Origin: Niabella agricola
GTDB lineage: Bacteria > Bacteroidota > Bacteroidia > Chitinophagales > Chitinophagaceae
Length of the DNA stretch: 64,000 nucleotides
NCBI RefSeq assembly: GCF_021538615.1
Contig: NZ_JAJHIZ010000003.1
Span: 1,612,001-1,676,000, forward strand
Reading direction: 5' to 3'
Every line of letters starts with the position of its first letter. Position 1 is the first letter of the stretch. The translations under genes and the position numbers were made by a program. The notes under the pieces were generated by a model. The model had not been told where the DNA came from. It saw only the letters and a list, made by a program, of their open reading frames with translations, and did not search any database. This document shows positions 1 through 64,000 of the stretch, in pieces.

Positions 1-155
1 TTTTCCTTCAACCGCTTCAACATGTCGTTTACGGTTGCGGGCTTCAATCCCAGGTGAATGGCAAGATCATTGGTCCCTGCCTCTTTTTTGCCGGAATCCT
101 CAGACGTCAGATAGAGCAACGCCTTGAGATAATTTTCTTCGGTATTGGACAACAT
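1..155 (-). CDS. MntR/DtxR-family metal-dependent regulator (partial, N-terminal part)
   Basis: The reverse strand opens with ATG at 155 and runs off the window start. It encodes a winged-helix N-terminus (starts MLSNTEENYLKALLYL; later LGLKPATVNDMLKRL) typical of DtxR/MntR iron- or manganese-responsive repressors. The first helix (EENYLKALLYL) and the recognition helix region (ATVNDMLKRL) fit the family well. Only about 51 residues are visible, so the metal-binding and dimerisation domains cannot be judged. A TTAGG/CCTAA inverted repeat lies 36 bp upstream of the start, which fits an autoregulatory operator. Whether it senses Mn or Fe is not decidable here. Confidence 0.85.
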   Translation of the reverse strand, partial: MLSNTEENYLKALLYLTSEDSGKKEAGTNDLAIHLGLKPATVNDMLKRLKE

Positions 156-190
156 CCGTCAAAACTACCAAAAAAATCTAAATAGAAAAG

Positions 191-204
191 TTAGGGCCTC
201 CTAA
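191..204. promoter_or_regulatory. Candidate MntR/DtxR operator (TTAGG-GCCT-CCTAA)
   Basis: This is a perfect 5-bp inverted repeat, TTAGG and CCTAA with a 4-bp spacer, between the divergent regulator at 155 and the beta-lactamase at 330. Known DtxR-type boxes contain the same TTAGG/CCTAA half-sites. The assignment to this regulator is inferred from position. Confidence 0.5.
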
Positions 205-329
205 GATGCAGGAGGATTCAAAAATCGTATTTGCAACCATTAAGCGTTACTATCGCTATCCGCAGATCAGCACCAAGCATCGATGCGGTTTCTTTTAATC
301 ACCCAGGCTTATTAAATTGCAGCAGATTT

Positions 330-1130
330 ATGCGTATATATTTTATTTTTATTTTTCTGCTGACCGGGATCTGCGTCCGGAGCCAGACCGGCCTTCGACA
401 ACCCTTTATTGACTGCGGTGTAACAGGTAGTACGACGATCTTTGATCTTAATAACAACCGCTGGTTCATCACCGACAGTGCGGATGCACAGGCCGCCACA
501 CAGCCGGCGTCTACATTTAAGATCATTAACCTGCTGATTGCCCTGGAATCCGGTGTGATCAGGGATGAACAGGAGATCGTAAAATGGCCGGGGCATACGG
601 ACACCACCCTTTATGGATACCGGCCCGATATATACAGGGATATGAGTGTAAAAGAAGCATTTGAAGTTTCAGCCGGATGGGTATTTATTGAGTTAGCTAA
701 ACGCATCGGCCGGAAAAAATATCAGCACTATCTCGATCAATGCCATTATGGGAACGGGAACCTGACAGAGAAGGGGACCGACTTCTGGAACTTTGGTCCT
801 TTTGCTATTACACCCCAAAACCAGGTAGCCTTTCTGATAAAAGTATATCAGGAACAACTCCCCTTTTCCAAAAGGAACCTGGCCATCCTGAAAAACGTAA
901 TGGTCACCGAAACCAACGACCATCATACGATCCGCTCCAAAACGGGATGGACACGTATTGCAGGCAAAAATATCGGGTGGTGGACGGGATATGTTACTAC
1001 AAAAAACAACGTATACTTCTTTGCCACCCGTATTCAGAACAGCCGGTCTGACAATAACCCCGGCTTTGGCAATTGCCGGAAATCCATCACCCGGCATTTT
1101 CTTCGTCAGCTGGGTGCATTACCGGAATAG
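330..1130 (+). CDS. Class D (OXA-like) beta-lactamase
   Basis: Periplasmic serine beta-lactamase of class D, 266 residues from the ATG at 330. That start gives a clean signal peptide (MRIYFIFIFLLTGICVRS); the open frame continues upstream to 231 without one. Visible motifs are S61-T-F-K64 (catalytic Ser and carbamylated Lys), Y140-G-N and K204-T-G. The class D SxV motif is replaced by S114-A-G, followed by Trp instead of the usual Pro. Length and the QVAFLIKVY segment fit the OXA family. It stands alone, divergent from the metal regulator, with no mobile element beside it, so it is probably an intrinsic chromosomal enzyme. Substrate range cannot be read from the sequence. Confidence 0.88.
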   Translation: MRIYFIFIFLLTGICVRSQTGLRQPFIDCGVTGSTTIFDLNNNRWFITDSADAQAATQPASTFKIINLLIALESGVIRDEQEIVKWPGHTDTTLYGYRPDIYRDMSVKEAFEVSAGWVFIELAKRIGRKKYQHYLDQCHYGNGNLTEKGTDFWNFGPFAITPQNQVAFLIKVYQEQLPFSKRNLAILKNVMVTETNDHHTIRSKTGWTRIAGKNIGWWTGYVTTKNNVYFFATRIQNSRSDNNPGFGNCRKSITRHFLRQLGALPE

Positions 1131-1201
1131 TAGTACTGCCGGTTCATTCGCCGGCTATCACCGGTAAAAAACAGCTATCATTGTAACGAAAACAGTCATC
1201 T

Positions 1202-1990
1202 ATGCTATCTGAATCATTTATTTGTACCACCTGTGGTACTGGTTACGCCCCTTCAACACAACCACCTTCAGCATGTCCGGTTTGCGAAGATGAGCGCCAG
1301 TATGTAAATCCGATGGGACAAAGCTGGACAACGCTTAGGCAGATCAACCGCACGCATAAAAACATCATTGATAAGATTGACACAGGGCTGTATGCCCTGT
1401 ATACTACCCCTTCCCTTGCCATCGGGCAGCGGGCATATTTGCTCAAGACCCCGCAGGGCAATATACTCTGGGATTGTATTGCCAACCTCGATGCCATAAC
1501 CATTGAGCTGATTAACGAACTGGGGGGTATTCAGAAAATAGCCATCTCCCATCCGCATTATTATACGACAATGGCAGAATGGAGCCATGCCTTTGGGGCA
1601 CCCGTGTATATCCATCAGCGGGATGCGGACTGGATTCCCCGCAGGGATTTTAACCTGCAGCTTTGGGAGGGGTTAAAAACAGAGCTCCTCCCAGGTGCCA
1701 CGCTCATTAACAGCGCCGGTCATTTTGATGGCGGTACCATTTTGCACTACGACCGCATTTTATTAGTAGGCGATATCATACAGGTGTCACCCAACCTTAA
1801 AACCGCAAGCTTTATGTACAGCTATCCCAATTACATCCCACTCGATAAAAAAAGCATCCTGCATATAAGGTCGTCGCTCGCGGGTGTACCATTTGAGGCC
1901 ATGTACGGCGCCTTCGGAAAGGCGATTACCCGGCAGGCGAGGAAGGCCTTTGATGACTCAATAGCGCGCTACCTGAGGGTTTTTGAATAA
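1202..1990 (+). CDS. MBL-fold metallo-hydrolase with N-terminal Cys4 zinc-ribbon-like motif
   Basis: A 262-residue cytoplasmic protein without a signal peptide. Residues 8-28 carry two CxxC pairs (C8, C11, C25, C28) like a small rubredoxin or zinc knuckle. The rest is a metallo-beta-lactamase fold: S-H117-P-H119-Y-Y takes the place of the usual HxHxDH, followed by a GHFDGG histidine near residue 174 and an LLVGD aspartate near 189. The DH part of the first motif is absent, so metal loading may differ from a classical two-zinc site. Substrate unknown. It precedes the broken SRPBCC gene by a few bases. Confidence 0.75.
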   Translation: MLSESFICTTCGTGYAPSTQPPSACPVCEDERQYVNPMGQSWTTLRQINRTHKNIIDKIDTGLYALYTTPSLAIGQRAYLLKTPQGNILWDCIANLDAITIELINELGGIQKIAISHPHYYTTMAEWSHAFGAPVYIHQRDADWIPRRDFNLQLWEGLKTELLPGATLINSAGHFDGGTILHYDRILLVGDIIQVSPNLKTASFMYSYPNYIPLDKKSILHIRSSLAGVPFEAMYGAFGKAITRQARKAFDDSIARYLRVFE

Positions 1991-1992
1991 AA

Positions 1993-2436
1993 ATGTACTT
2001 TTATAAAAAAAGTCATAGCAACAACAGAACAAAACTTTGCACAGGCAGCAAGGCTGATCCGAAGGCCGGTTGCTGAAGTATTTGAAGCTTTTGTTAACCC
2101 GGAGATCACCACAAAAATATGGTTCACCAAAAGCAGTGGTCCCCTGGAAAAGGAAGGCAACTGGAGTGGGTTTGGGAAATGTACCATGTAACCGTTCCTG
2201 TTTTTGTACGGGAAGCAGACCCGCTAAAAAAAATTGAAATTGAATGTGGCAACCAGGGTAAAAAAACATTTGTGAGCATTATAAACAGCGGGTTTAAAGG
2301 CGATATGGATCAGCAGATGGCCGCAATACGGGATCCTACGGAAGGCTTCGCCCTTGTACTTGCCGGGTTGAAAGTCTTGCTGGAGCACGGCATACAACTG
2401 AACCTGGTGAATGATCGTTTTCCGGGCGGAATATAG
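1993..2436 (+). pseudogene. SRPBCC/AHSA1-like domain gene, broken by two frameshifts
   Basis: The sequence encodes a START/Bet v1-like SRPBCC protein in two frames. An ATG at 1993 begins in frame 1. The conserved N-terminal part (VIATTEQNFAQAARLI, then VFEAFVNPEITTKIWFTKSSG) is read in frame 2 from about 2012. The rest (QLEWVWEMYHVTVPVF to the end) returns to frame 1. The breaks fall at an A7 run (2005-2011) and at an A4 run near 2142. A one-base change at each run would restore an intact protein of about 147 residues. Frame 1 alone hits TGA near 2066 and frame 2 hits TAA near 2210. It is either a recent pseudogene or two homopolymer sequencing errors. Confidence 0.65.
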
Positions 2437-2593
2437 TTGAAGGACTACAGACACCAATGCTTTACCGGCCGTTTAGGCAACCCCCTCCGTTGCGGTGCAT
2501 TCTTCAATACACTTACTGTAAGCAGCACTTAGAAAGCCCTTGCTACTTTGCTGGGGTTGTCGTATATTCCGGATTATCACTAAGAATAATTCT

Positions 2594-2938
2594 ATGCAAA
2601 CAGAACAAACGATTAATTGGTCGGACTTTACAAAAATTGAAATGCGTGTAGGCACCATTATTCATGCCGAAGTATTTAAGGAAGCACATAAACCCGCTTA
2701 CAAAATCACCATCGACTTCGGACCATATGGCCGTTATAAATCCTCGGCACAAATCACCAAACTTTACAGCGTCGAGTCTTTACCGGGCAAACAGGTGATT
2801 GCCGTTCTGAATTTTCCGCCTAAACAGATCGCTAATTTTTACAGCGAATGCCTGGTATTAGGCACAGTTGGGGAATCCAATACCATTACCCTCCTCTCAC
2901 CGGAGCAACCGGTACCAAACGGCCTGCGGATAGGATAA
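2594..2938 (+). CDS. csaA: CsaA-like tRNA-binding protein
   Basis: A 114-residue single-domain protein of the CsaA/EMAP II-like OB-fold family (tRNA-binding, PF01588). It starts at the second in-frame ATG, since the longer frame adds an unrelated N-terminus. Family features are the [10 protein letters not shown] opening, the YKSSAQIT stretch, and the [18 protein letters not shown] segment, which matches CsaA closely. CsaA has been proposed as an export-related chaperone and tRNA binder. It acts in the cytoplasm. The gene is a single unit 25 bp upstream of the macrodomain gene and may be cotranscribed with it. Confidence 0.88.
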
Positions 2939-2963
2939 TCAAACCGTTTTAAAACGCACGCAT

Positions 2964-3493
2964 ATGATCGAAATCATCACCGGGGATATTACCAAAGTGG
3001 TAGCAGATGCCATTGTAAATGCCGCCAACGCCTCTTTGATGGGTGGCGGTGGTGTGGACGGGGCCATTCACCGTGCGGGCGGCCCCGAGATCCTTGCCGA
3101 ATGCCGGAGGATCGTTGCAAAACAGGGTGGATGCCGAACCGGTGAAGCTGTCATTACCACCGCAGGCCGGCTGCCTGCAAAATATGTGATTCATACCGTT
3201 GGGCCGGTATGGAACGGCGGCACCAAACAGGAAGCTACAAAATTGCACAACTGTTATATTCATTCGCTGGAACAGGCAGCGGAGCATCATTGCCGGAGCA
3301 TCATTGCCGGAGCATTGCCTTTCCGGGCATCAGCACCGGCATTTATGGCTATCCCAAAAATGAAGCCGCCGTTATTGCGGTGCGTGCCGTAAAGCTGTTT
3401 CTGCATCAACCTTCCTCCATCGAAAAAGTCTACTTCGTTTGTTTTGATGCGGAATACGAGCAGTATATGCATTTGGAAAACAACCGCCAGTAG
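2964..3493 (+). pseudogene. Macrodomain (ADP-ribose-binding) protein, frameshifted by a 14-bp tandem duplication
   Basis: The frame from 2964 encodes a macrodomain: [19 protein letters not shown], the [17 protein letters not shown]-ribose loop, and [10 protein letters not shown]. At 3281-3308 the 14-mer ggagcatcattgcc is present twice in tandem, which shifts the frame. The expected C-terminus ([14 protein letters not shown], then [13 protein letters not shown]) continues in another frame to a stop at 3493. Removing one copy restores a continuous reading frame of about 171 residues. As written, the product ends at 3392 with a foreign tail and lacks the second ligand-binding loop ([10 protein letters not shown]). 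A tandem duplication is not a usual sequencing error, so this is probably a real mutation. Confidence 0.85.
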
Positions 3494-3769
3494 CCCCGAA
3501 CACCCTTGTCCCAGCATGCACGGCCATCAGGACTCATCGCCCAGCGGAAGCATATCCCCTGCTTTATCGCTCCCTGTAACCGTACCTTCGGCTACTACCC
3601 TTCCCGTAACGGCTCGCTGCACACCGCCCAGCAGTACAAAACAGCAAAGAGCATCCTTTTAAATATAATTACAATCATGAAGCGGCGCCATTCCTTTAAC
3701 AATTTTTGCATACACATCCTTTATGGTTCCATCATATCGATCGTTGCCCGTAATATAGTAACTTGCTGT

Positions 3770-5065
3770 ATGAATAAATCCACCTTCTTATTTATTGGTG
3801 CCGGGCTGCTGGCCTCGCTCATGGTGACCGGGCAGGATAAGGCCGCTGTAATCAGCCAACGGGCGGAGGCTTTGCAGGTAAAGCTTTCGGAGTGGCGCCG
3901 GCACATCCACCAAAACCCGGAGCTCAGCAACCGTGAGTTCAAAACACAGCAATATATACTTACACATTTGAAAAAGCTGGGGATCCAAACACAAGCACTT
4001 GCCAAAACGGGTGTGGTGGGCATTTTAACGGGAGGCAGGCCCGGACCAGTGATTGCATTGCGGGCCGATATGGATGCCCTGCCCGTATTGGAACGAAATG
4101 AACTTCCGTTTAAATCCACAGCCAAAGGCGAATACCTTGGAAAAGAAGTACCGGTAATGCATGCCTGCGGACATGATGCCCATGTGGCCATGCTGATGGG
4201 TGCCGCTGAGTTATTGGCGGGTATGAAGGCCGATATTCCCGGAACCGTTAAGTTTATCTTTCAGCCGGCGGAAGAAGGTGCTCCCGGCGACGAGGAAGGC
4301 GGCGCTTCGTTGATGGTAAAGGACGGCGTGCTGGAACACCCGAAGGTGGCGGCTGTTTTCGGAATGCATATTGAAAGCTGGATCGAAGAAGGAAAGGTTT
4401 TTTATAAACCCGGACCATTTATGGCGGCCAGCGACTGGTTTACAATTAAAATAAAAGGAAGTCAGTCGCATGGCGCACAACCCTGGAAGGGTGTGGATCC
4501 CGTTGCTATCAGTGCGCAGATCATTACAGCCCTCCAGCAGATCGTCAGCCGGCAAGCGGATCTTACAAAAGCACCGGTGGTACTCACGGTTGGAAAAATA
4601 AACGCGGGCGTACGCAATAATATCATTCCGGAAGAACTGGAAATGGCCGGCACAATACGCACTTTTGACACAGCCATGCAGCAGGATGTACACCGGCGCA
4701 TGCTCAACATTGCCACGGGCATTGCCGCGGCCAATGGAGCTACAGCAACCGTAACGATCAAAAACAATACACCGGTTACGAACAACAGTCCGGAACTGAC
4801 GCGAAAAATCATTCCTATACTGAAGAAAGCCGTGGGGAACGAAAATGTGCAGGAGACCAATTGGGTGACCGGTGCTGAGGATTTCGCTTTTTATGGGCAG
4901 CGCGCGCCTGCTGTATTTCTTTATTATGGCGGTATGCCCAAAGGCAATGATCCGGCCAAAGCCCCGCCGCATCACACACCCGATTTCATGATATCAGACC
5001 GTATGCTCTATAACGGTGTGAAAATATTTTGTAACCTGGTGTTTGACTATGCAGCAATTCCGTAA
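3770..5065 (+). CDS. M20-family amidohydrolase (IAA-amino acid hydrolase / N-acyl amino acid deacylase type)
   Basis: A 431-residue exported zinc-dependent amidohydrolase. The ATG at 3770 gives a signal peptide (MNKSTFLFIGAGLLASLMVTG); the frame extends upstream to 3506 but without sense. M20D features are ADMDAL (residues 100-104), the H131-A-C133-G-H135-D-A-H138 metal site, the PAEEG catalytic pair E168-E169, and a central dimerisation domain. Such enzymes cleave N-acylated amino acids or short peptides, here probably in the periplasm. The 276 bp upstream shows no recognisable gene. Confidence 0.87.
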   Translation: MNKSTFLFIGAGLLASLMVTGQDKAAVISQRAEALQVKLSEWRRHIHQNPELSNREFKTQQYILTHLKKLGIQTQALAKTGVVGILTGGRPGPVIALRADMDALPVLERNELPFKSTAKGEYLGKEVPVMHACGHDAHVAMLMGAAELLAGMKADIPGTVKFIFQPAEEGAPGDEEGGASLMVKDGVLEHPKVAAVFGMHIESWIEEGKVFYKPGPFMAASDWFTIKIKGSQSHGAQPWKGVDPVAISAQIITALQQIVSRQADLTKAPVVLTVGKINAGVRNNIIPEELEMAGTIRTFDTAMQQDVHRRMLNIATGIAAANGATATVTIKNNTPVTNNSPELTRKIIPILKKAVGNENVQETNWVTGAEDFAFYGQRAPAVFLYYGGMPKGNDPAKAPPHHTPDFMISDRMLYNGVKIFCNLVFDYAAIP

Positions 5066-5143
5066 AGAAAAGCCGGTTTCCCGCTAGTAAAACATACTGG
5101 TTGCAGACAATCCCAAACAGGTGTGTTTGAAAAATATACCCGT

Positions 5144-6220
5144 TTATTTTTTACCAAGTAATGCGGCCAGTTTCTGATCCAGATCTTCTCCGCGAAGATC
5201 CTTAGCCAGGATCTTTCCATCAGGTCCCAGCAACAGGTTACGGGGAATGGCGGTAATCCGGTATTTCTGGGCGACCTCATTTTCCCATCCTTTCAGATCG
5301 CTTACCTGCGTCCAGGTAAGTTCATCTTTTTTTATAGCCGCCAGCCACCGGTCTTTTTCTTCGTCGAGCGAAACACCCAATACGGTAAAGTTTTTGTCTT
5401 TGTATTTTTTAAACGTCTTTACCAGGTTTACGTTCTCTCTCCTGCAGGGCCCGCACCAGCTTGCCCAGAAATCAACCAATACATATTTACCGCGGAACTG
5501 AGCCAGTGATACATCCCTGCCGCTGGTGTCTTTCTGCATAAAATCTGTTGCAATGCTTCCCACAGCATTAAAGCGGGCATCAATCAGCGCCTTCTTGAGC
5601 TGCCCGCCAATGGCCGTGCTCATGGCTTCGCCGGTAAGCATCTTTGCTCGCTTTTCCAGCAGTGCAATATCTTCTGTAAAACCGATGGTAGACAGAATCA
5701 CCATGGCGCTTACAGGAGAAGACGGATGTTTGCTAACAAACTGGTCTACGCTTTTTTGTATATCGTCTACCTGTGCTTTCATTGCATCGCTCAGGTTTTT
5801 GTCTTCCGGATTCGACTGCAATTGCATGCCCAGCTGATCGATCTTTTCAAATTTCGGAATAAACTGGTCCTGAAATTCGGTAAATGCGTCCTGGGTCTTT
5901 GAGCCGGTAAACCTCCAGTCGTCTATTTTTGTTTTTACCGAACCGGATACTTTTACATTTTCGTTTCCCAGGAAAACAGCCGTCTTCATCGTATCACCCA
6001 CCATCAATCCCAGGAGGGTAGCCGCCTCCAGTTTACTGCTTAACACAAAAGCGCCGCCTTTCGACCTGGTTTCACCAAGAGGTGAAGATCCGTTCTCCAG
6101 GTCGATCAAAACCACAGATGTATTATCCGGCAAGCCTTCCACCGATCCGGTCAATGTTAATTTTTGAGCCATCGTACTCAGGGGTAAGAGGAATGCAAGA
6201 AGAAGACTGATTTTATTCAT
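5144..6220 (-). CDS. TlpA-like thioredoxin-domain protein with N-terminal DUF4369-type domain
   Basis: A 358-residue exported thiol-disulfide protein. The ATG at 6220 opens a signal peptide (MNKISLLLAFLLPLSTMAQ). The N-terminal two-thirds (beta-rich, then helical) resembles the DUF4369 region found in Bacteroidota TlpA proteins. The C-terminal thioredoxin domain has WC256-G-P-C259 and the cis-proline segment ITAIP. It likely keeps periplasmic or outer-membrane-linked thiols reduced. It is monocistronic, convergent with the M20 gene and downstream of trpA on the same strand, with a 243-bp gap that argues for its own promoter. Confidence 0.87.
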   Translation of the reverse strand: MNKISLLLAFLLPLSTMAQKLTLTGSVEGLPDNTSVVLIDLENGSSPLGETRSKGGAFVLSSKLEAATLLGLMVGDTMKTAVFLGNENVKVSGSVKTKIDDWRFTGSKTQDAFTEFQDQFIPKFEKIDQLGMQLQSNPEDKNLSDAMKAQVDDIQKSVDQFVSKHPSSPVSAMVILSTIGFTEDIALLEKRAKMLTGEAMSTAIGGQLKKALIDARFNAVGSIATDFMQKDTSGRDVSLAQFRGKYVLVDFWASWCGPCRRENVNLVKTFKKYKDKNFTVLGVSLDEEKDRWLAAIKKDELTWTQVSDLKGWENEVAQKYRITAIPRNLLLGPDGKILAKDLRGEDLDQKLAALLGKK

Positions 6221-6463
6221 TGAAATCGATTTTAAGTACATGTTCCGGGATACTATTCCCAGTAAAACAAGATTACGCTTTTTTTGTTGCTTGTATTTAT
6301 AACGATGCCTCTGTGAAGTTGCGCTAACCGGGTTGTATATATCCTTTTATGCCTGATAACCTGTTGATTACCTGACGCAGGCTGTAACAGATTTGTACCG
6401 ATGGCATATGCGATTTAGCAAAACATTAATAGTGCTGCGGATCCCGGAAGGGCTGATTACAGC

Positions 6464-7237
6464 TCACCCCAGCACTTTCTTTATAAAATGACGGGTAGCT
6501 GCTGCCAGGTCTGGTTGGCCTTCCAGTGCTTTTATGTATGCAGAGCCGATGATAGCCCCGTTTGCATAGTTGCAGGCCCTGGAAAATGTATCCTGGTCTT
6601 TGATACCAAACCCCACCAGTATGGGATTGTTTAACCCGTAATTTTTTAAACGTTCCAGGTATTGTTCTACGGCAGAAAACTCTTTTTCATTACCTGTGGT
6701 TGATGAAGAGGATACAGCATACAGGAAACCGCTGCTGAGCGCATCCAGTTTCCGAACCCTGGCTTCGGAGGTTTCGGGAGTTACAAGGAAAATAAAGCTG
6801 AGCCCGTACTGCTCTACGATTGTCTTATAGGTCGTTTCAAATTCAAACGGCGGCAGGTCCGGAAGGATCAGGCCATCCACGCCCACAGCAGCAGCATCTG
6901 CACAAAACTTTTCAAAGCCATACTGTAACACGGGATTCATGTATCCCATCAGCACTACCGGCACATGGATCCGTTCACGCATTGGCTTCAACTGCTCAAA
7001 CAACAATGAAAGCGTCATCCCCCCCTGTAATGCAATGGTGCTGCTGTTCTGGATCACCTCTCCATCTGCCAGCGGATCACTATACGGCATTCCCAGTTCA
7101 ATGATATCCGCTCCGCTTTCCTGCAACGCTTCCATCACTGGCAGGGTGCTGTTTACCTGCGGGAAGCCTGCGGTACAATATACATTCAATACGTTCTTTT
7201 CTTTCTTTGCAAATACATCTTTTAACCGGCTCATCAA
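6464..7237 (-). CDS. trpA: Tryptophan synthase alpha subunit
   Basis: Cleaves indole-3-glycerol phosphate to indole and glyceraldehyde-3-phosphate, and channels indole to TrpB. It has 257 residues, normal for the family. The catalytic acids are in IIELGMPYSDPLADG (Glu of ELG and Asp of SDP), with the phosphate-binding GFGIKD loop near the C-terminus. It lies 136 bp downstream of trpB on the same strand, so trpBA is a two-gene unit separated by about 12 kb from trpEGDCF. A relatively large gap for cotranscribed trpBA leaves room for a separate start signal. Confidence 0.96.
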   Translation of the reverse strand: MMSRLKDVFAKKEKNVLNVYCTAGFPQVNSTLPVMEALQESGADIIELGMPYSDPLADGEVIQNSSTIALQGGMTLSLLFEQLKPMRERIHVPVVLMGYMNPVLQYGFEKFCADAAAVGVDGLILPDLPPFEFETTYKTIVEQYGLSFIFLVTPETSEARVRKLDALSSGFLYAVSSSSTTGNEKEFSAVEQYLERLKNYGLNNPILVGFGIKDQDTFSRACNYANGAIIGSAYIKALEGQPDLAAATRHFIKKVLG

Positions 7238-7373
7238 TATTCTTTTAGTAATCTTTCGCTTCTTTAAGTTATTTTATTTTTAAAACGGCATCATCGGAAT
7301 ATCCCGGGTTTACTACCGCTCCTGCCAATGAGGATATATATCAGATCCATTGTTTGCAACGCAGCTAATAACA

Positions 7374-8570
7374 CTATGCCCCTGCCCCCATGGCTTTCAT
7401 ATAGGTTTCCATATCCTTATCACCACGACCGCTCAGGCATACCACTACATGGTCGTCCTTTGCAAAAGAAACCTTGTTGAGTGCTGCCAGTGCATGCGCG
7501 CTTTCCAACGCCGGGATAATCCCTTCCAGTTTAGCCAACTCAAAGGCTGCATCCAGTGCTTCCTGGTCGGTCGCGTTCAAAAAGGTTCCTCTTCCGGTTA
7601 CAAAAAGATGCGCGTGCATGGGGCCAATGCCCGGATAATCCAGGCCCGCAGAAATGCTGTACGGCTCTTCTACCTGGCCATCCGCCGTTTGCATCAGGAA
7701 GCTTTTACTTCCATGTAGGATACCAGGTTTTCCCAGCTGGGTAGCGGCTGCACTCATGTGAGTGTCAATACCGCAGCCCGCAGCTTCCACGGCATAAATA
7801 CCTACAGACGGCTCATCCAGGAAATGATAAAAGGTGCCAGCAGCATTGCTGCCCCCGCCCACACAGGCAATGACTGCACGCGGTAGTTCGGTTCCGATTT
7901 TCTCCGCCAGCTGTGTTCTGATTTCCTTGCTGATCACGCTCTGAAACCGGGCTACCATATCCGGGTATGGATGCGGACCTACCACACTGCCGATGATATA
8001 AAACGTATCATTAGGATTGTTGATCCAGTCGCGGATGGCTTCATTGGTGGCATCTTTTAACGTTTTACTCCCGCTCTTTGCCGGAACCACCGTGGCTCCC
8101 AGCATTTTCATCCGGGCCACGTTCGGTGCCTGGCGTTCGATATCCTTTTCACCCATATACACGATACATTCCAGGCCTTTCAGCGCGCATACAGTGGCAG
8201 TAGCTACTCCATGCTGCCCTGCGCCGGTTTCTGCAATGATGCGTTTTTTACCCAACCGTTCTGCCACCAGGATCTGGCCAATGGTATTGTTTACTTTATG
8301 TGCACCCGTATGACAAAGATCTTCCCGTTTCAAATACACATGGGTACCGTATTTTTCGCTCAGTCTTGCCGCCCAGTACAGAGGCGTCGGCCTTCCCGCA
8401 TAATCTTTAAGCAACAGCTGATATTCTTTTTGAAAAGCCGGATCTGCAATAATGTTTAAATAATTTTCCCGCAGCTCCTCTACATTCGGGTATAACATTT
8501 CGGGAATATAGGCTCCTCCAAATTCCCCGTAATAGCCCTGCTCATCCGGTTGTTTATATGATACCTGCAT
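7374..8570 (-). CDS. trpB: Tryptophan synthase beta subunit
   Basis: PLP enzyme that condenses indole with serine. It has 398 residues, of the TrpB1 type. The PLP lysine lies in [13 protein letters not shown] and the phosphate-binding loop is GGGSNAAG; the C-terminal CLSGRGDKD segment is also present. It is upstream of trpA on the minus strand. The 285 bp before its start contain no gene and only a weak TATCTTTA -7-like motif. No leader peptide with Trp codons was noticed here, unlike upstream of trpE. Confidence 0.97.
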
Positions 8571-8806
8571 ATTTATGATTCAAAACTTTTTTTGATGAGG
8601 CGTAAAGATACATGAAATGTGCCTTATTGCCGGTTTGTAAGCGGAAGACCGGTCATACACGCCGCGATTGGTTTTACCGCTGTCACGCACGGCCGCCACG
8701 CAATGCATTCAGGGTAGATTCAAATCGAAACCGCTATATCCCTAACCTTTTTCATTATTGTAATCACCTGGTATTAAACCTATTCTTCCAATGTGCAAAG
8801 AAAAAT

Positions 8807-8838
8807 TTTGTTTCCCCCTTTTTGCAGTAGTATATTTA
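8807..8838 (+). promoter_or_regulatory. Bacteroidota-type promoter (TTTG-N20-TATATTTA)
   Basis: TTTG at 8807-8810, a 20-bp spacer, then TATATTTA at 8831-8838 (one mismatch to TAnnTTTG). It points at the small gene that follows. Its -7 box overlaps the ATG at 8838, which favours the later ATG at 8856 as the true start. Confidence 0.5.
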
Positions 8839-8855
8839 TGAAGGTATGGGAAACC

Positions 8856-9068
8856 ATGAGCATTATTTTGAACGATATCATCGCTAAGCCCGGAAAGGAT
8901 ACCCCTCAACCGGCTTTTCTGAACAATCTCCGGTTTACGGCAGATGCCATCGTTTATCTGACGGGAAAAACAACTTTCTTTAATATTTCAGAATGGATCT
9001 GGCATATTGAAATCATCGATGGCAGAGAATGGTATATTGTAACAGATAAAAAGCCTGAAATTGCTTAA
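8856..9068 (+). CDS. Small hypothetical protein
   Basis: Not recognised. About 70 residues from the ATG at 8856; the frame is open from 8793, with another ATG at 8838, but the promoter-like motif just upstream overlaps those starts. It has no signal peptide and no membrane segment, with an acidic and aromatic C-terminal half (ISEWIWHIEIIDGREWYIV). It is isolated between trpB (divergent) and the OstA-like gene (convergent). The tail WHIEIIDGREWYIVTDKK looks like one or two beta strands. Confidence 0.55.
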   Translation: MSIILNDIIAKPGKDTPQPAFLNNLRFTADAIVYLTGKTTFFNISEWIWHIEIIDGREWYIVTDKKPEIA

Positions 9069-9101
9069 AAAGCCTGCCCGAACCTAACCAATCCGTTTTT
9101 T

Positions 9102-11072
9102 TTATTGCATCAGGTCGTACTTGGTGCGCGGCCGCTCCGCTTCACGCCAACGGAAGTCTTTTAAACGCATTTCATCCGGTGATTTATCTTTTATGGGGTA
9201 AAGGGTTCCATTTGCCTGGCTTCTGAGTACCACTTTTTTCAGCTCTTTTTCTGAAAAATAAGCATCCAGGATATCAGAGCTGGTCTGATTTACACCAATA
9301 TATGAACTGTCCGCATCCTGTACATAGTAGATGCATTCGGCCGATCCTTTTGCCCGCACCGAATCCATATTGCCTTCCGTGAAATAACCATCGAGCCGGG
9401 TAGCTTTTACCTGATTATAGGCCTGGTCTTCGATATGATTGATCATAAATCCTCTCTTGTACGCTTCAAACCGGTTGATCTGCTTGTTTTTGGTATGCAG
9501 CATAATGGTGTCGCCGGTTATCTGGCTGGCCTTTCCCCAAACCACGGGGTCCTGGTACAACCGAAAGGTAGAATCTTTAAAAGAATAAAATAAACTGTCG
9601 CAAACCGCCTGGAGCGAATCGCTGTAAATTTTTACATGATGAAAGGCTTCAAAATACCGGTTCGTGCTATCATTCGCCGCCTGCCCCTTTGAAGATTGCG
9701 GTGTTTTTCCCGCTGCTTTTGGAACTGCAGCCCCGGCTCCGGCAGCAGGGCTATTCATCGTTTTTTCCAGCGCTTTGGGTACATCTGTGACGGCTTTCCC
9801 GGGTATACTGTCTCTTACAGCCGCTTTATGTTCGGGATCTACTGATGAAGGCAGAGGAATGGCCTTGGTCGTTTTTGGTTTTTCCTTTTTTGGAATTGCA
9901 GCCATGGCTTTTTCCTGTGGCAGATTGCTTTTTCCAGCCATAACCGCCGGCTTTGCTGCTGCCGAATCTTTGATAGCAGGTACTGCCGGATTTCCGGCAG
10001 CTACCGGATTCACCGCCAGAGAATCCTGCTGTTCCTGTTTCAATGTATCCGGCTTTATCCGGATGCTGTCGCCGCCCAGGGCGGGTGACACCACGTACAG
10101 ATCTGTAAGTTTGGCACTAAACAGCGTATCGGCGGTAATAAAAATCGAGTCTTCCCCCTGTTTTATGATCATCAGCGGCTTTAATGTGGCCAATACAGCC
10201 TCTGTAACCCGGTTCTGGTAAATCAGATTCCCGATGATGGTTGTTTTGCGTATGGTATCGATGACCACGGCATTCCCCTCTGCCTTCGCAAATCCCTGAT
10301 CCAGCGATACCTTATCCGCCTCCACAGTAACCCCCTTTCCGTCGTTGATCAGCGGCCGCTGGCCAAACTGGGCATCGCCGCTTTTCAGATTGTAATACCC
10401 CTCACGGGTATCGATCGATGCATTGGTGCTGTCTTTTATATGCGTCATCGCAATAAAACGGGCTACCTGGTTCTCGGTGTTGTACAGCAGGGAATCAGTG
10501 GTAATCCTGTAGCCCGGATCATTTACAAGCACATTCTTTTTGAAGTAAACGTCCTTGATATCCGTATAATAAAATGCTTCCTTACTGGTAATCACTGTGC
10601 GCCGGTTCACCACTTTCCCGCCGTTCTTATAGGTAGCAATATTTGTGGTCATATTGTACTCCATATCCGGCGTGGTTAAGGTGGCATGCCCGTCGGTCAG
10701 CTTTACGTTTTTATCCAGGTAGGCAATCTGCTTATCCGTAAGATATTTCAAATGCCCCGAATAAATGTTGGTAGTATCGGAGTCATTGATGTGTACATTT
10801 CCCCAGGCTTCGAAGGTGCGGGCACGGTCGTTCCGTACGCAGCGGTCGCATTTAAAAGTAGTGGTGCCCTGCTTCATCACCACATTGCCTACCAGGATGG
10901 TGAGCGTGGTGCTGTCATCCGCCTTTTTTATCGAAAGGCTGTCGGCATGTATGATGTCGATAGGAGCCGATCCGCCCGGCGGAACCGGCGTGGGCTGCTG
11001 TGCCCTGATCACTCCCGCCCATACCAGCAAGAGGAACAGGAAGCCGTGTCTTTTAAAAAGAAATGTCTGCAT
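9102..11072 (-). CDS. OstA-like protein (LptA/OstA family, LPS transport)
   Basis: A 656-residue exported protein with a signal peptide (FLFLLLVWAGVIRAQ). The first 280 residues or so form an OstA/LptA-like beta-jellyroll (IIHADSLSIKKADD, then NVVMKQGTTTFKCD, YLTDKQIAYLDKNVKL), the fold that bridges LPS between membranes. An Ala/Pro/Lys-rich low-complexity linker (about residues 350-470) separates it from a second OstA-like repeat region (RYFEAFHHVKIYSDSLQ and onward). It is the last gene of a minus-strand run, amidase-MCE-OstA, one base after the MCE stop codon. It lies near the divergent LptD gene, which supports an LPS-export role. Confidence 0.82.
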   Translation of the reverse strand: MQTFLFKRHGFLFLLLVWAGVIRAQQPTPVPPGGSAPIDIIHADSLSIKKADDSTTLTILVGNVVMKQGTTTFKCDRCVRNDRARTFEAWGNVHINDSDTTNIYSGHLKYLTDKQIAYLDKNVKLTDGHATLTTPDMEYNMTTNIATYKNGGKVVNRRTVITSKEAFYYTDIKDVYFKKNVLVNDPGYRITTDSLLYNTENQVARFIAMTHIKDSTNASIDTREGYYNLKSGDAQFGQRPLINDGKGVTVEADKVSLDQGFAKAEGNAVVIDTIRKTTIIGNLIYQNRVTEAVLATLKPLMIIKQGEDSIFITADTLFSAKLTDLYVVSPALGGDSIRIKPDTLKQEQQDSLAVNPVAAGNPAVPAIKDSAAAKPAVMAGKSNLPQEKAMAAIPKKEKPKTTKAIPLPSSVDPEHKAAVRDSIPGKAVTDVPKALEKTMNSPAAGAGAAVPKAAGKTPQSSKGQAANDSTNRYFEAFHHVKIYSDSLQAVCDSLFYSFKDSTFRLYQDPVVWGKASQITGDTIMLHTKNKQINRFEAYKRGFMINHIEDQAYNQVKATRLDGYFTEGNMDSVRAKGSAECIYYVQDADSSYIGVNQTSSDILDAYFSEKELKKVVLRSQANGTLYPIKDKSPDEMRLKDFRWREAERPRTKYDLMQ

Positions 11073-11073
11073 G

Positions 11074-12057
11074 TTATTGAGGAACGGTATCCTTTATGGC
11101 AGGTGCCGTAAGCTCTCCTGCCTTATTTTTTTTGCCAAAAACGGAAATATTCACATACCGTTTCGGATGTACGCGAATGTCATCTAACAGGATTTCTGCG
11201 CTCAAAGCAACGTCGTTGAGCCGGTTATATAGTTGCCGGTCGCTCATTAATGCCCCTATACTACCCTCCGGACTGGAAATCTTATTTACTGCATCGCGCA
11301 GTGCAGATACCGTTGTTGTTAAGGTGTCCATTGTTTGCTGCAACTGTAGGCGGGAAAGATTTCCGGTTAGTGTGGTTACGTTTCCGAGGATCTGGTCCAC
11401 CTGGCCGTTGTTCCGTTTTAAGGATTCGGTAAATACGCTCATATTGTCCAGAGAAGCCGCGAGTGGTTTCTGTACACTGGTCAATAAAAGATTCAGGGAC
11501 GCAATGGTATTCTTTAAATGCGCGATCGCTTCCTGTAAATTACGCTGGGTAGGCGCATCCAGCGTGTTATTAAAATGTGATAATAACAAGGTTAGTGAAT
11601 CGGCTACGGTCTTTACCTTTCCCATCAATGGTTTGGCTTCCGAAGAGAGGTTACCCAGCAGTCCTTCCTCTACCTTGGTATGGATGTTGTCCTCATCGCC
11701 CAGGTATTGGGTTGCGTTTCCCTTATCGATCACGACTTCGGATGCTCCCAGAAGGCTTCCCGAAATATAGGCAACCGAATTAGCGGGAATATTCACATCT
11801 TCCGTAATGCTGAGAGTAACCTTGATAGAGTCTACATTTGCGTTAGATGGTTCGATTTTATAAACCGACCCGATTGCAAGCCCGTTGATCTTTACAAAAT
11901 TGGATTTTTCCAGTCCGCCCACGGACTTAAAAATGGCGTAAATCTTGGGGTTATGATTAAAAATATCCTTCCCTTTCAAAAACCTGAACCCGAATATTAA
12001 GGCGGTAATAGCCAATACAGCCATGGCGCCTACTTTAAGTTCATTTGATATTTTCAT
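11074..12057 (-). CDS. MlaD/MCE-family lipid-transport protein
   Basis: A 327-residue inner-membrane-anchored protein. One N-terminal membrane helix (about residues 9-27, VGAMAVLAITALIFGFRFL) is followed by an MCE domain (about 38-115: IYAIFKSVGGLEKSNFVKINGLAIGSV). A long helical region follows, probably coiled coil (TLLLSHFNNTLDAPTQRNLQEA and onward). MCE proteins form hexameric tunnels that move phospholipids between the membranes. The C-terminus abuts the OstA-like gene, and the amidase gene lies 146 bp upstream. No MlaE or MlaF partner is encoded nearby. Confidence 0.87.
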   Translation of the reverse strand: MKISNELKVGAMAVLAITALIFGFRFLKGKDIFNHNPKIYAIFKSVGGLEKSNFVKINGLAIGSVYKIEPSNANVDSIKVTLSITEDVNIPANSVAYISGSLLGASEVVIDKGNATQYLGDEDNIHTKVEEGLLGNLSSEAKPLMGKVKTVADSLTLLLSHFNNTLDAPTQRNLQEAIAHLKNTIASLNLLLTSVQKPLAASLDNMSVFTESLKRNNGQVDQILGNVTTLTGNLSRLQLQQTMDTLTTTVSALRDAVNKISSPEGSIGALMSDRQLYNRLNDVALSAEILLDDIRVHPKRYVNISVFGKKNKAGELTAPAIKDTVPQ

Positions 12058-12203
12058 GAAACATGGTTTAAATTCTCTCTGATGCCAATTAACTCAAATT
12101 ATACTGCAAATAACGTCCGAAAAAATTAAAAACCAGCGTATTTATACCAAAAACTCATTATCGGAATCGTTAATTCTTTGTATAACACCCGACCTTTGCC
12201 TCC

Positions 12204-13220
12204 TTATTCCGACCTGTTTGCTACCGCCAGGGATCCCGGCGCTGCGGTGCTGTATTTTTCAATATAGGTCTTAACTGCAGCCAGGATACTGTTTACAATT
12301 TCTTCCTGTCCATCGGAGCTCATGAGGTATGCTTCGTCTTCCTTGTTACTGATAAAGCCCATTTCAACCAGGATACTGGGCATTCCCGTAGCCTGCAGCA
12401 CCCAGATACCCTTATGATTCCGTTGCTGTACGCCCCGGCTGAGACGTCCGCCGGCAATAAAGTTCTTTTCGACCAGTGCCGCCAGTGAATAACTTTTGCG
12501 GAAATAATTCTGCGCATAGATCAGCATGCGTACACGTTCGGCGGGGTCATTTACATCCGGCAACGGGGGCGCATCTGCTCCGCCGCCTGTTTCTTCGTTG
12601 TAATAGTCCTTGTCCTCGTCGTCAATATTTTTCATCGAGTTCACCTTCTGCTCGTTCTTCCCCACAGCCCAGATATAGGTTTCAGTACCTCTTGCCTTAT
12701 TTTCCACCCATACGTCTTCATATTTATTTACGTAATAGGTTTTTTTGACCTTTTTTTTCTTCCTTCCCTTTCCGACGGTCACCGTTTTTGTATGCGCTTC
12801 CCGGCCAATTACCTTTTTCACATACCAGCCTCCGGGTCTTCTGCCTGCCGCATTGCAATGCAGCGAAATAAACAGGTCGCCGTTGTTCCGGTTGGCAAAA
12901 TCAGCCCGGTAACGGTTGGCGGCAACCGAGTTGGTTAACCCTCCCGGCAATGCAGACGTAGTCCTTGTTTCGAGGATATTAATGCCTTTTAACTGGGTGC
13001 GCATCGCCGTGGCCAGTTTCCGCGCCACCTGCAGGGTAATGGCCGCCTCATTGGTCTGGAGCCCTTCCGCTCCTACATCGCTTCCGCCATGCCCTGCATC
13101 TACAATAATGGTCTTTACTGCCCCCGATTTCGCCCCCGATGTTCCCTGCTGGGCCGAAATACCGGAAAAACAACCTGCTGCAACTATAAATAGAATAAAT
13201 TGAACAATACTTTTCTTCAT
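12204..13220 (-). CDS. N-acetylmuramoyl-L-alanine amidase (Amidase_3)
   Basis: A 338-residue exported zinc amidase that cleaves the bond between MurNAc and the peptide stem. A signal peptide occupies the first 23 residues. Zinc and catalytic residues are visible in VDAGHGGSDVGA, LQTNEAAIT, SLHCNA and ILVEMGFISNKED. A lysine-rich insertion (VGKGRKKKKVKK) and an acidic loop interrupt the catalytic domain near the middle, as in several Bacteroidota AmiA/C-like proteins. It is divergent from LptD with about 100 bp between the starts, so the two probably share a promoter region. Confidence 0.93.
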   Translation of the reverse strand: MKKSIVQFILFIVAAGCFSGISAQQGTSGAKSGAVKTIIVDAGHGGSDVGAEGLQTNEAAITLQVARKLATAMRTQLKGINILETRTTSALPGGLTNSVAANRYRADFANRNNGDLFISLHCNAAGRRPGGWYVKKVIGREAHTKTVTVGKGRKKKKVKKTYYVNKYEDVWVENKARGTETYIWAVGKNEQKVNSMKNIDDEDKDYYNEETGGGADAPPLPDVNDPAERVRMLIYAQNYFRKSYSLAALVEKNFIAGGRLSRGVQQRNHKGIWVLQATGMPSILVEMGFISNKEDEAYLMSSDGQEEIVNSILAAVKTYIEKYSTAAPGSLAVANRSE

Positions 13221-13322
13221 TTTTTTTCAGGCTTGGATGTAATATCTGATTTTAGTTTCAAGCTTCACAAAATCTTTACGTTGTTATTTATACATTTGCG
13301 CCGTACTTTGGCTCAAACCCTA

Positions 13323-16214
13323 ATGCGCAAATTTAAAAGAATTTATTTTGTTGTCCCTTTTCTAACAGCTATGATTGCGATGGCTGGTAAAAAAGATGTT
13401 GCCGCTTTTGTTATTCCGGAACGCCCGGATGCAGAGGGCAGTCTTTTTCAAAAAGACACCATTCCCCAAAAATCCATAAAAGACACCGTTCCCGTAAAAG
13501 ACGGCCTAAAGATAACCGATTCTGCCAAACTGGCAACAGATACGGGCGCGCGCACAAAAACAGATACGTTCCACCTGAAGATATCTAAAGACACTCTTTC
13601 CGGACCGGTAAAATATTTTGGACAGGATTCTATAGTAGGTTTTCTTGATTCGAAAAAAATTAACCTGTATGGAAAGGCGAAAGCGGAATACCAGGACATG
13701 ACCCTGACCGCACCGGAAATCGGGATCGACCAGACCAATCATATAGTAACCGCCAAGGCCGGAAGGGACAGCACCGGAGAAATATCGGATTATGCCGAAA
13801 TGAAGCAGGGGGAAGAGGCTTATAAGAGCGAGGGCATGGAGTACAATATAAAAACGCAGCAGGGCATTACCAAAGGTACCATTACCCAGCAGGGCGAAAT
13901 GTATGTACACTCCGAAATCGCTAAAAAAATAGATGCCCGTACGATGTACGGACAGGGAACTTTTTTCACCACTTGTAACCTGGATCATCCGCATTTTGGC
14001 TTCCGGGCGCGCCGCGCTAAAATCGTTAACAAAAAATTAGCGGTTACCGGGGCCGTAAGACCGGAATTCGACTCGGTTCCAGTGCCCATTTATCTGCCGT
14101 TTGGCTTTTATCCGCTCTCCCAGGGCCGTCATTCAGGCTTTATGTCGCCCTCCTTTGAGCGCAACGACCAAATGGGGCTGGGATTATCCCGTCTGGGCTA
14201 TTACCAGGTAATCGACGACCACTGGGATGTACAGGTCTATGGAAATATTTATTCTTACGGAAGCTGGATGGTGAACTTATTGCCCTCCTACCGGAAAATT
14301 TACAGATACCAGGGCTCTTTTAATTTTGGATTACAGCGTACCCGGCGCAATTTCAGAGGCGATCCCGATTTTTCCAAAATAAGCACCTATACCCTGAACT
14401 GGGCCCACTCGTCTGACTCCCGTTCCCGTCCCGGTGTTAACTTTTCGGCCAATGTGAACATGAGCTCTACCCGGTACAACGAAAATATTCCTAACAGCAA
14501 CCTCCTGAACCTGGCAAATAATACCGCCGGCTCTTCGATCACTTATGCAAAAACCTGGCAGGACAAACCGTTTAACTTTACAGCAAGCTTTAACCACAAC
14601 CAGAATAATGCACAGCGCCTGGTAACATTTAACTTCCCGAATATGGCATTTACGGTGAATACCGTATACCCGTTCCAGAAGAAGAATTCGGCCGGATCAA
14701 AAAAATGGTATGAGCAACTGGGCGTTGGGTTTCAGACAGGGTTCCAGAACTCCATGTCGTATTATGAATATTCCGACCGGCAAAAAGACTCCCTGAAGGG
14801 GCTGAATCTTTACAAGAATGCATTCGCACGCATGTGGGATACTGCTCAATGGAACTCCAATCAAAGCATTCCGATTTCTCTGTCCCTGCCCCCTATTCTG
14901 GGAGGAGCATTGATGATTTCGCCCTCCATCTCCTATTCGCAAAACATCGTAAGCCGGGTGGCTACTTACAACGTGCAACAGCGCACGATGGTAAATGCTT
15001 TAGGACAAACGGAGACCTATGACACGATTATTGCTGATATGCGGAAAGGGATTGGCATCAATAAGCAAATGAGCATGGGCATTAGTTTTAACACCGCCCT
15101 GTACGGAACCTACCAGTTCAGAAACAAACAGGTACAGGCAATCCGGCATGTTATACGCCCAACACTGTCTCTTAACTATACGCCCGACATTAACAAAGAT
15201 AATTTCCAGGCTGTTCGGGTGCGAGGTAAAGGTGCAGATTCCAATATTGTTTCTACTGTATTTTATGACCGGCTGGCGGGCCTCGGCGCCCAATCAATGC
15301 CACGGTATGTTCCGCGCCGGTTCGGAGGGATTAATTTTGGCATCGATAATAACCTGGAGATGAAAGTAAAAGCCCGGAAAAAGAAGAAGGCAGATTCCGA
15401 CAGCACCAGCAACGATACCAATACAGACAATAAGGTTGACGAGAATGGATTTAAAAAAATACGCCTGATCGAAGGGTTTGGATTTACTTCGGGGTACAAT
15501 ATGTTTGCTGACAGTAATTCCTATAAGCTGGCGCCCTTTAACCTTTATTTCCGAACCAACCTGTTTGAAAAGATCAACCTAAGTGCCAACGGTACATTAA
15601 TGCCTTATAAGCTGGATGCGAACGGCTATCCTATGTGGCAGCATTATGCCTGGGAGGGTAAGAAGTTTAATATCGGTACCCTCACCAATGCCAGTGTTAC
15701 CATGAGTACAAGCTTCCAGAGCAAACCCAAGGATCCCCAAAAAGCGAAGCAGCGGGAAGAAGCGCTGAATAAACAGCTGAATGACCCCATGCTGCAGTCG
15801 CAGCAACAACGCCTGTTGGAATACATGCGTCAAAACCCGGCCGAGTTTGTAGATTTCAATACCCAATGGTCGATTAATATCTCCTACTCGCTCACCTATG
15901 CAAAGCCAAACAGAACCTCCGGAGGCTATGCCGGTAACGGGATCAATTCCAGCACCAATTTCAACGGCAGTTTTAACCTTACGCCCAAGTGGAATTTTAA
16001 CGTAAATGGTGCCTATGATTTTAAGACCAAGCAGATCCAGACGGTGGGCTTCACCATCTCGCGTGACCTGCATTGCTGGCAATTTTCTGCGAGCGTTTCC
16101 CCTGTGGGTATTTATAAATATTACAACTTTACCATCAGCCCCAAATCGGGCATGCTGCAGGATCTGAAAATTAACCGGAACCGATCGTTTTTTAACGGAG
16201 GACCGCGGTATTAA
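13323..16214 (+). CDS. LptD-like outer-membrane LPS assembly protein
   Basis: About 963 residues from the ATG at 13323; the frame is open from 13200 but the extra part has no signal-like sense. The N-terminal OstA jellyroll (GKAKAEYQDMTLTAPEIGID and onward, about residues 110-220) is followed by a large beta-barrel (LptD_C) from about residue 230, with aromatic-rich strands to the C-terminus. It inserts LPS or LOS in the outer leaflet. The divergent amidase-MCE-OstA run fits a cell-envelope locus. It lacks the cysteine pattern of E. coli LptD, as expected for this phylum. Confidence 0.88.
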   Translation: MRKFKRIYFVVPFLTAMIAMAGKKDVAAFVIPERPDAEGSLFQKDTIPQKSIKDTVPVKDGLKITDSAKLATDTGARTKTDTFHLKISKDTLSGPVKYFGQDSIVGFLDSKKINLYGKAKAEYQDMTLTAPEIGIDQTNHIVTAKAGRDSTGEISDYAEMKQGEEAYKSEGMEYNIKTQQGITKGTITQQGEMYVHSEIAKKIDARTMYGQGTFFTTCNLDHPHFGFRARRAKIVNKKLAVTGAVRPEFDSVPVPIYLPFGFYPLSQGRHSGFMSPSFERNDQMGLGLSRLGYYQVIDDHWDVQVYGNIYSYGSWMVNLLPSYRKIYRYQGSFNFGLQRTRRNFRGDPDFSKISTYTLNWAHSSDSRSRPGVNFSANVNMSSTRYNENIPNSNLLNLANNTAGSSITYAKTWQDKPFNFTASFNHNQNNAQRLVTFNFPNMAFTVNTVYPFQKKNSAGSKKWYEQLGVGFQTGFQNSMSYYEYSDRQKDSLKGLNLYKNAFARMWDTAQWNSNQSIPISLSLPPILGGALMISPSISYSQNIVSRVATYNVQQRTMVNALGQTETYDTIIADMRKGIGINKQMSMGISFNTALYGTYQFRNKQVQAIRHVIRPTLSLNYTPDINKDNFQAVRVRGKGADSNIVSTVFYDRLAGLGAQSMPRYVPRRFGGINFGIDNNLEMKVKARKKKKADSDSTSNDTNTDNKVDENGFKKIRLIEGFGFTSGYNMFADSNSYKLAPFNLYFRTNLFEKINLSANGTLMPYKLDANGYPMWQHYAWEGKKFNIGTLTNASVTMSTSFQSKPKDPQKAKQREEALNKQLNDPMLQSQQQRLLEYMRQNPAEFVDFNTQWSINISYSLTYAKPNRTSGGYAGNGINSSTNFNGSFNLTPKWNFNVNGAYDFKTKQIQTVGFTISRDLHCWQFSASVSPVGIYKYYNFTISPKSGMLQDLKINRNRSFFNGGPRY

Positions 16215-16617
16215 AAGTTCCAGGTTTGAGGTTTAAGGTTTGATGTTAGAGCCGTTTTTATGCGCTATGTACTTCTTCCTACTCCAACTTGTCATCCCCT
16301 GTTTTCTGTGTCATATTGACCAAAGGAAGATCAGAGAACAGAAATGGCCGTTCATTTCCACATTTAAAACTTTTCATTGGTTATTTTACATTTCCCGAAG
16401 GGGAAGAAGGTTCCAGGTTTAACGTTTCAAGCTGGTTTCGTTTCTGTCTGGAGTAGGATGCTCAATTCCATGATCTTATGATCTTTTACAGAAATGGAAT
16501 TACCGAGCAGGAACGGCATCTTCACTTCTACATTTAATACTTCTCATTGGATATTTTACATTCCCCGAAGCGGGAGCACGGCACCTCCATTTCCACCTTT
16601 TCATATTTCCACATTCA
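16215..16617. repeat. Gene-free stretch with degenerate direct repeats (period about 170 bp)
   Basis: No gene is supported here. A 60-bp unit at 16351-16410 (containing catttaaaacttttcattgg) recurs at 16521-16580 with about ten mismatches, offset by exactly 170 bp. Shorter gttccaggttt motifs occur at 16216 and about 16410. The repeats look like decayed intergenic repeat elements between the convergent LptD and PlsC genes. Confidence 0.6.
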
Positions 16618-17361
16618 TCACTGTGTCTTCTTCAGGTAATTGCTCATAATACCAAACACTTCTTCTTTCAATGCTGCCGTATTCCTTCCATTCACTTCAA
16701 CAGGTTTTAAAAAGTGGATTTCCAGGGTACGGGGCAAAAAGAAAAAGGGTTTATGCAACGGAACGGCCTGTTTGGTACCCAGGATTACCGCCGGAATAAT
16801 GGCGTGCCCGGTGTCTTCTGCCAGCTTAAAGGCACCGTTATAAAAGGGCTTCAGTATTTCTTCCGTACGATTCCGTGTTCCTTCCGGATAAATGCACATA
16901 TGCATCCCCTGCCTCAGTACCGCTTTCATTTTTTCAATGCTTCGTTTCCGGCTGGTTTCGCTTTTACGGTCGACCAGCACCGATCCTTTTGTATAGTACC
17001 ACCCGAAAATGGGAATCTTGGCAAAACTGCTTTTAGCGATGGTTTTATTGGGACCGGGAATAAATGCAGATGATAAAGGAATATCCAGTAAAGAATTGTG
17101 ATTGCAGGTAACTACATAACCTGTTCCTTTTTTGAAATACTCCTTCCCCCGTATGCGTATGCGACAGCCAATCAGAAAGAACCATATATGCATCCATATT
17201 TTAGAGACACGGATAAAGTAGGCAGTAGAAGCGGGCTCGGGAAACAGATAAGAAATAAAAGCAAAAGGCAACACAAGAAGGAATGTGATGATAAAGGTAA
17301 CCAATGCCCATGCCGCACAAATCCTGCCGGCTATTTCTTTAAATATCTGCATACTCAGCAA
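16618..17361 (-). CDS. plsC: 1-acyl-sn-glycerol-3-phosphate acyltransferase (PlsC-like)
   Basis: A 247-residue membrane-associated acyltransferase making phosphatidic acid. An N-terminal hydrophobic hairpin (residues 15-40) is followed by the LPLAT domain: the HX4D motif is NH88-NSLLD93 and the substrate motif is YPEGTRNR, followed by PAVILGT. Length is typical. It is monocistronic and convergent with LptD across the repeat-bearing gap. A role in another acyl transfer reaction such as lysophospholipid acylation cannot be excluded. Confidence 0.88.
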   Translation of the reverse strand: MLSMQIFKEIAGRICAAWALVTFIITFLLVLPFAFISYLFPEPASTAYFIRVSKIWMHIWFFLIGCRIRIRGKEYFKKGTGYVVTCNHNSLLDIPLSSAFIPGPNKTIAKSSFAKIPIFGWYYTKGSVLVDRKSETSRKRSIEKMKAVLRQGMHMCIYPEGTRNRTEEILKPFYNGAFKLAEDTGHAIIPAVILGTKQAVPLHKPFFFLPRTLEIHFLKPVEVNGRNTAALKEEVFGIMSNYLKKTQ

Positions 17362-17457
17362 TTATACCGTCAAAAATAGCAGTTTTTAGCGCTGTAGCTT
17401 TGAATCTTTTAAACAAAGCGCCGCACTTGCCGAGCTGTGAAAAAGCGCTGATGCTTA

Positions 17458-18360
17458 TTAGCGCCGGATTCCGGTCTGACTGCAAATATTTTCTATAATC
17501 GCAATCAGTTCTTTTGAAATATTATTAAAACTATCGAATTCATATACTTTGCCTCCGGTATTATTGGTAATCAGATGGAGTTTATAATTTGCCGGATAGG
17601 TAGCGTTCCCTTTAAAGGTCGTCAGCAGGATGCATTGAACACCCATGCTGTTAGCCGTGGCCGCCAGGGCATCCAGGTAGGTGTCATCCGCCGCGGTAGC
17701 ATTATCGTCGTCCCCACTGGCCGGCGCATCGGTAATGATCACCGCCAGTTTGGTAATATTTCCATTGCGCCAGGTTCCGGCAAACTGGTTGCTGAGTATT
17801 TCATGCAACAGCAGGTCACCGGGCTCAGGGCCTCCAATCCCCGCGCCCAGTTTCATTGCAGAAGGATTATTAAGCTTTGCAAGCTGTGTACTAAACGAGG
17901 TCTTATTTGCCGGCGCAAATTTTTCCATCATGGTCAGGTACTGATTGGTCGTTGGCCCGGAAGTTATGATCTTTTTCTGACTGGCCGGCAAGGCCAGGTA
18001 GTCCGGTGCGTTCAGATACATAGGCAATGGAAAACCGTCGCCCTCTTTTGTATATTCATCAAACAGGGATAGCGACAGGCGGTAATCTCCTCCTGATTCC
18101 GTTACAATGGTATTGGCGATATTGTTTACCTCTTTTTTTACGGAATCGATCGCAGGTCCCATGCTTCCGGTGTAATCCAGCAGGAAGGCCACATCCATTC
18201 CCGCGTTGCAGCCCTGCGCTACCGGCTCGGATGTTGTATAGGTACAGGCATCCGTTTTACTGCAGGATGTCAGCAGGTACAAGGCCAGGCCCGCAAAACA
18301 GCTCATAACAACCGCCGGAACCGGATTTTTGATAAACGTATATCTTGTCGCTTTTTTCAT
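17458..18360 (-). CDS. VWA-domain lipoprotein
   Basis: A 300-residue lipoprotein with lipobox LLTSC after a hydrophobic segment (VVMSCFAGLALYLL). A von Willebrand A domain starts near residue 53 with the MIDAS motif D-Y-T-G-S (VAFLLDYTGSMGPAID), a conserved Thr later (SGPTTNQYL), and the second MIDAS aspartate in VIITDAPASGDDD. This fold binds metal and mediates protein-protein contacts. It is on the same strand and about 110 bp downstream of the OmpA gene, so the two may be one envelope unit. Partner unknown. Confidence 0.8.
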   Translation of the reverse strand: MKKATRYTFIKNPVPAVVMSCFAGLALYLLTSCSKTDACTYTTSEPVAQGCNAGMDVAFLLDYTGSMGPAIDSVKKEVNNIANTIVTESGGDYRLSLSLFDEYTKEGDGFPLPMYLNAPDYLALPASQKKIITSGPTTNQYLTMMEKFAPANKTSFSTQLAKLNNPSAMKLGAGIGGPEPGDLLLHEILSNQFAGTWRNGNITKLAVIITDAPASGDDDNATAADDTYLDALAATANSMGVQCILLTTFKGNATYPANYKLHLITNNTGGKVYEFDSFNNISKELIAIIENICSQTGIRR

Positions 18361-18472
18361 TTTTTCAGATTTTTAATGGTCAGGAAATCACGTAAGGTTT
18401 TTCTCCGTACGCTTCATGAAGGATAAAGGCAGGCTCCGGCCGTTTTTAAGTACCGGCCAGGCCCGCCGTTTT

Positions 18473-20299
18473 TTATCTGGGACAGATGACTTTCATTTCT
18501 GTACGCCGGTTAAACTGGTGCGCTGCTTCGGAACAGTTTACCCCATCGGCGCAGCGGTTCAGCAGGCGGGTTTCTCCATAACCCTTTGCCACAATCCGGT
18601 CTCCGGTAATCCCTCTGGAGATCAGGTAGGCCTTGGCTGCATCGGCCCTGTTTTGCGAAAGCGTTTGATTATAGGCATGTGAAGCCCTGGAATCGGTATG
18701 GGAAGAAAGCTCCACACGCACACCCGGGTTGTCATTCATAAATTGCACCAGCCGGTTTAGCTCGGGTTTGGCATCTTCCCGGATAAAATATTTGTCGAGA
18801 TCGTAATGAATGTTCTCCAGCCGGATCGCCTTATCGCAATCCGCTACTTCCATACACATTTCCAGTTTTACAAACAAGGTGGTGTTGCGGTTATAGTCGG
18901 ACGCGGCGATGTTCACCATTTGTGAAAAATATTTTTCCTTGCGGCCAAACACCGTTATTTCTGATTTCTGTTTCAGATGAAATAAAAAGGCGCCGCTACC
19001 ATCGGTTTGTGTATTTTTCTCAATGGAACTGTTCCGGTCTCTAAGCACTACCGTAACACCCGGCAGGGCTGTTGCAGTATTACATACCACCGCGTTCCCC
19101 TGCAGGATAAAGTTTTCATCTGTGTACAACAGTTCTTTTTGCAGGGTGCCGTTGGGAATGAACTCTGTTCCATTTGCCTGTGCTGGTGCCAGATCCACTT
19201 CATACAACTTTCCGTTGATGGTATAAGCGCCTGGAGTCATATTCTGGAACACCACCACTCCAAACGCATTGGTTATACCAGACCGGATCACGTTTCCGCC
19301 GGCATCCTTTACCGTCACATCGGTGTGCGGCAATACTTCCTTTGTATGTTGATCACGGGCTGTTACCGCCAATGCATATACCTGACAGGAATTGCAGGTG
19401 GTTGCCGGTGGTACCACAGGTGCAGGCTTCTTTGCTTTTTTACGGGAAGGCAGGCGAAGGCTGATGCCGGCATAAGCTCCGATGGACGCAATATCGCAGT
19501 TACAGGATTGATCAATTCTCCGCAGATCTTTTTCTGTAAAAGAGCGTACGCCTTTTTCATCCGGTTCAAAAGCCCGGTAGGCTGCCGAATAACCGGCCGG
19601 TCCAATTGCATCTTTCGTTTTGAAATGGCGCAGGTAATAGGCTCCGATATGCATGCCTATAACATCGTTAAAGAAGTAACGGGCCGTTAATGCGCCTTTT
19701 ATGCTGAATACATTGTTAAGGTTATACCCGCCATGATAATTAAGCACCTGCGCTAACGACCCGCTTTTACCGGTAAGTGCCAGTCCGCCGCCTTTGATGG
19801 AAGCAACGCCGGCCCTTCCGTTCAGTTCCACCGCAAACCGGCCCTGGCGACCGGTATAATGTACACCAGGACCAATGCCATAAAAAATACGGGTAATATC
19901 TTGTTTTGTTAAAGTAAAATCTTTGATCAGTACATTATTGACCGGATCAAAAACCGAATCCACCGGGTATTTATTCTGCGGGCTGTTTTTGATATAATCC
20001 ACATCCGCTCCAACACTGAGCCATTTCCAGTAGTAGCCGGCGGTAACGCCTGCGCTCAGGCCTCCTTTATAGCGGATATAGGGCGTATTGTTTTTGTAAT
20101 CCGGAAACAGGTCGTAGCCACCGTTCAAACCGAAGCGGAAGCCCTTGCCCCTCAGCCGGCTTTCCGGCGGCATTGGATCACTCTGCGCAAAACTGCTTAC
20201 TGAGTTCAATAACAATACGGCTATAAAAACAAGATAAAGAATATACGGAATACTGAGTAGCCGATACCGGTTACCCCAAATAAAAATATTCGCTTGCAT
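18473..20299 (-). CDS. OmpA-family outer-membrane protein with carboxypeptidase-regulatory-like domains
   Basis: 608 residues. An N-terminal signal or membrane segment (YILYLVFIAVLLLNSVSSFAQ) is followed by a predicted outer-membrane beta-barrel (about residues 45-290). Two Ig-like carboxypeptidase regulatory repeats follow (about 310-470: VTVKDAGGNVIRSGITNAFG, then VVLRDRNSSIEKNTQTDGSG). The C-terminal OmpA peptidoglycan-binding domain (about 495-605) carries SSHTDSRAS and NQTLSQNRADAAKAYL. It probably anchors the outer membrane to the wall. It sits between the trpF and trpB blocks and is unrelated to tryptophan synthesis. Confidence 0.85.
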   Translation of the reverse strand: MQANIFIWGNRYRLLSIPYILYLVFIAVLLLNSVSSFAQSDPMPPESRLRGKGFRFGLNGGYDLFPDYKNNTPYIRYKGGLSAGVTAGYYWKWLSVGADVDYIKNSPQNKYPVDSVFDPVNNVLIKDFTLTKQDITRIFYGIGPGVHYTGRQGRFAVELNGRAGVASIKGGGLALTGKSGSLAQVLNYHGGYNLNNVFSIKGALTARYFFNDVIGMHIGAYYLRHFKTKDAIGPAGYSAAYRAFEPDEKGVRSFTEKDLRRIDQSCNCDIASIGAYAGISLRLPSRKKAKKPAPVVPPATTCNSCQVYALAVTARDQHTKEVLPHTDVTVKDAGGNVIRSGITNAFGVVVFQNMTPGAYTINGKLYEVDLAPAQANGTEFIPNGTLQKELLYTDENFILQGNAVVCNTATALPGVTVVLRDRNSSIEKNTQTDGSGAFLFHLKQKSEITVFGRKEKYFSQMVNIAASDYNRNTTLFVKLEMCMEVADCDKAIRLENIHYDLDKYFIREDAKPELNRLVQFMNDNPGVRVELSSHTDSRASHAYNQTLSQNRADAAKAYLISRGITGDRIVAKGYGETRLLNRCADGVNCSEAAHQFNRRTEMKVICPR

Positions 20300-20548
20300 A
20301 GTATAAAATTTTAAAATGATCGCTGTTTTATACTATATCCACGAAAGGTCCCTTTTGTTACCCCTGTAATAAAAAAAGTAAGTTACATGAACCCTTAACG
20401 CTTCATTCAACCTACTTTGCTTTGACGCGGCTTAGTTTTTCAAGGCTGTTAGAAAATTAAATATAGAAGATTTCCCGGCTTCACTACGTTACGCTCCAAA
20501 TGACGGACTTTGAGACTGCCACTTAATTATTTATCGCCTGAGGCGACA

Positions 20549-21184
20549 TTATTCCTGCCCCAATTCGCGGATAAATTTTTCAATCGATGCCATATCTTTT
20601 ACACCTGGTGTTGTTTCAAACCGGCTGTTCACATCCAGTGCATGCACTTTCTGATCCGCGAGGAAAGATTTCAAATCCGCAATATCACCCGGTCCGATGC
20701 CGCCGCTTAAGAACCAGGGATTTTTCAAATCAACCGAACGCAGGGCCGACCAGTCGAACTTTCTGCCGGTGCCTCCATATTCTTTGGCTTTGGTGTCAAA
20801 TAAAAACGCGGCAACCTGCTTTTCAAAAGGCTCTGTCAATGCAGCAATTGCTTCATTCCCCTTTAAGCGGAATACTTTAATAATTTGCGCATTTGTATTC
20901 AATGATCCAATGAACTCCGGTGTTTCGTCTCCATGCAACTGAACAGCCTCCAGCCCGTATGCTTCAACAGTTTCCCGTATCGTTTCCCCAGCCGCATTAA
21001 CAAATACTCCAACTTTTTTAATATCTTTCAGCTCCTTCAACGCTGCAGGTTCTATTTTCCCCGCTGCATATCTCGGCGAAGCCGGATAAAAAATAAAACC
21101 GGCATAGTCCACACCCAATGCTGCCAGCTGTTTTACCTGTTGCAACTGCGTCATGCCGCAAACTTTTATTAAAGGGGTGTTCAT
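20549..21184 (-). CDS. trpF: Phosphoribosylanthranilate isomerase
   Basis: Third step of tryptophan synthesis: Amadori rearrangement of phosphoribosylanthranilate. 211 residues, a TIM barrel. The catalytic Cys is in KVCGMTQLQQV and the general acid Asp in LDVNSRFETTPGVKD. The product starts 4 bp inside the trpC stop region (overlap 21181-21184), which indicates translational coupling. It is the last gene of the trpEGDCF unit. The 249 bp that follow contain no trp gene. Confidence 0.95.
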   Translation of the reverse strand: MNTPLIKVCGMTQLQQVKQLAALGVDYAGFIFYPASPRYAAGKIEPAALKELKDIKKVGVFVNAAGETIRETVEAYGLEAVQLHGDETPEFIGSLNTNAQIIKVFRLKGNEAIAALTEPFEKQVAAFLFDTKAKEYGGTGRKFDWSALRSVDLKNPWFLSGGIGPGDIADLKSFLADQKVHALDVNSRFETTPGVKDMASIEKFIRELGQE

Positions 21185-21969
21185 TGCTGTGCCTGTAATT
21201 GAATTACAAAATTTTCAAATGCCAGCGGCGGGTTTTCCTGTTTCATAAAATATTCACCGATCAAAAAGCCTTTAAACCCGTTTTTACGGAACAATAAGAT
21301 ATCGTCGATCTTATCAATACCGCTTTCCGCTATTTTTATTTTATCCGCAGGAATCTGCTCTGCCATTTTCAGACTGCGCTCAATATCTACCGAAAATGTT
21401 TTTAGATCCCGGTTATTGATGCCCACAATTTTTGTGGCCGCACAAACGTGCTCCAGCTCCTCCTCCGCATGCAGCTCCAGTATCGTTTCCAGTCCCAGCG
21501 AACCGGCAAATACCGCCAGGCGTTCCACTTCCGCCGGTGTAAGACAGGCAGCAATCAAAAGAATAATATCCGCACCTATCGATTTTGCCTCCACGATCTG
21601 GTACTCGTCTACGATAAAGTCTTTCCGTAAAATGGGAATATCGTTCTTCCGCGCCTTTTCAAGATCGGCAACCGAGCCGCCAAAGAAGGTTTCGTCTGTT
21701 AGTACTGACAGGGCAGCTGCACCAAATCTTGTGTATGCACCGGTAATGACGGCTACATCTGCGTCCTTGTTGATAAACCCTTTTGAAGGCGATTTCCGTT
21801 TAAACTCTGCAATGATCCCGGTGCTGCCTGGGGCCAGCAGGGAGGCCGCCAGCGAACGCACCGGCGCACGGAACGCCTCGGTTTGCTCCAACTGCTCAAC
21901 GGAAGTATGCGCCTTTCTTTCCGCCACTTCTTTTCTTTTATGTTCGATGATCGTATCCAGGATATTCAT
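21181..21969 (-). CDS. trpC: Indole-3-glycerol-phosphate synthase
   Basis: Converts CdRP to indole-3-glycerol phosphate. 262 residues, a TIM barrel. Conserved segments are IIAEFKRKSPSKG (catalytic Lys and Ser), DFIVDEYQIVEAKSIGAD (catalytic Lys near LRKDF) and VGINNRDL. It is a monofunctional protein, with trpF encoded separately and overlapping by 4 bp. The 121 bp between trpD and trpC contain only short AT-rich sequence, so cotranscription is likely but not proven. Confidence 0.96.
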   Translation of the reverse strand: MNILDTIIEHKRKEVAERKAHTSVEQLEQTEAFRAPVRSLAASLLAPGSTGIIAEFKRKSPSKGFINKDADVAVITGAYTRFGAAALSVLTDETFFGGSVADLEKARKNDIPILRKDFIVDEYQIVEAKSIGADIILLIAACLTPAEVERLAVFAGSLGLETILELHAEEELEHVCAATKIVGINNRDLKTFSVDIERSLKMAEQIPADKIKIAESGIDKIDDILLFRKNGFKGFLIGEYFMKQENPPLAFENFVIQLQAQQ

Positions 21970-22090
21970 ATTCTTGTTTCAGGTTTAAAGTCTAACGTTG
22001 GATTTCGTTTTTATACTCGATGTAATTGTCCGGTTCCATATACCCAGGCTCATAGCTGACTACTAAAAACTAAATGCTGATAGCGCACAG

Positions 22091-23083
22091 CTACTGTAAC
22101 GCGATCAACCGCTGCAAACACTGGTAAGCCTGGCCCGACCGCAGGCTTTCTTTTGCAGCCTCAAATGCATCGGTGTAGTTGGGATAAACACCCGTTACCT
22201 GCAGGGCCACGGCCGAATTAGCCAGTACCACCGCCTCCTGTTCTGCTGTTCCCCTGCCCTGTATGATATCCGCAAAAATAGCAGCCGCAGCTTCAATGGT
22301 ATCTCCGCCTTTAATAGACCCCGGTTTTACCTCCATACCACCCAATGCGGTTGCAGACAGGATCTGCTCGCCTTTTGCCGTAATGAGTTTGGTATCGCCT
22401 GTCAGCGAAATTTCATCATACCCATCCAGGCCATGTACGATCGCAAAGTCTTTCGACTGCTGTTGCATCAGGTAATTATACAGTCTGGCCATTTCCAGGT
22501 TGTATACACCAATAATACTAAACGCCGGAAATGCCGGGTTTACCAGGGGGCCCAGCATATTAAAGAACGTACGTATTCCCAGGTTCTTCCGGATGGGGCC
22601 TACATTCTTTAATGCGGGGTGAAACTGTGGTGCATGTAAAAAACAAATATGGGCTTCTTCCAGTTCCCGGCGAAGCGCCGAATTATCGTTCTTGAATTTA
22701 TACCCCATAGATTCCACTACATTGGAGGAACCACTGATGGTAGACGCTCCGTAGTTGCCATGTTTGGTTACTTTTTGCCCCGTACCGGCTACAATAAAAC
22801 AGGAGAGGGTAGAGATATTGAACGTGTTCTTTCCATCGCCCCCGGTGCCTACAATATCAATCGTATCCATGCCGTCAAATTCCATGGGCAGGCAAAGTTC
22901 CAGCAAGGCATCCTGGAAGCCCTGCAACTCCTGCAGGGTAATACTGCGCATGAGGTATACCGTCATAAAGGACGTTACCTCATGCTCATTATACAGCCCT
23001 TTGCCGATGTTTACCAGCACATCCTTTGCGGTTGCCCGGTCCAGGGTCTTATGTTCAAATAACAGGGATAATATTTTTTTCAT
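22091..23083 (-). CDS. trpD: Anthranilate phosphoribosyltransferase
   Basis: Transfers phosphoribose from PRPP to anthranilate. About 330 residues from the ATG at 23083; the open frame begins 17 codons earlier, but MKKILSLLFEHKTL matches the family start. Visible motifs are GTGGDGKNTFNISTLS (PRPP loop), the K-H-G-N-Y motif in VTKHGNYGAST, and the NMLGPLVNP segment. It is monofunctional and separate from trpG, unlike the fused TrpGD of enterobacteria. Confidence 0.95.
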   Translation of the reverse strand: MKKILSLLFEHKTLDRATAKDVLVNIGKGLYNEHEVTSFMTVYLMRSITLQELQGFQDALLELCLPMEFDGMDTIDIVGTGGDGKNTFNISTLSCFIVAGTGQKVTKHGNYGASTISGSSNVVESMGYKFKNDNSALRRELEEAHICFLHAPQFHPALKNVGPIRKNLGIRTFFNMLGPLVNPAFPAFSIIGVYNLEMARLYNYLMQQQSKDFAIVHGLDGYDEISLTGDTKLITAKGEQILSATALGGMEVKPGSIKGGDTIEAAAAIFADIIQGRGTAEQEAVVLANSAVALQVTGVYPNYTDAFEAAKESLRSGQAYQCLQRLIALQ

Positions 23084-23166
23084 GTTCTTTGCTTTAAACA
23101 ATACATCCATATATTTCCACAACCTTTTCCGCAACAGCGGGATTTTAAAATTCCCACCTTTTCAAA

Positions 23167-23736
23167 TTACTCTGCCAGCCAGTTCCGTATAATTGTTTCG
23201 CCCATTGGCGTCAGGACACTTTCCGGGTGGAATTGTACTCCCTGTACATCGTAGGTCTTGTGTCGTAGGGCCATGATCATATCCTGGTCATCAACGGCGG
23301 TTATTTCCAGCTCATCCGGGAAATTTTCGCGAGATACCACCCAGGAATGGTAGCGGCCGATTTCAAAGCGGTCCGGCATGTGGTTGAACAGGTTGCCGCT
23401 ACGTTTGATGATGGTGCAATCCGTAGCCACGCCGTGGTATACCTGGGGCAGGTTATACAGGATGCCACCAAATGTTTCGCCGATGGCCTGCTGCCCCAAA
23501 CACACGCCCAGTATCGATTTGGAGGGCGCGTATTCCTTTATCAGCGGCAGCAACAGACCAGATTCTACCGGGATGCCGGGGCCGGGCGAAAGGATAATTT
23601 TATCATATTGTTTTACTTCCTCCAGCGGGATCTGGTCGTTCCGGACCACATCCACTTTTTGATGCAGGATCTTTTCCACCATATGCACCAGGTTATACGT
23701 AAACGAATCGTAATTATCAAACACGAGTAATTTCAT
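23167..23736 (-). CDS. trpG: Anthranilate synthase component II (glutamine amidotransferase)
   Basis: Supplies ammonia from glutamine to TrpE. 189 residues, class I glutamine amidotransferase. The catalytic triad is visible as Cys in GVCLGQQAIG and His-Glu in VQFHPESVLTP; the oxyanion loop is SPGPGIP. Upstream, between trpE and trpG, lies a 182-bp gap containing a short aatttct tandem repeat (23742-23768). It could also serve as PabA if no other copy exists elsewhere. Confidence 0.94.
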   Translation of the reverse strand: MKLLVFDNYDSFTYNLVHMVEKILHQKVDVVRNDQIPLEEVKQYDKIILSPGPGIPVESGLLLPLIKEYAPSKSILGVCLGQQAIGETFGGILYNLPQVYHGVATDCTIIKRSGNLFNHMPDRFEIGRYHSWVVSRENFPDELEITAVDDQDMIMALRHKTYDVQGVQFHPESVLTPMGETIIRNWLAE

Positions 23737-23741
23737 ATCGG

Positions 23742-23768
23742 AATTTCTAATTTCTAATTTCTAATTTT
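23742..23768. repeat. Short tandem repeat (aatttct x3 plus partial)
   Basis: Three perfect copies of the 7-mer aatttct followed by aatttt, just upstream of the trpG start codon on the coding strand. It is too short to be a mobile element. Its copy number could vary by slippage and alter spacing in the trpE-trpG intergenic region; that is inference. Confidence 0.7.
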
Positions 23769-23918
23769 AGTTTGATTAAAGCCTGCCTTTATACAACTTC
23801 TTAATTTATACTTCTCACTCACTTTATACTTCTCACTACTAAGCTGCCCCATGCACCACAGCACAAGTGTGCGACGCAAGGATGCTGCCGGATGCACTGC
23901 GGCCCGGCTCCTAATCAC

Positions 23919-25337
23919 TTACAATATTTTTTCCGCCTCAACGATAGCTTTCTTCAATGCACCCAGTTTATTATTCACTTCCTGCAGCTCCCCCTCCGGA
24001 TTACTGGCCGCCACGATACCGCCGCCCGCCTGACAGGTAAGGGTGTTGTTGCGGCTTAAAAAGGTACGGATCATGATGGCCTGGTTACAGCTGCCGTCGA
24101 AGCCCATAAACCCGATGGCGCCGCCGTAAAAGCTACGTGCTGTAGGCTCCAGCACACTGATCAGCTCCATGGCCTTTATTTTGGGGGCACCGCTGAGGGT
24201 ACCTGCCGGAAAGGTTTTTCCAAAAAGATCGAAGGGCTGCGTTTGCGGATAAACCGTTCCATTAACCTCACTCACTAAGTGGATCACGTGCGAATAATAA
24301 TGCGGCTCCTTAAAATGGCTCACGTGCACATCACCGCAGCCACGGCTCAGGTCGTTCCGCGCCAGGTCTACCAGCATTACATGCTCTGCATTTTCCTTGG
24401 GATCGGCCTGCAGGGTCTTTGTCTGCTCCGCATCGGTCTTATCATCACCCGTACGCCGGATGGTGCCCGCAATGGGGTGGATGGTGGCCTTACCCTTATT
24501 AATGATCAGCTGCGACTCCGGAGAAGACCCCATTAATTTATAATCACCATAGTCAAAAAAGAACAGGTAGGGAGAAGGATTAATGTTGCGCAGACTACGG
24601 TACACATTAAATTCATCACCCGTAAATTTTTGTGTGAAGCGGCGGCTCAGCACGATCTGGAATACATCGCCCCGGTGGCAGTGGGCAATACCGGAACGTA
24701 CCATCGCGCGGTGCTCCTCATCCGACATATTCGATGCTTCCCCGCCTTCTTTACGAAACGGGAACACCGGCACATCCCGGCCCATGATCAGCGACTGCAA
24801 GGCCGCCCGCTCGCTCTCCACGCCTTCTATGTTGTTTTCAAGGATCAGCATTTCATCCCTGAAATGATTGATGGCGATCACGTATTGATACAGCCGGTAC
24901 CGCATTAAAGGGATATCGCTGCTATTGTTTTTGAACCGGCTGCCGGGTATGGTTTCAAAAAACTGGATGGCATCGTAGGTGGTATAGCCATAAAGTCCCT
25001 GTGCGTAACGGGCTTCCCTGCGCTCACCGGGCACTGCCTCAAACCGGCTCATAAAACCGGCCAGCACATCCGTGATCTTTTGACCACCGGAGAGCCGGAT
25101 CTTTTCCGCTGTATGGCCCGGCAATTTCAGGTCGATGGTATCACCGGAAATCATTTCAATACCGGCAATGGCGTTTACTCCGATAAACGACCAGCTGTTG
25201 TTGGTAGCATTGTTATCCGCGCTTTCCAGGAGAATCGTGTCCCGGAAGCGGTCGCGCAGGCGCAGATAGATACCCACCGGCGTAAAAATATCGGCCAGCA
25301 ATGACTGTACTTCTGTTTGGATCCTTATTTTTTGCAT
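23919..25337 (-). CDS. trpE: Anthranilate synthase component I
   Basis: Makes anthranilate from chorismate with ammonia from TrpG. 472 residues. The feedback (tryptophan-binding) motif is LLESADNNATNNSWSFIG at about residues 36-53. The chorismate-binding core includes PIAGTIRRTGD, PAGTLSGAPKIKAMELI, and GGGIVAASNPEGE. It heads the trpEGDCF block. A leader peptide with three Trp codons and an intrinsic terminator sit directly upstream, so expression is probably controlled by attenuation. Confidence 0.96.
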   Translation of the reverse strand: MQKIRIQTEVQSLLADIFTPVGIYLRLRDRFRDTILLESADNNATNNSWSFIGVNAIAGIEMISGDTIDLKLPGHTAEKIRLSGGQKITDVLAGFMSRFEAVPGERREARYAQGLYGYTTYDAIQFFETIPGSRFKNNSSDIPLMRYRLYQYVIAINHFRDEMLILENNIEGVESERAALQSLIMGRDVPVFPFRKEGGEASNMSDEEHRAMVRSGIAHCHRGDVFQIVLSRRFTQKFTGDEFNVYRSLRNINPSPYLFFFDYGDYKLMGSSPESQLIINKGKATIHPIAGTIRRTGDDKTDAEQTKTLQADPKENAEHVMLVDLARNDLSRGCGDVHVSHFKEPHYYSHVIHLVSEVNGTVYPQTQPFDLFGKTFPAGTLSGAPKIKAMELISVLEPTARSFYGGAIGFMGFDGSCNQAIMIRTFLSRNNTLTCQAGGGIVAASNPEGELQEVNNKLGALKKAIVEAEKIL

Positions 25338-25355
25338 AATTTATGTTCGTTCGAT

Positions 25356-25385
25356 CAAAGAAAAACCCCGGTGAGTACCGGGGTT
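25356..25385 (-). terminator. trp attenuator terminator
   Basis: On the minus strand a perfect 9-bp stem, AACCCCGGT with ACCGGGGTT and loop ACTC, is followed directly by TTTCTTT. It lies between the trpL stop codon and the trpE start. The run GGGG in the leader (25423-25426) could compete for the CCCC arm, a possible antiterminator. It is the terminator half of a ribosome-mediated attenuator. Confidence 0.85.
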
Positions 25386-25416
25386 CAACTATATTGTTAC
25401 AACATGGACAATAGCA

Positions 25417-25476
25417 TTAACGCCCCTTGAAAGAGTTATTATGCCACCACCAATTGTTATTTTTAAAATTATTCAT
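25417..25476 (-). CDS. trpL: trp leader peptide with three consecutive Trp codons
   Basis: A 19-residue peptide read from the minus strand: MNNFKNNNWWWHNNSFKGR, then TAA. The three tandem TGG codons (25444-25452) are the sensor of charged tRNA-Trp. Stalling there would change folding of the downstream RNA, which forms a strong intrinsic terminator at 25356-25385 before trpE. This architecture is the classical trp attenuation arrangement, here in a Bacteroidota genome. The promoter-like TTTG-N20-TATATTTG at 25483-25514 would start transcription almost at the leader ATG, leaving a very short or absent 5' untranslated region. Confidence 0.88.
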   Translation of the reverse strand: MNNFKNNNWWWHNNSFKGR

Positions 25477-25482
25477 TTGAAG

Positions 25483-25514
25483 CAAATATAAATTTGAAAA
25501 ACAATACCAGCAAA
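25483..25514 (-). promoter_or_regulatory. trp operon promoter (TTTG-N20-TATATTTG)
   Basis: On the minus strand, TTTG (25511-25514) and TATATTTG (25483-25490) are separated by exactly 20 bp, matching the Bacteroidota primary sigma consensus TTTG-N19/20-TAnnTTTG. The expected start site is within a few bases of the trpL ATG at 25476. Confidence 0.72.
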
Positions 25515-25564
25515 TTTTTTCCGGTTTTGACGGCAATGTTTTTTAAAAACAGGTAAATTTAATC

Positions 25565-25572
25565 TATATTTG
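25565..25572 (+). promoter_or_regulatory. tRNA-Arg promoter -7 element (TATATTTG)
   Basis: A perfect TAnnTTTG motif 70 bp upstream of the tRNA. The expected -33 position holds only TTTT, so the match is partial. It lies back to back with the trp promoter. Confidence 0.5.
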
Positions 25573-25642
25573 CGCCCATTCTTTGATCTTCTGACCGGCT
25601 ACTGCCTTCCATGCAGCAGACCATTGGAGATGAACAAAGATT

Positions 25643-25716
25643 GGTCCGGTAGCTCAGCTGGATAGAGCAACTGCCTTCTAAGCAGTAGGTCATTGGTTCG
25701 AATCCAATCCGGATCA
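25643..25716 (+). tRNA. tRNA-Arg (anticodon TCT)
   Basis: A 74-nt cloverleaf. The acceptor stem GGTCCGG pairs with CCGGATC (one G-T pair), with discriminator A; CCA is not encoded. The anticodon stem-loop CTGCC-TTCTAAG-CAG carries TCT, and the T loop is GGTTCGAATCC. It decodes AGA/AGG. A terminator follows at 25721 and an integrase gene begins 216 bp downstream, so the 3' end may be the attachment site of the neighbouring element. Confidence 0.96.
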
Positions 25717-25720
25717 CTGA

Positions 25721-25747
25721 GACGCATTACAGAGTGCGTCTTTTTTG
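25721..25747 (+). terminator. Intrinsic terminator after tRNA-Arg
   Basis: GACGCA and TGCGTC arms with an 8-nt loop, followed by TTTTTT. It starts 5 nt after the tRNA. Confidence 0.85.
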
Positions 25748-25822
25748 TTTAAAATGCAGTCCCAATAAGCGTTTTAACAAAAAAAGCATTCCAAGCTACA
25801 TCAAAGCACTTCAAAGGAAAAA

Positions 25823-25873
25823 GAGGGCCCTTCGGGGGCCTAAAAGGGGACCTATCTTCGTAGGCCCCCTCGA
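25823..25873. promoter_or_regulatory. GC-rich, mutually exclusive hairpins upstream of the integrase
   Basis: GGGGGCCTA (25834-25842) is a perfect 9-bp complement of TAGGCCCCC (25861-25869). The same right arm also pairs with AGGGGACCTA (25845-25854, one mismatch), so the two structures exclude each other. It sits about 60 bp before the integrase ATG and could modulate its expression or mark an element end. The 13-mer at 25861-25873 recurs at 42467-42479. Confidence 0.5.
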
Positions 25874-25931
25874 ACTAATCGCGTACACAAGGGGATGAAA
25901 GGCGTCTTTTTTAACGCTAAATTCTTTTTGT

Positions 25932-27503
25932 ATGATTTCAAAAAATCAAACACTGAACATTTTGTTTTACCTAAAAGGTAAAAAGGCCACCAAGGATGGT
26001 AAGATTCCTATCTATGTCCGCGTGACCATTGACGGCTACCGGGATGAATTTTCTACCGGTTGTAAAGCATTTCGAAACTCTTGGGACAACGACCACAAAC
26101 AAGTGTTAGCCTCAGCTCCTGATCACCGGCAGATCAACAAAAAACTGCTGAGAATTGAGGTCGATTTACAACGTCACTTTGACCTCATCCAGGCAAAAAA
26201 AGGTATTGCAACACCGCAATCTGTAATAAGTTCTTATCAGGCTCCCGTAAAAGCCGAACAGGAACGATTGGAAAAAATAGAGAATGCATCCTTCTCTCAA
26301 ACCCTCGATGAATTAATGGACTCCTATATCAAATACAACAAAAAGGCGTTGGCTGCGTCCAAAAACGGCAAACAACCGGGCATCGGACTATTAGCCCTAT
26401 TTGAGCAGGAAAAAGCTGCACTGGAGGAGGCAACTGAAGCACTTGTAAAAAAAGTAAATCCAATATTTGATAAGAAAGATCGCCCTAAAACGCTGTTGCT
26501 TGCCTTAAATCATTACCTCCTAGGGTTTCTCCAATACTGCTATGCAGGAGAACGCTCTCCAAACACTTTAGAGAAACTGATCGGTCGCAAAAGACGATAT
26601 CAGGACTTCATACAGTACCGCTATCTAACCGACGATATCCCTTTAGATGCAGTTGAGTCAACATTTATTGAGGAGCTGCTTAAACACCAAATCACACTGT
26701 ACAAGGTTGGGCAAAATGCGGCCATGAAATATTGTCAAACCATAAAGGAAATTATGGAAATCGCTGCCGCCAAGAAATGGGTACCATTCAATGTTTTTTC
26801 GACATTTAAATGCCGCTACAAACGGCCAAAACATGACTGGCTCAATTTTGAGGAATGCCTGGCTTTAGAAGCGTATAATTTTGATACCATAGAACTCAAT
26901 GAAGCGAGGGATATGTACATATTTCAAAGCTTCTGCGGCTTCGGGTATGCTGAGCTAGAAGCCTTGCGACCCGAAGATGTTATAACGGAGTTCGATGGAA
27001 AATTGTGGATAGGCCGCGATCGACAAAAAACCGGAGTAAATGAGTCTGTGCCTTTATTACCTGTTTGTTTGAAAATTATCGAAAAGTATAAAAACCATCC
27101 TGTTTGCCTGCGCACGGGAAAATTATTACCTGTACCGAGTAACCAGCAATATAACAGATTATTAAAAGAGATCGCCCAGATACTGAATTTCAAAATCGAT
27201 CTTAGAACTCATAAAGCCCGCTTTTTTATGGCGAATGTTGTGACCCACAATCAAGGAGTAGATTTGAAAACCACAGGCAAGATACTGGGTCAGAAATCAA
27301 TCAAAACAACAGAAATCTATGTCGAACCGGACAAAAGTATTATTAGTCAAAATATGGCAATGGTCGAAGAAAAATTATTTAATGACGACGGCTCATTTAG
27401 GGGAAAACACACAATTCCCCTCTCGAAAGAAAAGCCCAAATCGGGCATCACCGTATATAGTAGCAATATCTCGGTGAGCTATTCGCTAAAAAGGGTATCA
27501 TAG
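25932..27503 (+). CDS. Tyrosine recombinase / integrase (Bacteroidota ICE type)
   Basis: A 523-residue site-specific recombinase. An Arm-type N-terminal domain (about 1-90) is followed by a SAM-like core-binding domain (about 190-300) and a catalytic domain (about 305-470). Catalytic residues visible are H427-K-A-R430 and nucleophile Y463. The box I Arg is replaced (GFG336-338, where GLR is usual), and the box III His is Gln454 (LGQ). Loss of the box I Arg is known for CTnDOT-type integrases. An internal insertion (about 140-180, Lys/Glu-rich) lengthens it. It lies downstream of tRNA-Arg and faces away from it. Probably the integrase of the accessory element. Confidence 0.86.
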   Translation: MISKNQTLNILFYLKGKKATKDGKIPIYVRVTIDGYRDEFSTGCKAFRNSWDNDHKQVLASAPDHRQINKKLLRIEVDLQRHFDLIQAKKGIATPQSVISSYQAPVKAEQERLEKIENASFSQTLDELMDSYIKYNKKALAASKNGKQPGIGLLALFEQEKAALEEATEALVKKVNPIFDKKDRPKTLLLALNHYLLGFLQYCYAGERSPNTLEKLIGRKRRYQDFIQYRYLTDDIPLDAVESTFIEELLKHQITLYKVGQNAAMKYCQTIKEIMEIAAAKKWVPFNVFSTFKCRYKRPKHDWLNFEECLALEAYNFDTIELNEARDMYIFQSFCGFGYAELEALRPEDVITEFDGKLWIGRDRQKTGVNESVPLLPVCLKIIEKYKNHPVCLRTGKLLPVPSNQQYNRLLKEIAQILNFKIDLRTHKARFFMANVVTHNQGVDLKTTGKILGQKSIKTTEIYVEPDKSIISQNMAMVEEKLFNDDGSFRGKHTIPLSKEKPKSGITVYSSNISVSYSLKRVS

Positions 27504-27517
27504 TAATATCCGATTTA

Positions 27518-27548
27518 TTTAGCCCGCAAGTCGCGGGCTAAATTTTTA
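27518..27548 (+). terminator. Intrinsic terminator after the integrase
   Basis: A perfect 10-bp stem, TTTAGCCCGC and GCGGGCTAAA with loop AAGTC, followed by TTTTTA. It lies 15 bp after the integrase stop and before the end of the convergent protease-STAND gene. Confidence 0.88.
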
Positions 27549-27642
27549 TGGAGATACGAGAAACACATTAATCCTTAAGCAATCGTGAGTTCGGTAAATT
27601 ACACTCGCCCACGGTAACTTGTACTCCTATCTTATCAAAGTG

Positions 27643-30600
27643 CTAGCTGTGTGAAGCCGACAATATCCCCTCCCTGGTAATAAAGGCAATTGAAGAACCT
27701 TTTTGAATCATAATATCCAAAATGGACAAAAAGTCTCTACGCAGTGTACTATCAGAAACAATAGTTCGACGGTGTTGAAAAAAGATCCTTTGAATATACT
27801 TTTCAGCAAAATAATTCAGCAACCAATCGGCCCCTTCAGCATTATTGATCGTCAATAGAAGTAATTCAATACTCCTAGGGAACAAGGCCTGGAAGCCTAT
27901 TCCTCCTAATAATTTAACAACACTTCCTGGCATATAGTGTCCCAAATAAATAATAACATCTTCATAAAAACTAGGAGTAGCGTCGACTGCAGCCCAACTT
28001 CTGGCAGAGTCCTTCCAATCTATGCTAAGCAATAAAAACGGCAATAAAGCCAGCCGCCTAGACTTATAGGTTTTAGCCATAAGAATTTTCCAAAGCTTGC
28101 TAAACCTATTGGTATCACAATTTAGACGATCCTGCGTAAGAATAGTTTCCTTTAAAGATCGCCTGATCATTTCAAAAGAATCATCCGTCAGATGTGACAG
28201 CGTCCCTTCCTCTTCCACAAGTACAAATTCTATTAAAGAGAGAAATAATTGTATTGCCTTTTCCTCATCCAAATGCTTAAGTACCAATGTACCAAAATGC
28301 TTTTGAAAATGAAGAGCGCCGTCGTAATATTTGTGCTCATTATAGTAATTCTCTCTATGACGCTCTTTTTTATAAGTGTCATTCATCAAAAAAGCCAAAT
28401 ATGCGATCAGAAAAGCGAGGCCTTCCTCGTCAATTCGCTCACATTGTGACAAAACGAGAAATGCCTTATCCAAATATATTCGATTAATGTAGTCTACTCT
28501 AAAGTTATAATCAAACGCAGCATTTAACTTCCTTAATTCGTCTTCCGAGATGGCCACCTCTCTTTCTTTAAGGTGTGAAAGATCACTACAACTCATTTTC
28601 AATAATGATCGGAAACATCCAATCGCAATACTTGGATCGGATATCCAAAGCTCGCGTGCGGCCTTCTCGAACAATGGTTGACTTAAGCCATCTGAAATTG
28701 GCAGCAAGTGAATCAGATCAATTATCAATGCTCTAATTTTTATTTTATCACCTTCCGGAATATCAAGTCTAAGAAGTATCGTTATGGATTCTATGGCAGG
28801 ATCTTTATCAAATAAGCCGTACGATGCCGAAAGCATGGCCAAAGGATCAGTGTATTTCGCCCGCTCCTGGTTAGTAATTGCGCTACATATGTTGATGATC
28901 GCACTAACTATCCATTCTTTTTCTGATGCTGCCAGCTTTGACCAATAATAATTTATACCTATTAATGAAATCCCAGCAGGTGAATTGTGCCCTTTGTCTA
29001 TCAATATATCATCTTCAGATATAGCCCGACATATTGAATAGTAGTCCTGCCATTCATCAAAAGTATTTGCTTCTTGGCGCCCTTTGTCTAAAATCTGGTT
29101 GCACCAATACCACACCTTCAGTCCCTGGTTCTCTGGACTTTTTTTCATATCACTAGCAATCTTTGAATCTTTGGGAACTACAGGCTCGAATATTACCCCC
29201 TTCACTTGCTCATCTTCATACTCGCGCGCCAAATAATTTCGCCGATCCATTCTAAACAACATATTTGGCCAGTGGTCGAACTCTAGGCCATTGTCGGCAC
29301 CCAAGGAAATTTCCTGTTGATAGGAGTCAATTATTGCTATAACGTCTTTGTGAAAATCCTCGTAAAAAGACATCTTGAAAATTAAATGCTCCAGATGGTC
29401 AAGTCGATGCGGAAGATTCTTGGATGCGAATCTTTCATCACGGAATTTTTGACGCTCGGCATTAAACTCCATCATCAGAAAGATATTTTGTTCCGAAAGT
29501 CGTCGTTGGAGATCCCACAGCAAAAATTCTTTACAACGAAATAAAGGGATCATATTCTCCCTAACAACAAATGGATAAGCCATAGAGACACTAGCTATTA
29601 TCGCAGTTGTTGCTACAGTTTTACTCTCTTTGTATAATCTATCAATAATTTCAGCCAGGAGTAATCGGCTTTCCCTCGTATTGTCAACTGCAAGACCAAG
29701 TACATAATGCTCTAAAGCCATCAACATGCTCTGTAATAAATCGGGAGTTGACATGTGACCTCTGTACATTTTCCAGATCTCGTCATCTCCAAATTGTGTG
29801 ATCATCGTTTCATCGCTGAGTCTAAACGAAATCGTCTTAATAGTGCCCGATTTTATAACTTTAGGGTGTTTCATATAAGAGACGATTGTTTCGTTAAGCA
29901 GCTCAATTATAAAGCCGACAGCTTCGTGGGTATGATACCTTAGTAAATGCAACAAGGGGGTTTGTAAAGCGCTTGCGGGACTATATTCTCTTTTGGTACC
30001 GGGATTCAGTCCAAAGTATCTTTCACTTTTATCAAGAAATCCTTCTTCTATATCAACCATATCAATAAGAGATTTCCCGATTGGAATTGTCTGCTTCGGC
30101 TGTTGAGGTGGTGCAATCCATTCAAAGCGGCAAACCGACATCATCAATTCGGGCATTGACATACATAAATGTTCGCTTGCTCCAAAGGACAAAACTATTT
30201 CAATTACTTTTTCGTGAAAATCCTCTAGATGATAATCAAGAAGACTACGGTTGCGGGATCGATCTTGGGCGCTTTTACTCACGAAGTCAAAAGAGCTCTT
30301 TATAAAGGTTGCAGTGAGATCAACGTCTATTGGACAAAGTCTAAAAAGCAACTTAACCAATCCGACTGCCAGCATATCATTTGGACTCTCCTTGTCCTCT
30401 TTATACTTCGCCTTATGTAATTCGATCAATTTTGATGCGAGACTTAACGCATAAGAGATACAATTATTTGTCAGCTCCAGGGGGGCGTTTTGCCAATCAA
30501 GCAATAGGTATGAGTACAGAAAGTAATTGGACGAAACCTGTTCGAAATTTTCATCGACGAATCTAATTACAGCTAACCATCCTGGGCCTATCGGCAGTAA

Positions 30601-32625
30601 GCTGCTACTTGTCAAATACTCCCGGTCGTCATGATAAGATGGTTCAGCTAGTCTGTCGCCGACAATTTTACAACCAGTTCTTAGTAAATGGACAACCTTT
30701 TCAAATAAAGCTGCCTTGCCTGCGAGCAAAAGTGCGCTATTCGAGTGAAGAAACTGGTAACAGGCATTCGAATTTAGCAATGCCGTAAGTGCTTCATTTT
30801 TCCAATGTTCTTCAATTTTTCCGTGTTCGAGTATTTTGAGTGATATATCGGCTGCTTTTATTGGTGTTGTTCTGTAAAGTTCCTGTAACCAAAATCTGAA
30901 ACCTCTACGGACCGCATAAGAATTCCCTGCTCTAGAAAAACAATTTTTTAGATTCCCCTCTGATTCGACGAATAACATCTGAATATGCCTGACCAAAGCC
31001 CAATCCTCAAATACATCGTGGGAGGGCGCGTATTGCTTGATACCTATACTATCGGAGGATGAGACGAGTAAATTATCGGAAAGTAAGTTGTTTAAAATTG
31101 CCGGATCTACATGTTCCCTTAATGGTATATAAGGTGTAATTTGCTTAGCTCTTTCAATAGCAATCGTTTGAAAAACGATTTCTCTTGCGTGATTATCTTT
31201 GCGAATAAGCCGATCCCAAAGTTTGATTTTCAGGCCGGTCTCGTCGATTTCGTCGGGATTGATTTCGTCTTGAATCTGGATGACCTGCTTTAAATAAAAT
31301 GGGGTTCTTATAAACGCTTCAATCTTGGCGTTGCCTAACAGATTTTTAATTTTTTGATGTCTTGCAATTAACGGTGCTAATTCTTCAGTTGTCAACAGTT
31401 CAAGGGTTACACGGGCGCTCTTTATTTTTGATTCATTAATTAGGCCAAAGGCAGTTTGACCGAGCGCGTAAGTCCTAATCGATAAGATAACTTTGAGACC
31501 AGGGTACCTTTCTGGCAACCGTAGGATATCTTTTAGAATTTCGATCTGGCCACTCTCAATTGCTTTTTCCCCACTATCGATGTAGATAATTTTTAAACCA
31601 GACAGATCCTTACTATTTAGTAGCCGATCAAATTGCTGGTTGATATTTAGTGACGCCAACAATTCTGTTGTGCTATTTCGACATATCTGCGCACCGCTAA
31701 AGGAAATAATCTTAGCATTGCTGATATGTTTAAGATGCTTCAGCAACATTTTACAGAATGTCGATTTACCAACACCTGCTATTCCCGAAATAAGTACCGC
31801 GTCGTTGTTTTCCAATAGAGCAATCGTTTGAGACATCAATACTTTTCTCTCAATGTGAATATTGCTGATTTCTTCATCAATATTACTCAGGACATCTGCG
31901 CTATTTCTTTCAAGTACTTCGTAGTTCTCAATTAAGCTTGGATCAGTCTCTATAACTATCGGTGGTTCCGGCGGTAGTTGCGCTAAATGTAACAGCGACT
32001 CTAAAGCTTTTATATTTACACCCCTAAATCGCTTCCACTCCTCAAAATGCGTAACAATGCCTAAAAGATAAACGTTACCGCCAGCGACAAGACATATTCC
32101 GCTACCTGAAAACCCTTCTACTGTTAATTCTGTAAGGTTTGTTTCTGATTCAAGGGCTGATTCTAAAAAAATTGTATTATCTACAAGAGGAGGCAGCAAT
32201 GATGTATTCACCCTAATTGGGGCATGTTCAGGAAATCCTTTGGGAAAACCATAGAATACTGTTTGCAACTCACCCCCATTTTCACTTATAAGGCCAATTG
32301 GTGGTATTGGCTGGTAGAGTGTCTCCAAGTCAGATTTTGATACGATAATTAATGCAATATCCTCGGATTCATGATAAATAATCTTGTCCTTTATAGTAAG
32401 ATGGTAAATCGTTTGTCCATTACCTAAATGAACAGATATGTTTAATGGGTTCGTCTGAAATCGCCCATCTTTTCCTATTAAGCAGTGTTTTGCTGTAATT
32501 ATATAGATTCTCCCATCTTCATTTTTCGGCAAAAAAAGAATCCCGGATCCTTCAAGGTTATCCTTGACAACTATTTTTGCGGCAAGTTTATACAGTGTTG
32601 CTGGTATTATAGGATTTTCGTACAT
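27643..32625 (-). CDS. Trypsin-like protease fused to STAND-like P-loop NTPase (AVAST-like defence protein)
   Basis: 1660 residues. Residues about 12-215 form a trypsin-like serine protease: His47 in TAKHC, Asp89 in EDIALI, Ser173 in GFSGSG. A P-loop NTPase follows, with Walker A G281-IAGVGKST289 and a Walker B-like IIYID346-350, then a winged-helix-like region. More than 1000 residues of helical, TPR/HEAT-like character complete the protein. This order is that of STAND sensors with a protease effector, as in AVAST antiphage proteins. An MBL-fold gene ends 12 bp upstream. The gene is more AT-rich than the core chromosome, which suggests transfer. No membrane segment is seen. The trigger and protease target are unknown. 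Confidence 0.8.
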   Translation of the reverse strand: MYENPIIPATLYKLAAKIVVKDNLEGSGILFLPKNEDGRIYIITAKHCLIGKDGRFQTNPLNISVHLGNGQTIYHLTIKDKIIYHESEDIALIIVSKSDLETLYQPIPPIGLISENGGELQTVFYGFPKGFPEHAPIRVNTSLLPPLVDNTIFLESALESETNLTELTVEGFSGSGICLVAGGNVYLLGIVTHFEEWKRFRGVNIKALESLLHLAQLPPEPPIVIETDPSLIENYEVLERNSADVLSNIDEEISNIHIERKVLMSQTIALLENNDAVLISGIAGVGKSTFCKMLLKHLKHISNAKIISFSGAQICRNSTTELLASLNINQQFDRLLNSKDLSGLKIIYIDSGEKAIESGQIEILKDILRLPERYPGLKVILSIRTYALGQTAFGLINESKIKSARVTLELLTTEELAPLIARHQKIKNLLGNAKIEAFIRTPFYLKQVIQIQDEINPDEIDETGLKIKLWDRLIRKDNHAREIVFQTIAIERAKQITPYIPLREHVDPAILNNLLSDNLLVSSSDSIGIKQYAPSHDVFEDWALVRHIQMLFVESEGNLKNCFSRAGNSYAVRRGFRFWLQELYRTTPIKAADISLKILEHGKIEEHWKNEALTALLNSNACYQFLHSNSALLLAGKAALFEKVVHLLRTGCKIVGDRLAEPSYHDDREYLTSSSLLPIGPGWLAVIRFVDENFEQVSSNYFLYSYLLLDWQNAPLELTNNCISYALSLASKLIELHKAKYKEDKESPNDMLAVGLVKLLFRLCPIDVDLTATFIKSSFDFVSKSAQDRSRNRSLLDYHLEDFHEKVIEIVLSFGASEHLCMSMPELMMSVCRFEWIAPPQQPKQTIPIGKSLIDMVDIEEGFLDKSERYFGLNPGTKREYSPASALQTPLLHLLRYHTHEAVGFIIELLNETIVSYMKHPKVIKSGTIKTISFRLSDETMITQFGDDEIWKMYRGHMSTPDLLQSMLMALEHYVLGLAVDNTRESRLLLAEIIDRLYKESKTVATTAIIASVSMAYPFVVRENMIPLFRCKEFLLWDLQRRLSEQNIFLMMEFNAERQKFRDERFASKNLPHRLDHLEHLIFKMSFYEDFHKDVIAIIDSYQQEISLGADNGLEFDHWPNMLFRMDRRNYLAREYEDEQVKGVIFEPVVPKDSKIASDMKKSPENQGLKVWYWCNQILDKGRQEANTFDEWQDYYSICRAISEDDILIDKGHNSPAGISLIGINYYWSKLAASEKEWIVSAIINICSAITNQERAKYTDPLAMLSASYGLFDKDPAIESITILLRLDIPEGDKIKIRALIIDLIHLLPISDGLSQPLFEKAARELWISDPSIAIGCFRSLLKMSCSDLSHLKEREVAISEDELRKLNAAFDYNFRVDYINRIYLDKAFLVLSQCERIDEEGLAFLIAYLAFLMNDTYKKERHRENYYNEHKYYDGALHFQKHFGTLVLKHLDEEKAIQLFLSLIEFVLVEEEGTLSHLTDDSFEMIRRSLKETILTQDRLNCDTNRFSKLWKILMAKTYKSRRLALLPFLLLSIDWKDSARSWAAVDATPSFYEDVIIYLGHYMPGSVVKLLGGIGFQALFPRSIELLLLTINNAEGADWLLNYFAEKYIQRIFFQHRRTIVSDSTLRRDFLSILDIMIQKGSSIAFITREGILSASHS

Positions 32626-32637
32626 GGGTTTAGTTAA

Positions 32638-33789
32638 TTAAGGCAATAATATTCCGCTATGCGGGCTATCCGGAAAATGAAGACTAAAATTGAGTCTATT
32701 AAAAATTTCAGATCCATCTACAAGAAACATTTCCTCCAATATTTTATTCCGGGTTGTAAAATAGAACCTGTAGTGAGTCGATTTGTTTCTGGCGCTATGA
32801 AGCAAGATGCGCGCAATGCTTTCTTTGTGTGGCAAATTATATCTATTTATTGCGTTGGCTGATATCAAATAGTTGCTGCACTTTATTATGGATAATAGTT
32901 CGTTACTGATATTGAACTTACTGGCATGATGCGACAGCTTTAGTGAATCTACAATTAGTGGGGAACTTTCATTATATCCTAAATTGCGTATTGACTGACA
33001 AATTACCGATGGAAATGCATCTCCCAATAATAAAGAGCTATATTCTTTGGCTCGAAGTAATAAGGCAATACTACTACCATTTGCAACCGAATCATCTTCC
33101 TCATGTTCCACATGAATCACTCTGGAAAATTCATCTATTGTAATGTGATAGTCGTTACCCGACCTTGCGATTTGTCTGCTTTCAGTTTCAACCGCATCTT
33201 TGGCCTTCTCGTAGTGGGCCGAATCTGGTGAAAGAACAATCAGCGAAAGCCCTGCTAATACAATTTCAGTGCACCTTGTCGTAATTGCTTCTTCATTTAG
33301 TTTGTTAGCCTCTTTAAGTTTGGTCTTAAGCGTTAATAGTTGTCGAATACTTACCGCTCCTTGCGGATCAGCAAGAGGCAGATCGAAGTTGATCATCCAC
33401 CTTTCTACCATTTCCAGGAGATCGAAGTCTTTATCATTAACAAACGCCAACAACCCGCCAATATGATCACCATCATAGTGTGTACCAATTACTATATCAA
33501 TTTTTTCCCCGGCATATTTAATTTTTAGTAGCTCTGGTTTAAGAATGGATTTATACGTCTTTACAAACCCACTATCTATTAAAATATTGTAGAATCGATT
33601 ATCTATCGACTCATACCGAATTAATATTGCGTCACCACAAAAAACGCTTAGAAACTTAATCGATATTGAACCTGCAAAATTAAAATCCGATCTGCTTGTC
33701 AAAATCGAAATCACATTTTGGGCTTCTTCTAATTGCTTCTTTTCCTGCATGTTGCAATTTAATTTTATTTTTTCAAAATATGACGCCAT
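32638..33789 (-). CDS. MBL-fold hydrolase partner of the protease-STAND protein
   Basis: A 383-residue metallo-beta-lactamase-fold protein of the ComEC/Rec2-like type. The metal motif is GTHYDGDHIGG near residue 103, with later conserved His in LKLSHHASKFN. No signal peptide or membrane segment. The ATG at 33789 lies only 18 bp after the dnaE2 stop codon; a second ATG at 33750 is possible. It is followed after 12 bp by the protease-STAND gene. MBL proteins accompany some AVAST systems, so a joint defence role is inferred from order and spacing. The enzymatic target is not known. Confidence 0.78.
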   Translation of the reverse strand: MASYFEKIKLNCNMQEKKQLEEAQNVISILTSRSDFNFAGSISIKFLSVFCGDAILIRYESIDNRFYNILIDSGFVKTYKSILKPELLKIKYAGEKIDIVIGTHYDGDHIGGLLAFVNDKDFDLLEMVERWMINFDLPLADPQGAVSIRQLLTLKTKLKEANKLNEEAITTRCTEIVLAGLSLIVLSPDSAHYEKAKDAVETESRQIARSGNDYHITIDEFSRVIHVEHEEDDSVANGSSIALLLRAKEYSSLLLGDAFPSVICQSIRNLGYNESSPLIVDSLKLSHHASKFNISNELLSIIKCSNYLISANAINRYNLPHKESIARILLHSARNKSTHYRFYFTTRNKILEEMFLVDGSEIFNRLNFSLHFPDSPHSGILLP

Positions 33790-33807
33790 GCAGGTTATGA
33801 TAAAGTC

Positions 33808-36800
33808 CTACTTAAAGCTCCTGCTCGGAAACAACTCCCCCTGCACAACCTGCTGTTCCAATGCCTTTTTGGATTTTACACGCGCCGGCAATTCCTTTGG
33901 CTTAGCAGCTTCCTGTAACAACCAGTTCATATTATAGCAGCGTCGGACAACCACGTGAGTAACATTATCTGCTTTCTGCAGCGTTCCGGAAACCATTAGT
34001 AACCGCGAATGCATAATCTCTTTGCGGTAGGTTTTAAACACCGACTGGAACACGACCAGGTTGGCAATCCCGGTTTCATCTTCAATGGTAATAAAACAGA
34101 TACCGGAAGCCGTACCGGGGCGCTGTTTTACCAGCACAAGCCCTGATACGCGAACAAAGGTTCCATCGGGCCATAATTCCAGCTCTTTATTGGCAAGTAC
34201 TTTCTGCCTGAATAGCCTGTCACGTACAAAGCTGACCGGGTGGGCATTCAGGGATAAGCCGGTACTGCTGTAGTCCTGCAATACATGCTCTACCTGGCTT
34301 AGCTGTGGTAATTGCACTTCGGGTTCATGTTCGCTTTCTGAAGGCTGACCTTGAAATAAACCGACCGGCTTATCGGCCAGTGCCGCTATCTGCCACAAGG
34401 AGTCTCTTCGGTCTAATCCCATTGATCTGAAAGCATCGGCATCGGCCAGCCGTTCCAATGAAGCCTGGGAGATACCGATATTATGCAATTGGTCAATAGT
34501 CCGGTAAGGTTGTGTCCGGCTTTTCACCAGCAGCTGCATTTCTGTTTCTTTAGCGCCTCCGACCTGCCGCAAACCTAATCTTACCGCATGGTATTTTCCT
34601 GTAGCTGCTTCCAGTGTACTATCCCATTGCGAAAAATTGACATCGACCGGCCTTACCTCAACACCATGCTTCCGGGCGTCGATAACGATCTGTGCGGGCT
34701 GGTAAAAACCCATCGGCTGACTGTTTAACAGGGCACAGCAAAAGACATCGGGGTAATAATATTTGATCCAGGAAGATATGTAGGCCAACAACGCAAAGCT
34801 GGCCGCATGACTTTCCGGGAATCCGTATGAACCAAAACCCTCCAGCTGTTTGAATACACGACCGGCAAAGTCCTCCTGGTAGCCTCTCTCGACCATACCA
34901 CTTACCAGCTTCTGCCGCCACTGTGTTACCTGTCCCTTCGCTTTAAAGGTTGCCATACTGCGACGCAGCCCGTCCGCTTCAGCCGGTGTAAACCCAGCTG
35001 CAACGATCGCAATTTCCATAGCCTGCTCCTGGAATAGGGGCACTCCTAAAGTACGACCCAGGATTTCTTCCAGTCCCTTCGAAGGATAGCTGATCAACTC
35101 CGGGTTATTTCTCCTGGTCAGGTAGGGATGCACCATGTCCCCTTGTATCGGGCCGGGCCGGACAATGGCCACCTGGATTACGAGATCATAAAAGCAGCGG
35201 GGCCGCAGTCGCGGCAGCATAGACATCTGCGCACGGCTTTCTATCTGGAATACGCCGATCGTATCTGCCTGGCAGATCATATCGTAAACCCGCGGATCAT
35301 CTTCATAAGGGACACTGGCTAAAGTGAGCGTCCGGCCATAATGCTGTTCAATCAGGTTAAAACTTTTGCGGACGCAGGTCAGCATACCTAAGGCAAGAAT
35401 ATCCATCTTCAGAAATCCCAACGCCTCAATATCATCCTTATTCCACTCAATACAGGTACGCCCTTCCATTGTTGCGTTCAGGATCGGGCATAATTCAAAT
35501 AGCTTGCTGTTGGTAATTACAAAGCCTCCTGTATGCTGCCCCAGCTGCCGGGGAAAGCCTTCGTATTCAATTGCCAGCTCTATAGCCTTGCGGATATGCG
35601 GATCTGTTGCCATGAATCCATTCCCGGCTTTGGCCTTTCCTTCGAGCCAGCCAGCCGAAATTTCATAGCCTGACTTTGCCAGGAAATCGACCGCATCCAA
35701 TGATAAGCCCATAGCCTTGCCCACGTCCCGGATAGCCGTACGCCAATGTACCTGTGTTACTGTTGCCACAATACCGGCCCGGTCGCGTCCGTAGGTATTG
35801 TAGATAAACTGGATCACTTCTTCTCTGCGCTCATGCTCAAAATCGATATCAATATCGGGGGGCTCGTCGCGGTCATCGCTCATAAAGCGGGCAAATAACA
35901 GGCGGAATTTGGAGGGATCAACGGAGGTTATTCCTAAACAATAACACACCACGGAATTGGCTGCCGATCCTCTGCCCTGGTTCAAAATCTTTTGCTCATC
36001 CGCAAATTCCCTGTTCTTATTGACGTTAAGAAAGTACGGGGCGTAATTCTTACGCTTCATAAAATCGAGCTCTTCGTGTAAGGACTTTTTAATCTTGTCG
36101 GGGATCACCTCCCCGAAACGTCTCTTTGCGCCTTTCCAGGCCAGCATTTCCAGTTCCTGCTGGGGCGTGCGTCCGCCGGTGGTTAATTCAACCGGGTAAT
36201 CGTACCGCAGCTCATCGAGCGAAAAAGTACAGGCATCAGCGATCTCCTGAGTTCTCCTGATGGCATCGGGGTACTGACGGAACAAGCGGATAATTTCCTG
36301 TTCCGGTTTCAGATAGCGTTCTGCATTCTGGTGTAATCGGAAGCCCGCGTTGAATATTGTACATTTTTCTCTAATACAGACGAGAATATCCTGTAGCTCC
36401 CGCCGCTTCTGATCATGGTAATGCACATCATTGATGGCCACCATCGGCACAAAGCAGGAGTTCGAAAGCTGTGATAAGCGGAACAGCTTTTTTGTATCAT
36501 TGCCCTGGTATGTAAATATTGCGCCCAGGTAAACGTGATTGCCCAATATTCTTTTATATTCTGCGACGGCATCCTTAAATGCCGGCTCAAAATCGTATTT
36601 TTTGTTTAGCTCTGCCGGTGGTACGACAATGAATTTCATGCCCTGGGCATAATCATACACATCTGCTTTATACAGCTCACATTTCCCTTTTTCCGTCCGC
36701 AGGTTTCCTCTTGTGAGCAAAGAGGAAAGCCGGCTATAGGCGGGCCGGTCGGTGGGGTAAGCTAATAAGCTGGGGCCGTCTGCCAGGTCTAACCTGCAGG

Positions 36801-36999
36801 CGGGTATAAACTTGATATGCTTTCCTCGTGCTGCAAGGTGTGCGCGTACGATCCCCGCAAGGCTATTGCGATCGGTGATGGCTATAGCTTTATAGCCCAA
36901 AGCATCCGCGTGCTCAACCAGCTCCTCCGGATGCGACCCGCCCAGCCGGAAAGTGAAGTTGCTCGTCACCTGCAATTCTGTATATCTTAACGCCTCCAT
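33808..36999 (-). CDS. dnaE2: Error-prone DNA polymerase DnaE2 (DNA polymerase III alpha-like)
   Basis: About 1063 residues from the ATG at 36999, the start that matches the family (MEALRYTELQVTSNFTFRLGG); the longer open frame overlaps imuB. The N-terminal PHP domain is followed by the polymerase core, with catalytic acids in PPDIDIDFEHERREEVIQF, then the helix-hairpin region and a C-terminal OB domain (VRVSGLVLVKQRPGT). It is the replicative-type member of the ImuABC mutasome and carries out damage-induced mutagenic synthesis. It starts 5 bp after imuB and is followed after 18 bp by the MBL gene, so the defence pair may share its transcript. Confidence 0.92.
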   Translation of the reverse strand: MEALRYTELQVTSNFTFRLGGSHPEELVEHADALGYKAIAITDRNSLAGIVRAHLAARGKHIKFIPACRLDLADGPSLLAYPTDRPAYSRLSSLLTRGNLRTEKGKCELYKADVYDYAQGMKFIVVPPAELNKKYDFEPAFKDAVAEYKRILGNHVYLGAIFTYQGNDTKKLFRLSQLSNSCFVPMVAINDVHYHDQKRRELQDILVCIREKCTIFNAGFRLHQNAERYLKPEQEIIRLFRQYPDAIRRTQEIADACTFSLDELRYDYPVELTTGGRTPQQELEMLAWKGAKRRFGEVIPDKIKKSLHEELDFMKRKNYAPYFLNVNKNREFADEQKILNQGRGSAANSVVCYCLGITSVDPSKFRLLFARFMSDDRDEPPDIDIDFEHERREEVIQFIYNTYGRDRAGIVATVTQVHWRTAIRDVGKAMGLSLDAVDFLAKSGYEISAGWLEGKAKAGNGFMATDPHIRKAIELAIEYEGFPRQLGQHTGGFVITNSKLFELCPILNATMEGRTCIEWNKDDIEALGFLKMDILALGMLTCVRKSFNLIEQHYGRTLTLASVPYEDDPRVYDMICQADTIGVFQIESRAQMSMLPRLRPRCFYDLVIQVAIVRPGPIQGDMVHPYLTRRNNPELISYPSKGLEEILGRTLGVPLFQEQAMEIAIVAAGFTPAEADGLRRSMATFKAKGQVTQWRQKLVSGMVERGYQEDFAGRVFKQLEGFGSYGFPESHAASFALLAYISSWIKYYYPDVFCCALLNSQPMGFYQPAQIVIDARKHGVEVRPVDVNFSQWDSTLEAATGKYHAVRLGLRQVGGAKETEMQLLVKSRTQPYRTIDQLHNIGISQASLERLADADAFRSMGLDRRDSLWQIAALADKPVGLFQGQPSESEHEPEVQLPQLSQVEHVLQDYSSTGLSLNAHPVSFVRDRLFRQKVLANKELELWPDGTFVRVSGLVLVKQRPGTASGICFITIEDETGIANLVVFQSVFKTYRKEIMHSRLLMVSGTLQKADNVTHVVVRRCYNMNWLLQEAAKPKELPARVKSKKALEQQVVQGELFPSRSFK

Positions 37000-37004
37000 A
37001 TCCT

Positions 37005-38501
37005 TTACGCAAAAAATCCATGTAAAAACCATTCTGGTGTATGCTGGTCGTAATGACCGGATCGGAATAACCAATAACGTCCACCTTCCTCGTCTTCCAC
37101 AACATAGTAATCCCTTACCAGTCCTTGCTCCAGCCACCATTCCCGTTCTATTCTTTCCGGCCCGTCTGCTTTCCTGACTTTATGAATCTTTCCCTGGTAG
37201 ATAAACAGCATGGGCGGATAATCCGGGATAGGCGCCGTTACCTTTATTGCCTCCGGCACTGGTAATAAACAGATTGGCCGCGGACGATCATCACGCCATT
37301 CAGTAGCTGCCGGTTCATCAATAGATTGGGCTGTCTTATAAGAGCGTTCCGGCCAATAGTGCTCGGTGGGTAAATACCGGCTGATCGCCTTTTCGCCAAC
37401 CTTGCCGGCGATCCTGTCCAAAAGATTCGCCAGCTCTGAATTTCCATCCCCATCCCCTAATGCAGCCCAAAGAGTTTCCTGCTCAACGGTAAGCTCATCG
37501 ACTACCGGCGCTTCCAGGATAAACAGCTCTATGCCTAGCCCTGGCCGGATGGTGTCTATTTTTTGTTCAAACAGTTTAAGCAGATGCGGCACGCTGCGTA
37601 CCGCCCTGTTTGTCCCGATGCTCATTTCCTGTACCTGGCCGTCCACCCGGTACGCTTTAAAGATCGCAGTGCGCAATCCTTTATGCTCTTTCAGCAATTG
37701 TACAGACAATTGCTCCAGCAATGTTTTTAAAGCCATGTCTATTGCGGCCCTTGTGCGTACCGGTTCCAGGCAGGGCAGGCGCTGCTGGAAAATAACTGCG
37801 GGGAATACCGGTTGTAAGGGCTCTATAGCCTGGCCTAATGCCTGATCCAGCCTTATGAGCAGCGCCTGACCAAAGCGACGGCGGAGCACTGTTGCAGGCA
37901 TCGACATAAAACTATCATTCCGGTAAAAGCCCAACCTGCGCATTTTTTCGACCATTGAGGGGTCAAGCCGCAGCGCCATCGGCGGCAGCGCAGCAATGGC
38001 TTCATATTGTTTCCCTGCCGGTATAATTTCGTCCGTACCAAAGCGGGCAACGCCCCATGCGCAGCCGATCGTGTCGGCAATAGCAGCTTTTACGTTATAG
38101 CCTAAACCAGCCAGCTTCGTCTTGATGTCTGCCAGGTATCGCGCTTCGCCACCCCAGAGGTGCGGGCAACCACTGATATCCAGGAGCAGGCCATCCGGTA
38201 AATCCAGCGCTACCACCGGGGTGAACCGGAGGCTCCATTCCGCTAAAGTATGCAGCAGCTTTTGCTCTACACCGGGTTTATCATGGAATATCTTCAGCTC
38301 GGGCAGCATAGCCCGGGCATCGGCTACCACCATACCGGGATTGATTCCTTTCTTCAGGGCCACCGGGCTTGCGGCTTTTACCAACATGCGGCCCCGTTGG
38401 GGTACCGCAACGACAAAGGCCAGCGGTTTTAATTCTGGGCGCAGCCGGATGCCTCTTTCGGCAACGAGATTTGGGAACCATATCGATAAATATCTGCGCA
38501 T
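37005..38501 (-). CDS. imuB: ImuB-like Y-family DNA polymerase-related protein
   Basis: A 498-residue Y-family polymerase homologue (MRRYLSIWFPNLVAERGIRLRP). The palm and little-finger domains are recognisable (LLDISGCPHLWGGE and LDQALGQAIEPLQP). ImuB proteins usually lack polymerase catalytic acids and act as a hub that binds the sliding clamp, ImuA and DnaE2. It starts 2 bp after imuA, indicating coupling. The C-terminal part carries a conserved IHKVRKADGPERIEREWW segment seen in the family. Confidence 0.88.
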   Translation of the reverse strand: MRRYLSIWFPNLVAERGIRLRPELKPLAFVVAVPQRGRMLVKAASPVALKKGINPGMVVADARAMLPELKIFHDKPGVEQKLLHTLAEWSLRFTPVVALDLPDGLLLDISGCPHLWGGEARYLADIKTKLAGLGYNVKAAIADTIGCAWGVARFGTDEIIPAGKQYEAIAALPPMALRLDPSMVEKMRRLGFYRNDSFMSMPATVLRRRFGQALLIRLDQALGQAIEPLQPVFPAVIFQQRLPCLEPVRTRAAIDMALKTLLEQLSVQLLKEHKGLRTAIFKAYRVDGQVQEMSIGTNRAVRSVPHLLKLFEQKIDTIRPGLGIELFILEAPVVDELTVEQETLWAALGDGDGNSELANLLDRIAGKVGEKAISRYLPTEHYWPERSYKTAQSIDEPAATEWRDDRPRPICLLPVPEAIKVTAPIPDYPPMLFIYQGKIHKVRKADGPERIEREWWLEQGLVRDYYVVEDEEGGRYWLFRSGHYDQHTPEWFLHGFFA

Positions 38502-38503
38502 GA

Positions 38504-39226
38504 CTAACTTACTTTTTTAATGGCGATAGGTAACGCAGGGGCTTTCTTTGTTGCAATCTCAAAACCGGTTTCTGTCCAATATACCTGCCATTGGCCGGGT
38601 TTACCATTACGGATTTTAGATAATTCTACATTCCAGGCAGGAATGCCTACGCCAGGTATACCGGTTTCCATACTGGGAAGCGGCCGGATGCTCCACCGGG
38701 AAACACAGGCGACATTTCCTGCGGGGCCCTTTACATTCCGGTGAATAAAACCGGTGACATGACTTTTTTCAACCGCAAGCTGCAGCCTGCGGGACTCGGT
38801 AAAGGTCAGCTCGGGTATCTCGCTGATAACTGCTGCCAGTGATCCGCATTTTAATCCTTCTTCAATAATCCAAAGCGCATCTTTTGTATTGGTCGCCTGT
38901 ACAAAGATGACCTGGTCGGGCCGGACGCCAAATGCTTTTAGTGCTACAGGGAACACGGTTCGCTGCCGGCTTATCCAAAGACAGGAGCCTTTACACATCA
39001 GCGTGCCGAGCAGACCTGATATGAAACCGGTGGTCGCGGCTGCTTCGTCTTTTGAATGGCTTAAAAATTCATGCACTGCGCTGACCGGGAAGGTCTGGTT
39101 CGGAAAAGCCTGATTAATTATACCTAAGCCGGTATCCCTGCGTTCCGATTCCAGGGGTACACGCAGCCCCTGCATATCCAGGATCTCCTTTTGTAATTGT
39201 GCTAATATGTCCGGTTTTGTCACCAT
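38504..39226 (-). CDS. imuA: ImuA-like protein of the mutasome (RecA/SulA-like)
   Basis: About 240 residues from the ATG at 39226; the open frame starts 27 codons earlier in the operator region. RecA-fold features are AVHEFLSHSKDEAAATTGFISGLL and IFVQATNTKDALWIIEEGL. In other bacteria ImuA partners ImuB and DnaE2 in SOS mutagenesis. It is the first gene of the run imuA-imuB-dnaE2-MBL-protease/STAND. The divergent LexA-like gene starts 68 bp away, with two palindromes between them. Confidence 0.85.
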   Translation of the reverse strand: MVTKPDILAQLQKEILDMQGLRVPLESERRDTGLGIINQAFPNQTFPVSAVHEFLSHSKDEAAATTGFISGLLGTLMCKGSCLWISRQRTVFPVALKAFGVRPDQVIFVQATNTKDALWIIEEGLKCGSLAAVISEIPELTFTESRRLQLAVEKSHVTGFIHRNVKGPAGNVACVSRWSIRPLPSMETGIPGVGIPAWNVELSKIRNGKPGQWQVYWTETGFEIATKKAPALPIAIKKVS

Positions 39227-39248
39227 TTTCACAAGAAAAATCACGTTT

Positions 39249-39263
39249 GTTACTATTAGTAAC
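39249..39263. promoter_or_regulatory. Candidate LexA-like operator 1 (GTTACT-ATT-AGTAAC)
   Basis: A perfect 6-bp inverted repeat with a 3-bp spacer, in the divergent gap between imuA and the S24 regulator. It lies beside the TATCTTTG -7 box (39265-39272) of the regulator. A second related palindrome follows 23 bp away. Confidence 0.65.
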
Positions 39264-39264
39264 A

Positions 39265-39272
39265 TATCTTTG
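39265..39272 (+). promoter_or_regulatory. -7 promoter element of the LexA-like regulator (TATCTTTG)
   Basis: A perfect TAnnTTTG, flanked on both sides by the two palindromes, so binding of the regulator would block it. A TTTG sits only 15 bp upstream (39246-39249), shorter than the usual spacing. Confidence 0.55.
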
Positions 39273-39286
39273 TTACCAATTATAAC
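39272..39286. promoter_or_regulatory. Candidate LexA-like operator 2 (GTTACCAATTATAAC)
   Basis: An imperfect palindrome that keeps the outer GTTA/TAAC of operator 1, centred 23 bp downstream of it. Two sites about two helical turns apart suggest cooperative binding and control of both divergent promoters. Confidence 0.5.
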
Positions 39287-39294
39287 CATATAGT

Positions 39295-40098
39295 ATGGCT
39301 CTTGCAAAAATTTTTTTCCACCAGAACATCCGTTTTTTAAGGGAGCGGCGGCGCTTCAGCCAGGAGGACTTTGCGCAAAGAATTGGTATTACGCGTGTTA
39401 AACTTCATGCTTTGGAATCAGGTAGAACAAAAAATCCGACAGCGGAGGACTTTGTTAAATTCTCGGAATATTTCAAAATTTCCATTGATGCGCTCCTGAA
39501 AACCGACCTGTCGAAATTGGGGGAAATCAAATTGCGTGACCTGGAGGCCGGAAATGATGTTTATATGAGCGGAGAAAAAATGCGCGTGCTGGCGATCACC
39601 GTTGATAAAAACAACCGGGAAAATGTGGAGTATGTGCCAGTAAAAGCAAAGGCAGGTTATCTAAGGGGGTATTCTGACCCGGAGTTCCTGGCGACATTGC
39701 CAAAGATATCTAAGCCGAATTTACCAAAACATGGCACCTTCCGCACCTTTCCTATTGAAGGGGAATCGATGCTGCCCATACCGGACAACAGCGATGTTAC
39801 GGTTCAGTATATCGAAGACTGGCGAACAATAAAGCCGGGCACTCCCTGCCTGCTTACCTTGGAGGGTGATCCTAGGGAAATAGTGTTTAAAATGGTTACC
39901 GTACAGGGCAATGAGCTGTTACTGCAATCCCTGAACACCGAATATAAACCCTATACCATCCCTGCCGCTGACGTGTTGGAGATATGGAGTTTCTATAGCT
40001 ATGAAACAAAGCAGTTTCCGGAGCCGGCAAGCGAGCTGCAAAGTATCGGGGAGCATGTGAGGCAGATACTGTGTCAACTGCAAAAAGTGAAGAAGTAA
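39295..40098 (+). CDS. LexA-like transcriptional regulator (XRE HTH plus S24 peptidase domain)
   Basis: 267 residues. The N-terminal XRE helix-turn-helix (about 9-62: FLRERRRFSQEDFAQRIGI, then HALESGRTKNPTAEDF) is joined to a C-terminal S24 domain with Ser158 (IEGESML) and Lys199 (EIVFKMV), the self-cleavage dyad. An Ala-Gly bond at A120-G121 (VKAKAGYLRGY) is a candidate cleavage site. It should repress the divergent imuA operon until DNA damage triggers its autolysis. Unlike classical LexA, the HTH is of the XRE (phage CI-like) class. Confidence 0.87.
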   Translation: MALAKIFFHQNIRFLRERRRFSQEDFAQRIGITRVKLHALESGRTKNPTAEDFVKFSEYFKISIDALLKTDLSKLGEIKLRDLEAGNDVYMSGEKMRVLAITVDKNNRENVEYVPVKAKAGYLRGYSDPEFLATLPKISKPNLPKHGTFRTFPIEGESMLPIPDNSDVTVQYIEDWRTIKPGTPCLLTLEGDPREIVFKMVTVQGNELLLQSLNTEYKPYTIPAADVLEIWSFYSYETKQFPEPASELQSIGEHVRQILCQLQKVKK

Positions 40099-40150
40099 GA
40101 CAACGAAAATCACCCTACTATTCAACTCAACCCAATCGTATCGTTTATAC

Positions 40151-40165
40151 TTAGGCAATACCTAA
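40151..40165. promoter_or_regulatory. Inverted repeat upstream of the 563-residue protein (TTAGG-CAATA-CCTAA)
   Basis: A perfect 5-bp inverted repeat with a 5-bp spacer, 20 bp before the start of the next gene. The half-sites match those at 191-204 near the MntR-like gene, but the spacer differs by one base. It could be an operator; the cognate regulator is unknown. Confidence 0.35.
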
Positions 40166-40184
40166 AGCAACCAACCTAAACATT

Positions 40185-41876
40185 ATGATCCCCATCGCTA
40201 TCATTGGCTATACAGACATTTACAACACTGAACTCCCAGAGGATCACTTTTCTTTACTAAGGAATTATCCTACTGATTGGATAATTTTATACCTGTCTAA
40301 AATTAACGCCATCCTTTTTAAAGAGGAACATGTGGGTAAACAAGCAGTAGCAATATTTGAGCAGGTCTTTCTAAAATGGGAACCCCAAGGCCCGAAGTAT
40401 AGAAATCTCTTGAATCAAGTATTGAGCAATGGCGATCAGGCATTTTTCTCTATTCAGTCCATATCATATCTTATAAAGGCTAGTTTAGAAAATTTTCGTC
40501 CCCTTGACGAACATGAAAACGTTGATCTTAAGGTTTTTTATAAAGCGCTTTTTGATACCATACTTATCCACAATACTTTAGTTTATCGAATGGATGATAC
40601 ATCCATTGAAACTCATAAAGGATTGTGGGCTATAGCGATCAGACAGCAAAACTATATACGAGATCTCAACGGCCTTATTTATACAGGTCCTATTAAGTTT
40701 CTGTTGGTCGAACGATACTTTAGTCAGACTTCGGAAGGAAAAGAAGTATTGGTTTCATTTCAAGAAAAAATGGGATTGGGAAACTTCTGGAATTTTGCAA
40801 AGACATTTATGTCCCTCATGGAAAGTGCATTAACGCAAAGCCGGCAAGGAAGCTATATTTTAGAGCGTGAAGACACTCCACCGCAACTGCTGGAACATTT
40901 CTGTTATAAAAAGCAAGACACAAATGGCCCCCTCACTATACACATGGATATCATTCCCCGGCCATTTTATGAAATTGATAATGCGCATCTTGCTGTATTG
41001 GATTTCAGCTATTTCCGATATTTGCTGGATCAGGGTGTATTTTGGATCATCTACAATAATTCCACACTCCGCGATGACAGTCTTCAAAAAGGCTTCAATA
41101 CATTTCAATCCGTTGTTGGCAAACATTTTTTCGAGCAATTTCTGGTCGGCAACTTGTTGAAAGCAATTTACAGGCGACCGCAACACATTTTGCTTTCTGA
41201 TGACCAATTTGGAGATTTCTGGATAAAGCCTAATCACCGCGACATAATCATAGTTGAAGTAAAGATGGCTGATATAAATCCTAAGACCACTGAATTATTT
41301 GATACTGAAAAGTTTGAAAATTTTATACGTGAAAACTATGCAAAATCGAAAAATGAAAAAGGCGGAGCCAAAGGTGTCTATCAACTGATCAGGCAGCTCA
41401 ACCTACTGCAAAGTTTTACTCCAGATGTTCAAAAACGTTTAAAGTTACAATCACTGAAAAATATCACAGTTTATCCAATCATCATATATTCTGACTCAAT
41501 CCTGGATGCCGTCGGAGTTAATGCTTTCGTTGATGAGATATTTCAGAGTGCCAAAAATGCCCACGCTTATTCATTCAAGATAAATCCACTCACAATGATT
41601 GGTGTCAATAATTTATTGGATCATTTCAAATTATTTTATGATGATGCTAACGCTTTACTATCGTTAATTTCCGATTATCAAAAATATTTAATAAAGCGAC
41701 GAAAGAAGTACAGTAAAGCCCCCAACGCCTATGCTTTCTATCAGCAAAATACATCTCTATTTGAATATACTTCCAAAAAGTATCCGGTGGCCAAGAGTAA
41801 TCAATTAGAAAACCTGATTGTTTTTAGAAATCTGCTTAATAGTGGACATTTTGGTCATAGCGACATAAAGCTTTAA
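40185..41876 (+). CDS. Hypothetical protein with PD-(D/E)XK nuclease-like site
   Basis: Not assigned to a named family. 563 residues, soluble, no signal peptide. The C-terminal half contains D344 (FGDFWIKPN) and E358-V-K360 (IIIVEVKMAD), the pattern of a PD-(D/E)XK nuclease core, preceded by a helix with possible Glu317 (HFFEQFLVG) and followed by a helix rich in Lys. The N-terminal 300 residues are helical and of unknown role, perhaps recognition. A 156-residue protein follows 32 bp downstream, probably in the same transcript. A restriction or antiphage role is plausible from composition and neighbourhood; it is inference. Confidence 0.65.
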   Translation: MIPIAIIGYTDIYNTELPEDHFSLLRNYPTDWIILYLSKINAILFKEEHVGKQAVAIFEQVFLKWEPQGPKYRNLLNQVLSNGDQAFFSIQSISYLIKASLENFRPLDEHENVDLKVFYKALFDTILIHNTLVYRMDDTSIETHKGLWAIAIRQQNYIRDLNGLIYTGPIKFLLVERYFSQTSEGKEVLVSFQEKMGLGNFWNFAKTFMSLMESALTQSRQGSYILEREDTPPQLLEHFCYKKQDTNGPLTIHMDIIPRPFYEIDNAHLAVLDFSYFRYLLDQGVFWIIYNNSTLRDDSLQKGFNTFQSVVGKHFFEQFLVGNLLKAIYRRPQHILLSDDQFGDFWIKPNHRDIIIVEVKMADINPKTTELFDTEKFENFIRENYAKSKNEKGGAKGVYQLIRQLNLLQSFTPDVQKRLKLQSLKNITVYPIIIYSDSILDAVGVNAFVDEIFQSAKNAHAYSFKINPLTMIGVNNLLDHFKLFYDDANALLSLISDYQKYLIKRRKKYSKAPNAYAFYQQNTSLFEYTSKKYPVAKSNQLENLIVFRNLLNSGHFGHSDIKL

Positions 41877-41908
41877 AATTATCTTACAGACCAATGAAGG
41901 GTTTGACA

Positions 41909-42364
41909 ATGAAAAGCAAATTGAAAAAAGAACTATCAGCATTCGAACAAATCAAGGATGAACTTAAAAAGGACAGCGTTCTGATACACTCGACCGGATT
42001 TGTTTATAACGACTCTATACACAGTCCGTTGTCATTAAAACAAATCGCATATTTAAAAAACGAGGGATTGCTTACAGATTACAATGAACGGCCAGGAAAA
42101 AAAGACCGCTCAATCCCCGCTTCAATTTATGTTGGAGGGATAAATTGCATTACATTTTTTGTGAAACAGGAAATTGTTGGAGGCGAAGTACACGAACACC
42201 TGCTAGTATATAATCGTGACGCGGGAAATGAGCTTTCCTGTATCAGTAATTTATATTCTGTCACCCAAGATGAAGAGGTCACGCATATGGACATCCGGGT
42301 AGACAAAATTAATGGCTCAATGAATTATGTCACTATAAAACATGATAAAATAACCGGGCTATAA
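41909..42364 (+). CDS. Small hypothetical partner of the nuclease-like protein
   Basis: Not recognised. About 151 residues from the ATG at 41909 (another in-frame ATG lies 15 bp earlier). A lysine-rich helical N-terminus (KSKLKKELSAFEQIKDELKK) precedes a mixed alpha/beta part (ASIYVGGINCITFFVKQEIVGGEVHEHLLVYN). No signal peptide. It lies 32 bp after the nuclease-like gene on the same strand and is followed by a strong terminator, so the two genes form a unit. It may be a regulatory or immunity partner; nothing in the sequence decides this. Confidence 0.6.
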   Translation: MKSKLKKELSAFEQIKDELKKDSVLIHSTGFVYNDSIHSPLSLKQIAYLKNEGLLTDYNERPGKKDRSIPASIYVGGINCITFFVKQEIVGGEVHEHLLVYNRDAGNELSCISNLYSVTQDEEVTHMDIRVDKINGSMNYVTIKHDKITGL

Positions 42365-42466
42365 ACAACTATTTCAGAATATTGCATTTGGGGTTTTCAT
42401 TTAGTTATTTCGTTAGAATCTCTTAGTGCCAATTTTATCGGCGGACTGATTTTATTATAAAAACGA

Positions 42467-42490
42467 TAGGCCCCCTCGACAGGGGGCTTA
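42467..42490. terminator. Bidirectional intrinsic terminator between convergent genes
   Basis: TAGGCCCCCT pairs with AGGGGGCTTA around loop CGAC (10 bp, one G-T pair), flanked by AT-rich sequence. It ends the 40185-42364 unit and probably also the convergent AraC gene. The left arm contains the 13-mer shared with the region upstream of the integrase. The rest of 42365-42671 shows no gene. Confidence 0.75.
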
Positions 42491-42671
42491 TATATATGCC
42501 CTGATACTGACGAAAACTCTTCGTATTTACATAATACAGACTAAAAATTGATGAGTATGTGTTGTGAGGTTACACAGGTATAAAATGGCTGCAACCAAGG
42601 TATAACTGATTATAATTGTGAAAGCAAAAATAGCAGTACAAAAAACAGCCACATAGAGCAAACACGACATC

Positions 42672-43499
42672 CTATCTTTTGCCCTCAATCAACGAGAGTA
42701 CCCCCAACGCCTGTCGACCCTCGGGGCTTTCAGGGTTGACTCCCGTAAACTGCTTAAAGTCATTAATGAGATGCATCTGATCGGCATAACCGTATTCGTA
42801 GGTAACCTGTAACCAGGTTTTATCTGGGTTTGCCTGTTTATAGCGGCAGGCATTGGAGAACCGGGTTATCCGGGCATAAAGTTTCGGAGGAACTCCCAGC
42901 ATCATTTGTGACTTTCTTTCAAACTGCCTAATGCTCAGCGCCGCCCAGTCAGCAGCCTGCCTTATGGAAATATTTCCATTGTGCTTTACCAGCTCTGCAA
43001 TAGCCAGGTCATAAGGCGTAATCGGTTTCAACAAGGCGGCACGTTGCAGCAAAAAGGATTCAAGTATTTCAAAAGCAGCGTAGTTATCAGCTGCCCCCGC
43101 CAGTCTTTCTGACAGATCCCGGGATTGTTTTGCCAGCACAAGGGATAGATCAAGGCCATCGGTCAGTTCATACATCGGAATACCTAGCAGCCGGTAAAGT
43201 CCCCCAGGCCGGAAAGAAATACGTGCAATATGTTTGCACTTGCCCAGGTCCACTATATCATTGACCAGCTGAGGGCCAACAATAAAATTCCGAGGGTATT
43301 TGATAAAGCCTTTCTGTGGATCGGTCTGCACAAGACAAGCGTCGCCGGCAATCGTAAAATAAAGATGCTCAGTAACAAACTGGGGATAAACCTGTATAGA
43401 AGAAACTCCATGCTTTTCGAAATCAATGTTCATAAAAGAAATGGATTCAACCCACTCCCGCAATACCGGGCGGACAGGTAAGATCAGGTGAGGCAACAT
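42672..43499 (-). CDS. AraC-family transcriptional regulator
   Basis: 275 residues. The C-terminal AraC/XylS DNA-binding domain (about 165-265) has two HTHs: ISIRQAADWAALSIRQFERKS, then WLQVTYEYGYADQMHLINDFKQFTGVNPE. The N-terminal part is a cupin-like sensory domain of the DUF6597 kind (ISFRPGGLYRLLGIP). It is convergent with the nuclease-like unit. The target is unknown; a second AraC gene starts 0.4 kb away in the opposite direction, before the SusCD cluster. Confidence 0.87.
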   Translation of the reverse strand: MLPHLILPVRPVLREWVESISFMNIDFEKHGVSSIQVYPQFVTEHLYFTIAGDACLVQTDPQKGFIKYPRNFIVGPQLVNDIVDLGKCKHIARISFRPGGLYRLLGIPMYELTDGLDLSLVLAKQSRDLSERLAGAADNYAAFEILESFLLQRAALLKPITPYDLAIAELVKHNGNISIRQAADWAALSIRQFERKSQMMLGVPPKLYARITRFSNACRYKQANPDKTWLQVTYEYGYADQMHLINDFKQFTGVNPESPEGRQALGVLSLIEGKR

Positions 43500-43908
43500 A
43501 ACTTTTAGTATTGGTTTAATACCAAATTACCAACCTGAGTCTATATGTAGAGTAGCAAATATATATGTGCGGACAATCTGATCATTTTCGCTATTGGCTA
43601 CAATTTGATCGGAGAGAGAAACATCATTATTACGTCTATCTCCTCCGATTGTGTATCCTCTTAGAATTACCAACCTGGCACAAAAACGCATCCCCATATC
43701 GGCAAAGTTTAGTAGCTTAGCATAAAGAGCAATGCCAATGCTGTATTGATATGCGATGACCTGAAAGCAATGCGAGAAAGCTTACCCGCTGCTTCTGATA
43801 CCATTTGCATCATCCGTGATCATAGCTGCATTACCGCTCAATGCCAGGCCCCTTGGGGCTGCCCTCGTACATTCCCTTCCGTAATGCATTGAACCTAACT
43901 GTGTGCCA
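43500..43908. other. Intergenic stretch between divergent AraC genes
   Basis: No gene is supported. It should contain the promoters of both AraC regulators. A short CAGGCCCC/GGGGCTG hairpin occurs near 43849. No convincing TAnnTTTG with a -33 partner was identified. Confidence 0.5.
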
Positions 43909-44877
43909 ATGCATAATAAAAACATAGCCATGAAAGTCCCCTACTCCTACAGTCCTCATCCTCCTACGACTTCTGTTTCCGAAACAACAGACCGGCTACC
44001 TTACTGGAGCAGGGTGACCATCCCATCTGCTCAAACTGTTCGGCATATTAAAGCCCCTCACGCAGAGATCGTTGTCCAGCAGCTGATCCGAAAACCCTTT
44101 GTTGTTGAGTCCGTGGAGCTGAATGCGCGTAAAAATTTCGATTTTGCCATAGAGGTTAAAGAAAAAATATTCATGCTGTACTTCCTGCTGGAGGGCAACG
44201 CCGCCTTTAAGAGCGAACAGGGTCGACACATCGCCAAAGCTCAGGGTAACCAGTTCTTTTTTACGCAAAACCAGCCCGGCAATTACTTTGCAGGTCATCA
44301 GCCGGGTCGCCATACTTCATTGATGATCACCATATCCAAAAGCTGGATCAAAAAGGCGGGAACCGCATTTTCCAACCTTTCAACAGAAATAGCCCGCTTT
44401 CTTGCCAGCAAGCGCTTTTCTATGACGATGCCTGCTATGCGCATGGATAAGCGTATTCATATCCTTATACGTGAACTGTATACAAGGACTACAAATAACT
44501 TGCCCGCACTTGACGGCCTTTTACGCTTGTATGTTGCGCAGGTACTGGAGCGTTATAATATGTTGCTGGAAGAGCGGCGCGGAATGCTGGCCTTTAAGGT
44601 CAGGGAATATCTTGATCAAAACTATACAAACCCGGATATAGGCCTGTCATTTTTAGCGAAACATTTTGACGTCTCAGAAAGAACACTCTGGAATCAGTTC
44701 CGCCAGGTATTCCATACCACTATCCACGCCTACTACACGGAATTACGTTTGCTTCTGGCTGACAGGCTGCTGGCTGAAGGCAAAGCGCCAAAGGATATTT
44801 ATAACCTGGTGGGCTACCATACTGAACGGGCGTTCCGCTATGCTTTGCTCCGGCACCAGCAAACAAACAAGGGTTAA
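43909..44877 (+). CDS. AraC-family transcriptional regulator
   Basis: About 322 residues from the ATG at 43909 (GTG at 43903 and ATG at 43930 are alternatives). The C-terminal AraC domain (about 230-320) includes DIGLSFLAKHFDVSERTLWNQF and APKDIYNLVGYHTERAFRYALLRHQ. The N-terminal part resembles a cupin ligand-binding domain (FMLYFLLEGNAAFKSEQGR). Similar architecture occurs in Bacteroidota near SusCD-type clusters. It is the plausible regulator of the following DUF6520/SusCD genes, by proximity only. Confidence 0.84.
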   Translation: MHNKNIAMKVPYSYSPHPPTTSVSETTDRLPYWSRVTIPSAQTVRHIKAPHAEIVVQQLIRKPFVVESVELNARKNFDFAIEVKEKIFMLYFLLEGNAAFKSEQGRHIAKAQGNQFFFTQNQPGNYFAGHQPGRHTSLMITISKSWIKKAGTAFSNLSTEIARFLASKRFSMTMPAMRMDKRIHILIRELYTRTTNNLPALDGLLRLYVAQVLERYNMLLEERRGMLAFKVREYLDQNYTNPDIGLSFLAKHFDVSERTLWNQFRQVFHTTIHAYYTELRLLLADRLLAEGKAPKDIYNLVGYHTERAFRYALLRHQQTNKG

Positions 44878-45324
44878 GAGTACTTTGTAAGATGTTGTAA
44901 CCACTATTCTCGGGCCTTTCTATGGATTGAAAAATATGGAAAGAATTATCGAGAAAATTCTCTAAAATTTTCCATCTTTTCCTTGGGGATACCCTTGCCT
45001 GAATGCGATCTTTATACCGGCGGATATACAGCCATTGCGATAAAACCTCGGGAACAACGCCGGCAAAGCTGCAGGTATTTTCGCAACCAACCAGGCCCTC
45101 CAGACTGTTTACGGCTCCTGGTGCTATAAGACATAAGAATTTCTGCAAAGCCAGCCTCAAAGCCAATGGCGATCGGGGACTACCCAAAAGGGTAAATAGA
45201 AAAGACTTGTCTGCAGCCAGGGTAAACAATTTTCATCGCCTGAAATAATAGCCGTGTTATTTGCCATTACTCTTAACAATCAAAGTTTTTAAGGGAATCT
45301 TTTTACTGCAAAAAAGACCAAAAA
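44878..45324. other. Intergenic stretch, no gene supported
   Basis: Open frames on both strands in this stretch have no recognisable domain and overlap each other, so none is called. A decayed gene is possible, given the long minus-strand frame through 45229, but nothing in it could be matched. Confidence 0.4.
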
Positions 45325-45669
45325 ATGAATCTGAAAAATTTCCTCAAAAAAAACGTGTTACCGATCGCTGCTGTTGTGATTGCAATTGTCGTGATGTCAT
45401 TCAAGCTGGCGGGCAGTTCCAGTGAAAATACGAAGCTGGTAGATTACAAATGGTTCATGATCAGTGCAGGCTACGACCTTTCCGACCCTGTACTTCGGAC
45501 CGATGCGGTTTATATAAGCACCGGCCCCACTCCTCCTGCAGGCACAGGCTGTGGCACCACCGGGATACACCAATGTGTATCTGGTTTTAATGTAAGCCAG
45601 GTCAATGCGTCTAACCAGCTGAAGGATGACAACCAGGTACCAGCACAAACACCAAGAAAGCGGACCTAG
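45325..45669 (+). CDS. DUF6520-like small exported protein
   Basis: A 114-residue protein with a basic start and one N-terminal hydrophobic helix (VLPIAAVVIAIVVMSFKLAG). A short, Cys-containing mature part follows (GTGCGTTGIHQC), ending in a basic tail. This layout matches the DUF6520 family of Bacteroidota. The function is unknown; members often occur near TlpA/SusCD genes, as here. A perfect terminator follows 19 bp later. Confidence 0.68.
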   Translation: MNLKNFLKKNVLPIAAVVIAIVVMSFKLAGSSSENTKLVDYKWFMISAGYDLSDPVLRTDAVYISTGPTPPAGTGCGTTGIHQCVSGFNVSQVNASNQLKDDNQVPAQTPRKRT

Positions 45670-45688
45670 CAGGTCTTTCACCGAATGC

Positions 45689-45716
45689 AATAAAAGGGGC
45701 GCCTGCCCCTTTTATT
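45689..45716. terminator. Bidirectional intrinsic terminator
   Basis: A perfect 12-bp stem, AATAAAAGGGGC and GCCCCTTTTATT with loop GCCT. A-rich and T-rich flanks allow use in both directions, between the convergent DUF6520-like gene and the lipoprotein gene. Confidence 0.9.
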
Positions 45717-45773
45717 TTGATTTATGCTACAACTAGCAGATGACCTAAAACACTATCAATGCCGGAAAAGCGC

Positions 45774-46418
45774 TCACCCGTTCTGCTGAACAGTTTTGAA
45801 AAATTTTGCTTTTACTCTTGATGAAGCACTGACAAAGAACCCCAGCTTATCAAGGGTCGCTCTGTTTACTGCGTCCATGCTGTGCACCTGTACGTCGTTA
45901 ATGTAAAAACGGGTTGTTCCGCCAGCCTGCTCTATCCGCAGTTTATTATAATCATTCAACAGGATATTGTTGTCCCGAACCCAGTCGTTAAAATAAACCC
46001 ATTCCCCCCTCGACCTGTTGTACTCGCCAAGCCGCCAATACCCGTCAAATGTCACCATAAATACGTAATAATCTGATTGGGCGCTCCAAACGAGTCCGCC
46101 AATTCCGTTTTCGGGTATGGTGCTAAGGTTATCAATTTTCACAATGGCTTCGACAGTCATTTTTGAAGTGGGGCCGGAAAAAAAGTTATCGGCCATACTG
46201 TATAACACGCCGCCGTTACTCCCTTCCATCCAATACTGACCGTTCTGATAAAACGCCTTGCTGCCGTTTGCAATCGTGCCGGTCTGCCATTTACCATCGT
46301 CATTACTGAAACTGGTCTGGTAAAGGACAGTTTCTTTTGGCGTTGTCGTTTCGTCTTTCTTACAGGAGCATAAAAAAGTAAAAAAGAAGGCCAGTGTTAC
46401 AAGGGTTATCTGTTTCAT
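45774..46418 (-). CDS. Lipoprotein with concanavalin/LamG-like domain
   Basis: 214 residues with a lipoprotein signal (lipobox FLCSC at residues 14-18). The mature part is beta-rich and resembles a jelly-roll carbohydrate-binding fold: YQTSFSNDDGKWQTGTIANG, YYVFMVTFDGYWRLGEYNR, RFYINDVQVHSM. Such surface lipoproteins often follow susD and bind the cognate ligand. It lies 72 bp downstream of susD on the same strand. Confidence 0.7.
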   Translation of the reverse strand: MKQITLVTLAFFFTFLCSCKKDETTTPKETVLYQTSFSNDDGKWQTGTIANGSKAFYQNGQYWMEGSNGGVLYSMADNFFSGPTSKMTVEAIVKIDNLSTIPENGIGGLVWSAQSDYYVFMVTFDGYWRLGEYNRSRGEWVYFNDWVRDNNILLNDYNKLRIEQAGGTTRFYINDVQVHSMDAVNRATLDKLGFFVSASSRVKAKFFKTVQQNG

Positions 46419-46490
46419 TGCATAATGAATTTAGCTTCAAAGCTCAGGAGTGCCCGTCATGCGAACAATACTCCTTTGGGAGTATTTTTG

Positions 46491-47858
46491 TCAATATCCC
46501 GGGTTCTGCACCAGGTTCGGATCAGCGGTAAGCTCCAGCTGTGGTATGGGAAATAACTTTGCTGTTCCTGCCCAGCCTGGCTTCAAACCGGACAGCACCG
46601 CATCCGCCTTGCCTGTACGCTTCAGGTCAAACCAGCGGTTGCCCCATTCGCAAAACAGCTCCGATCGCCGCTCACGCGCAATTGCATCCAGTACCATGCT
46701 TTTATCCCCGACGGGCATATCGCCAAGTCCTGCTCGCTGTCTTACAAGATTCACATCGGCCGTTGCAGCAGCCAGATCACCCAGCTGCACCGCCGCCTCT
46801 GCCCTTACCAAGTACTGTTCGGCAAGCCGGAGCACCGTGTACTGCTCCGGTGTCCCTATTCCTGATTCTGCGTTCTTATACTTATATGGATAGGGATACG
46901 CAATACCATCAATTATATTAACGCTGATCCACTGCTCTTTGCGGTTGTCTCCGGGCTCAAAGACATTAAAGAGCGTATCTGTGATGATATACGGCGGAAC
47001 GATATCCGGTGCCCCAGGTAAGAAGCTGTAGCCCTCCCAGGTCTCCCGGCCGGGCACAACAGGAACGAGCGCCCAGATCGTTTCCTGGCTACCGGTTGTA
47101 AATACACCTGCGGGATTGGCTTCCAGCTGAAACAGTCCGCTTGTTATTACTTCATCCGCCATTTGTCTCGCCTGATCATATTGCTGTTGATATAGAAGCA
47201 CCTTTGCCAGCAGCGCGGTAGCGGCATAATACGATACCATGCCCGGTTGCAGCGCATCTTTTTCCAGGTACTGCCGGGCGAACCGAAGATCTTGTTCTAC
47301 CTGCGCATACACAAGCGCAGGCTCGGTTCTTACCGCAGCTTTGTTGGTACTGTAGTCTGTGGTGGTCAGTAAGGGCACTGCGCCGTAAAGATTGACCAGG
47401 TTGAAATAAAAAAAGGCGCGTAGGGTCTTTGCTTCCGCGACCAGGCTGTTCATCGCATGCCCTGATATGCCGGTGCTGCCTTCTATTCCCTCGATACAGG
47501 CATTGGCTTTATAGATCAGCTCATAGGCCTGGAACCATAGCGCATAATTGTTTTCATTCAACGGGTCGATATGGTTGTCGAAGAACTCATAAGCTGGCGG
47601 ATTATCCGGCGTTACCTTGAGCTCATCGGCCGATAACCCGGCATGCAGCGTAATACCACCACTGCCAAAACCCAGCGTTGCCTCCATCATGCCGATATAA
47701 ATACCGGTAAGGGCATGCCTCGCGTTTACACTATCGCTGAACACCGTTTCCGTGGTCAGCTCGTTTCCGGGGGGATCTACTGCTACAAATTTCTTGCAGG
47801 AGGCCGTTGCCAATAGGAAAAGGCCTGTTATTGTTGTTATTCTGATATAGTTTTTCAT
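46491..47858 (-). CDS. SusD/RagB-family nutrient-binding lipoprotein
   Basis: 455 residues from the ATG at 47858, which begins the lipoprotein signal (MKNYIRITTITGLFLLATASC). It has the TPR-rich SusD fold, including FYFNLVNLYGAVPLLTT and a C-terminal EWGNRWFDLKRTGKADAVL segment typical of SusD. It forms the lid over the SusC transporter. The start lies 4 bp after the SusC stop, so the pair is coupled. The substrate is not a given: no glycoside hydrolase is encoded nearby, and a TlpA-like protein is. Confidence 0.93.
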   Translation of the reverse strand: MKNYIRITTITGLFLLATASCKKFVAVDPPGNELTTETVFSDSVNARHALTGIYIGMMEATLGFGSGGITLHAGLSADELKVTPDNPPAYEFFDNHIDPLNENNYALWFQAYELIYKANACIEGIEGSTGISGHAMNSLVAEAKTLRAFFYFNLVNLYGAVPLLTTTDYSTNKAAVRTEPALVYAQVEQDLRFARQYLEKDALQPGMVSYYAATALLAKVLLYQQQYDQARQMADEVITSGLFQLEANPAGVFTTGSQETIWALVPVVPGRETWEGYSFLPGAPDIVPPYIITDTLFNVFEPGDNRKEQWISVNIIDGIAYPYPYKYKNAESGIGTPEQYTVLRLAEQYLVRAEAAVQLGDLAAATADVNLVRQRAGLGDMPVGDKSMVLDAIARERRSELFCEWGNRWFDLKRTGKADAVLSGLKPGWAGTAKLFPIPQLELTADPNLVQNPGY

Positions 47859-47862
47859 CGTG

Positions 47863-50800
47863 CTAAAATTTAAGTTGCAAACCACCGGTAAAGGATTTTA
47901 GCGGCGGTACGCCGTAAAAGCTTTGCGTTTCGGGATCATTGCCTTTATACCCGGTAATCGTAAACAGGTTTTGGGCGGTGATAAAAAGGCGTAGCGTGCT
48001 CATTTTGGGTTTCCTTATTTTGGTGACGGGCAGGTCATAGGACAGGGCGATCGTTCTTACTTTTAGAAAGGAAGCATCGCTGTATACCGCGTCCGACTCC
48101 ACAAAATACCGGGCTGTCCTGCCTGCTTCGCTACCGGCGCTGCTGCTGTATTTCTGGAAGGCGGCCGCGTCGCCTTCCTTTTGCCAGCGATCCAGCAGGG
48201 CAGCAGGAAAATTAAATTTCTGACCTGGCGCACGAGTGTAAGCCTGTCCCAGGTAATTGATGCCCATTTGCTTTCTGAACTCGAGGAATATATCCAGCTG
48301 CAGCCTGCCATAGGTAATGCTGTTCATCAGCCCACCGTAAAACTTAGGATCGCGGCTGCCGATATAAGACCGGTCATTGAAATCTCCGTTGCCAGCATCT
48401 TCCGGTTTGCTGGTCAGCGTTCCGTCCTTTTTATAGAATTGAAATAAACCGGTGGCCGGGTCAACACCAGCATAACGGTACTTATACAGTGCACCTAATG
48501 GCATGCCTTCCTGGTAGGTGGTTGCATAGGCTGACTCTTCCAGCCCGGGGAAGGAAAGCAGCTTGTTCTTTGGTAGGGTGATATTAAAGGAAGCATTCCA
48601 GCTGAACTTTTCCCGCTTAATTACCGTGCCTTGCAGCATCAGCTCCAGGCCGGTATTCTCTACCAACGCATTCCAGTTTTGTAGTACGGTACTAAAACCG
48701 GTGATGGCCGGCAGCGAGTAATTCACCAATTGGTTGCCGGAACGGTTGCGGTACCAGGCAGCAGTAAAGAGTACCCGGTCTCCTGCAAAGCCCAGCTCTA
48801 AACCGATCTCCAGTTTTTTGGTGCTGGCCCAGCTAAAACCGGGGTTATACAAGTTGAGGGGATAGTAGCCGCTCTCCCCGTTATAGCTGTATTGAGAAGG
48901 CTGCCAGCGGGAAAGGAAATTATAATCACCGATAGCGTCCGAACCGGCTACGCCATAGCTGGCCCTGATCTTACCGTAGCTCAGAAAGCTAAGATTGTCT
49001 TTTACAAACTGCTCCTCTCGGAAGAGCCAACCCGCCCCCACAGAACCAAAATTGCCAAATTGTTTGCCTGGCCCAAACCGGCTGCTGCCATCCCGCCGAA
49101 AGTTCAGGCTGAGCAGGTATTTATCGCTATAGTTGAGCTTCAGTCTGCCGAACAGGGCAGCATAGCGGTATTCAGAAAACTGGTCAGAAGCGCTCTTTTC
49201 TGCTGCGCCGGAAATGGACTTGATCAGCTCATCGCTTACAAAGCCTGAACCATACATTTCCGTGCTCTTGTGCTGATTCTGCTGGAAGGTACTGCCAAGC
49301 ATGATGCTGCCGCTTAAGCGGCCAAAGCCTCTTTTGTATTCCGCCTGCGGCTCTATGATCCAGGTAGTATAACTATTGGTACCGAACTGCGCTGTAGCGA
49401 TCGGCGCATCGTCAGGGTTTTGCGAGGCTAGCGGGTAAGCGGAGTACTCATTGCTGCCAAGGGTGCTGATACCGAAGCTGGACTTCAGGTAGAGGCCGGT
49501 TACCGGCTGGTAGCTCAACAGGACATTGCTGTTGAGCATATTGCTTTTGGTCTCGTATTTTCTCTTCAGGTAAGCATAGGGGTTAAAGGCGGTGCCGCCG
49601 CCATCAAGCGAAACGCCTTTGTAACGCCATAACAGGCTACCGTCCGGGTTTACCGGCTCCGGGAAATTAGGCGGCAGGGTTGCCGTCAGCAGCAGATCGG
49701 TAGCAGAAGAGGTATTGTTGCTGCCATAGCTGTAATTAGCAGACAGGTCGAACGAAAATTTCCGGTCATTGGTATTATGATGCAGCCCCAGGAGTGCGCC
49801 CAGGTGTTGGTCTAAAAAGTCACCGGGAAAAGTAAACTGGTTATTGCTATAGCTGGCCCCAAAACGGAACTGGGTATTTTTGTTGCCGCCGCTTAGTGAA
49901 GTATTGACATTTGTATTCCAGGCTGCCTGCGAAAAACGGTCCTTCCAGTTAATATTCCTCTTTGAATCGAATATAAGCAGATCAGGCGCATAGGCTTTTG
50001 CTGCGGGATCAACAGAGGGGGTTAAACCATCATTCTTAAACGCTTCCCTCCTTGCTGCAAGATATTGTTGCGTGCTGGCCATCGGCATTCCTTTTGGTAC
50101 AAAAGAAATACCCGTGCGTACGCTTACATCCAGCGTTGTTTTACCCTCTTTGCCTTTCTTGGTCGTGATCAGGATCACCCCATTGCCACCTTTGGAGCCA
50201 TAGATAGCTGTTGCGTCCGCATCCCGCAGGATCTCTATGCTTTCAATATCAGCGGGGGCGATGCTGGCAAAGGGACTGAGACCGCCGTAGGGATTAGCGA
50301 CATCCCGGCCAGCGCCCGGCGCGATCACGGAGGAGAATTGGTTGATATTGGCGTTTTGCGGCGCAAAGGGCACGCCGTCAACAATAAAAAGCGGGTTATC
50401 GATCCCTTGCACAGCGCCCAGGTTTGTCGTGATCGTGTTCTGCCCCCTAACCTGTACCGTATAACCGCCGCCGGGTACGCCGCTGGTGGCGTTGATCACC
50501 AGGCCCGGCGACCTGCCCTGCAGAGCGGTCAGCGGATTAGAGACGGCTTGCTTTTCTATGTCCTCAGCTTTGATCTTGGTTACGGAACCTAAATTATAGC
50601 GCTGGGTGTTTGTTCCATAGGCCACTACCTGCACTTCGTCCAGCGCGGAGGCTTTGCGGTGCAGCGTGATCGTTACGTCTTTGCTCCCCCCTGATGCTAT
50701 TTCCTGTTCCTCCATTGCTACAGCGGTAACGATCAGCACAGTGCCGCTATCGGCGTCGTCCACAGTAAACCGTCCGAACTCATCGGTAAGGGTCTGCATA

Positions 50801-50931
50801 CCGTTGTGTTTTACAGTGATCGTAACAGCAGGCAGCGGCTGCCGTTCTTCGTCCTGAACGGTGCCGGTCAACGTTTGTGCGTAACCGGTAAAGGAAGCAA
50901 TAAGGCCCCCCAATAATAAAAAGTACTTCAT
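47863..50931 (-). CDS. SusC/RagA-family TonB-dependent outer-membrane transporter
   Basis: 1022 residues. The signal peptide is followed by a carboxypeptidase-D-like domain (about 20-95) and the plug (about 110-230: VQVVAYGTNTQRYNLGSVTKI, with LQGRSPGLVI and IEILRDADATAIYGSKGGNG). The beta-barrel runs to the C-terminal Phe (GGLQLKF). It imports a ligand captured by SusD, powered by TonB. It is transcribed with the TlpA-like gene upstream (17-bp gap) and susD downstream. Confidence 0.95.
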   Translation of the reverse strand: MKYFLLLGGLIASFTGYAQTLTGTVQDEERQPLPAVTITVKHNGMQTLTDEFGRFTVDDADSGTVLIVTAVAMEEQEIASGGSKDVTITLHRKASALDEVQVVAYGTNTQRYNLGSVTKIKAEDIEKQAVSNPLTALQGRSPGLVINATSGVPGGGYTVQVRGQNTITTNLGAVQGIDNPLFIVDGVPFAPQNANINQFSSVIAPGAGRDVANPYGGLSPFASIAPADIESIEILRDADATAIYGSKGGNGVILITTKKGKEGKTTLDVSVRTGISFVPKGMPMASTQQYLAARREAFKNDGLTPSVDPAAKAYAPDLLIFDSKRNINWKDRFSQAAWNTNVNTSLSGGNKNTQFRFGASYSNNQFTFPGDFLDQHLGALLGLHHNTNDRKFSFDLSANYSYGSNNTSSATDLLLTATLPPNFPEPVNPDGSLLWRYKGVSLDGGGTAFNPYAYLKRKYETKSNMLNSNVLLSYQPVTGLYLKSSFGISTLGSNEYSAYPLASQNPDDAPIATAQFGTNSYTTWIIEPQAEYKRGFGRLSGSIMLGSTFQQNQHKSTEMYGSGFVSDELIKSISGAAEKSASDQFSEYRYAALFGRLKLNYSDKYLLSLNFRRDGSSRFGPGKQFGNFGSVGAGWLFREEQFVKDNLSFLSYGKIRASYGVAGSDAIGDYNFLSRWQPSQYSYNGESGYYPLNLYNPGFSWASTKKLEIGLELGFAGDRVLFTAAWYRNRSGNQLVNYSLPAITGFSTVLQNWNALVENTGLELMLQGTVIKREKFSWNASFNITLPKNKLLSFPGLEESAYATTYQEGMPLGALYKYRYAGVDPATGLFQFYKKDGTLTSKPEDAGNGDFNDRSYIGSRDPKFYGGLMNSITYGRLQLDIFLEFRKQMGINYLGQAYTRAPGQKFNFPAALLDRWQKEGDAAAFQKYSSSAGSEAGRTARYFVESDAVYSDASFLKVRTIALSYDLPVTKIRKPKMSTLRLFITAQNLFTITGYKGNDPETQSFYGVPPLKSFTGGLQLKF

Positions 50932-50948
50932 ATCCTGGTATTTTAATG

Positions 50949-52259
50949 TTAGTGTTTATCAGCAATCGTTACCACATCAATTGCTTTGTTTTCTTTCACC
51001 AGCTTAAAGCCCTGGGCAGAAAGGTTTTCCTGTAGCGCCTTTATATCGCGCAGGTTGGCGGGCAGCGTCAGCGTTACCGGTTCGGTTATGCCGGTCTCGT
51101 CAATAAATGGCTCGTTATTGGCCTCTTCCAGGTGCTTCAGCAGGTTGCGCAACTGGTCGTTATTGAAGTAAACCGGCACGTCCAGGTGTTCATACATATT
51201 GGTCCAGCGCGATTGGCCTTTTGCTGCGCTGATCGCTTTTTGCGGGCTTACCGCCTTCAGCACCCAGCAGGGCACGGTCTGTTGTGAGCGGGTTACCGTC
51301 AATGAAAAGTATCGTTCCAGGTCCTTTTGCATCAGCTGCCGCGCCTGCTCGTAAGGCATGGGGGGTATTTCCATCTCGTAGGTATAATATATATCGTCCT
51401 CTCTGCCTGTTTCCGCGAACAATGCGGTATCCGACTGCTTCAACACTGTCCTGGCCCGGCTGATCCTCAAAAATTCGGGATAGGCAAAGCGAAAGAGCTG
51501 CATCATGGTCACATTCACATAGGTGAGCTTGGTTATAAGCCCCTGTTCATTTGCAGAAGGGCCACCACTGTTGTGAACACCGGGCAGGTAGCGGGTAAGA
51601 ATGGAGCTATACACACAGGCCGGCCTCGGGCCGCCATTGCCCTCTTTAAAGAGTGGTTGGCCGGGATCATAAGCAAAAACGGGTTGTTGTACTATCGCCT
51701 TGCCGCTGCTGCCAATGAACTTTTCGATCCCGGTGGCGGCTATATCTTCCGCTGTCGCTACCTGTATCACCCGGCCATTTTTCAGGAGCGCATAATGCGG
51801 TAATGCATCGTGTGGAAACAAACCGGAAAGCAGGGTATCGCTCACCACGGACATAAACCGGTAGGCATCGCTGCGTTTTTTTAGAAAATGCTCCACTTTT
51901 GCCGGATCGTCTTTCGTTGTCGTGCTATTGACGAGCAGGACGGTAACGCTGTCCCGCCTGCCTATTTGCATTTTATACAGCACCGGCATTTTTTGCGTAC
52001 AGGTAGTACACCAGGTAGCCCAGAAGTCCAGCAGGATCAGCTTGTCTTTATAATCGGCAAGCCTTACCGTGGTTTTGCCTTCAGGATGGTTGGCAACCTC
52101 AAGCGGCGCCGTCCATACTGCGGGGGGAATCCCGTCACCGCCCTTTAGCTGCGCAGGTAGGGATTTGGGCAAACTAAAAAAGGGAATACTTGCTGCGACC
52201 AGTAAGCGCATGAGGTTTGGCTTCGGGCATGGACTGCCCGTTACGTGGTAAACGTTCAT
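50949..52259 (-). CDS. TlpA-like thioredoxin protein with C-terminal DUF3738-like region
   Basis: About 436 residues from the ATG at 52259. A signal peptide ending near LPKSLPAQ is followed by a thioredoxin domain (LLDFWATWCTTCTQKMPVL, CxxC intact, about residue 80). The C-terminal half resembles the TIGR03435/DUF3738 family (MQLFRFAYPEFLRI, then VPVYFNNDQLRNLLKHLEE). It is the first gene of the minus-strand unit with susC, susD and the lipoprotein. The pairing suggests a substrate or transporter step that depends on thiol chemistry, perhaps peptides rather than glycans; that is inference. Confidence 0.8.
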   Translation of the reverse strand: MNVYHVTGSPCPKPNLMRLLVAASIPFFSLPKSLPAQLKGGDGIPPAVWTAPLEVANHPEGKTTVRLADYKDKLILLDFWATWCTTCTQKMPVLYKMQIGRRDSVTVLLVNSTTTKDDPAKVEHFLKKRSDAYRFMSVVSDTLLSGLFPHDALPHYALLKNGRVIQVATAEDIAATGIEKFIGSSGKAIVQQPVFAYDPGQPLFKEGNGGPRPACVYSSILTRYLPGVHNSGGPSANEQGLITKLTYVNVTMMQLFRFAYPEFLRISRARTVLKQSDTALFAETGREDDIYYTYEMEIPPMPYEQARQLMQKDLERYFSLTVTRSQQTVPCWVLKAVSPQKAISAAKGQSRWTNMYEHLDVPVYFNNDQLRNLLKHLEEANNEPFIDETGITEPVTLTLPANLRDIKALQENLSAQGFKLVKENKAIDVVTIADKH

Positions 52260-52819
52260 TTTTGGAAGGTTTAGAAAAATCAAAAAATCGAAGCCGGCCG
52301 GCTGCTCCGGGGCCGGCCATAAGCTACCGGAGGCCCCGGCAATTGCACTACTGTTTTAGTATTATTGTAAAAAAGCCGACCGCTTTACCACCTGCGTTTT
52401 GCGGGGTACAGAAAAAGCCACTATCTTAGCTTTGCGATTTTCCAAGACATAGCACTATCCTCTCCCTTCGTCATAGGCATATTGTACGGAGGGGCAAAGG
52501 GTCGGCTACAGGCAAAGCTTCCGGGCAAACGAGCGTAAAACGCTCTGCCTGGCGGCTACCAGCCTGTTTAATTTTTATACGCTACATAAGCGGGTAAAAA
52601 TGTTCTTAAAATAATGGTACTGTTTAACCTGGGGATCTTACCGGCGTTGGTCCGCCTTTAATTAAGTACGACCCCGAACCGGGCTTGTTTTCAAAATTGG
52701 TCGTTTTGTTTACCAGGCCGCTATGAAATGTCACCGAAAGGCATTCCATATTAAAAAGCAAATATAAAAATAATAGTCGAACCGTCCAAATATCACGGAG
52801 CGATTTTAAATATTTCAAG
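52260..52819. other. Gene-free stretch with a long hairpin at 52509-52566
   Basis: No gene is seen. It contains nested complementary arms: CCGGGCA (52521-52527) with TGCCTGG (52546-52552), GAGCGT (52531-52536) with ACGCTC (52540-52545), and an outer CAGGC (52509-52513) with GCCTG (52562-52566), followed by a T-rich run. This could be a structured RNA or a terminator. The start region of the HTH gene follows. Confidence 0.5.
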
Positions 52820-53338
52820 TTGATTTCAGAAAACCAACGATTCAGAAACATTATCCGGAAATACCGTGAGCATTTCAACTTGACCCAGAACGACATGGCT
52901 AAACTTATGGGCATTAAGGAAAGCGCTTACAGGATGATGGAGAATGGGCGGGGCAATATAGACATGGATAAAATTCAACTGATCGCAAGGGTTTATGGCT
53001 TAAAGACGTGGGAATTGATAAATCCCGCTCAAAGGATACCGGGGCAAGAACAGCTGCCGCCTCAAACACGGAAACTTGTCGTTGCCAACAAAGATATCAT
53101 CAGGGTACCTAGGGACATGGGATTGCAGCTACCTGAAAAAATAAACTCCGTATTAGATTCCGGTAAACTGCCGGAGGAATTTACATCGTCGGATATCTGG
53201 TCGCTGCTCGCTGAAAACACAAGAAAGAAAGTAAAAACAACGCGGATAACGGATCTGCTAACTAAGGGTACTCTAAAGGCTAAGGTCGAAGAAACAGATT
53301 CAAAAAGAAGCCGGGAAAAACTTTACCGACTGAAGTAA
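52820..53338 (+). CDS. XRE-family helix-turn-helix regulator
   Basis: A 172-residue protein with an N-terminal XRE HTH (about residues 6-62: IIRKYREHFNLTQNDMAKLMG, then YRMMENGRGNID). The rest is a Lys/Arg-rich tail ending in SKRSREKLYRLK. The start is TTG at 52820; no ATG lies upstream in frame that would suit. It is 11 bp ahead of the transglutaminase-like gene, in the same direction, so the two form a pair. The HTH probably autoregulates the pair; other roles are unknown. Confidence 0.8.
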   Translation: MISENQRFRNIIRKYREHFNLTQNDMAKLMGIKESAYRMMENGRGNIDMDKIQLIARVYGLKTWELINPAQRIPGQEQLPPQTRKLVVANKDIIRVPRDMGLQLPEKINSVLDSGKLPEEFTSSDIWSLLAENTRKKVKTTRITDLLTKGTLKAKVEETDSKRSREKLYRLK

Positions 53339-53349
53339 AAGATAAGCAT

Positions 53350-53820
53350 ATGGATAACCAAACTTTACAAGAGGTAGTTACTGAAGTACTAAGGATTGTA
53401 CCGCAAAGGCCATTCCTTTGCCTTCCTATGTCTGCCATGCTTTACACTGTTTTGAAAGATCGTTCTCTTGCAGAAGCATCACTGGTAACCGGAGATTTAT
53501 ACTATAAGGGGAATCCCATTTTTAAGCAGGATTTTTCTATAAAGGATGCCAAAGACGGCATTCCTGAAACTTGGGGCGGCCACAGCTGGGTAAAAGCCGA
53601 TGGCCTGATTGTGGACATATCATTTTTTCGGACCCTATACTCCGATAAATTTACAAAGCCATTTAAGCTAAATTTAATTGCTGAATTTGGTCAAGGAAGA
53701 GGATGCTTGATAGTAGACGAACAGCACCTACCCGGCTATATTTTGCAATACCGACAGGTTGAAGTTTTGGACGACGACCTGGCAACGGGCATTATTAAGG
53801 GTTACAAACAGCTTTTGTAG
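53350..53820 (+). CDS. Transglutaminase-like (Cys-His-Asp) protein paired with an HTH regulator
   Basis: 156 residues, no signal peptide. A Cys-His-Asp triad is visible: Cys24 (RPFLCLPMSAML), His78 (WGGHSWVKADG) and Asp89 (IVDISFF), with spacing like bacterial transglutaminase-like cysteine peptidases. Family membership is inferred from this pattern only. It lies 11 bp behind the HTH gene. The arrangement recalls regulator-peptidase pairs such as those with ImmA-like metallopeptidases, or a toxin-antitoxin unit, but with cysteine chemistry; both ideas are inference. Confidence 0.62.
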   Translation: MDNQTLQEVVTEVLRIVPQRPFLCLPMSAMLYTVLKDRSLAEASLVTGDLYYKGNPIFKQDFSIKDAKDGIPETWGGHSWVKADGLIVDISFFRTLYSDKFTKPFKLNLIAEFGQGRGCLIVDEQHLPGYILQYRQVEVLDDDLATGIIKGYKQLL

Positions 53821-53825
53821 CAAGG

Positions 53826-54620
53826 CTAAACTGTTTGCTCTTCTTTTATGTATTCTATAAAGCCCTTGCCAAATTCTGTTATTGCCATTTCCTCAAACGG
53901 TCTCATGCCAATGCCTCCAATACCGGAATCGACCAGTAGTCCCCTGGAATACAAGACCTGCTTACTGTATAGGAATTCTCCTTCGGTAAAATTATAAAAT
54001 GCCTGATGCCTGTATATATCAAGCGCCTGTTTCATCTGCTCGAATTGGCTCACCTTTTTTTGAAGGGCGGTAACTTCCGAAATAAGAGTAGAAACGTTGT
54101 TTGCGTAGCCGTTTTCTGCCGATTCTTGTTCCTTCCGCAATGCCTCCTCTTTAGCACCCAAAAGTCTGTTGTCTTCAAAATACCGTTCCTTCCGCTTCAG
54201 ATAGTCACCGTCAAAAACAGTATGTTGCTTCAAGACAGCAATGTCATTGTCAGATAGTGCGGTAACCAGGTCAAGATATATTTCGGCATCGCCGCCATTA
54301 TTTTTTGGTTGCACTATTTGGCTGGTAAGTATAGCCCTAAACTTTTTGTATTTACTTTCGGATTTTGTTTGGGTAACTCTTTTTAGAACGGATTCGAACA
54401 GATCGCAAAAGTCTTCCGTTTTCAGCAATTCCAGGTCAATATCTCTATTGTCCCGGAAAAACTCCGCCAGTAACTCGGTAAAGCGATTAAGCCGGTTCTG
54501 CTTAATCCTGCTGCGGTAATCGAATGTAATTTCTGTAAGTACTGCGCCCGCGTAGGGGATGGCAGCAAAGATTGATTTTGCTATTGATACGCCAATTTCT
54601 TTCTTTTCTTCTTCTGTCAT
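53826..54620 (-). CDS. Hypothetical protein
   Basis: Not recognised. 264 residues, no signal peptide. The N-terminal part has a hydrophobic stretch (SIAKSIFAAIPYAGAVL) that could bind membrane. A helical, charged middle (about residues 130-200, VSTLISEVTALQKKVSQFEQMKQ) looks coiled coil. The C-terminus has a small winged-helix-like region (YSRGLLVDSGIGGIGMRPFEEMAITEFGKGF). It is convergent with the transglutaminase-like gene, 5 bp apart, and is preceded by a 49-residue membrane protein on the same strand. Confidence 0.6.
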   Translation of the reverse strand: MTEEEKKEIGVSIAKSIFAAIPYAGAVLTEITFDYRSRIKQNRLNRFTELLAEFFRDNRDIDLELLKTEDFCDLFESVLKRVTQTKSESKYKKFRAILTSQIVQPKNNGGDAEIYLDLVTALSDNDIAVLKQHTVFDGDYLKRKERYFEDNRLLGAKEEALRKEQESAENGYANNVSTLISEVTALQKKVSQFEQMKQALDIYRHQAFYNFTEGEFLYSKQVLYSRGLLVDSGIGGIGMRPFEEMAITEFGKGFIEYIKEEQTV

Positions 54621-54669
54621 GTTTCAGTAATAATCGGGAAGTGTTTTTCGTGTAGCCGCCCCCAAGCGA

Positions 54670-54819
54670 TTATTTTAAAATTGCGACAATGAGGGATATT
54701 ATGCTTATTACAACGCCGACCCAGGCAGCAATTCTGGTGCTTTTGGTTTCCCTGGCGGCTCTATCGGCGGCCTCAATGTCCGCAACCTGCTTTGAATAAT
54801 TTAACGACCTTAGAGACAT
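54670..54819 (-). CDS. 49-residue single-pass membrane protein
   Basis: A small open frame from ATG at 54819 to TAA at 54670. A charged, helical N-terminus (YSKQVADIEAADRAARETK) precedes one C-terminal membrane helix (IAAWVGVVISIISLIVAIL) and ends in Lys. The topology is that of tail-anchored small proteins. It ends 49 bp upstream of the 264-residue protein on the same strand, so a two-gene unit is likely. The coding call rests on the clean start, stop and helix pattern; no homology was checked. Confidence 0.5.
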   Translation of the reverse strand: MSLRSLNYSKQVADIEAADRAARETKSTRIAAWVGVVISIISLIVAILK

Positions 54820-55127
54820 ACTTATTTGTTTACAGGAAGATACTAAATAATTGCTGTTTTTTTACTTGCGGCTGGAAGAAACCCCGCTTAAAACAGGCCG
54901 AAAAACGTTACCGGCCGATGTAAACTATCTACCTCTCAAAAAGTAATTTACACCCTCAAAGAGCATCTCTAACCTGAAAACGCTAATAAACTGGCACTAA
55001 ACAGGCTGATAAAGCATCCCCGTATTAAAGGAATACATAAATTTGTTACCTTAAAAGGCATGTCCGGCATTTTTTTCGCGCTGCCGGCTTCCACACCCCG
55101 GAATATACGGGAAACAGGAAAAAATAT
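54820..55127. other. Intergenic stretch between divergent units
   Basis: No gene is supported. It separates the small membrane-protein unit (minus) from the AAA ATPase unit (plus) and should carry both promoters. No clear TTTG-N20-TAnnTTTG pair was identified. Confidence 0.4.
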
Positions 55128-56408
55128 ATGAGTAGGATACAAATCTTAAACTTTGGACCAATTAAAGATGGCAACCATGCAAACGAGGGTTGGATAGACC
55201 TTGCAAAGGTGACCATTTTTATAGGCAACCAGGGATCGGGCAAAAGCACTGTAGCTAAGCTGATATCTACCTTTAGCTGGATGGAGAAAGCGCTCATTCG
55301 CGGCGATTTTTCCCAGAAAGAGCTGGAGCGTAAAAATAAACTCAAAAGCAAGTTTCTGGTGTACCACCGTTTAGAGGAATATCTTAAAGATAATACCAGC
55401 ATCAGCTACGAAGGGGATGCTTACTGCATTAATTATAGCAGAGGCTTTTTACAAATTTCTGAAAATACGGCATCAAACGGCCGGTATGCGCTGCCGCAGA
55501 TCATGTACGTACCGGCGGAACGCAATTTTCTTTCTTACCTGAAAAAGGCAAGGGAAATAAAGTTGTCCTCTGCTGCTTTGCAGGAATTTCTTGTGGAGTT
55601 TGATAACGCCAAGAACAACATGAAGGGGGCTTTAAAGCTACCGCTGAATAATAATACCCAGCTGGAATACCATAAGCTGACGGATACACTTTATATAAAA
55701 GGAGACGATTACCGGATAAAACTGGGAGATGCATCCAGCGGATACCAGTCGCTTGTACCGCTCAATATTGTGTCGGACTACCTGGCTAACAGAGTAAAAC
55801 GGACTGCATCTGAAAAAGACGAGCCTATGACTCTGGATGAAATGAACCGTTTTAGAAAAAGCATCGGACAAATAATTGCCAACAACAGCCTTACAGAGGA
55901 GCAGCGCCGAATTGCCATATCGGAACTGTCTAATAAATTTAATAAGACAGCTTTTATTAATATAGTGGAAGAACCGGAGCAGAACCTCTTCCCTACATCG
56001 CAACAGGGCACCTTGTATGCGCTGCTTTCTGCAAACAATCTGAGCGGGGCAAATAAGTTGGTAATCACTACACATAGCCCATATACCATCAACTACCTAA
56101 GCATTGCCATTCAAGCGGGGCAACTGACGGAAAAGATCGAGCAGGCCTACAATGATCAATCCCATACAATCACTTTAAGCGATGCCCCAAGAAATCAATT
56201 ACAAAGCCGGGTAAATGCTATTGTGCCCAAATCTGCGATGTTGCGGGCTACGGATCTGCACGTGTATGAGCTGAATGAGACTGACGGAACAATCAGCAGA
56301 CTTGGCGACTACGATGGTATTCCATCTGATGAAAATTATCTTAACCGCAGCCTACGCGCTGGGAACGAACTTTTTGACAAACTACTGGAAATAGAGGAGG
56401 AATTGTAA
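55128..56408 (+). CDS. AAA ATPase (AAA_15/OLD-like) of a two-gene unit
   Basis: 426 residues with ABC-type ATPase features: Walker A G33-NQGSGKST41, a signature-like SSGYQSLVPL (about 213-222), Walker B in FINIVEEPEQNLFP, and the H-loop LVITTHSPYTINYL. The VPAERNFLSYL segment is typical of the AAA_15/AAA_21 group, which drives several antiphage and toxin systems (PARIS, Septu, Gabija-like). No TOPRIM domain is visible. The next gene overlaps by one base (TAATG), so expression is coupled. A defence role is inferred. Confidence 0.8.
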   Translation: MSRIQILNFGPIKDGNHANEGWIDLAKVTIFIGNQGSGKSTVAKLISTFSWMEKALIRGDFSQKELERKNKLKSKFLVYHRLEEYLKDNTSISYEGDAYCINYSRGFLQISENTASNGRYALPQIMYVPAERNFLSYLKKAREIKLSSAALQEFLVEFDNAKNNMKGALKLPLNNNTQLEYHKLTDTLYIKGDDYRIKLGDASSGYQSLVPLNIVSDYLANRVKRTASEKDEPMTLDEMNRFRKSIGQIIANNSLTEEQRRIAISELSNKFNKTAFINIVEEPEQNLFPTSQQGTLYALLSANNLSGANKLVITTHSPYTINYLSIAIQAGQLTEKIEQAYNDQSHTITLSDAPRNQLQSRVNAIVPKSAMLRATDLHVYELNETDGTISRLGDYDGIPSDENYLNRSLRAGNELFDKLLEIEEEL

Positions 56409-56905
56409 TGCCCGATTTTTTCACCAACAACTGCCAGGAAGCTCCTCGTAGCGAGCCTACCTTTGGCCTATGTGATGATAGTAATAATGCACCAGCTTAC
56501 ACAAACATAGCCGATCCAGAAACCTGGATAGCCACGGTTAATAATAAGTCTGGCCTGCCCGTAATTTTTACAGCAATAGACAAATGTATTATACAAGATC
56601 ATGAATTTGAAGGGCGCGGCCGCTGCGATGGCATGCTTACTACCACGCAGCACCTATACCTGGTAGAACTAAAGGACAGGGACTACCCGGGCGTAATTCC
56701 GGCTGCGGTGCAACAATTAGTTTCTACCGTGGAATTTCTATATGAATACCACCCTAAAGAAGTAAGCGCTTACAGGCATAAAAAAATATTTGCCTGCAAT
56801 AAACGGAAACCAAAGTCGGTAGAAGTAGATAGCGCCCGACAAAAACAGTTCTTTGATACATACAGGTTCCGGATTGATATACAAGCTACAGTTCTGATGC
56901 TGTGA
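56408..56905 (+). CDS. Small PD-(D/E)XK-like protein coupled to the AAA ATPase
   Basis: 165 residues. D74 (GRGRCDGML), E87-L-K89 (YLVELKDRD) and a helix with Gln102-Gln103 (AAVQQLVSTV) give the layout of a PD-(D/E)XK nuclease core. The start ATG overlaps the ATPase stop in TAATG. Pairing of an AAA_15 ATPase with a small nuclease fits a restriction or abortive-infection unit, but it matches no named system I can assign. The N-terminal 60 residues are unique. A terminator follows at 57001. Confidence 0.65.
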   Translation: MPDFFTNNCQEAPRSEPTFGLCDDSNNAPAYTNIADPETWIATVNNKSGLPVIFTAIDKCIIQDHEFEGRGRCDGMLTTTQHLYLVELKDRDYPGVIPAAVQQLVSTVEFLYEYHPKEVSAYRHKKIFACNKRKPKSVEVDSARQKQFFDTYRFRIDIQATVLML

Positions 56906-57000
56906 TAAAATATAGAAACTGGCATGCTCATCATTTAGTCGCTGCCTATTTGCCCCCAGCCTAATTAAACACGAATAGTTTTCCTCATGTCAGAGCAAAA

Positions 57001-57028
57001 AAATAAGCCCCTGCACGGGGGCTTATTT
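57001..57028. terminator. Bidirectional intrinsic terminator
   Basis: An 11-bp stem, AAATAAGCCCC and GGGGCTTATTT, with A-rich and T-rich flanks, between the convergent ATPase/nuclease unit and the lipoprotein gene. Confidence 0.88.
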
Positions 57029-57081
57029 TTACATCCGATATTCTGTACATTGATTGAAAAACTTCTTCTCCCTTCCAGGAG

Positions 57082-57504
57082 TTATTTTAACCTTCTGAAG
57101 GTGCGGGAACATCCCTCATCACAATCGAAATTATTTAAAACAAGAGTGTTGTCATTATTCTCCAAACGGGCATTGGCAGCTCCTTTAATGCTGTACCATA
57201 CAGTAGGAGCATTACTCACGCAGTTTGTAAAAGAAACTACCAGGTTTTTGCTTTTGGGATCTTCATTTCCCTTTTCATCAAAGGTAAAAGTTCCTGAACA
57301 GGAAAAATCGCTTGCAGTTACTGCGCCCGTCGAGTCAAAACTTACATAATAATTTTCCTTTTCTGCATCATTCTTACCCTGTAGAACCAATTTCCATTTC
57401 CCAACAATTCCGTTGCCCTTTCCATCGGCAAATTCAGAAAGTTTATGCTGTTTACTGCAGGAAAGTAAGATTACTGTAAAAAGGAAAAGTAAATGTATTT
57501 TCAT
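57082..57504 (-). CDS. Small lipoprotein of unknown function
   Basis: 140 residues from the ATG at 57504 (an upstream in-frame start adds three residues). The lipobox is ILLSC. The mature part is beta-rich and lipocalin-like in tone (IVGKWKLVLQGKNDAEKENYY, then SFDSTGAVTASDFSCSGTF), with four Cys that could form disulfides (two in DCDEGC). It lies 39 bp downstream of the metalloprotease gene on the same strand, so it may be cotranscribed with it. Confidence 0.68.
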   Translation of the reverse strand: MKIHLLFLFTVILLSCSKQHKLSEFADGKGNGIVGKWKLVLQGKNDAEKENYYVSFDSTGAVTASDFSCSGTFTFDEKGNEDPKSKNLVVSFTNCVSNAPTVWYSIKGAANARLENNDNTLVLNNFDCDEGCSRTFRRLK

Positions 57505-57542
57505 GACAATCACGCTTGTATGTTTAAGGTATTATAAATCAA

Positions 57543-59354
57543 TTATTTAACATTTAGGGCTTGTTCATAAATGTTACCGTCTTGTAAAAGTACTATTTTA
57601 TAATTGCCAGACGTCAGGCCCCTTAAAAAAGTACGGGGGGTTGTGGCCTTTTCATTGTGAAAAATACGGTTTCCGGCGCTGTTATAGATAGAAAGATCAA
57701 AATCATTGGTCATTTTTGCATGCCTGTTTTTATTACCCGCCAAAATAGATCTTAAGTTATTATAGTCGGAAGAAAAGCCAATATTATGGCCTTTGGCCTT
57801 TGAATCGTAGGTTACATCCAACGCCATAAAAGATGTACAGGATTGCTTAATGAAATAGGCATGTCCGGGACTCCATGAATTCCAGTTGCCGCATTTATCC
57901 TTGGCTCTGCATACGATCTCGATAACGTATTGAGACGAGTTACTATGTAACCAGAGATATATGGAATTTCCAAGTACTGTAGAGTTCGTTTTTGTATAGC
58001 TGGTAATCATAGTGGCTGGGCTCGTCGAATAATCGTATATTTTCCAATCAACCTCCGCTGCATCCGGATGGGTGTTAATGTCCTGCCACGGACCTGTAGT
58101 TGTATAACCAGCAGCAAAATTCCTTTCGGTATTCCAGGTTAAACAAGAGGATGATGCTGGATTTAGCGCGATACTGGGTGCGTTGGGCGTTGGTAAATAC
58201 ACGGCTTTCCAAACACTTATGCTTTGGCCGCTAGTTGTAATTCTTGCCCATAAAAGAACTGATCCGTATTCTCCGTCCACCTGTGTTACTGTTATAGTAT
58301 TGGAAGTTTGATTACTAAATGTTACAGCACCCGGTCTGCTTGCACTCCAAACAACAGTTGCACCGGAGGGTACGCTGCTTAAAGTATATACTGTCGGCTT
58401 ACAAGCATCGCTAGGACCAGTTATTTCTGGAACATCACAAGTGGACTTTTTAATAGGTTGCAAAACTGAGGCGGCATCTAATGCGGCATGCATCCGGCTT
58501 TCCTGACCATTTGTAAATGCAGTCCTGCATGCCTGAGTCGAATAAGACATGAAGTTATTTGTCAAAGGTGAAAAACCCGTACCCGTAAAAGTACAAGCAC
58601 TGTTAACCTGCCCGCTTAAACAAGGGTCGGCGGGAGTATCGCATACAAAATCACCACATGTCGTGCAATTACTTCCGTCAGTTGCCTCCTGGCAGGCTCC
58701 TGTGTCTGCACATCCCCGCCCTCTATGTGTATGAAAGAGATTCAGGCAATGCCCTACCTCATGCATTGTGGTAGCCTGAAGCGCAACAGATTGATCTATT
58801 GCAGCATTTTTTGAAGGGATATCCTCAGCCAGTCCGGCATATGCACCATCAACATCAGAGATACTTGACACCAAGTATAAATTCAAGGCGTTTGCGTTAT
58901 TATTTATCCCTATAAGACCTGGAAATTCATTCGTTGCGGTGTTTACATCCAAACTATAATATGTTGAGTTGTCTATATAATCTACGCTGGCTTTATAAAA
59001 ATATATTCTTCGATAATTATAAGCATCATTTAAATTTTGGATTATGTCATCGGCGAATGCGCCATTAAAACCGCCGGTTCCATTTGTTTCGCGTACAATA
59101 TGGATGGAAACATTAATGCAGTAAGCAGGAACTGTCAGCAGACTACGTCGATTTGGAGCGAGCTTTTCAAAATCCTGATTTTCGAGAGAGTCGGGCGTAC
59201 GACATTCAAGCAACCCAGTTTGATTCATCAGTTTCTTTTTTGAGGCCTTTGATTCAGTGTCAGCCGGATTGATGCGGCTATCTTTTTGCTTATTACAACT
59301 CTGAAAAATAGATAAGCAGAGCAGGCTGAAAAGTGCAATCATTTTTAGTTTCAT
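57543..59354 (-). CDS. M43-family (pappalysin/cytophagalysin-like) metalloprotease with T9SS-type C-terminal tail
   Basis: 603 residues. The lipoprotein-like signal has SIFQSC at its end. The zinc site is H198-E199-VGH202-CLNLFH208 and the Met-turn is NFMSYST. After the catalytic domain (about 75-300), two PKD/Ig-like domains follow. The last 75 residues (DLSIYNSAGNRIFHNEKATT, LRGLTSGNYKIVLLQDGNIYEQALNVK segment) match type A sorting domains of the type IX secretion system. Having both a lipobox and a T9SS tail is odd, since T9SS cargo usually has a plain signal peptide. Confidence 0.85.
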   Translation of the reverse strand: MKLKMIALFSLLCLSIFQSCNKQKDSRINPADTESKASKKKLMNQTGLLECRTPDSLENQDFEKLAPNRRSLLTVPAYCINVSIHIVRETNGTGGFNGAFADDIIQNLNDAYNYRRIYFYKASVDYIDNSTYYSLDVNTATNEFPGLIGINNNANALNLYLVSSISDVDGAYAGLAEDIPSKNAAIDQSVALQATTMHEVGHCLNLFHTHRGRGCADTGACQEATDGSNCTTCGDFVCDTPADPCLSGQVNSACTFTGTGFSPLTNNFMSYSTQACRTAFTNGQESRMHAALDAASVLQPIKKSTCDVPEITGPSDACKPTVYTLSSVPSGATVVWSASRPGAVTFSNQTSNTITVTQVDGEYGSVLLWARITTSGQSISVWKAVYLPTPNAPSIALNPASSSCLTWNTERNFAAGYTTTGPWQDINTHPDAAEVDWKIYDYSTSPATMITSYTKTNSTVLGNSIYLWLHSNSSQYVIEIVCRAKDKCGNWNSWSPGHAYFIKQSCTSFMALDVTYDSKAKGHNIGFSSDYNNLRSILAGNKNRHAKMTNDFDLSIYNSAGNRIFHNEKATTPRTFLRGLTSGNYKIVLLQDGNIYEQALNVK

Positions 59355-59616
59355 AAATATTAATTTTAATGTGAATTAAGAGGACATACGGGTTACCTTA
59401 TCGCAAGACCTACCAGGTTGGGATATCAATATGAGGACTAGCTAGAATGTTTCTGAAGGGAGCAATTACAATAGCACGTTTATTATCAGCAGCACATTGC
59501 AATCAGATTTGTTAGTTTAGCATCAATATCATTAAATTGGCATTTTTGGTAAAATAATTCAATAATTAGCAGCTCATTAAACCAAATTTATATTTAATAT
59601 TTAAATAAAAAAAATA

Positions 59617-59646
59617 TTACTTGTCATGATTTTTCGTGACAAGTAA
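59617..59646. repeat. Perfect 10-bp inverted repeat (TTACTTGTCA/TGACAAGTAA)
   Basis: The arms are perfect, and three further pairs can form across the 10-nt interval, leaving a 4-nt loop. It is flanked by A/T runs, so it may act as a minus-strand terminator or as an operator upstream of the metalloprotease gene. Confidence 0.6.
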
Positions 59647-59927
59647 AAATTTGAGTTACGAAAAAAAAGCATTTAATTGCGAAGCATCTAGACGTCGCTA
59701 AAATGGTAAAAATCCATTGAACTTGTTTCACTAAAATATTAATTTCTCTGTGTTTCTAATTTAAATTAGAAGCGGCCCATCCTTTCTAGGCTGGGCATTT
59801 TAATGCCATAATGAGCAACGGACCGCATTCGCCATTAGTGTAACGAAAAAGCCAGGTCCGGCGCTTCTTTTCTAACACATTAAAGAGTTTGCCATTGAAG
59901 AGGTAAATACCGGCCATTGGTGATTCA

Positions 59928-59984
59928 CACTGATATTGTCACCTTTTGTACAATTATTTAATGTCCGAGGTGTCTAACTTTGAA
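59928..59984 (+). repeat. Promoter-like repeat unit, copy 1
   Basis: Contains atattgtcaccttttg, then TAACTTTG at 59975-59982 (a perfect TAnnTTTG). The TTTG to -7 spacing is 26 bp, as in copy 2, longer than the usual 19-20. Confidence 0.5.
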
Positions 59985-60085
59985 CTGCTATTTATTCACT
60001 GTTGAAAAGATAGATGCCGCTTATACAACCGGTTCTTTTATTTAAGAAGGAAAGCTGTAACGTTTGGTTACGGCTTTTTCTTTTT
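59985..60085 (+). ncRNA. Candidate small RNA between promoter-like repeat and terminator
   Basis: A transcript started at the TAACTTTG element (59975-59982) would run about 100 nt to a strong terminator at 60051-60085. There is no open frame of note. It is a candidate only. Confidence 0.35.
60051..60085 (+). terminator. Intrinsic terminator
   Basis: AAAGCTGTAAC pairs with GTTACGGCTTT (one T-G pair) around loop GTTTG, followed by TTTCTTTTTT. Confidence 0.85.
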
Positions 60086-60099
60086 TCAGAACTGATTTA

Positions 60100-60156
60100 T
60101 ACTAATATTGTTACCTTTTGCGTAACTATTCAACGTCTACCCGGCTTAACTTTGAA
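60100..60156 (+). repeat. Promoter-like repeat unit, copy 2
   Basis: Contains aatattgttaccttttg and TAACTTTG at 60147-60154, with the same 26-bp spacing as copy 1. It points toward the lipoprotein gene at 60557, about 400 bp on. Confidence 0.5.
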
Positions 60157-60505
60157 TAATCCTTACGCATGACATGGTTTGTTAAGCTAGGGTCTTTGTT
60201 TAAAGGTATAATTTTGGCGCTGTCATCCGGAAATGACCGACTGTATAAGAATAACAAGGGAAAATGAGCGGAGGAATAAGATGTTCAATCTTCGACCAAA
60301 TTGCTGGAATTCAGGATTTTCTAATTTTCATTTTGCAAATACTGCCTACGCCGGCTTACCTAACACTATGTTTTGAACAAGAATTGTCATGATTTTTGAA
60401 ACCAATATAATGTTTTATATAAGAGGCAAATAGTTTTTAGGTTGTACATTTACTGTATACGTTTTTAAAGTATAGACATACATTTTAGTCAAACTTCGCA
60501 ACGGT

Positions 60506-60531
60506 ACCGCAACTGGCCAGCTGCGGTTTTT
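60506..60531 (+). terminator. Terminator-like hairpin just upstream of the lipoprotein gene
   Basis: ACCGCA pairs with TGCGGT, with a CTGG/CCAG palindrome inside, followed by TTTTT. It ends 26 bp before the start of the next gene, so it may be an attenuator or the end of an upstream RNA. Confidence 0.6.
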
Positions 60532-60556
60532 ACAATTCACAACAAACAAAATTATT

Positions 60557-60979
60557 ATGAGAACAATACTTATTGTTGCTATTGCCATTTCAGTTGCTGT
60601 ATCCTGTACCGATGATCCCAAAGTGCAGATCACCGGCGCTTACGCCAGGGAATTTACCTTTAAACAAAATGTGCTTTCTACGGGTGAAGAACTGGGAACG
60701 GCAACAATCAGGGACACTATTTTTATAAGAGCTAAGGAACAAGGGTATGAAATTTCCAACCATAAATGGCGCAAAAACGACTATGACTAGGAGGGCTGGC
60801 AAAACCTTGAGCATGCCGAAAATCGTCCGCGCCATACCTACCAGGTCAGATTTGACAAAACAGATAATACATTGATCGCTGAAGGTGGCCTGTATAAGCC
60901 GCTCCTGCTCGATTTCAGAAACAAACAGCTGTACCTGAGCGACAACAAAGAAGATGCGTACAAGAAAGTAGCAGAGTAG
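60557..60979 (+). pseudogene. Lipoprotein gene interrupted by an in-frame TAG
   Basis: The frame starts with a lipoprotein signal (MRTILIVAIAISVAVSC, lipobox AVSC) and runs to TAG at 60788-60790. The same frame continues open for another 62 codons after it (EGWQNLEHAENRPRHTYQV onward) to TAG at 60979. The continuation is coding-like (acidic, regular), so a single base change probably created the stop. As written the product is 77 residues. Family unknown. It is convergent with the SUKH gene, with 8 bp between the ends. Confidence 0.7.
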
Positions 60980-60987
60980 TAACCGCT

Positions 60988-61650
60988 TTATTTTGGTGTA
61001 CGCCTGGCGTACTTCTCTTTGGCTTCGACAAGCGCGGAATCGAGCCATAGCTCATACCAATCCAGAAAATTAATTTTTTCTTCATTGCCAAATTCGGTTG
61101 ACGGATAAATACCTGCGTCATTTCCCCGGTCGTCGGTCCACATGTTACCGTATTCCGGCCCGTTCACCACCAGGTTCAGGCTAATACCGCAGCCGTAATT
61201 GCAGATTGCCAATACGCCGTTCATCTGTTCGCTGGAATAATATGCCTTGTAAAAGGCTTCGTGTTCTGTTTCAAATCGCAACTCGCTTTCCTCTTCCTGT
61301 ACAGTAGGCGTAAAGCTCCTATTCCAGGGTTGGGTATGGGCAAACGGTACGGATGGGTCGAGCAGGCTGTCTGCCCTTTTGTAGTCAAGATCACTAAACA
61401 AAACATTTTCCAAAGGCTCCAACCCGTAAAACGGCCCCGCGCCCCCATTTCCCAATGTTGTATAAAAATCAGAAAAGCCTTCCGGCAGCTTAATGCTATG
61501 TGCCGCTTCAAATTGCGCCAGCACTTCAGCTGGCAGGGGATCATTCAACCGGTACTTATGCTTTTTAGCGCCGAAAAGGACCAGGTCGGGATCTGCATCC
61601 CTAAGCAACTGTAATTTCTGGCTGATTCGCTCTATTTCTTGTTTCATCAT
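60988..61650 (-). CDS. SMI1/KNR4 (SUKH) family protein
   Basis: A 220-residue soluble protein. The SUKH core is visible: LPEGFSDFYTTLGNGGAGPFYGLEPL and the Trp/Asp-rich end (FLDWYELWLDSALVEA). In bacteria SUKH proteins are often immunity proteins against polymorphic or contact-dependent toxins. No toxin gene is seen next to it here, so it could be an orphan immunity gene. The start could be either of two adjacent ATGs. Confidence 0.82.
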   Translation of the reverse strand: MMKQEIERISQKLQLLRDADPDLVLFGAKKHKYRLNDPLPAEVLAQFEAAHSIKLPEGFSDFYTTLGNGGAGPFYGLEPLENVLFSDLDYKRADSLLDPSVPFAHTQPWNRSFTPTVQEEESELRFETEHEAFYKAYYSSEQMNGVLAICNYGCGISLNLVVNGPEYGNMWTDDRGNDAGIYPSTEFGNEEKINFLDWYELWLDSALVEAKEKYARRTPK

Positions 61651-62298
61651 TCAAAAGGTTATTGGCGGCATTGCCTTACCAAATATAGCAACCTATTTCA
61701 CTAAGAGATTCATAAAAAAGAAGCGTGCTAAGCATCCCGGTGCAGTAGTTGGGGGGGGTATTGGAGATATGGGGAAAGACATGATTGCGTGTTAGGAAGA
61801 AAAAAAGAAATAATATTCCCCCGGCCCCACCTCCGGGCCCGCCGCAGCGAAGTCCCAGCTATAAGGAAGTGATCATTGTAAAAGTGCGTCGTTATCAAGC
61901 AAGAAACAACAGGCTGCAACTTAAATGTCATTATCAACGCTCAAAAGAACCCGAAAACAATTTACGTAACGGCAAAATCTGCAACCTGTTTGAAAAAATG
62001 GGCTGGGGATGGTGAGCGAGCTTCCCATTTTTTCAAAGGGGTTGCACCGCTTTTTGCAAAAAGATTGCTCCGACCGCAGGGAGGAGGGATCTTTTTGCCC
62101 TGCTACATATCTGACAGGTACCGAATTCCCGGACCAATACTAACAAAGGCAACAGGGCTGCATTGTGCAAACACCCTGCTGCCCTATTACAATCCTTACC
62201 TGTACTTGGCCAGGTTCTCCATATCAACACGGACCTCCTTAGCCTCGTTGTCGTACCTGCTATAACAAAGGGATCTTACTGCCCTCCCAGGAAACACA
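61651..62298. other. Intergenic region with strong inverted repeats
   Basis: No gene is supported. A perfect 14-bp repeat pair, TTTGAAAAAATGGG (61989-62002) and CCCATTTTTTCAAA (62024-62037), is followed by CTTTTTGCAAAAAG (62050-62063), whose right arm GCAAAAAGAT (62056-62065) also pairs with ATCTTTTTGC (62089-62098). There is also a G8 run near 61751. Confidence 0.6.
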
Positions 62299-64000
62299 TC
62301 AGGCCGCCTTTCTCTGCAACCTTTTAATTTGTATCTTCAACTCTTTGATCCGCAGCTTCACATTACCCTGCCGTTTGGTGGCTTCCGCTTTTTGCTGCTC
62401 CTCAATCTCTGCCACATTTATACCAGCTTCGTCCGCCATCCTGTAGAGACAGTAGGCGTCCATAAAACGTGACGTTTTGCTATCGCTGTTTCCCGTAATT
62501 ATTGTCCGGACAAGAAAAGCAACCTGCTCATCTGTGAGGGCAGCCAGCTGATCAAAGAAATCAGCATTATTCTTTATGCCCTTCGGAAACAATACCTTTT
62601 TCGTAGCCTCGCGGTTGGTGTAATTAAGCGCGAGATAAAGCACGTAGCGCAACCCAACTGTGTCCGCAGCTGTGAGACCAGCGGTCAATGTGCCTTCGCT
62701 TATGCCCGCAGTAAAGGTTTCGTGAACTTTCGCCTGCACTCTTTCCCGGTCAATCTCCTTCTTGCGATCCTCACGGGTTTTGATCCGCTCGATCTCTCCG
62801 TTCAGCAACTCTTCGGTGATCGTTCCTTCTTTTATGGCCTCCTGTACCTGCTTTGCTGTAACCTGGGTGGCTTCACGGTGGCATTCTTCCCTGAGTTCAG
62901 GATTGAAATAAACGGGGGCTATTTCGTTGTTCTGAATCAATAGCGCTTTGGCTGTTGCTTCCAGCTTAACAAATTCCCGGTAAGCGGCAAGGTCTTCCCG
63001 GTACTCCTGTAGCGCCGCACTATACCTTTCGCGGGACAGCACCTGCCGGTCTCCTTCCTCGTAGGTATAACGCTCCCGGTTTGGCTTTTCTGGTTCTTTG
63101 GCGATTTTTACATCCCCTTTGTGGTACCGTGGTAGCTCCACCGCTTCCGGCAGCGAATCCAATAACACGGTCAAATCAGCATTCACATAGTTGCCCAGGA
63201 GGATCGCCGCAGGCTGCGCGCTTTCCAGCGCCGACCGTAAGTCACTTTCAGCACTCGCCATCCGTTTCGCCTCAAAGCAGGATGTATTGCTGCAAACGGC
63301 CTCTTTTGCCATATCGGGAAAGAGGGTCTTTAGGGTAGCCGAATTAAACGGGCACCCGGTGCAGGAACCCACATCCGGCACCAGCTTTTTATCGCGGGTA
63401 TTGAACGGCGCCTTTTTCAGGTCATACCTGTAGTGGCCGATGATGTACCGGAAGTTGCCGATGGAAAAATGCTTTTCCTCTTTCCAGTTGGCACAATGCT
63501 GTTCGAAAAAATGCTCCTGCGAATCCCTGGCAAGACTGCCTAACTCGATGGCTTCCTGTAAGGTGATCTTGTCTTCAACAAACAGCTCCTTCAGCGGGTC
63601 GATCAGTTCTGCCAGCTTTATCCGGTTATGAATAAAGGCCATCGACTTACCCAGCTTCTTTGAAATTTCTGCCAATGTCTTACCATCGTCCTGCAATTCA
63701 AAGATTGCTTCGGCTTCATTCAAGGGGTGCGGATTTTCCCTTTGCAGATTTTCCTGCAATCGGATTTCTTTGGCTACTTCGTCCGTAAGTGGGCGCACTC
63801 TTGCCGGCATCGTCTTAAGTCCGATACGCAATGCGGCCCGATACCGACGCTCGCCTACGATCAGCTCATACTTTTTTCCTCTCTGCCGGACGATGATCGG
63901 ATGCAGTATCTTTTCCTCCGACTCCGCAATCTGCTCTGCCAGTTCTTCAATCGCTTTTTCGCTGTAAAACTTGCGGTAGTTTTTTGGCGAGATCATAATT
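62299..64000 (-). CDS. ParB/RepB/Spo0J-like protein (N-terminus beyond the window)
   Basis: At least 565 residues. The ParB N-terminal domain (ISPKNYRKFYSEKAIEELAEQI, then ELIVGERRYRAAL) is followed by the KorB/HTH-type region (LAEISKKLGKSMAFIHNRI). A long C-terminal part with four Cys between about residues 217 and 241 (GSCTGCPF, VCSNTSC) and charged helices completes it. The frame is open to the window end, and ATG at 63996 is probably internal. Large ParB-like proteins of this kind are common on Bacteroidota integrative and conjugative elements, which fits the accessory character of this region. No ParA is seen in the window. Confidence 0.85.
   Translation of the reverse strand, partial: IMISPKNYRKFYSEKAIEELAEQIAESEEKILHPIIVRQRGKKYELIVGERRYRAALRIGLKTMPARVRPLTDEVAKEIRLQENLQRENPHPLNEAEAIFELQDDGKTLAEISKKLGKSMAFIHNRIKLAELIDPLKELFVEDKITLQEAIELGSLARDSQEHFFEQHCANWKEEKHFSIGNFRYIIGHYRYDLKKAPFNTRDKKLVPDVGSCTGCPFNSATLKTLFPDMAKEAVCSNTSCFEAKRMASAESDLRSALESAQPAAILLGNYVNADLTVLLDSLPEAVELPRYHKGDVKIAKEPEKPNRERYTYEEGDRQVLSRERYSAALQEYREDLAAYREFVKLEATAKALLIQNNEIAPVYFNPELREECHREATQVTAKQVQEAIKEGTITEELLNGEIERIKTREDRKKEIDRERVQAKVHETFTAGISEGTLTAGLTAADTVGLRYVLYLALNYTNREATKKVLFPKGIKNNADFFDQLAALTDEQVAFLVRTIITGNSDSKTSRFMDAYCLYRMADEAGINVAEIEEQQKAEATKRQGNVKLRIKELKIQIKRLQRKAA

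Follow-up and report, generated by a model that had tools for sequence, protein, structure and literature searches.

Gene content and organization of the locus

The window (the whole 64-kb stretch of Niabella agricola DNA analysed here) contains a run of five minus-strand genes in the order imuA-imuB-dnaE2-MBL-STAND, separated by gaps of 2, 5, 18 and 12 bp in the list of open reading frames (ORFs), with a divergent HTH-S24 gene ahead of it. The same five-gene run with the same gaps had been claimed in a preliminary description of this DNA and is borne out by the ORF coordinates. By their order and family signatures the first three genes form an ImuA-ImuB-DnaE2 mutasome, consisting of imuA (38504..39226, its start set by comparison with a chromosomal paralogue), the Y-family gene imuB (37005..38501, Pfam IMS) and dnaE2, also called imuC (33808..36999, Pfam, with the PDIDIDFE motif present). 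ImuA matched its NCBIfam model at E 2.9e-17 with 63.1 of 150 bits, which is under the cut-off, yet it is 59% identical to the chromosomal ImuA. For dnaE2 the ATG at 36999 was checked and taken as the start, the mechanical ORF extending to 37140. The run ends with a gene for an MBL-fold predicted nuclease (32638..33789, minus strand; PADLOC, ComEC fold and alignment) and a STAND gene (27643..32625, minus strand), the 1660-aa product of which joins a trypsin-like protease to an Avs4-like ATPase/sensor.

The annotated start of the MBL gene is doubtful, because 17 of 19 aligned homologues start at approximately residues 29–42 of the window ORF (the exceptions being P0033, with a longer leader, and P0007, which starts later) and because the mean pLDDT per ten-residue block of the structure model is 58–76 in the first 40 residues vs. 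93–97 in the next 60. Translation may instead begin at 33750 or about 33714, so that the gap between dnaE2 and MBL may be 18, 57 (ATG 33750) or 93 bp (GTG 33714).

On the plus strand, the HTH-S24 gene (39295..40098) is followed by two AT-rich ORFs, namely orf563 (40185..41876), with a PD-(D/E)XK-nuclease-like product according to alignment and structure model, and orf156 (41894..42364), which had no match in PADLOC, NCBIfam or Pfam and has no assigned family.

Probable island context and base composition

A tyrosine recombinase gene (25932..27503, plus strand; Pfam Arm-DNA-bind_5 and Phage_int_SAM_5) follows a tRNA-Arg (TCT) gene (25643..25717, plus strand, ARAGORN), a probable integration hotspot. 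In all six genus members compared at this site trpE and the tRNA-Arg were matched, and no match to the region from the integrase to orf156 was found in these six save for a 5' relic of the same integrase gene at the same site in two of them (G005 and G009), similarity to both stopping at 26228, inside the integrase. Sequence further out (42380–44900 of the window) was matched in only one of 17 genus genomes, its own, and so sets no right-hand boundary for the island. GC content is 41% in the integrase, 39% in STAND, and 37% in MBL as well as in orf563 and orf156, while it amounts to 50–53% in dnaE2, imuB and imuA (46–53% if S24 is taken together with the mutasome). This composition supports the earlier suggestion that the last two, AT-rich genes of the run were added to the cassette. 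The AT-rich flanks, the integrase behind tRNA-Arg and the integrase relic in two relatives together suggest that the locus is probably a tRNA-Arg-linked genomic island and presumably mobile.

A 13-bp repeat, TAGGCCCCCTCGA, is present at 25861 and 42467, but it is a weak candidate for att repeats because each copy is a hairpin arm; no 14-mer from 25601–25950 has a second exact copy within the window. In the two relatives the integrase 5' relics lie directly after tRNA-Arg (L079, 6932–7225; L080, 8116–8374), each being followed by a large gene, RHS-repeat-like as judged by eye, with differing ends.

A second, deeply diverged mutasome

The genome carries another imuA-imuB-dnaE2 set at about C3:2975362–2980827. 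Within 18 kb around this chromosomal mutasome no S24 match was found, and its upstream region carries CTAAATATATTAG, a canonical CTAA-N5-TTAG box; a further S24 gene of the genome carries CTAAAATTATTAG, of the same CTAA-N5-TTAG type. In a dnaE2 tree of 18 rows five genus members cluster with the chromosomal copy (support 100/100), which is the genus-type one. The window dnaE2 branches outside nine rows of genus and G017 sequences that form a clade with moderate support (93/89), and its identity is at most 72%. Two genus members (G004 and G013) branch even farther out, and for this reason the claim is limited to the window mutasome being a second, deeply diverged copy, which was probably acquired separately.

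The S24 regulator and its tandem operator

The S24 protein combines a CI-type HTH (HTH_3, E 5.7e-10) with a Peptidase_S24 domain (E 6.3e-7, both Pfam), and residues of the cleavage type are present in its sequence (Ala-Gly 120–121, Ser158 and Lys199), an assignment that we make by analogy with LexA. Two 17-bp dyads lie in the gap between S24 and imuA, i.e. dyad 1 at 39248..39264 (TGTTACTATTAGTAACA, a perfect 8+1+8 palindrome) and dyad 2 at 39271..39287 (TGTTACCAATTATAACC), 23 bp from the first and overlapping a -10/-7-like box of imuA. They support the LexA-like operator facing a divergent S24 regulator that had been proposed from the bare sequence.

TTAC-N5-GTAA occurs once in the 64-kb window, about the level expected by chance, so the count alone is no evidence; the evidence lies in the tandem and its conservation. 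In order to assess the latter, 32 S24 genes were scanned (those of the window, L069 and L148 together with the best 29 other matches in the class, from a listing with matches in 268 of 395 genomes), with thresholds chosen post hoc, after a first look. Tandem dyads at exactly 23 bp were found upstream of nine of the 32, the window's included, against a shuffle mean of 0.01; among the other spacings tested from 17 to 35 bp, one gene had a tandem at 30 bp and the remaining 17 spacings gave none. For seven of the nine the divergent neighbour is imuA or DinB. Four plasmid S24 genes, drawn from five records found, were scanned later, and one of them fits the tandem, at 23 bp only: that of an imuABC cassette on a Dyadobacter plasmid (L283).

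No CTAA-N5-TTAG was found within the 64-kb window, which leaves the S24 gene's own promoter without the canonical operator, and GGA-N5-TCC has 21 matches there, taken as a bare count. A genome-wide regulon drawn from TGTTAYNNNNNRTAACA was rejected, as one-mismatch matches numbered 68 vs. 80 for the reversed control; an additional exact match to TGTTAYNNNNNRTAACA lies at G000:C3:100440–100456.

The protein shares with the non-canonical LexA of Bacteroidetes (PMC8565304, as far as the parts consulted describe it) the HTH and S24 domains, cleavage-type residues, a divergent error-prone polymerase and an N5 dyad in its own promoter, and differs in its site, TTAC-N5-GTAA in tandem at 23 bp rather than CTAA-N5-TTAG. 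In Elizabethkingia, the same source reports in those parts, the repressor encoded by a diverged S24 paralogue bound TTAC-AAATT-GTAA, and mitomycin induced the gene of this repressor as well as that of the divergent polymerase. By analogy, the window S24 looks like a diverged relative of the Bacteroidetes non-canonical LexA that presumably works alike, and we treat it as lying outside both operator-motif groups. The window also has defence genes behind dnaE2, of which no mention was found for the systems in the consulted parts of PMC8565304.

Cargo was also examined at the 29 other S24 loci. No MBL or STAND match was found within 9 kb (13 loci, L240–L252) or 5 kb (16 loci, L253–L268), some of these stretches ending at contig ends and neighbours being judged by eye, with a family scan for L251 only. 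DinB is the next divergent gene in 11 of the 29. Among four plasmid records viewed, three (L283, L285 and L286) have S24 with dinB-dnaE or imuABC. The S24 of the cassette on the Dyadobacter chenhuakuii plasmid (L283, 11849–18726) is the nearest to the window's among those compared (55% identical), and a different gene, for a 158-aa protein of no known family, lies there 12 bp behind dnaE2.

The MBL and protease-STAND pair

The preliminary description had called the last two genes an AVAST-like defence pair, in line with PADLOC matches of both proteins and with a likeness of the STAND protein to Avs4. The latter matched PADLOC Avs4 at E 2.6e-126 and resembles PDB 8dgf (Avs4) over profile positions 222–1646, as expected of an Avs4-type STAND ATPase with sensor. 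In 12 aligned sequences H47, D89 and S173, which we take from the motif to be the protease triad, are invariant, as is the Walker A stretch (G281, G284, G286, K287 and S288). Scores stayed far below the NCBIfam Avs4 cut-off (452.9 of 1500 bits) and also below those of Avs1a and Avs1b (152.3 of 420 and 10.9 of 1500 bits). In place of the N-terminal nuclease effector of AVAST type 4 there are trypsin-like residues, i.e. the N-terminal effector is a protease, and a separate MBL gene is added. Because the NCBIfam Avs4 and Avs1 cut-offs were failed, we use the label 'Avs4-like with protease/MBL effector'. Avs4-type sensors recognise phage proteins.

The MBL protein matched the PADLOC models LmuA, RT-associated MBL and Avs1a, and its nearest solved fold is the ComEC MBL domain (9ic4). 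With a metal motif, and lying 12 bp upstream of a trypsin-like protease fusion with a protease triad, it has the architecture of a gated pair and is predicted by analogy to be a gated nuclease. Its model has low-confidence stretches near residues 141–150 and 201–210, which are at most candidates for cleavable loops over the active site. As described in the parts of PMC12799240 consulted, an MBL gene lies just ahead of a trypsin-like protease fusion, and the protease cuts gating loops of the pro-nuclease; the fusion partners there belong to Hachiman, AVAST (Avs1), Lamassu and DRT systems, whereas here the partner is Avs4-like.

At the other end of the cassette, D344...E358-x-K360 of orf563, which we read as a motif of the PD-(D/E)XK type, is invariant in the 12 proteins found and aligned (orf563 included), and a search with its structure model gave no significant fold match. 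Five homologues at order level had no mutasome match in flanks of only about 1.5 kb or less. No terminator-like site of the plus strand was listed between S24 and the two genes behind it, orf563 and orf156, which are possibly further damage-linked defence cargo.

Promoter- and terminator-like sites

No sigma-70-like site was found on the minus strand from 39195 to 33501, no terminator-like site in the gaps between the genes of the run, and no Bacteroidota-type promoter scoring at least 9/10 from 34400 to the MBL start. On both strands of 25300–42700 there were 20 terminator-like sites vs. 15.2 expected (sd 4.1), the intragenic ones being not clearly above chance. Two promoter-like sites were detected inside the MBL ORF: one fits the Bacteroidota type at 10/10, with its -7 box at 33682, and the other, at 33500–33472, is sigma-70-like with a score of 10/12. 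Both lie beyond those starts with which the conserved core would remain intact, and an internal promoter there is conceivable. Read-through from dnaE2 into MBL is favoured, since no promoter- or terminator-like site precedes the MBL start, and on sequence grounds cotranscription of the two is plausible but unproven.

Recurrence of the arrangement

Homologues of the MBL protein were present in three of 59 near genomes (one of them its own, the others with 33% and 27% identity) and those of STAND in eight of 396 genomes of the order (again including its own), among which the protease end was matched besides the window only in G670 and G590. With the Chryseobacterium STAND as query, four of 395 class genomes were matched, its own included, the other three lacking the protease end. 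A scan of public genomes gave at least 70 MBL loci; in five of 70 listed (L115, L117, L119, L122 and L148) MBL stands in tandem with a gene that matches STAND along most of its length, and one more candidate pair (L109) is interrupted by a contig end. Together with G670, a Haliscomenobacter plasmid (L221) and the window, this makes eight tandem MBL-STAND loci. SOS polymerase genes lie near three of them (window, L148 and L221), or two of seven excluding the window (P 0.003–0.014 under a rough null with hand-set densities, in a small, post hoc sample). The other five had no mutasome match in the stretches viewed, which comprised about 10 kb upstream, as for all eight, and only about 2–5 kb downstream of STAND.

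The preliminary description had proposed a survey for MBL-STAND genes directly after dnaE2 and had taken an adjacency confined to this genome as refuting its reading. The exact arrangement is seen so far only in the window among the loci examined, which counts against cotranscription. The closest pair, that of G670 (58/51% identical), lies in a relaxase/coupling-protein context (L213), where 13 kb of upstream and about 2 kb of downstream sequence contained no match to a mutasome. DnaE-DinB of Chryseobacterium sp. ZHDP1 (L148) is divergent from S24-AlkB-MBL-STAND; one dyad precedes this S24, without the 23-bp tandem, and a second MBL-STAND pair of the same strain (L115) has no SOS polymerase neighbour. 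Eight loci on viral contigs included none with a mutasome match.

Two of these loci hold further genes. The stretch 542–17255 of L148 unites GmrSD/HEC-05, Mrr, DnaE-DinB and S24-AlkB-MBL-STAND-Schlafen, and on the Haliscomenobacter plasmid pHALHY01 (L221, 10935–21228) MBL-STAND is convergent with UmuC, a group II intron gene lying between UmuC and UmuD. A comparison with avs4 of E. coli plasmids was dropped, as the two stretches viewed had no umuDC-type gene and the gene table was incomplete.

Interpretation of the locus

The reading that we prefer, and to which we give an even chance as a whole, is that of an island SOS module with an appended defence pair that is partly raised by damage read-through. 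A tRNA-Arg-linked island would bring its own SOS module, in which the diverged S24 LexA would repress itself and the divergent imuA-imuB-dnaE2 through the two dyads at their 23-bp spacing; an MBL/protease-Avs4-like pair of foreign origin would have been appended at the 3' end of the mutasome, with the nuclease-like orf563 behind S24. Upon DNA damage, RecA-stimulated self-cleavage of S24 would relieve the imuA promoter, and some of the mutasome transcript would continue into MBL and STAND, yielding more of the defence pair, which would still require a phage trigger to act. Upon infection, the STAND sensor would oligomerise and its trypsin-like domain would cut the MBL protein, the freed nuclease then destroying DNA.

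The pair could also be ordinary mobile defence cargo that landed behind dnaE2 and is expressed from a basal or unrecognised promoter, with no useful coupling to damage. Its occurrence in a relaxase context (L213), on a plasmid (L221) and elsewhere without a mutasome points that way, as do the AT-rich cargo at both ends of the cassette and the lack of the pair in all 29 other S24 loci; the missing promoter- or terminator-like site ahead of the MBL start and the S24-AlkB-MBL-STAND order of ZHDP1, with DinB-DnaE divergent, argue against it, and we regard it as a serious candidate that falls appreciably short of an even chance. Quite close to an even chance, and compatible with the other readings, is that Bacteroidota plasmids and islands carry both SOS polymerase cassettes and defence genes, which meet there without selection for joint control. 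Three plasmids on which S24 accompanies dinB-dnaE or imuABC (L283, L285 and L286) agree with such shared residence, and so does pHALHY01, where UmuC and STAND, being convergent, are not cotranscribed, which speaks against joint control. Linkage at three of eight tandem loci (two of seven without the window) at the P values above speaks against this account, subject to the same rough null and small post hoc sample. A role of MBL and protease in DNA damage processing with the mutasome, instead of phage defence, has their adjacency as the sole point in its favour, and the Avs4-like sensor region of about 1400 residues, together with the five of eight tandem loci at which no mutasome was matched in the sequence viewed, makes it highly improbable.

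DNA-damage-induced immune operons are already known through CapW/BrxR, CapH+CapP and CapK+CapS (PMC13373217, consulted in part). The preliminary description knew of no account of antiphage genes induced by damage together with mutagenic polymerases, and no report that places defence genes in a mutasome operon under LexA or S24 control was recognised among the titles and starts of abstracts listed from the open-licence PMC literature. As at the window locus, these regulators are damage-responsive repressors beside immune operons. In the parts of PMC13373217 consulted, they are not LexA/S24 proteins and have no tie to a mutasome, whereas the window has both; the terms LexA, S24, SOS and Avs are absent from the main text of that paper, as is SOS from that of PMC12799240. 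We tentatively propose, while holding it on the whole doubtful, that an island LexA-type switch controls a single damage-inducible operon for mutagenic translesion synthesis and for an Avs-type pro-nuclease/protease, which would be a fourth route of damage control over immunity. If true, a positive loop is possible, in which damage by the nuclease would increase the killer together with the tolerance polymerases. If read-through occurs, phage immunity would be coupled directly with the SOS response through the element's own repressor, with a joint increase in mutagenesis and abortive killing.

The conserved 23-bp tandem operator may also serve as a motif for locating other damage-controlled cargo. 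For instance, at L251 (G398:C14, 1516–8660) an S24 gene carries two perfect dyads at the 23-bp spacing, and behind it, in the same orientation, come two D12 methylases, an AAA protein and McrC, i.e. a McrBC-type restriction operon, which, judging from this layout, may be under a LexA-like switch.
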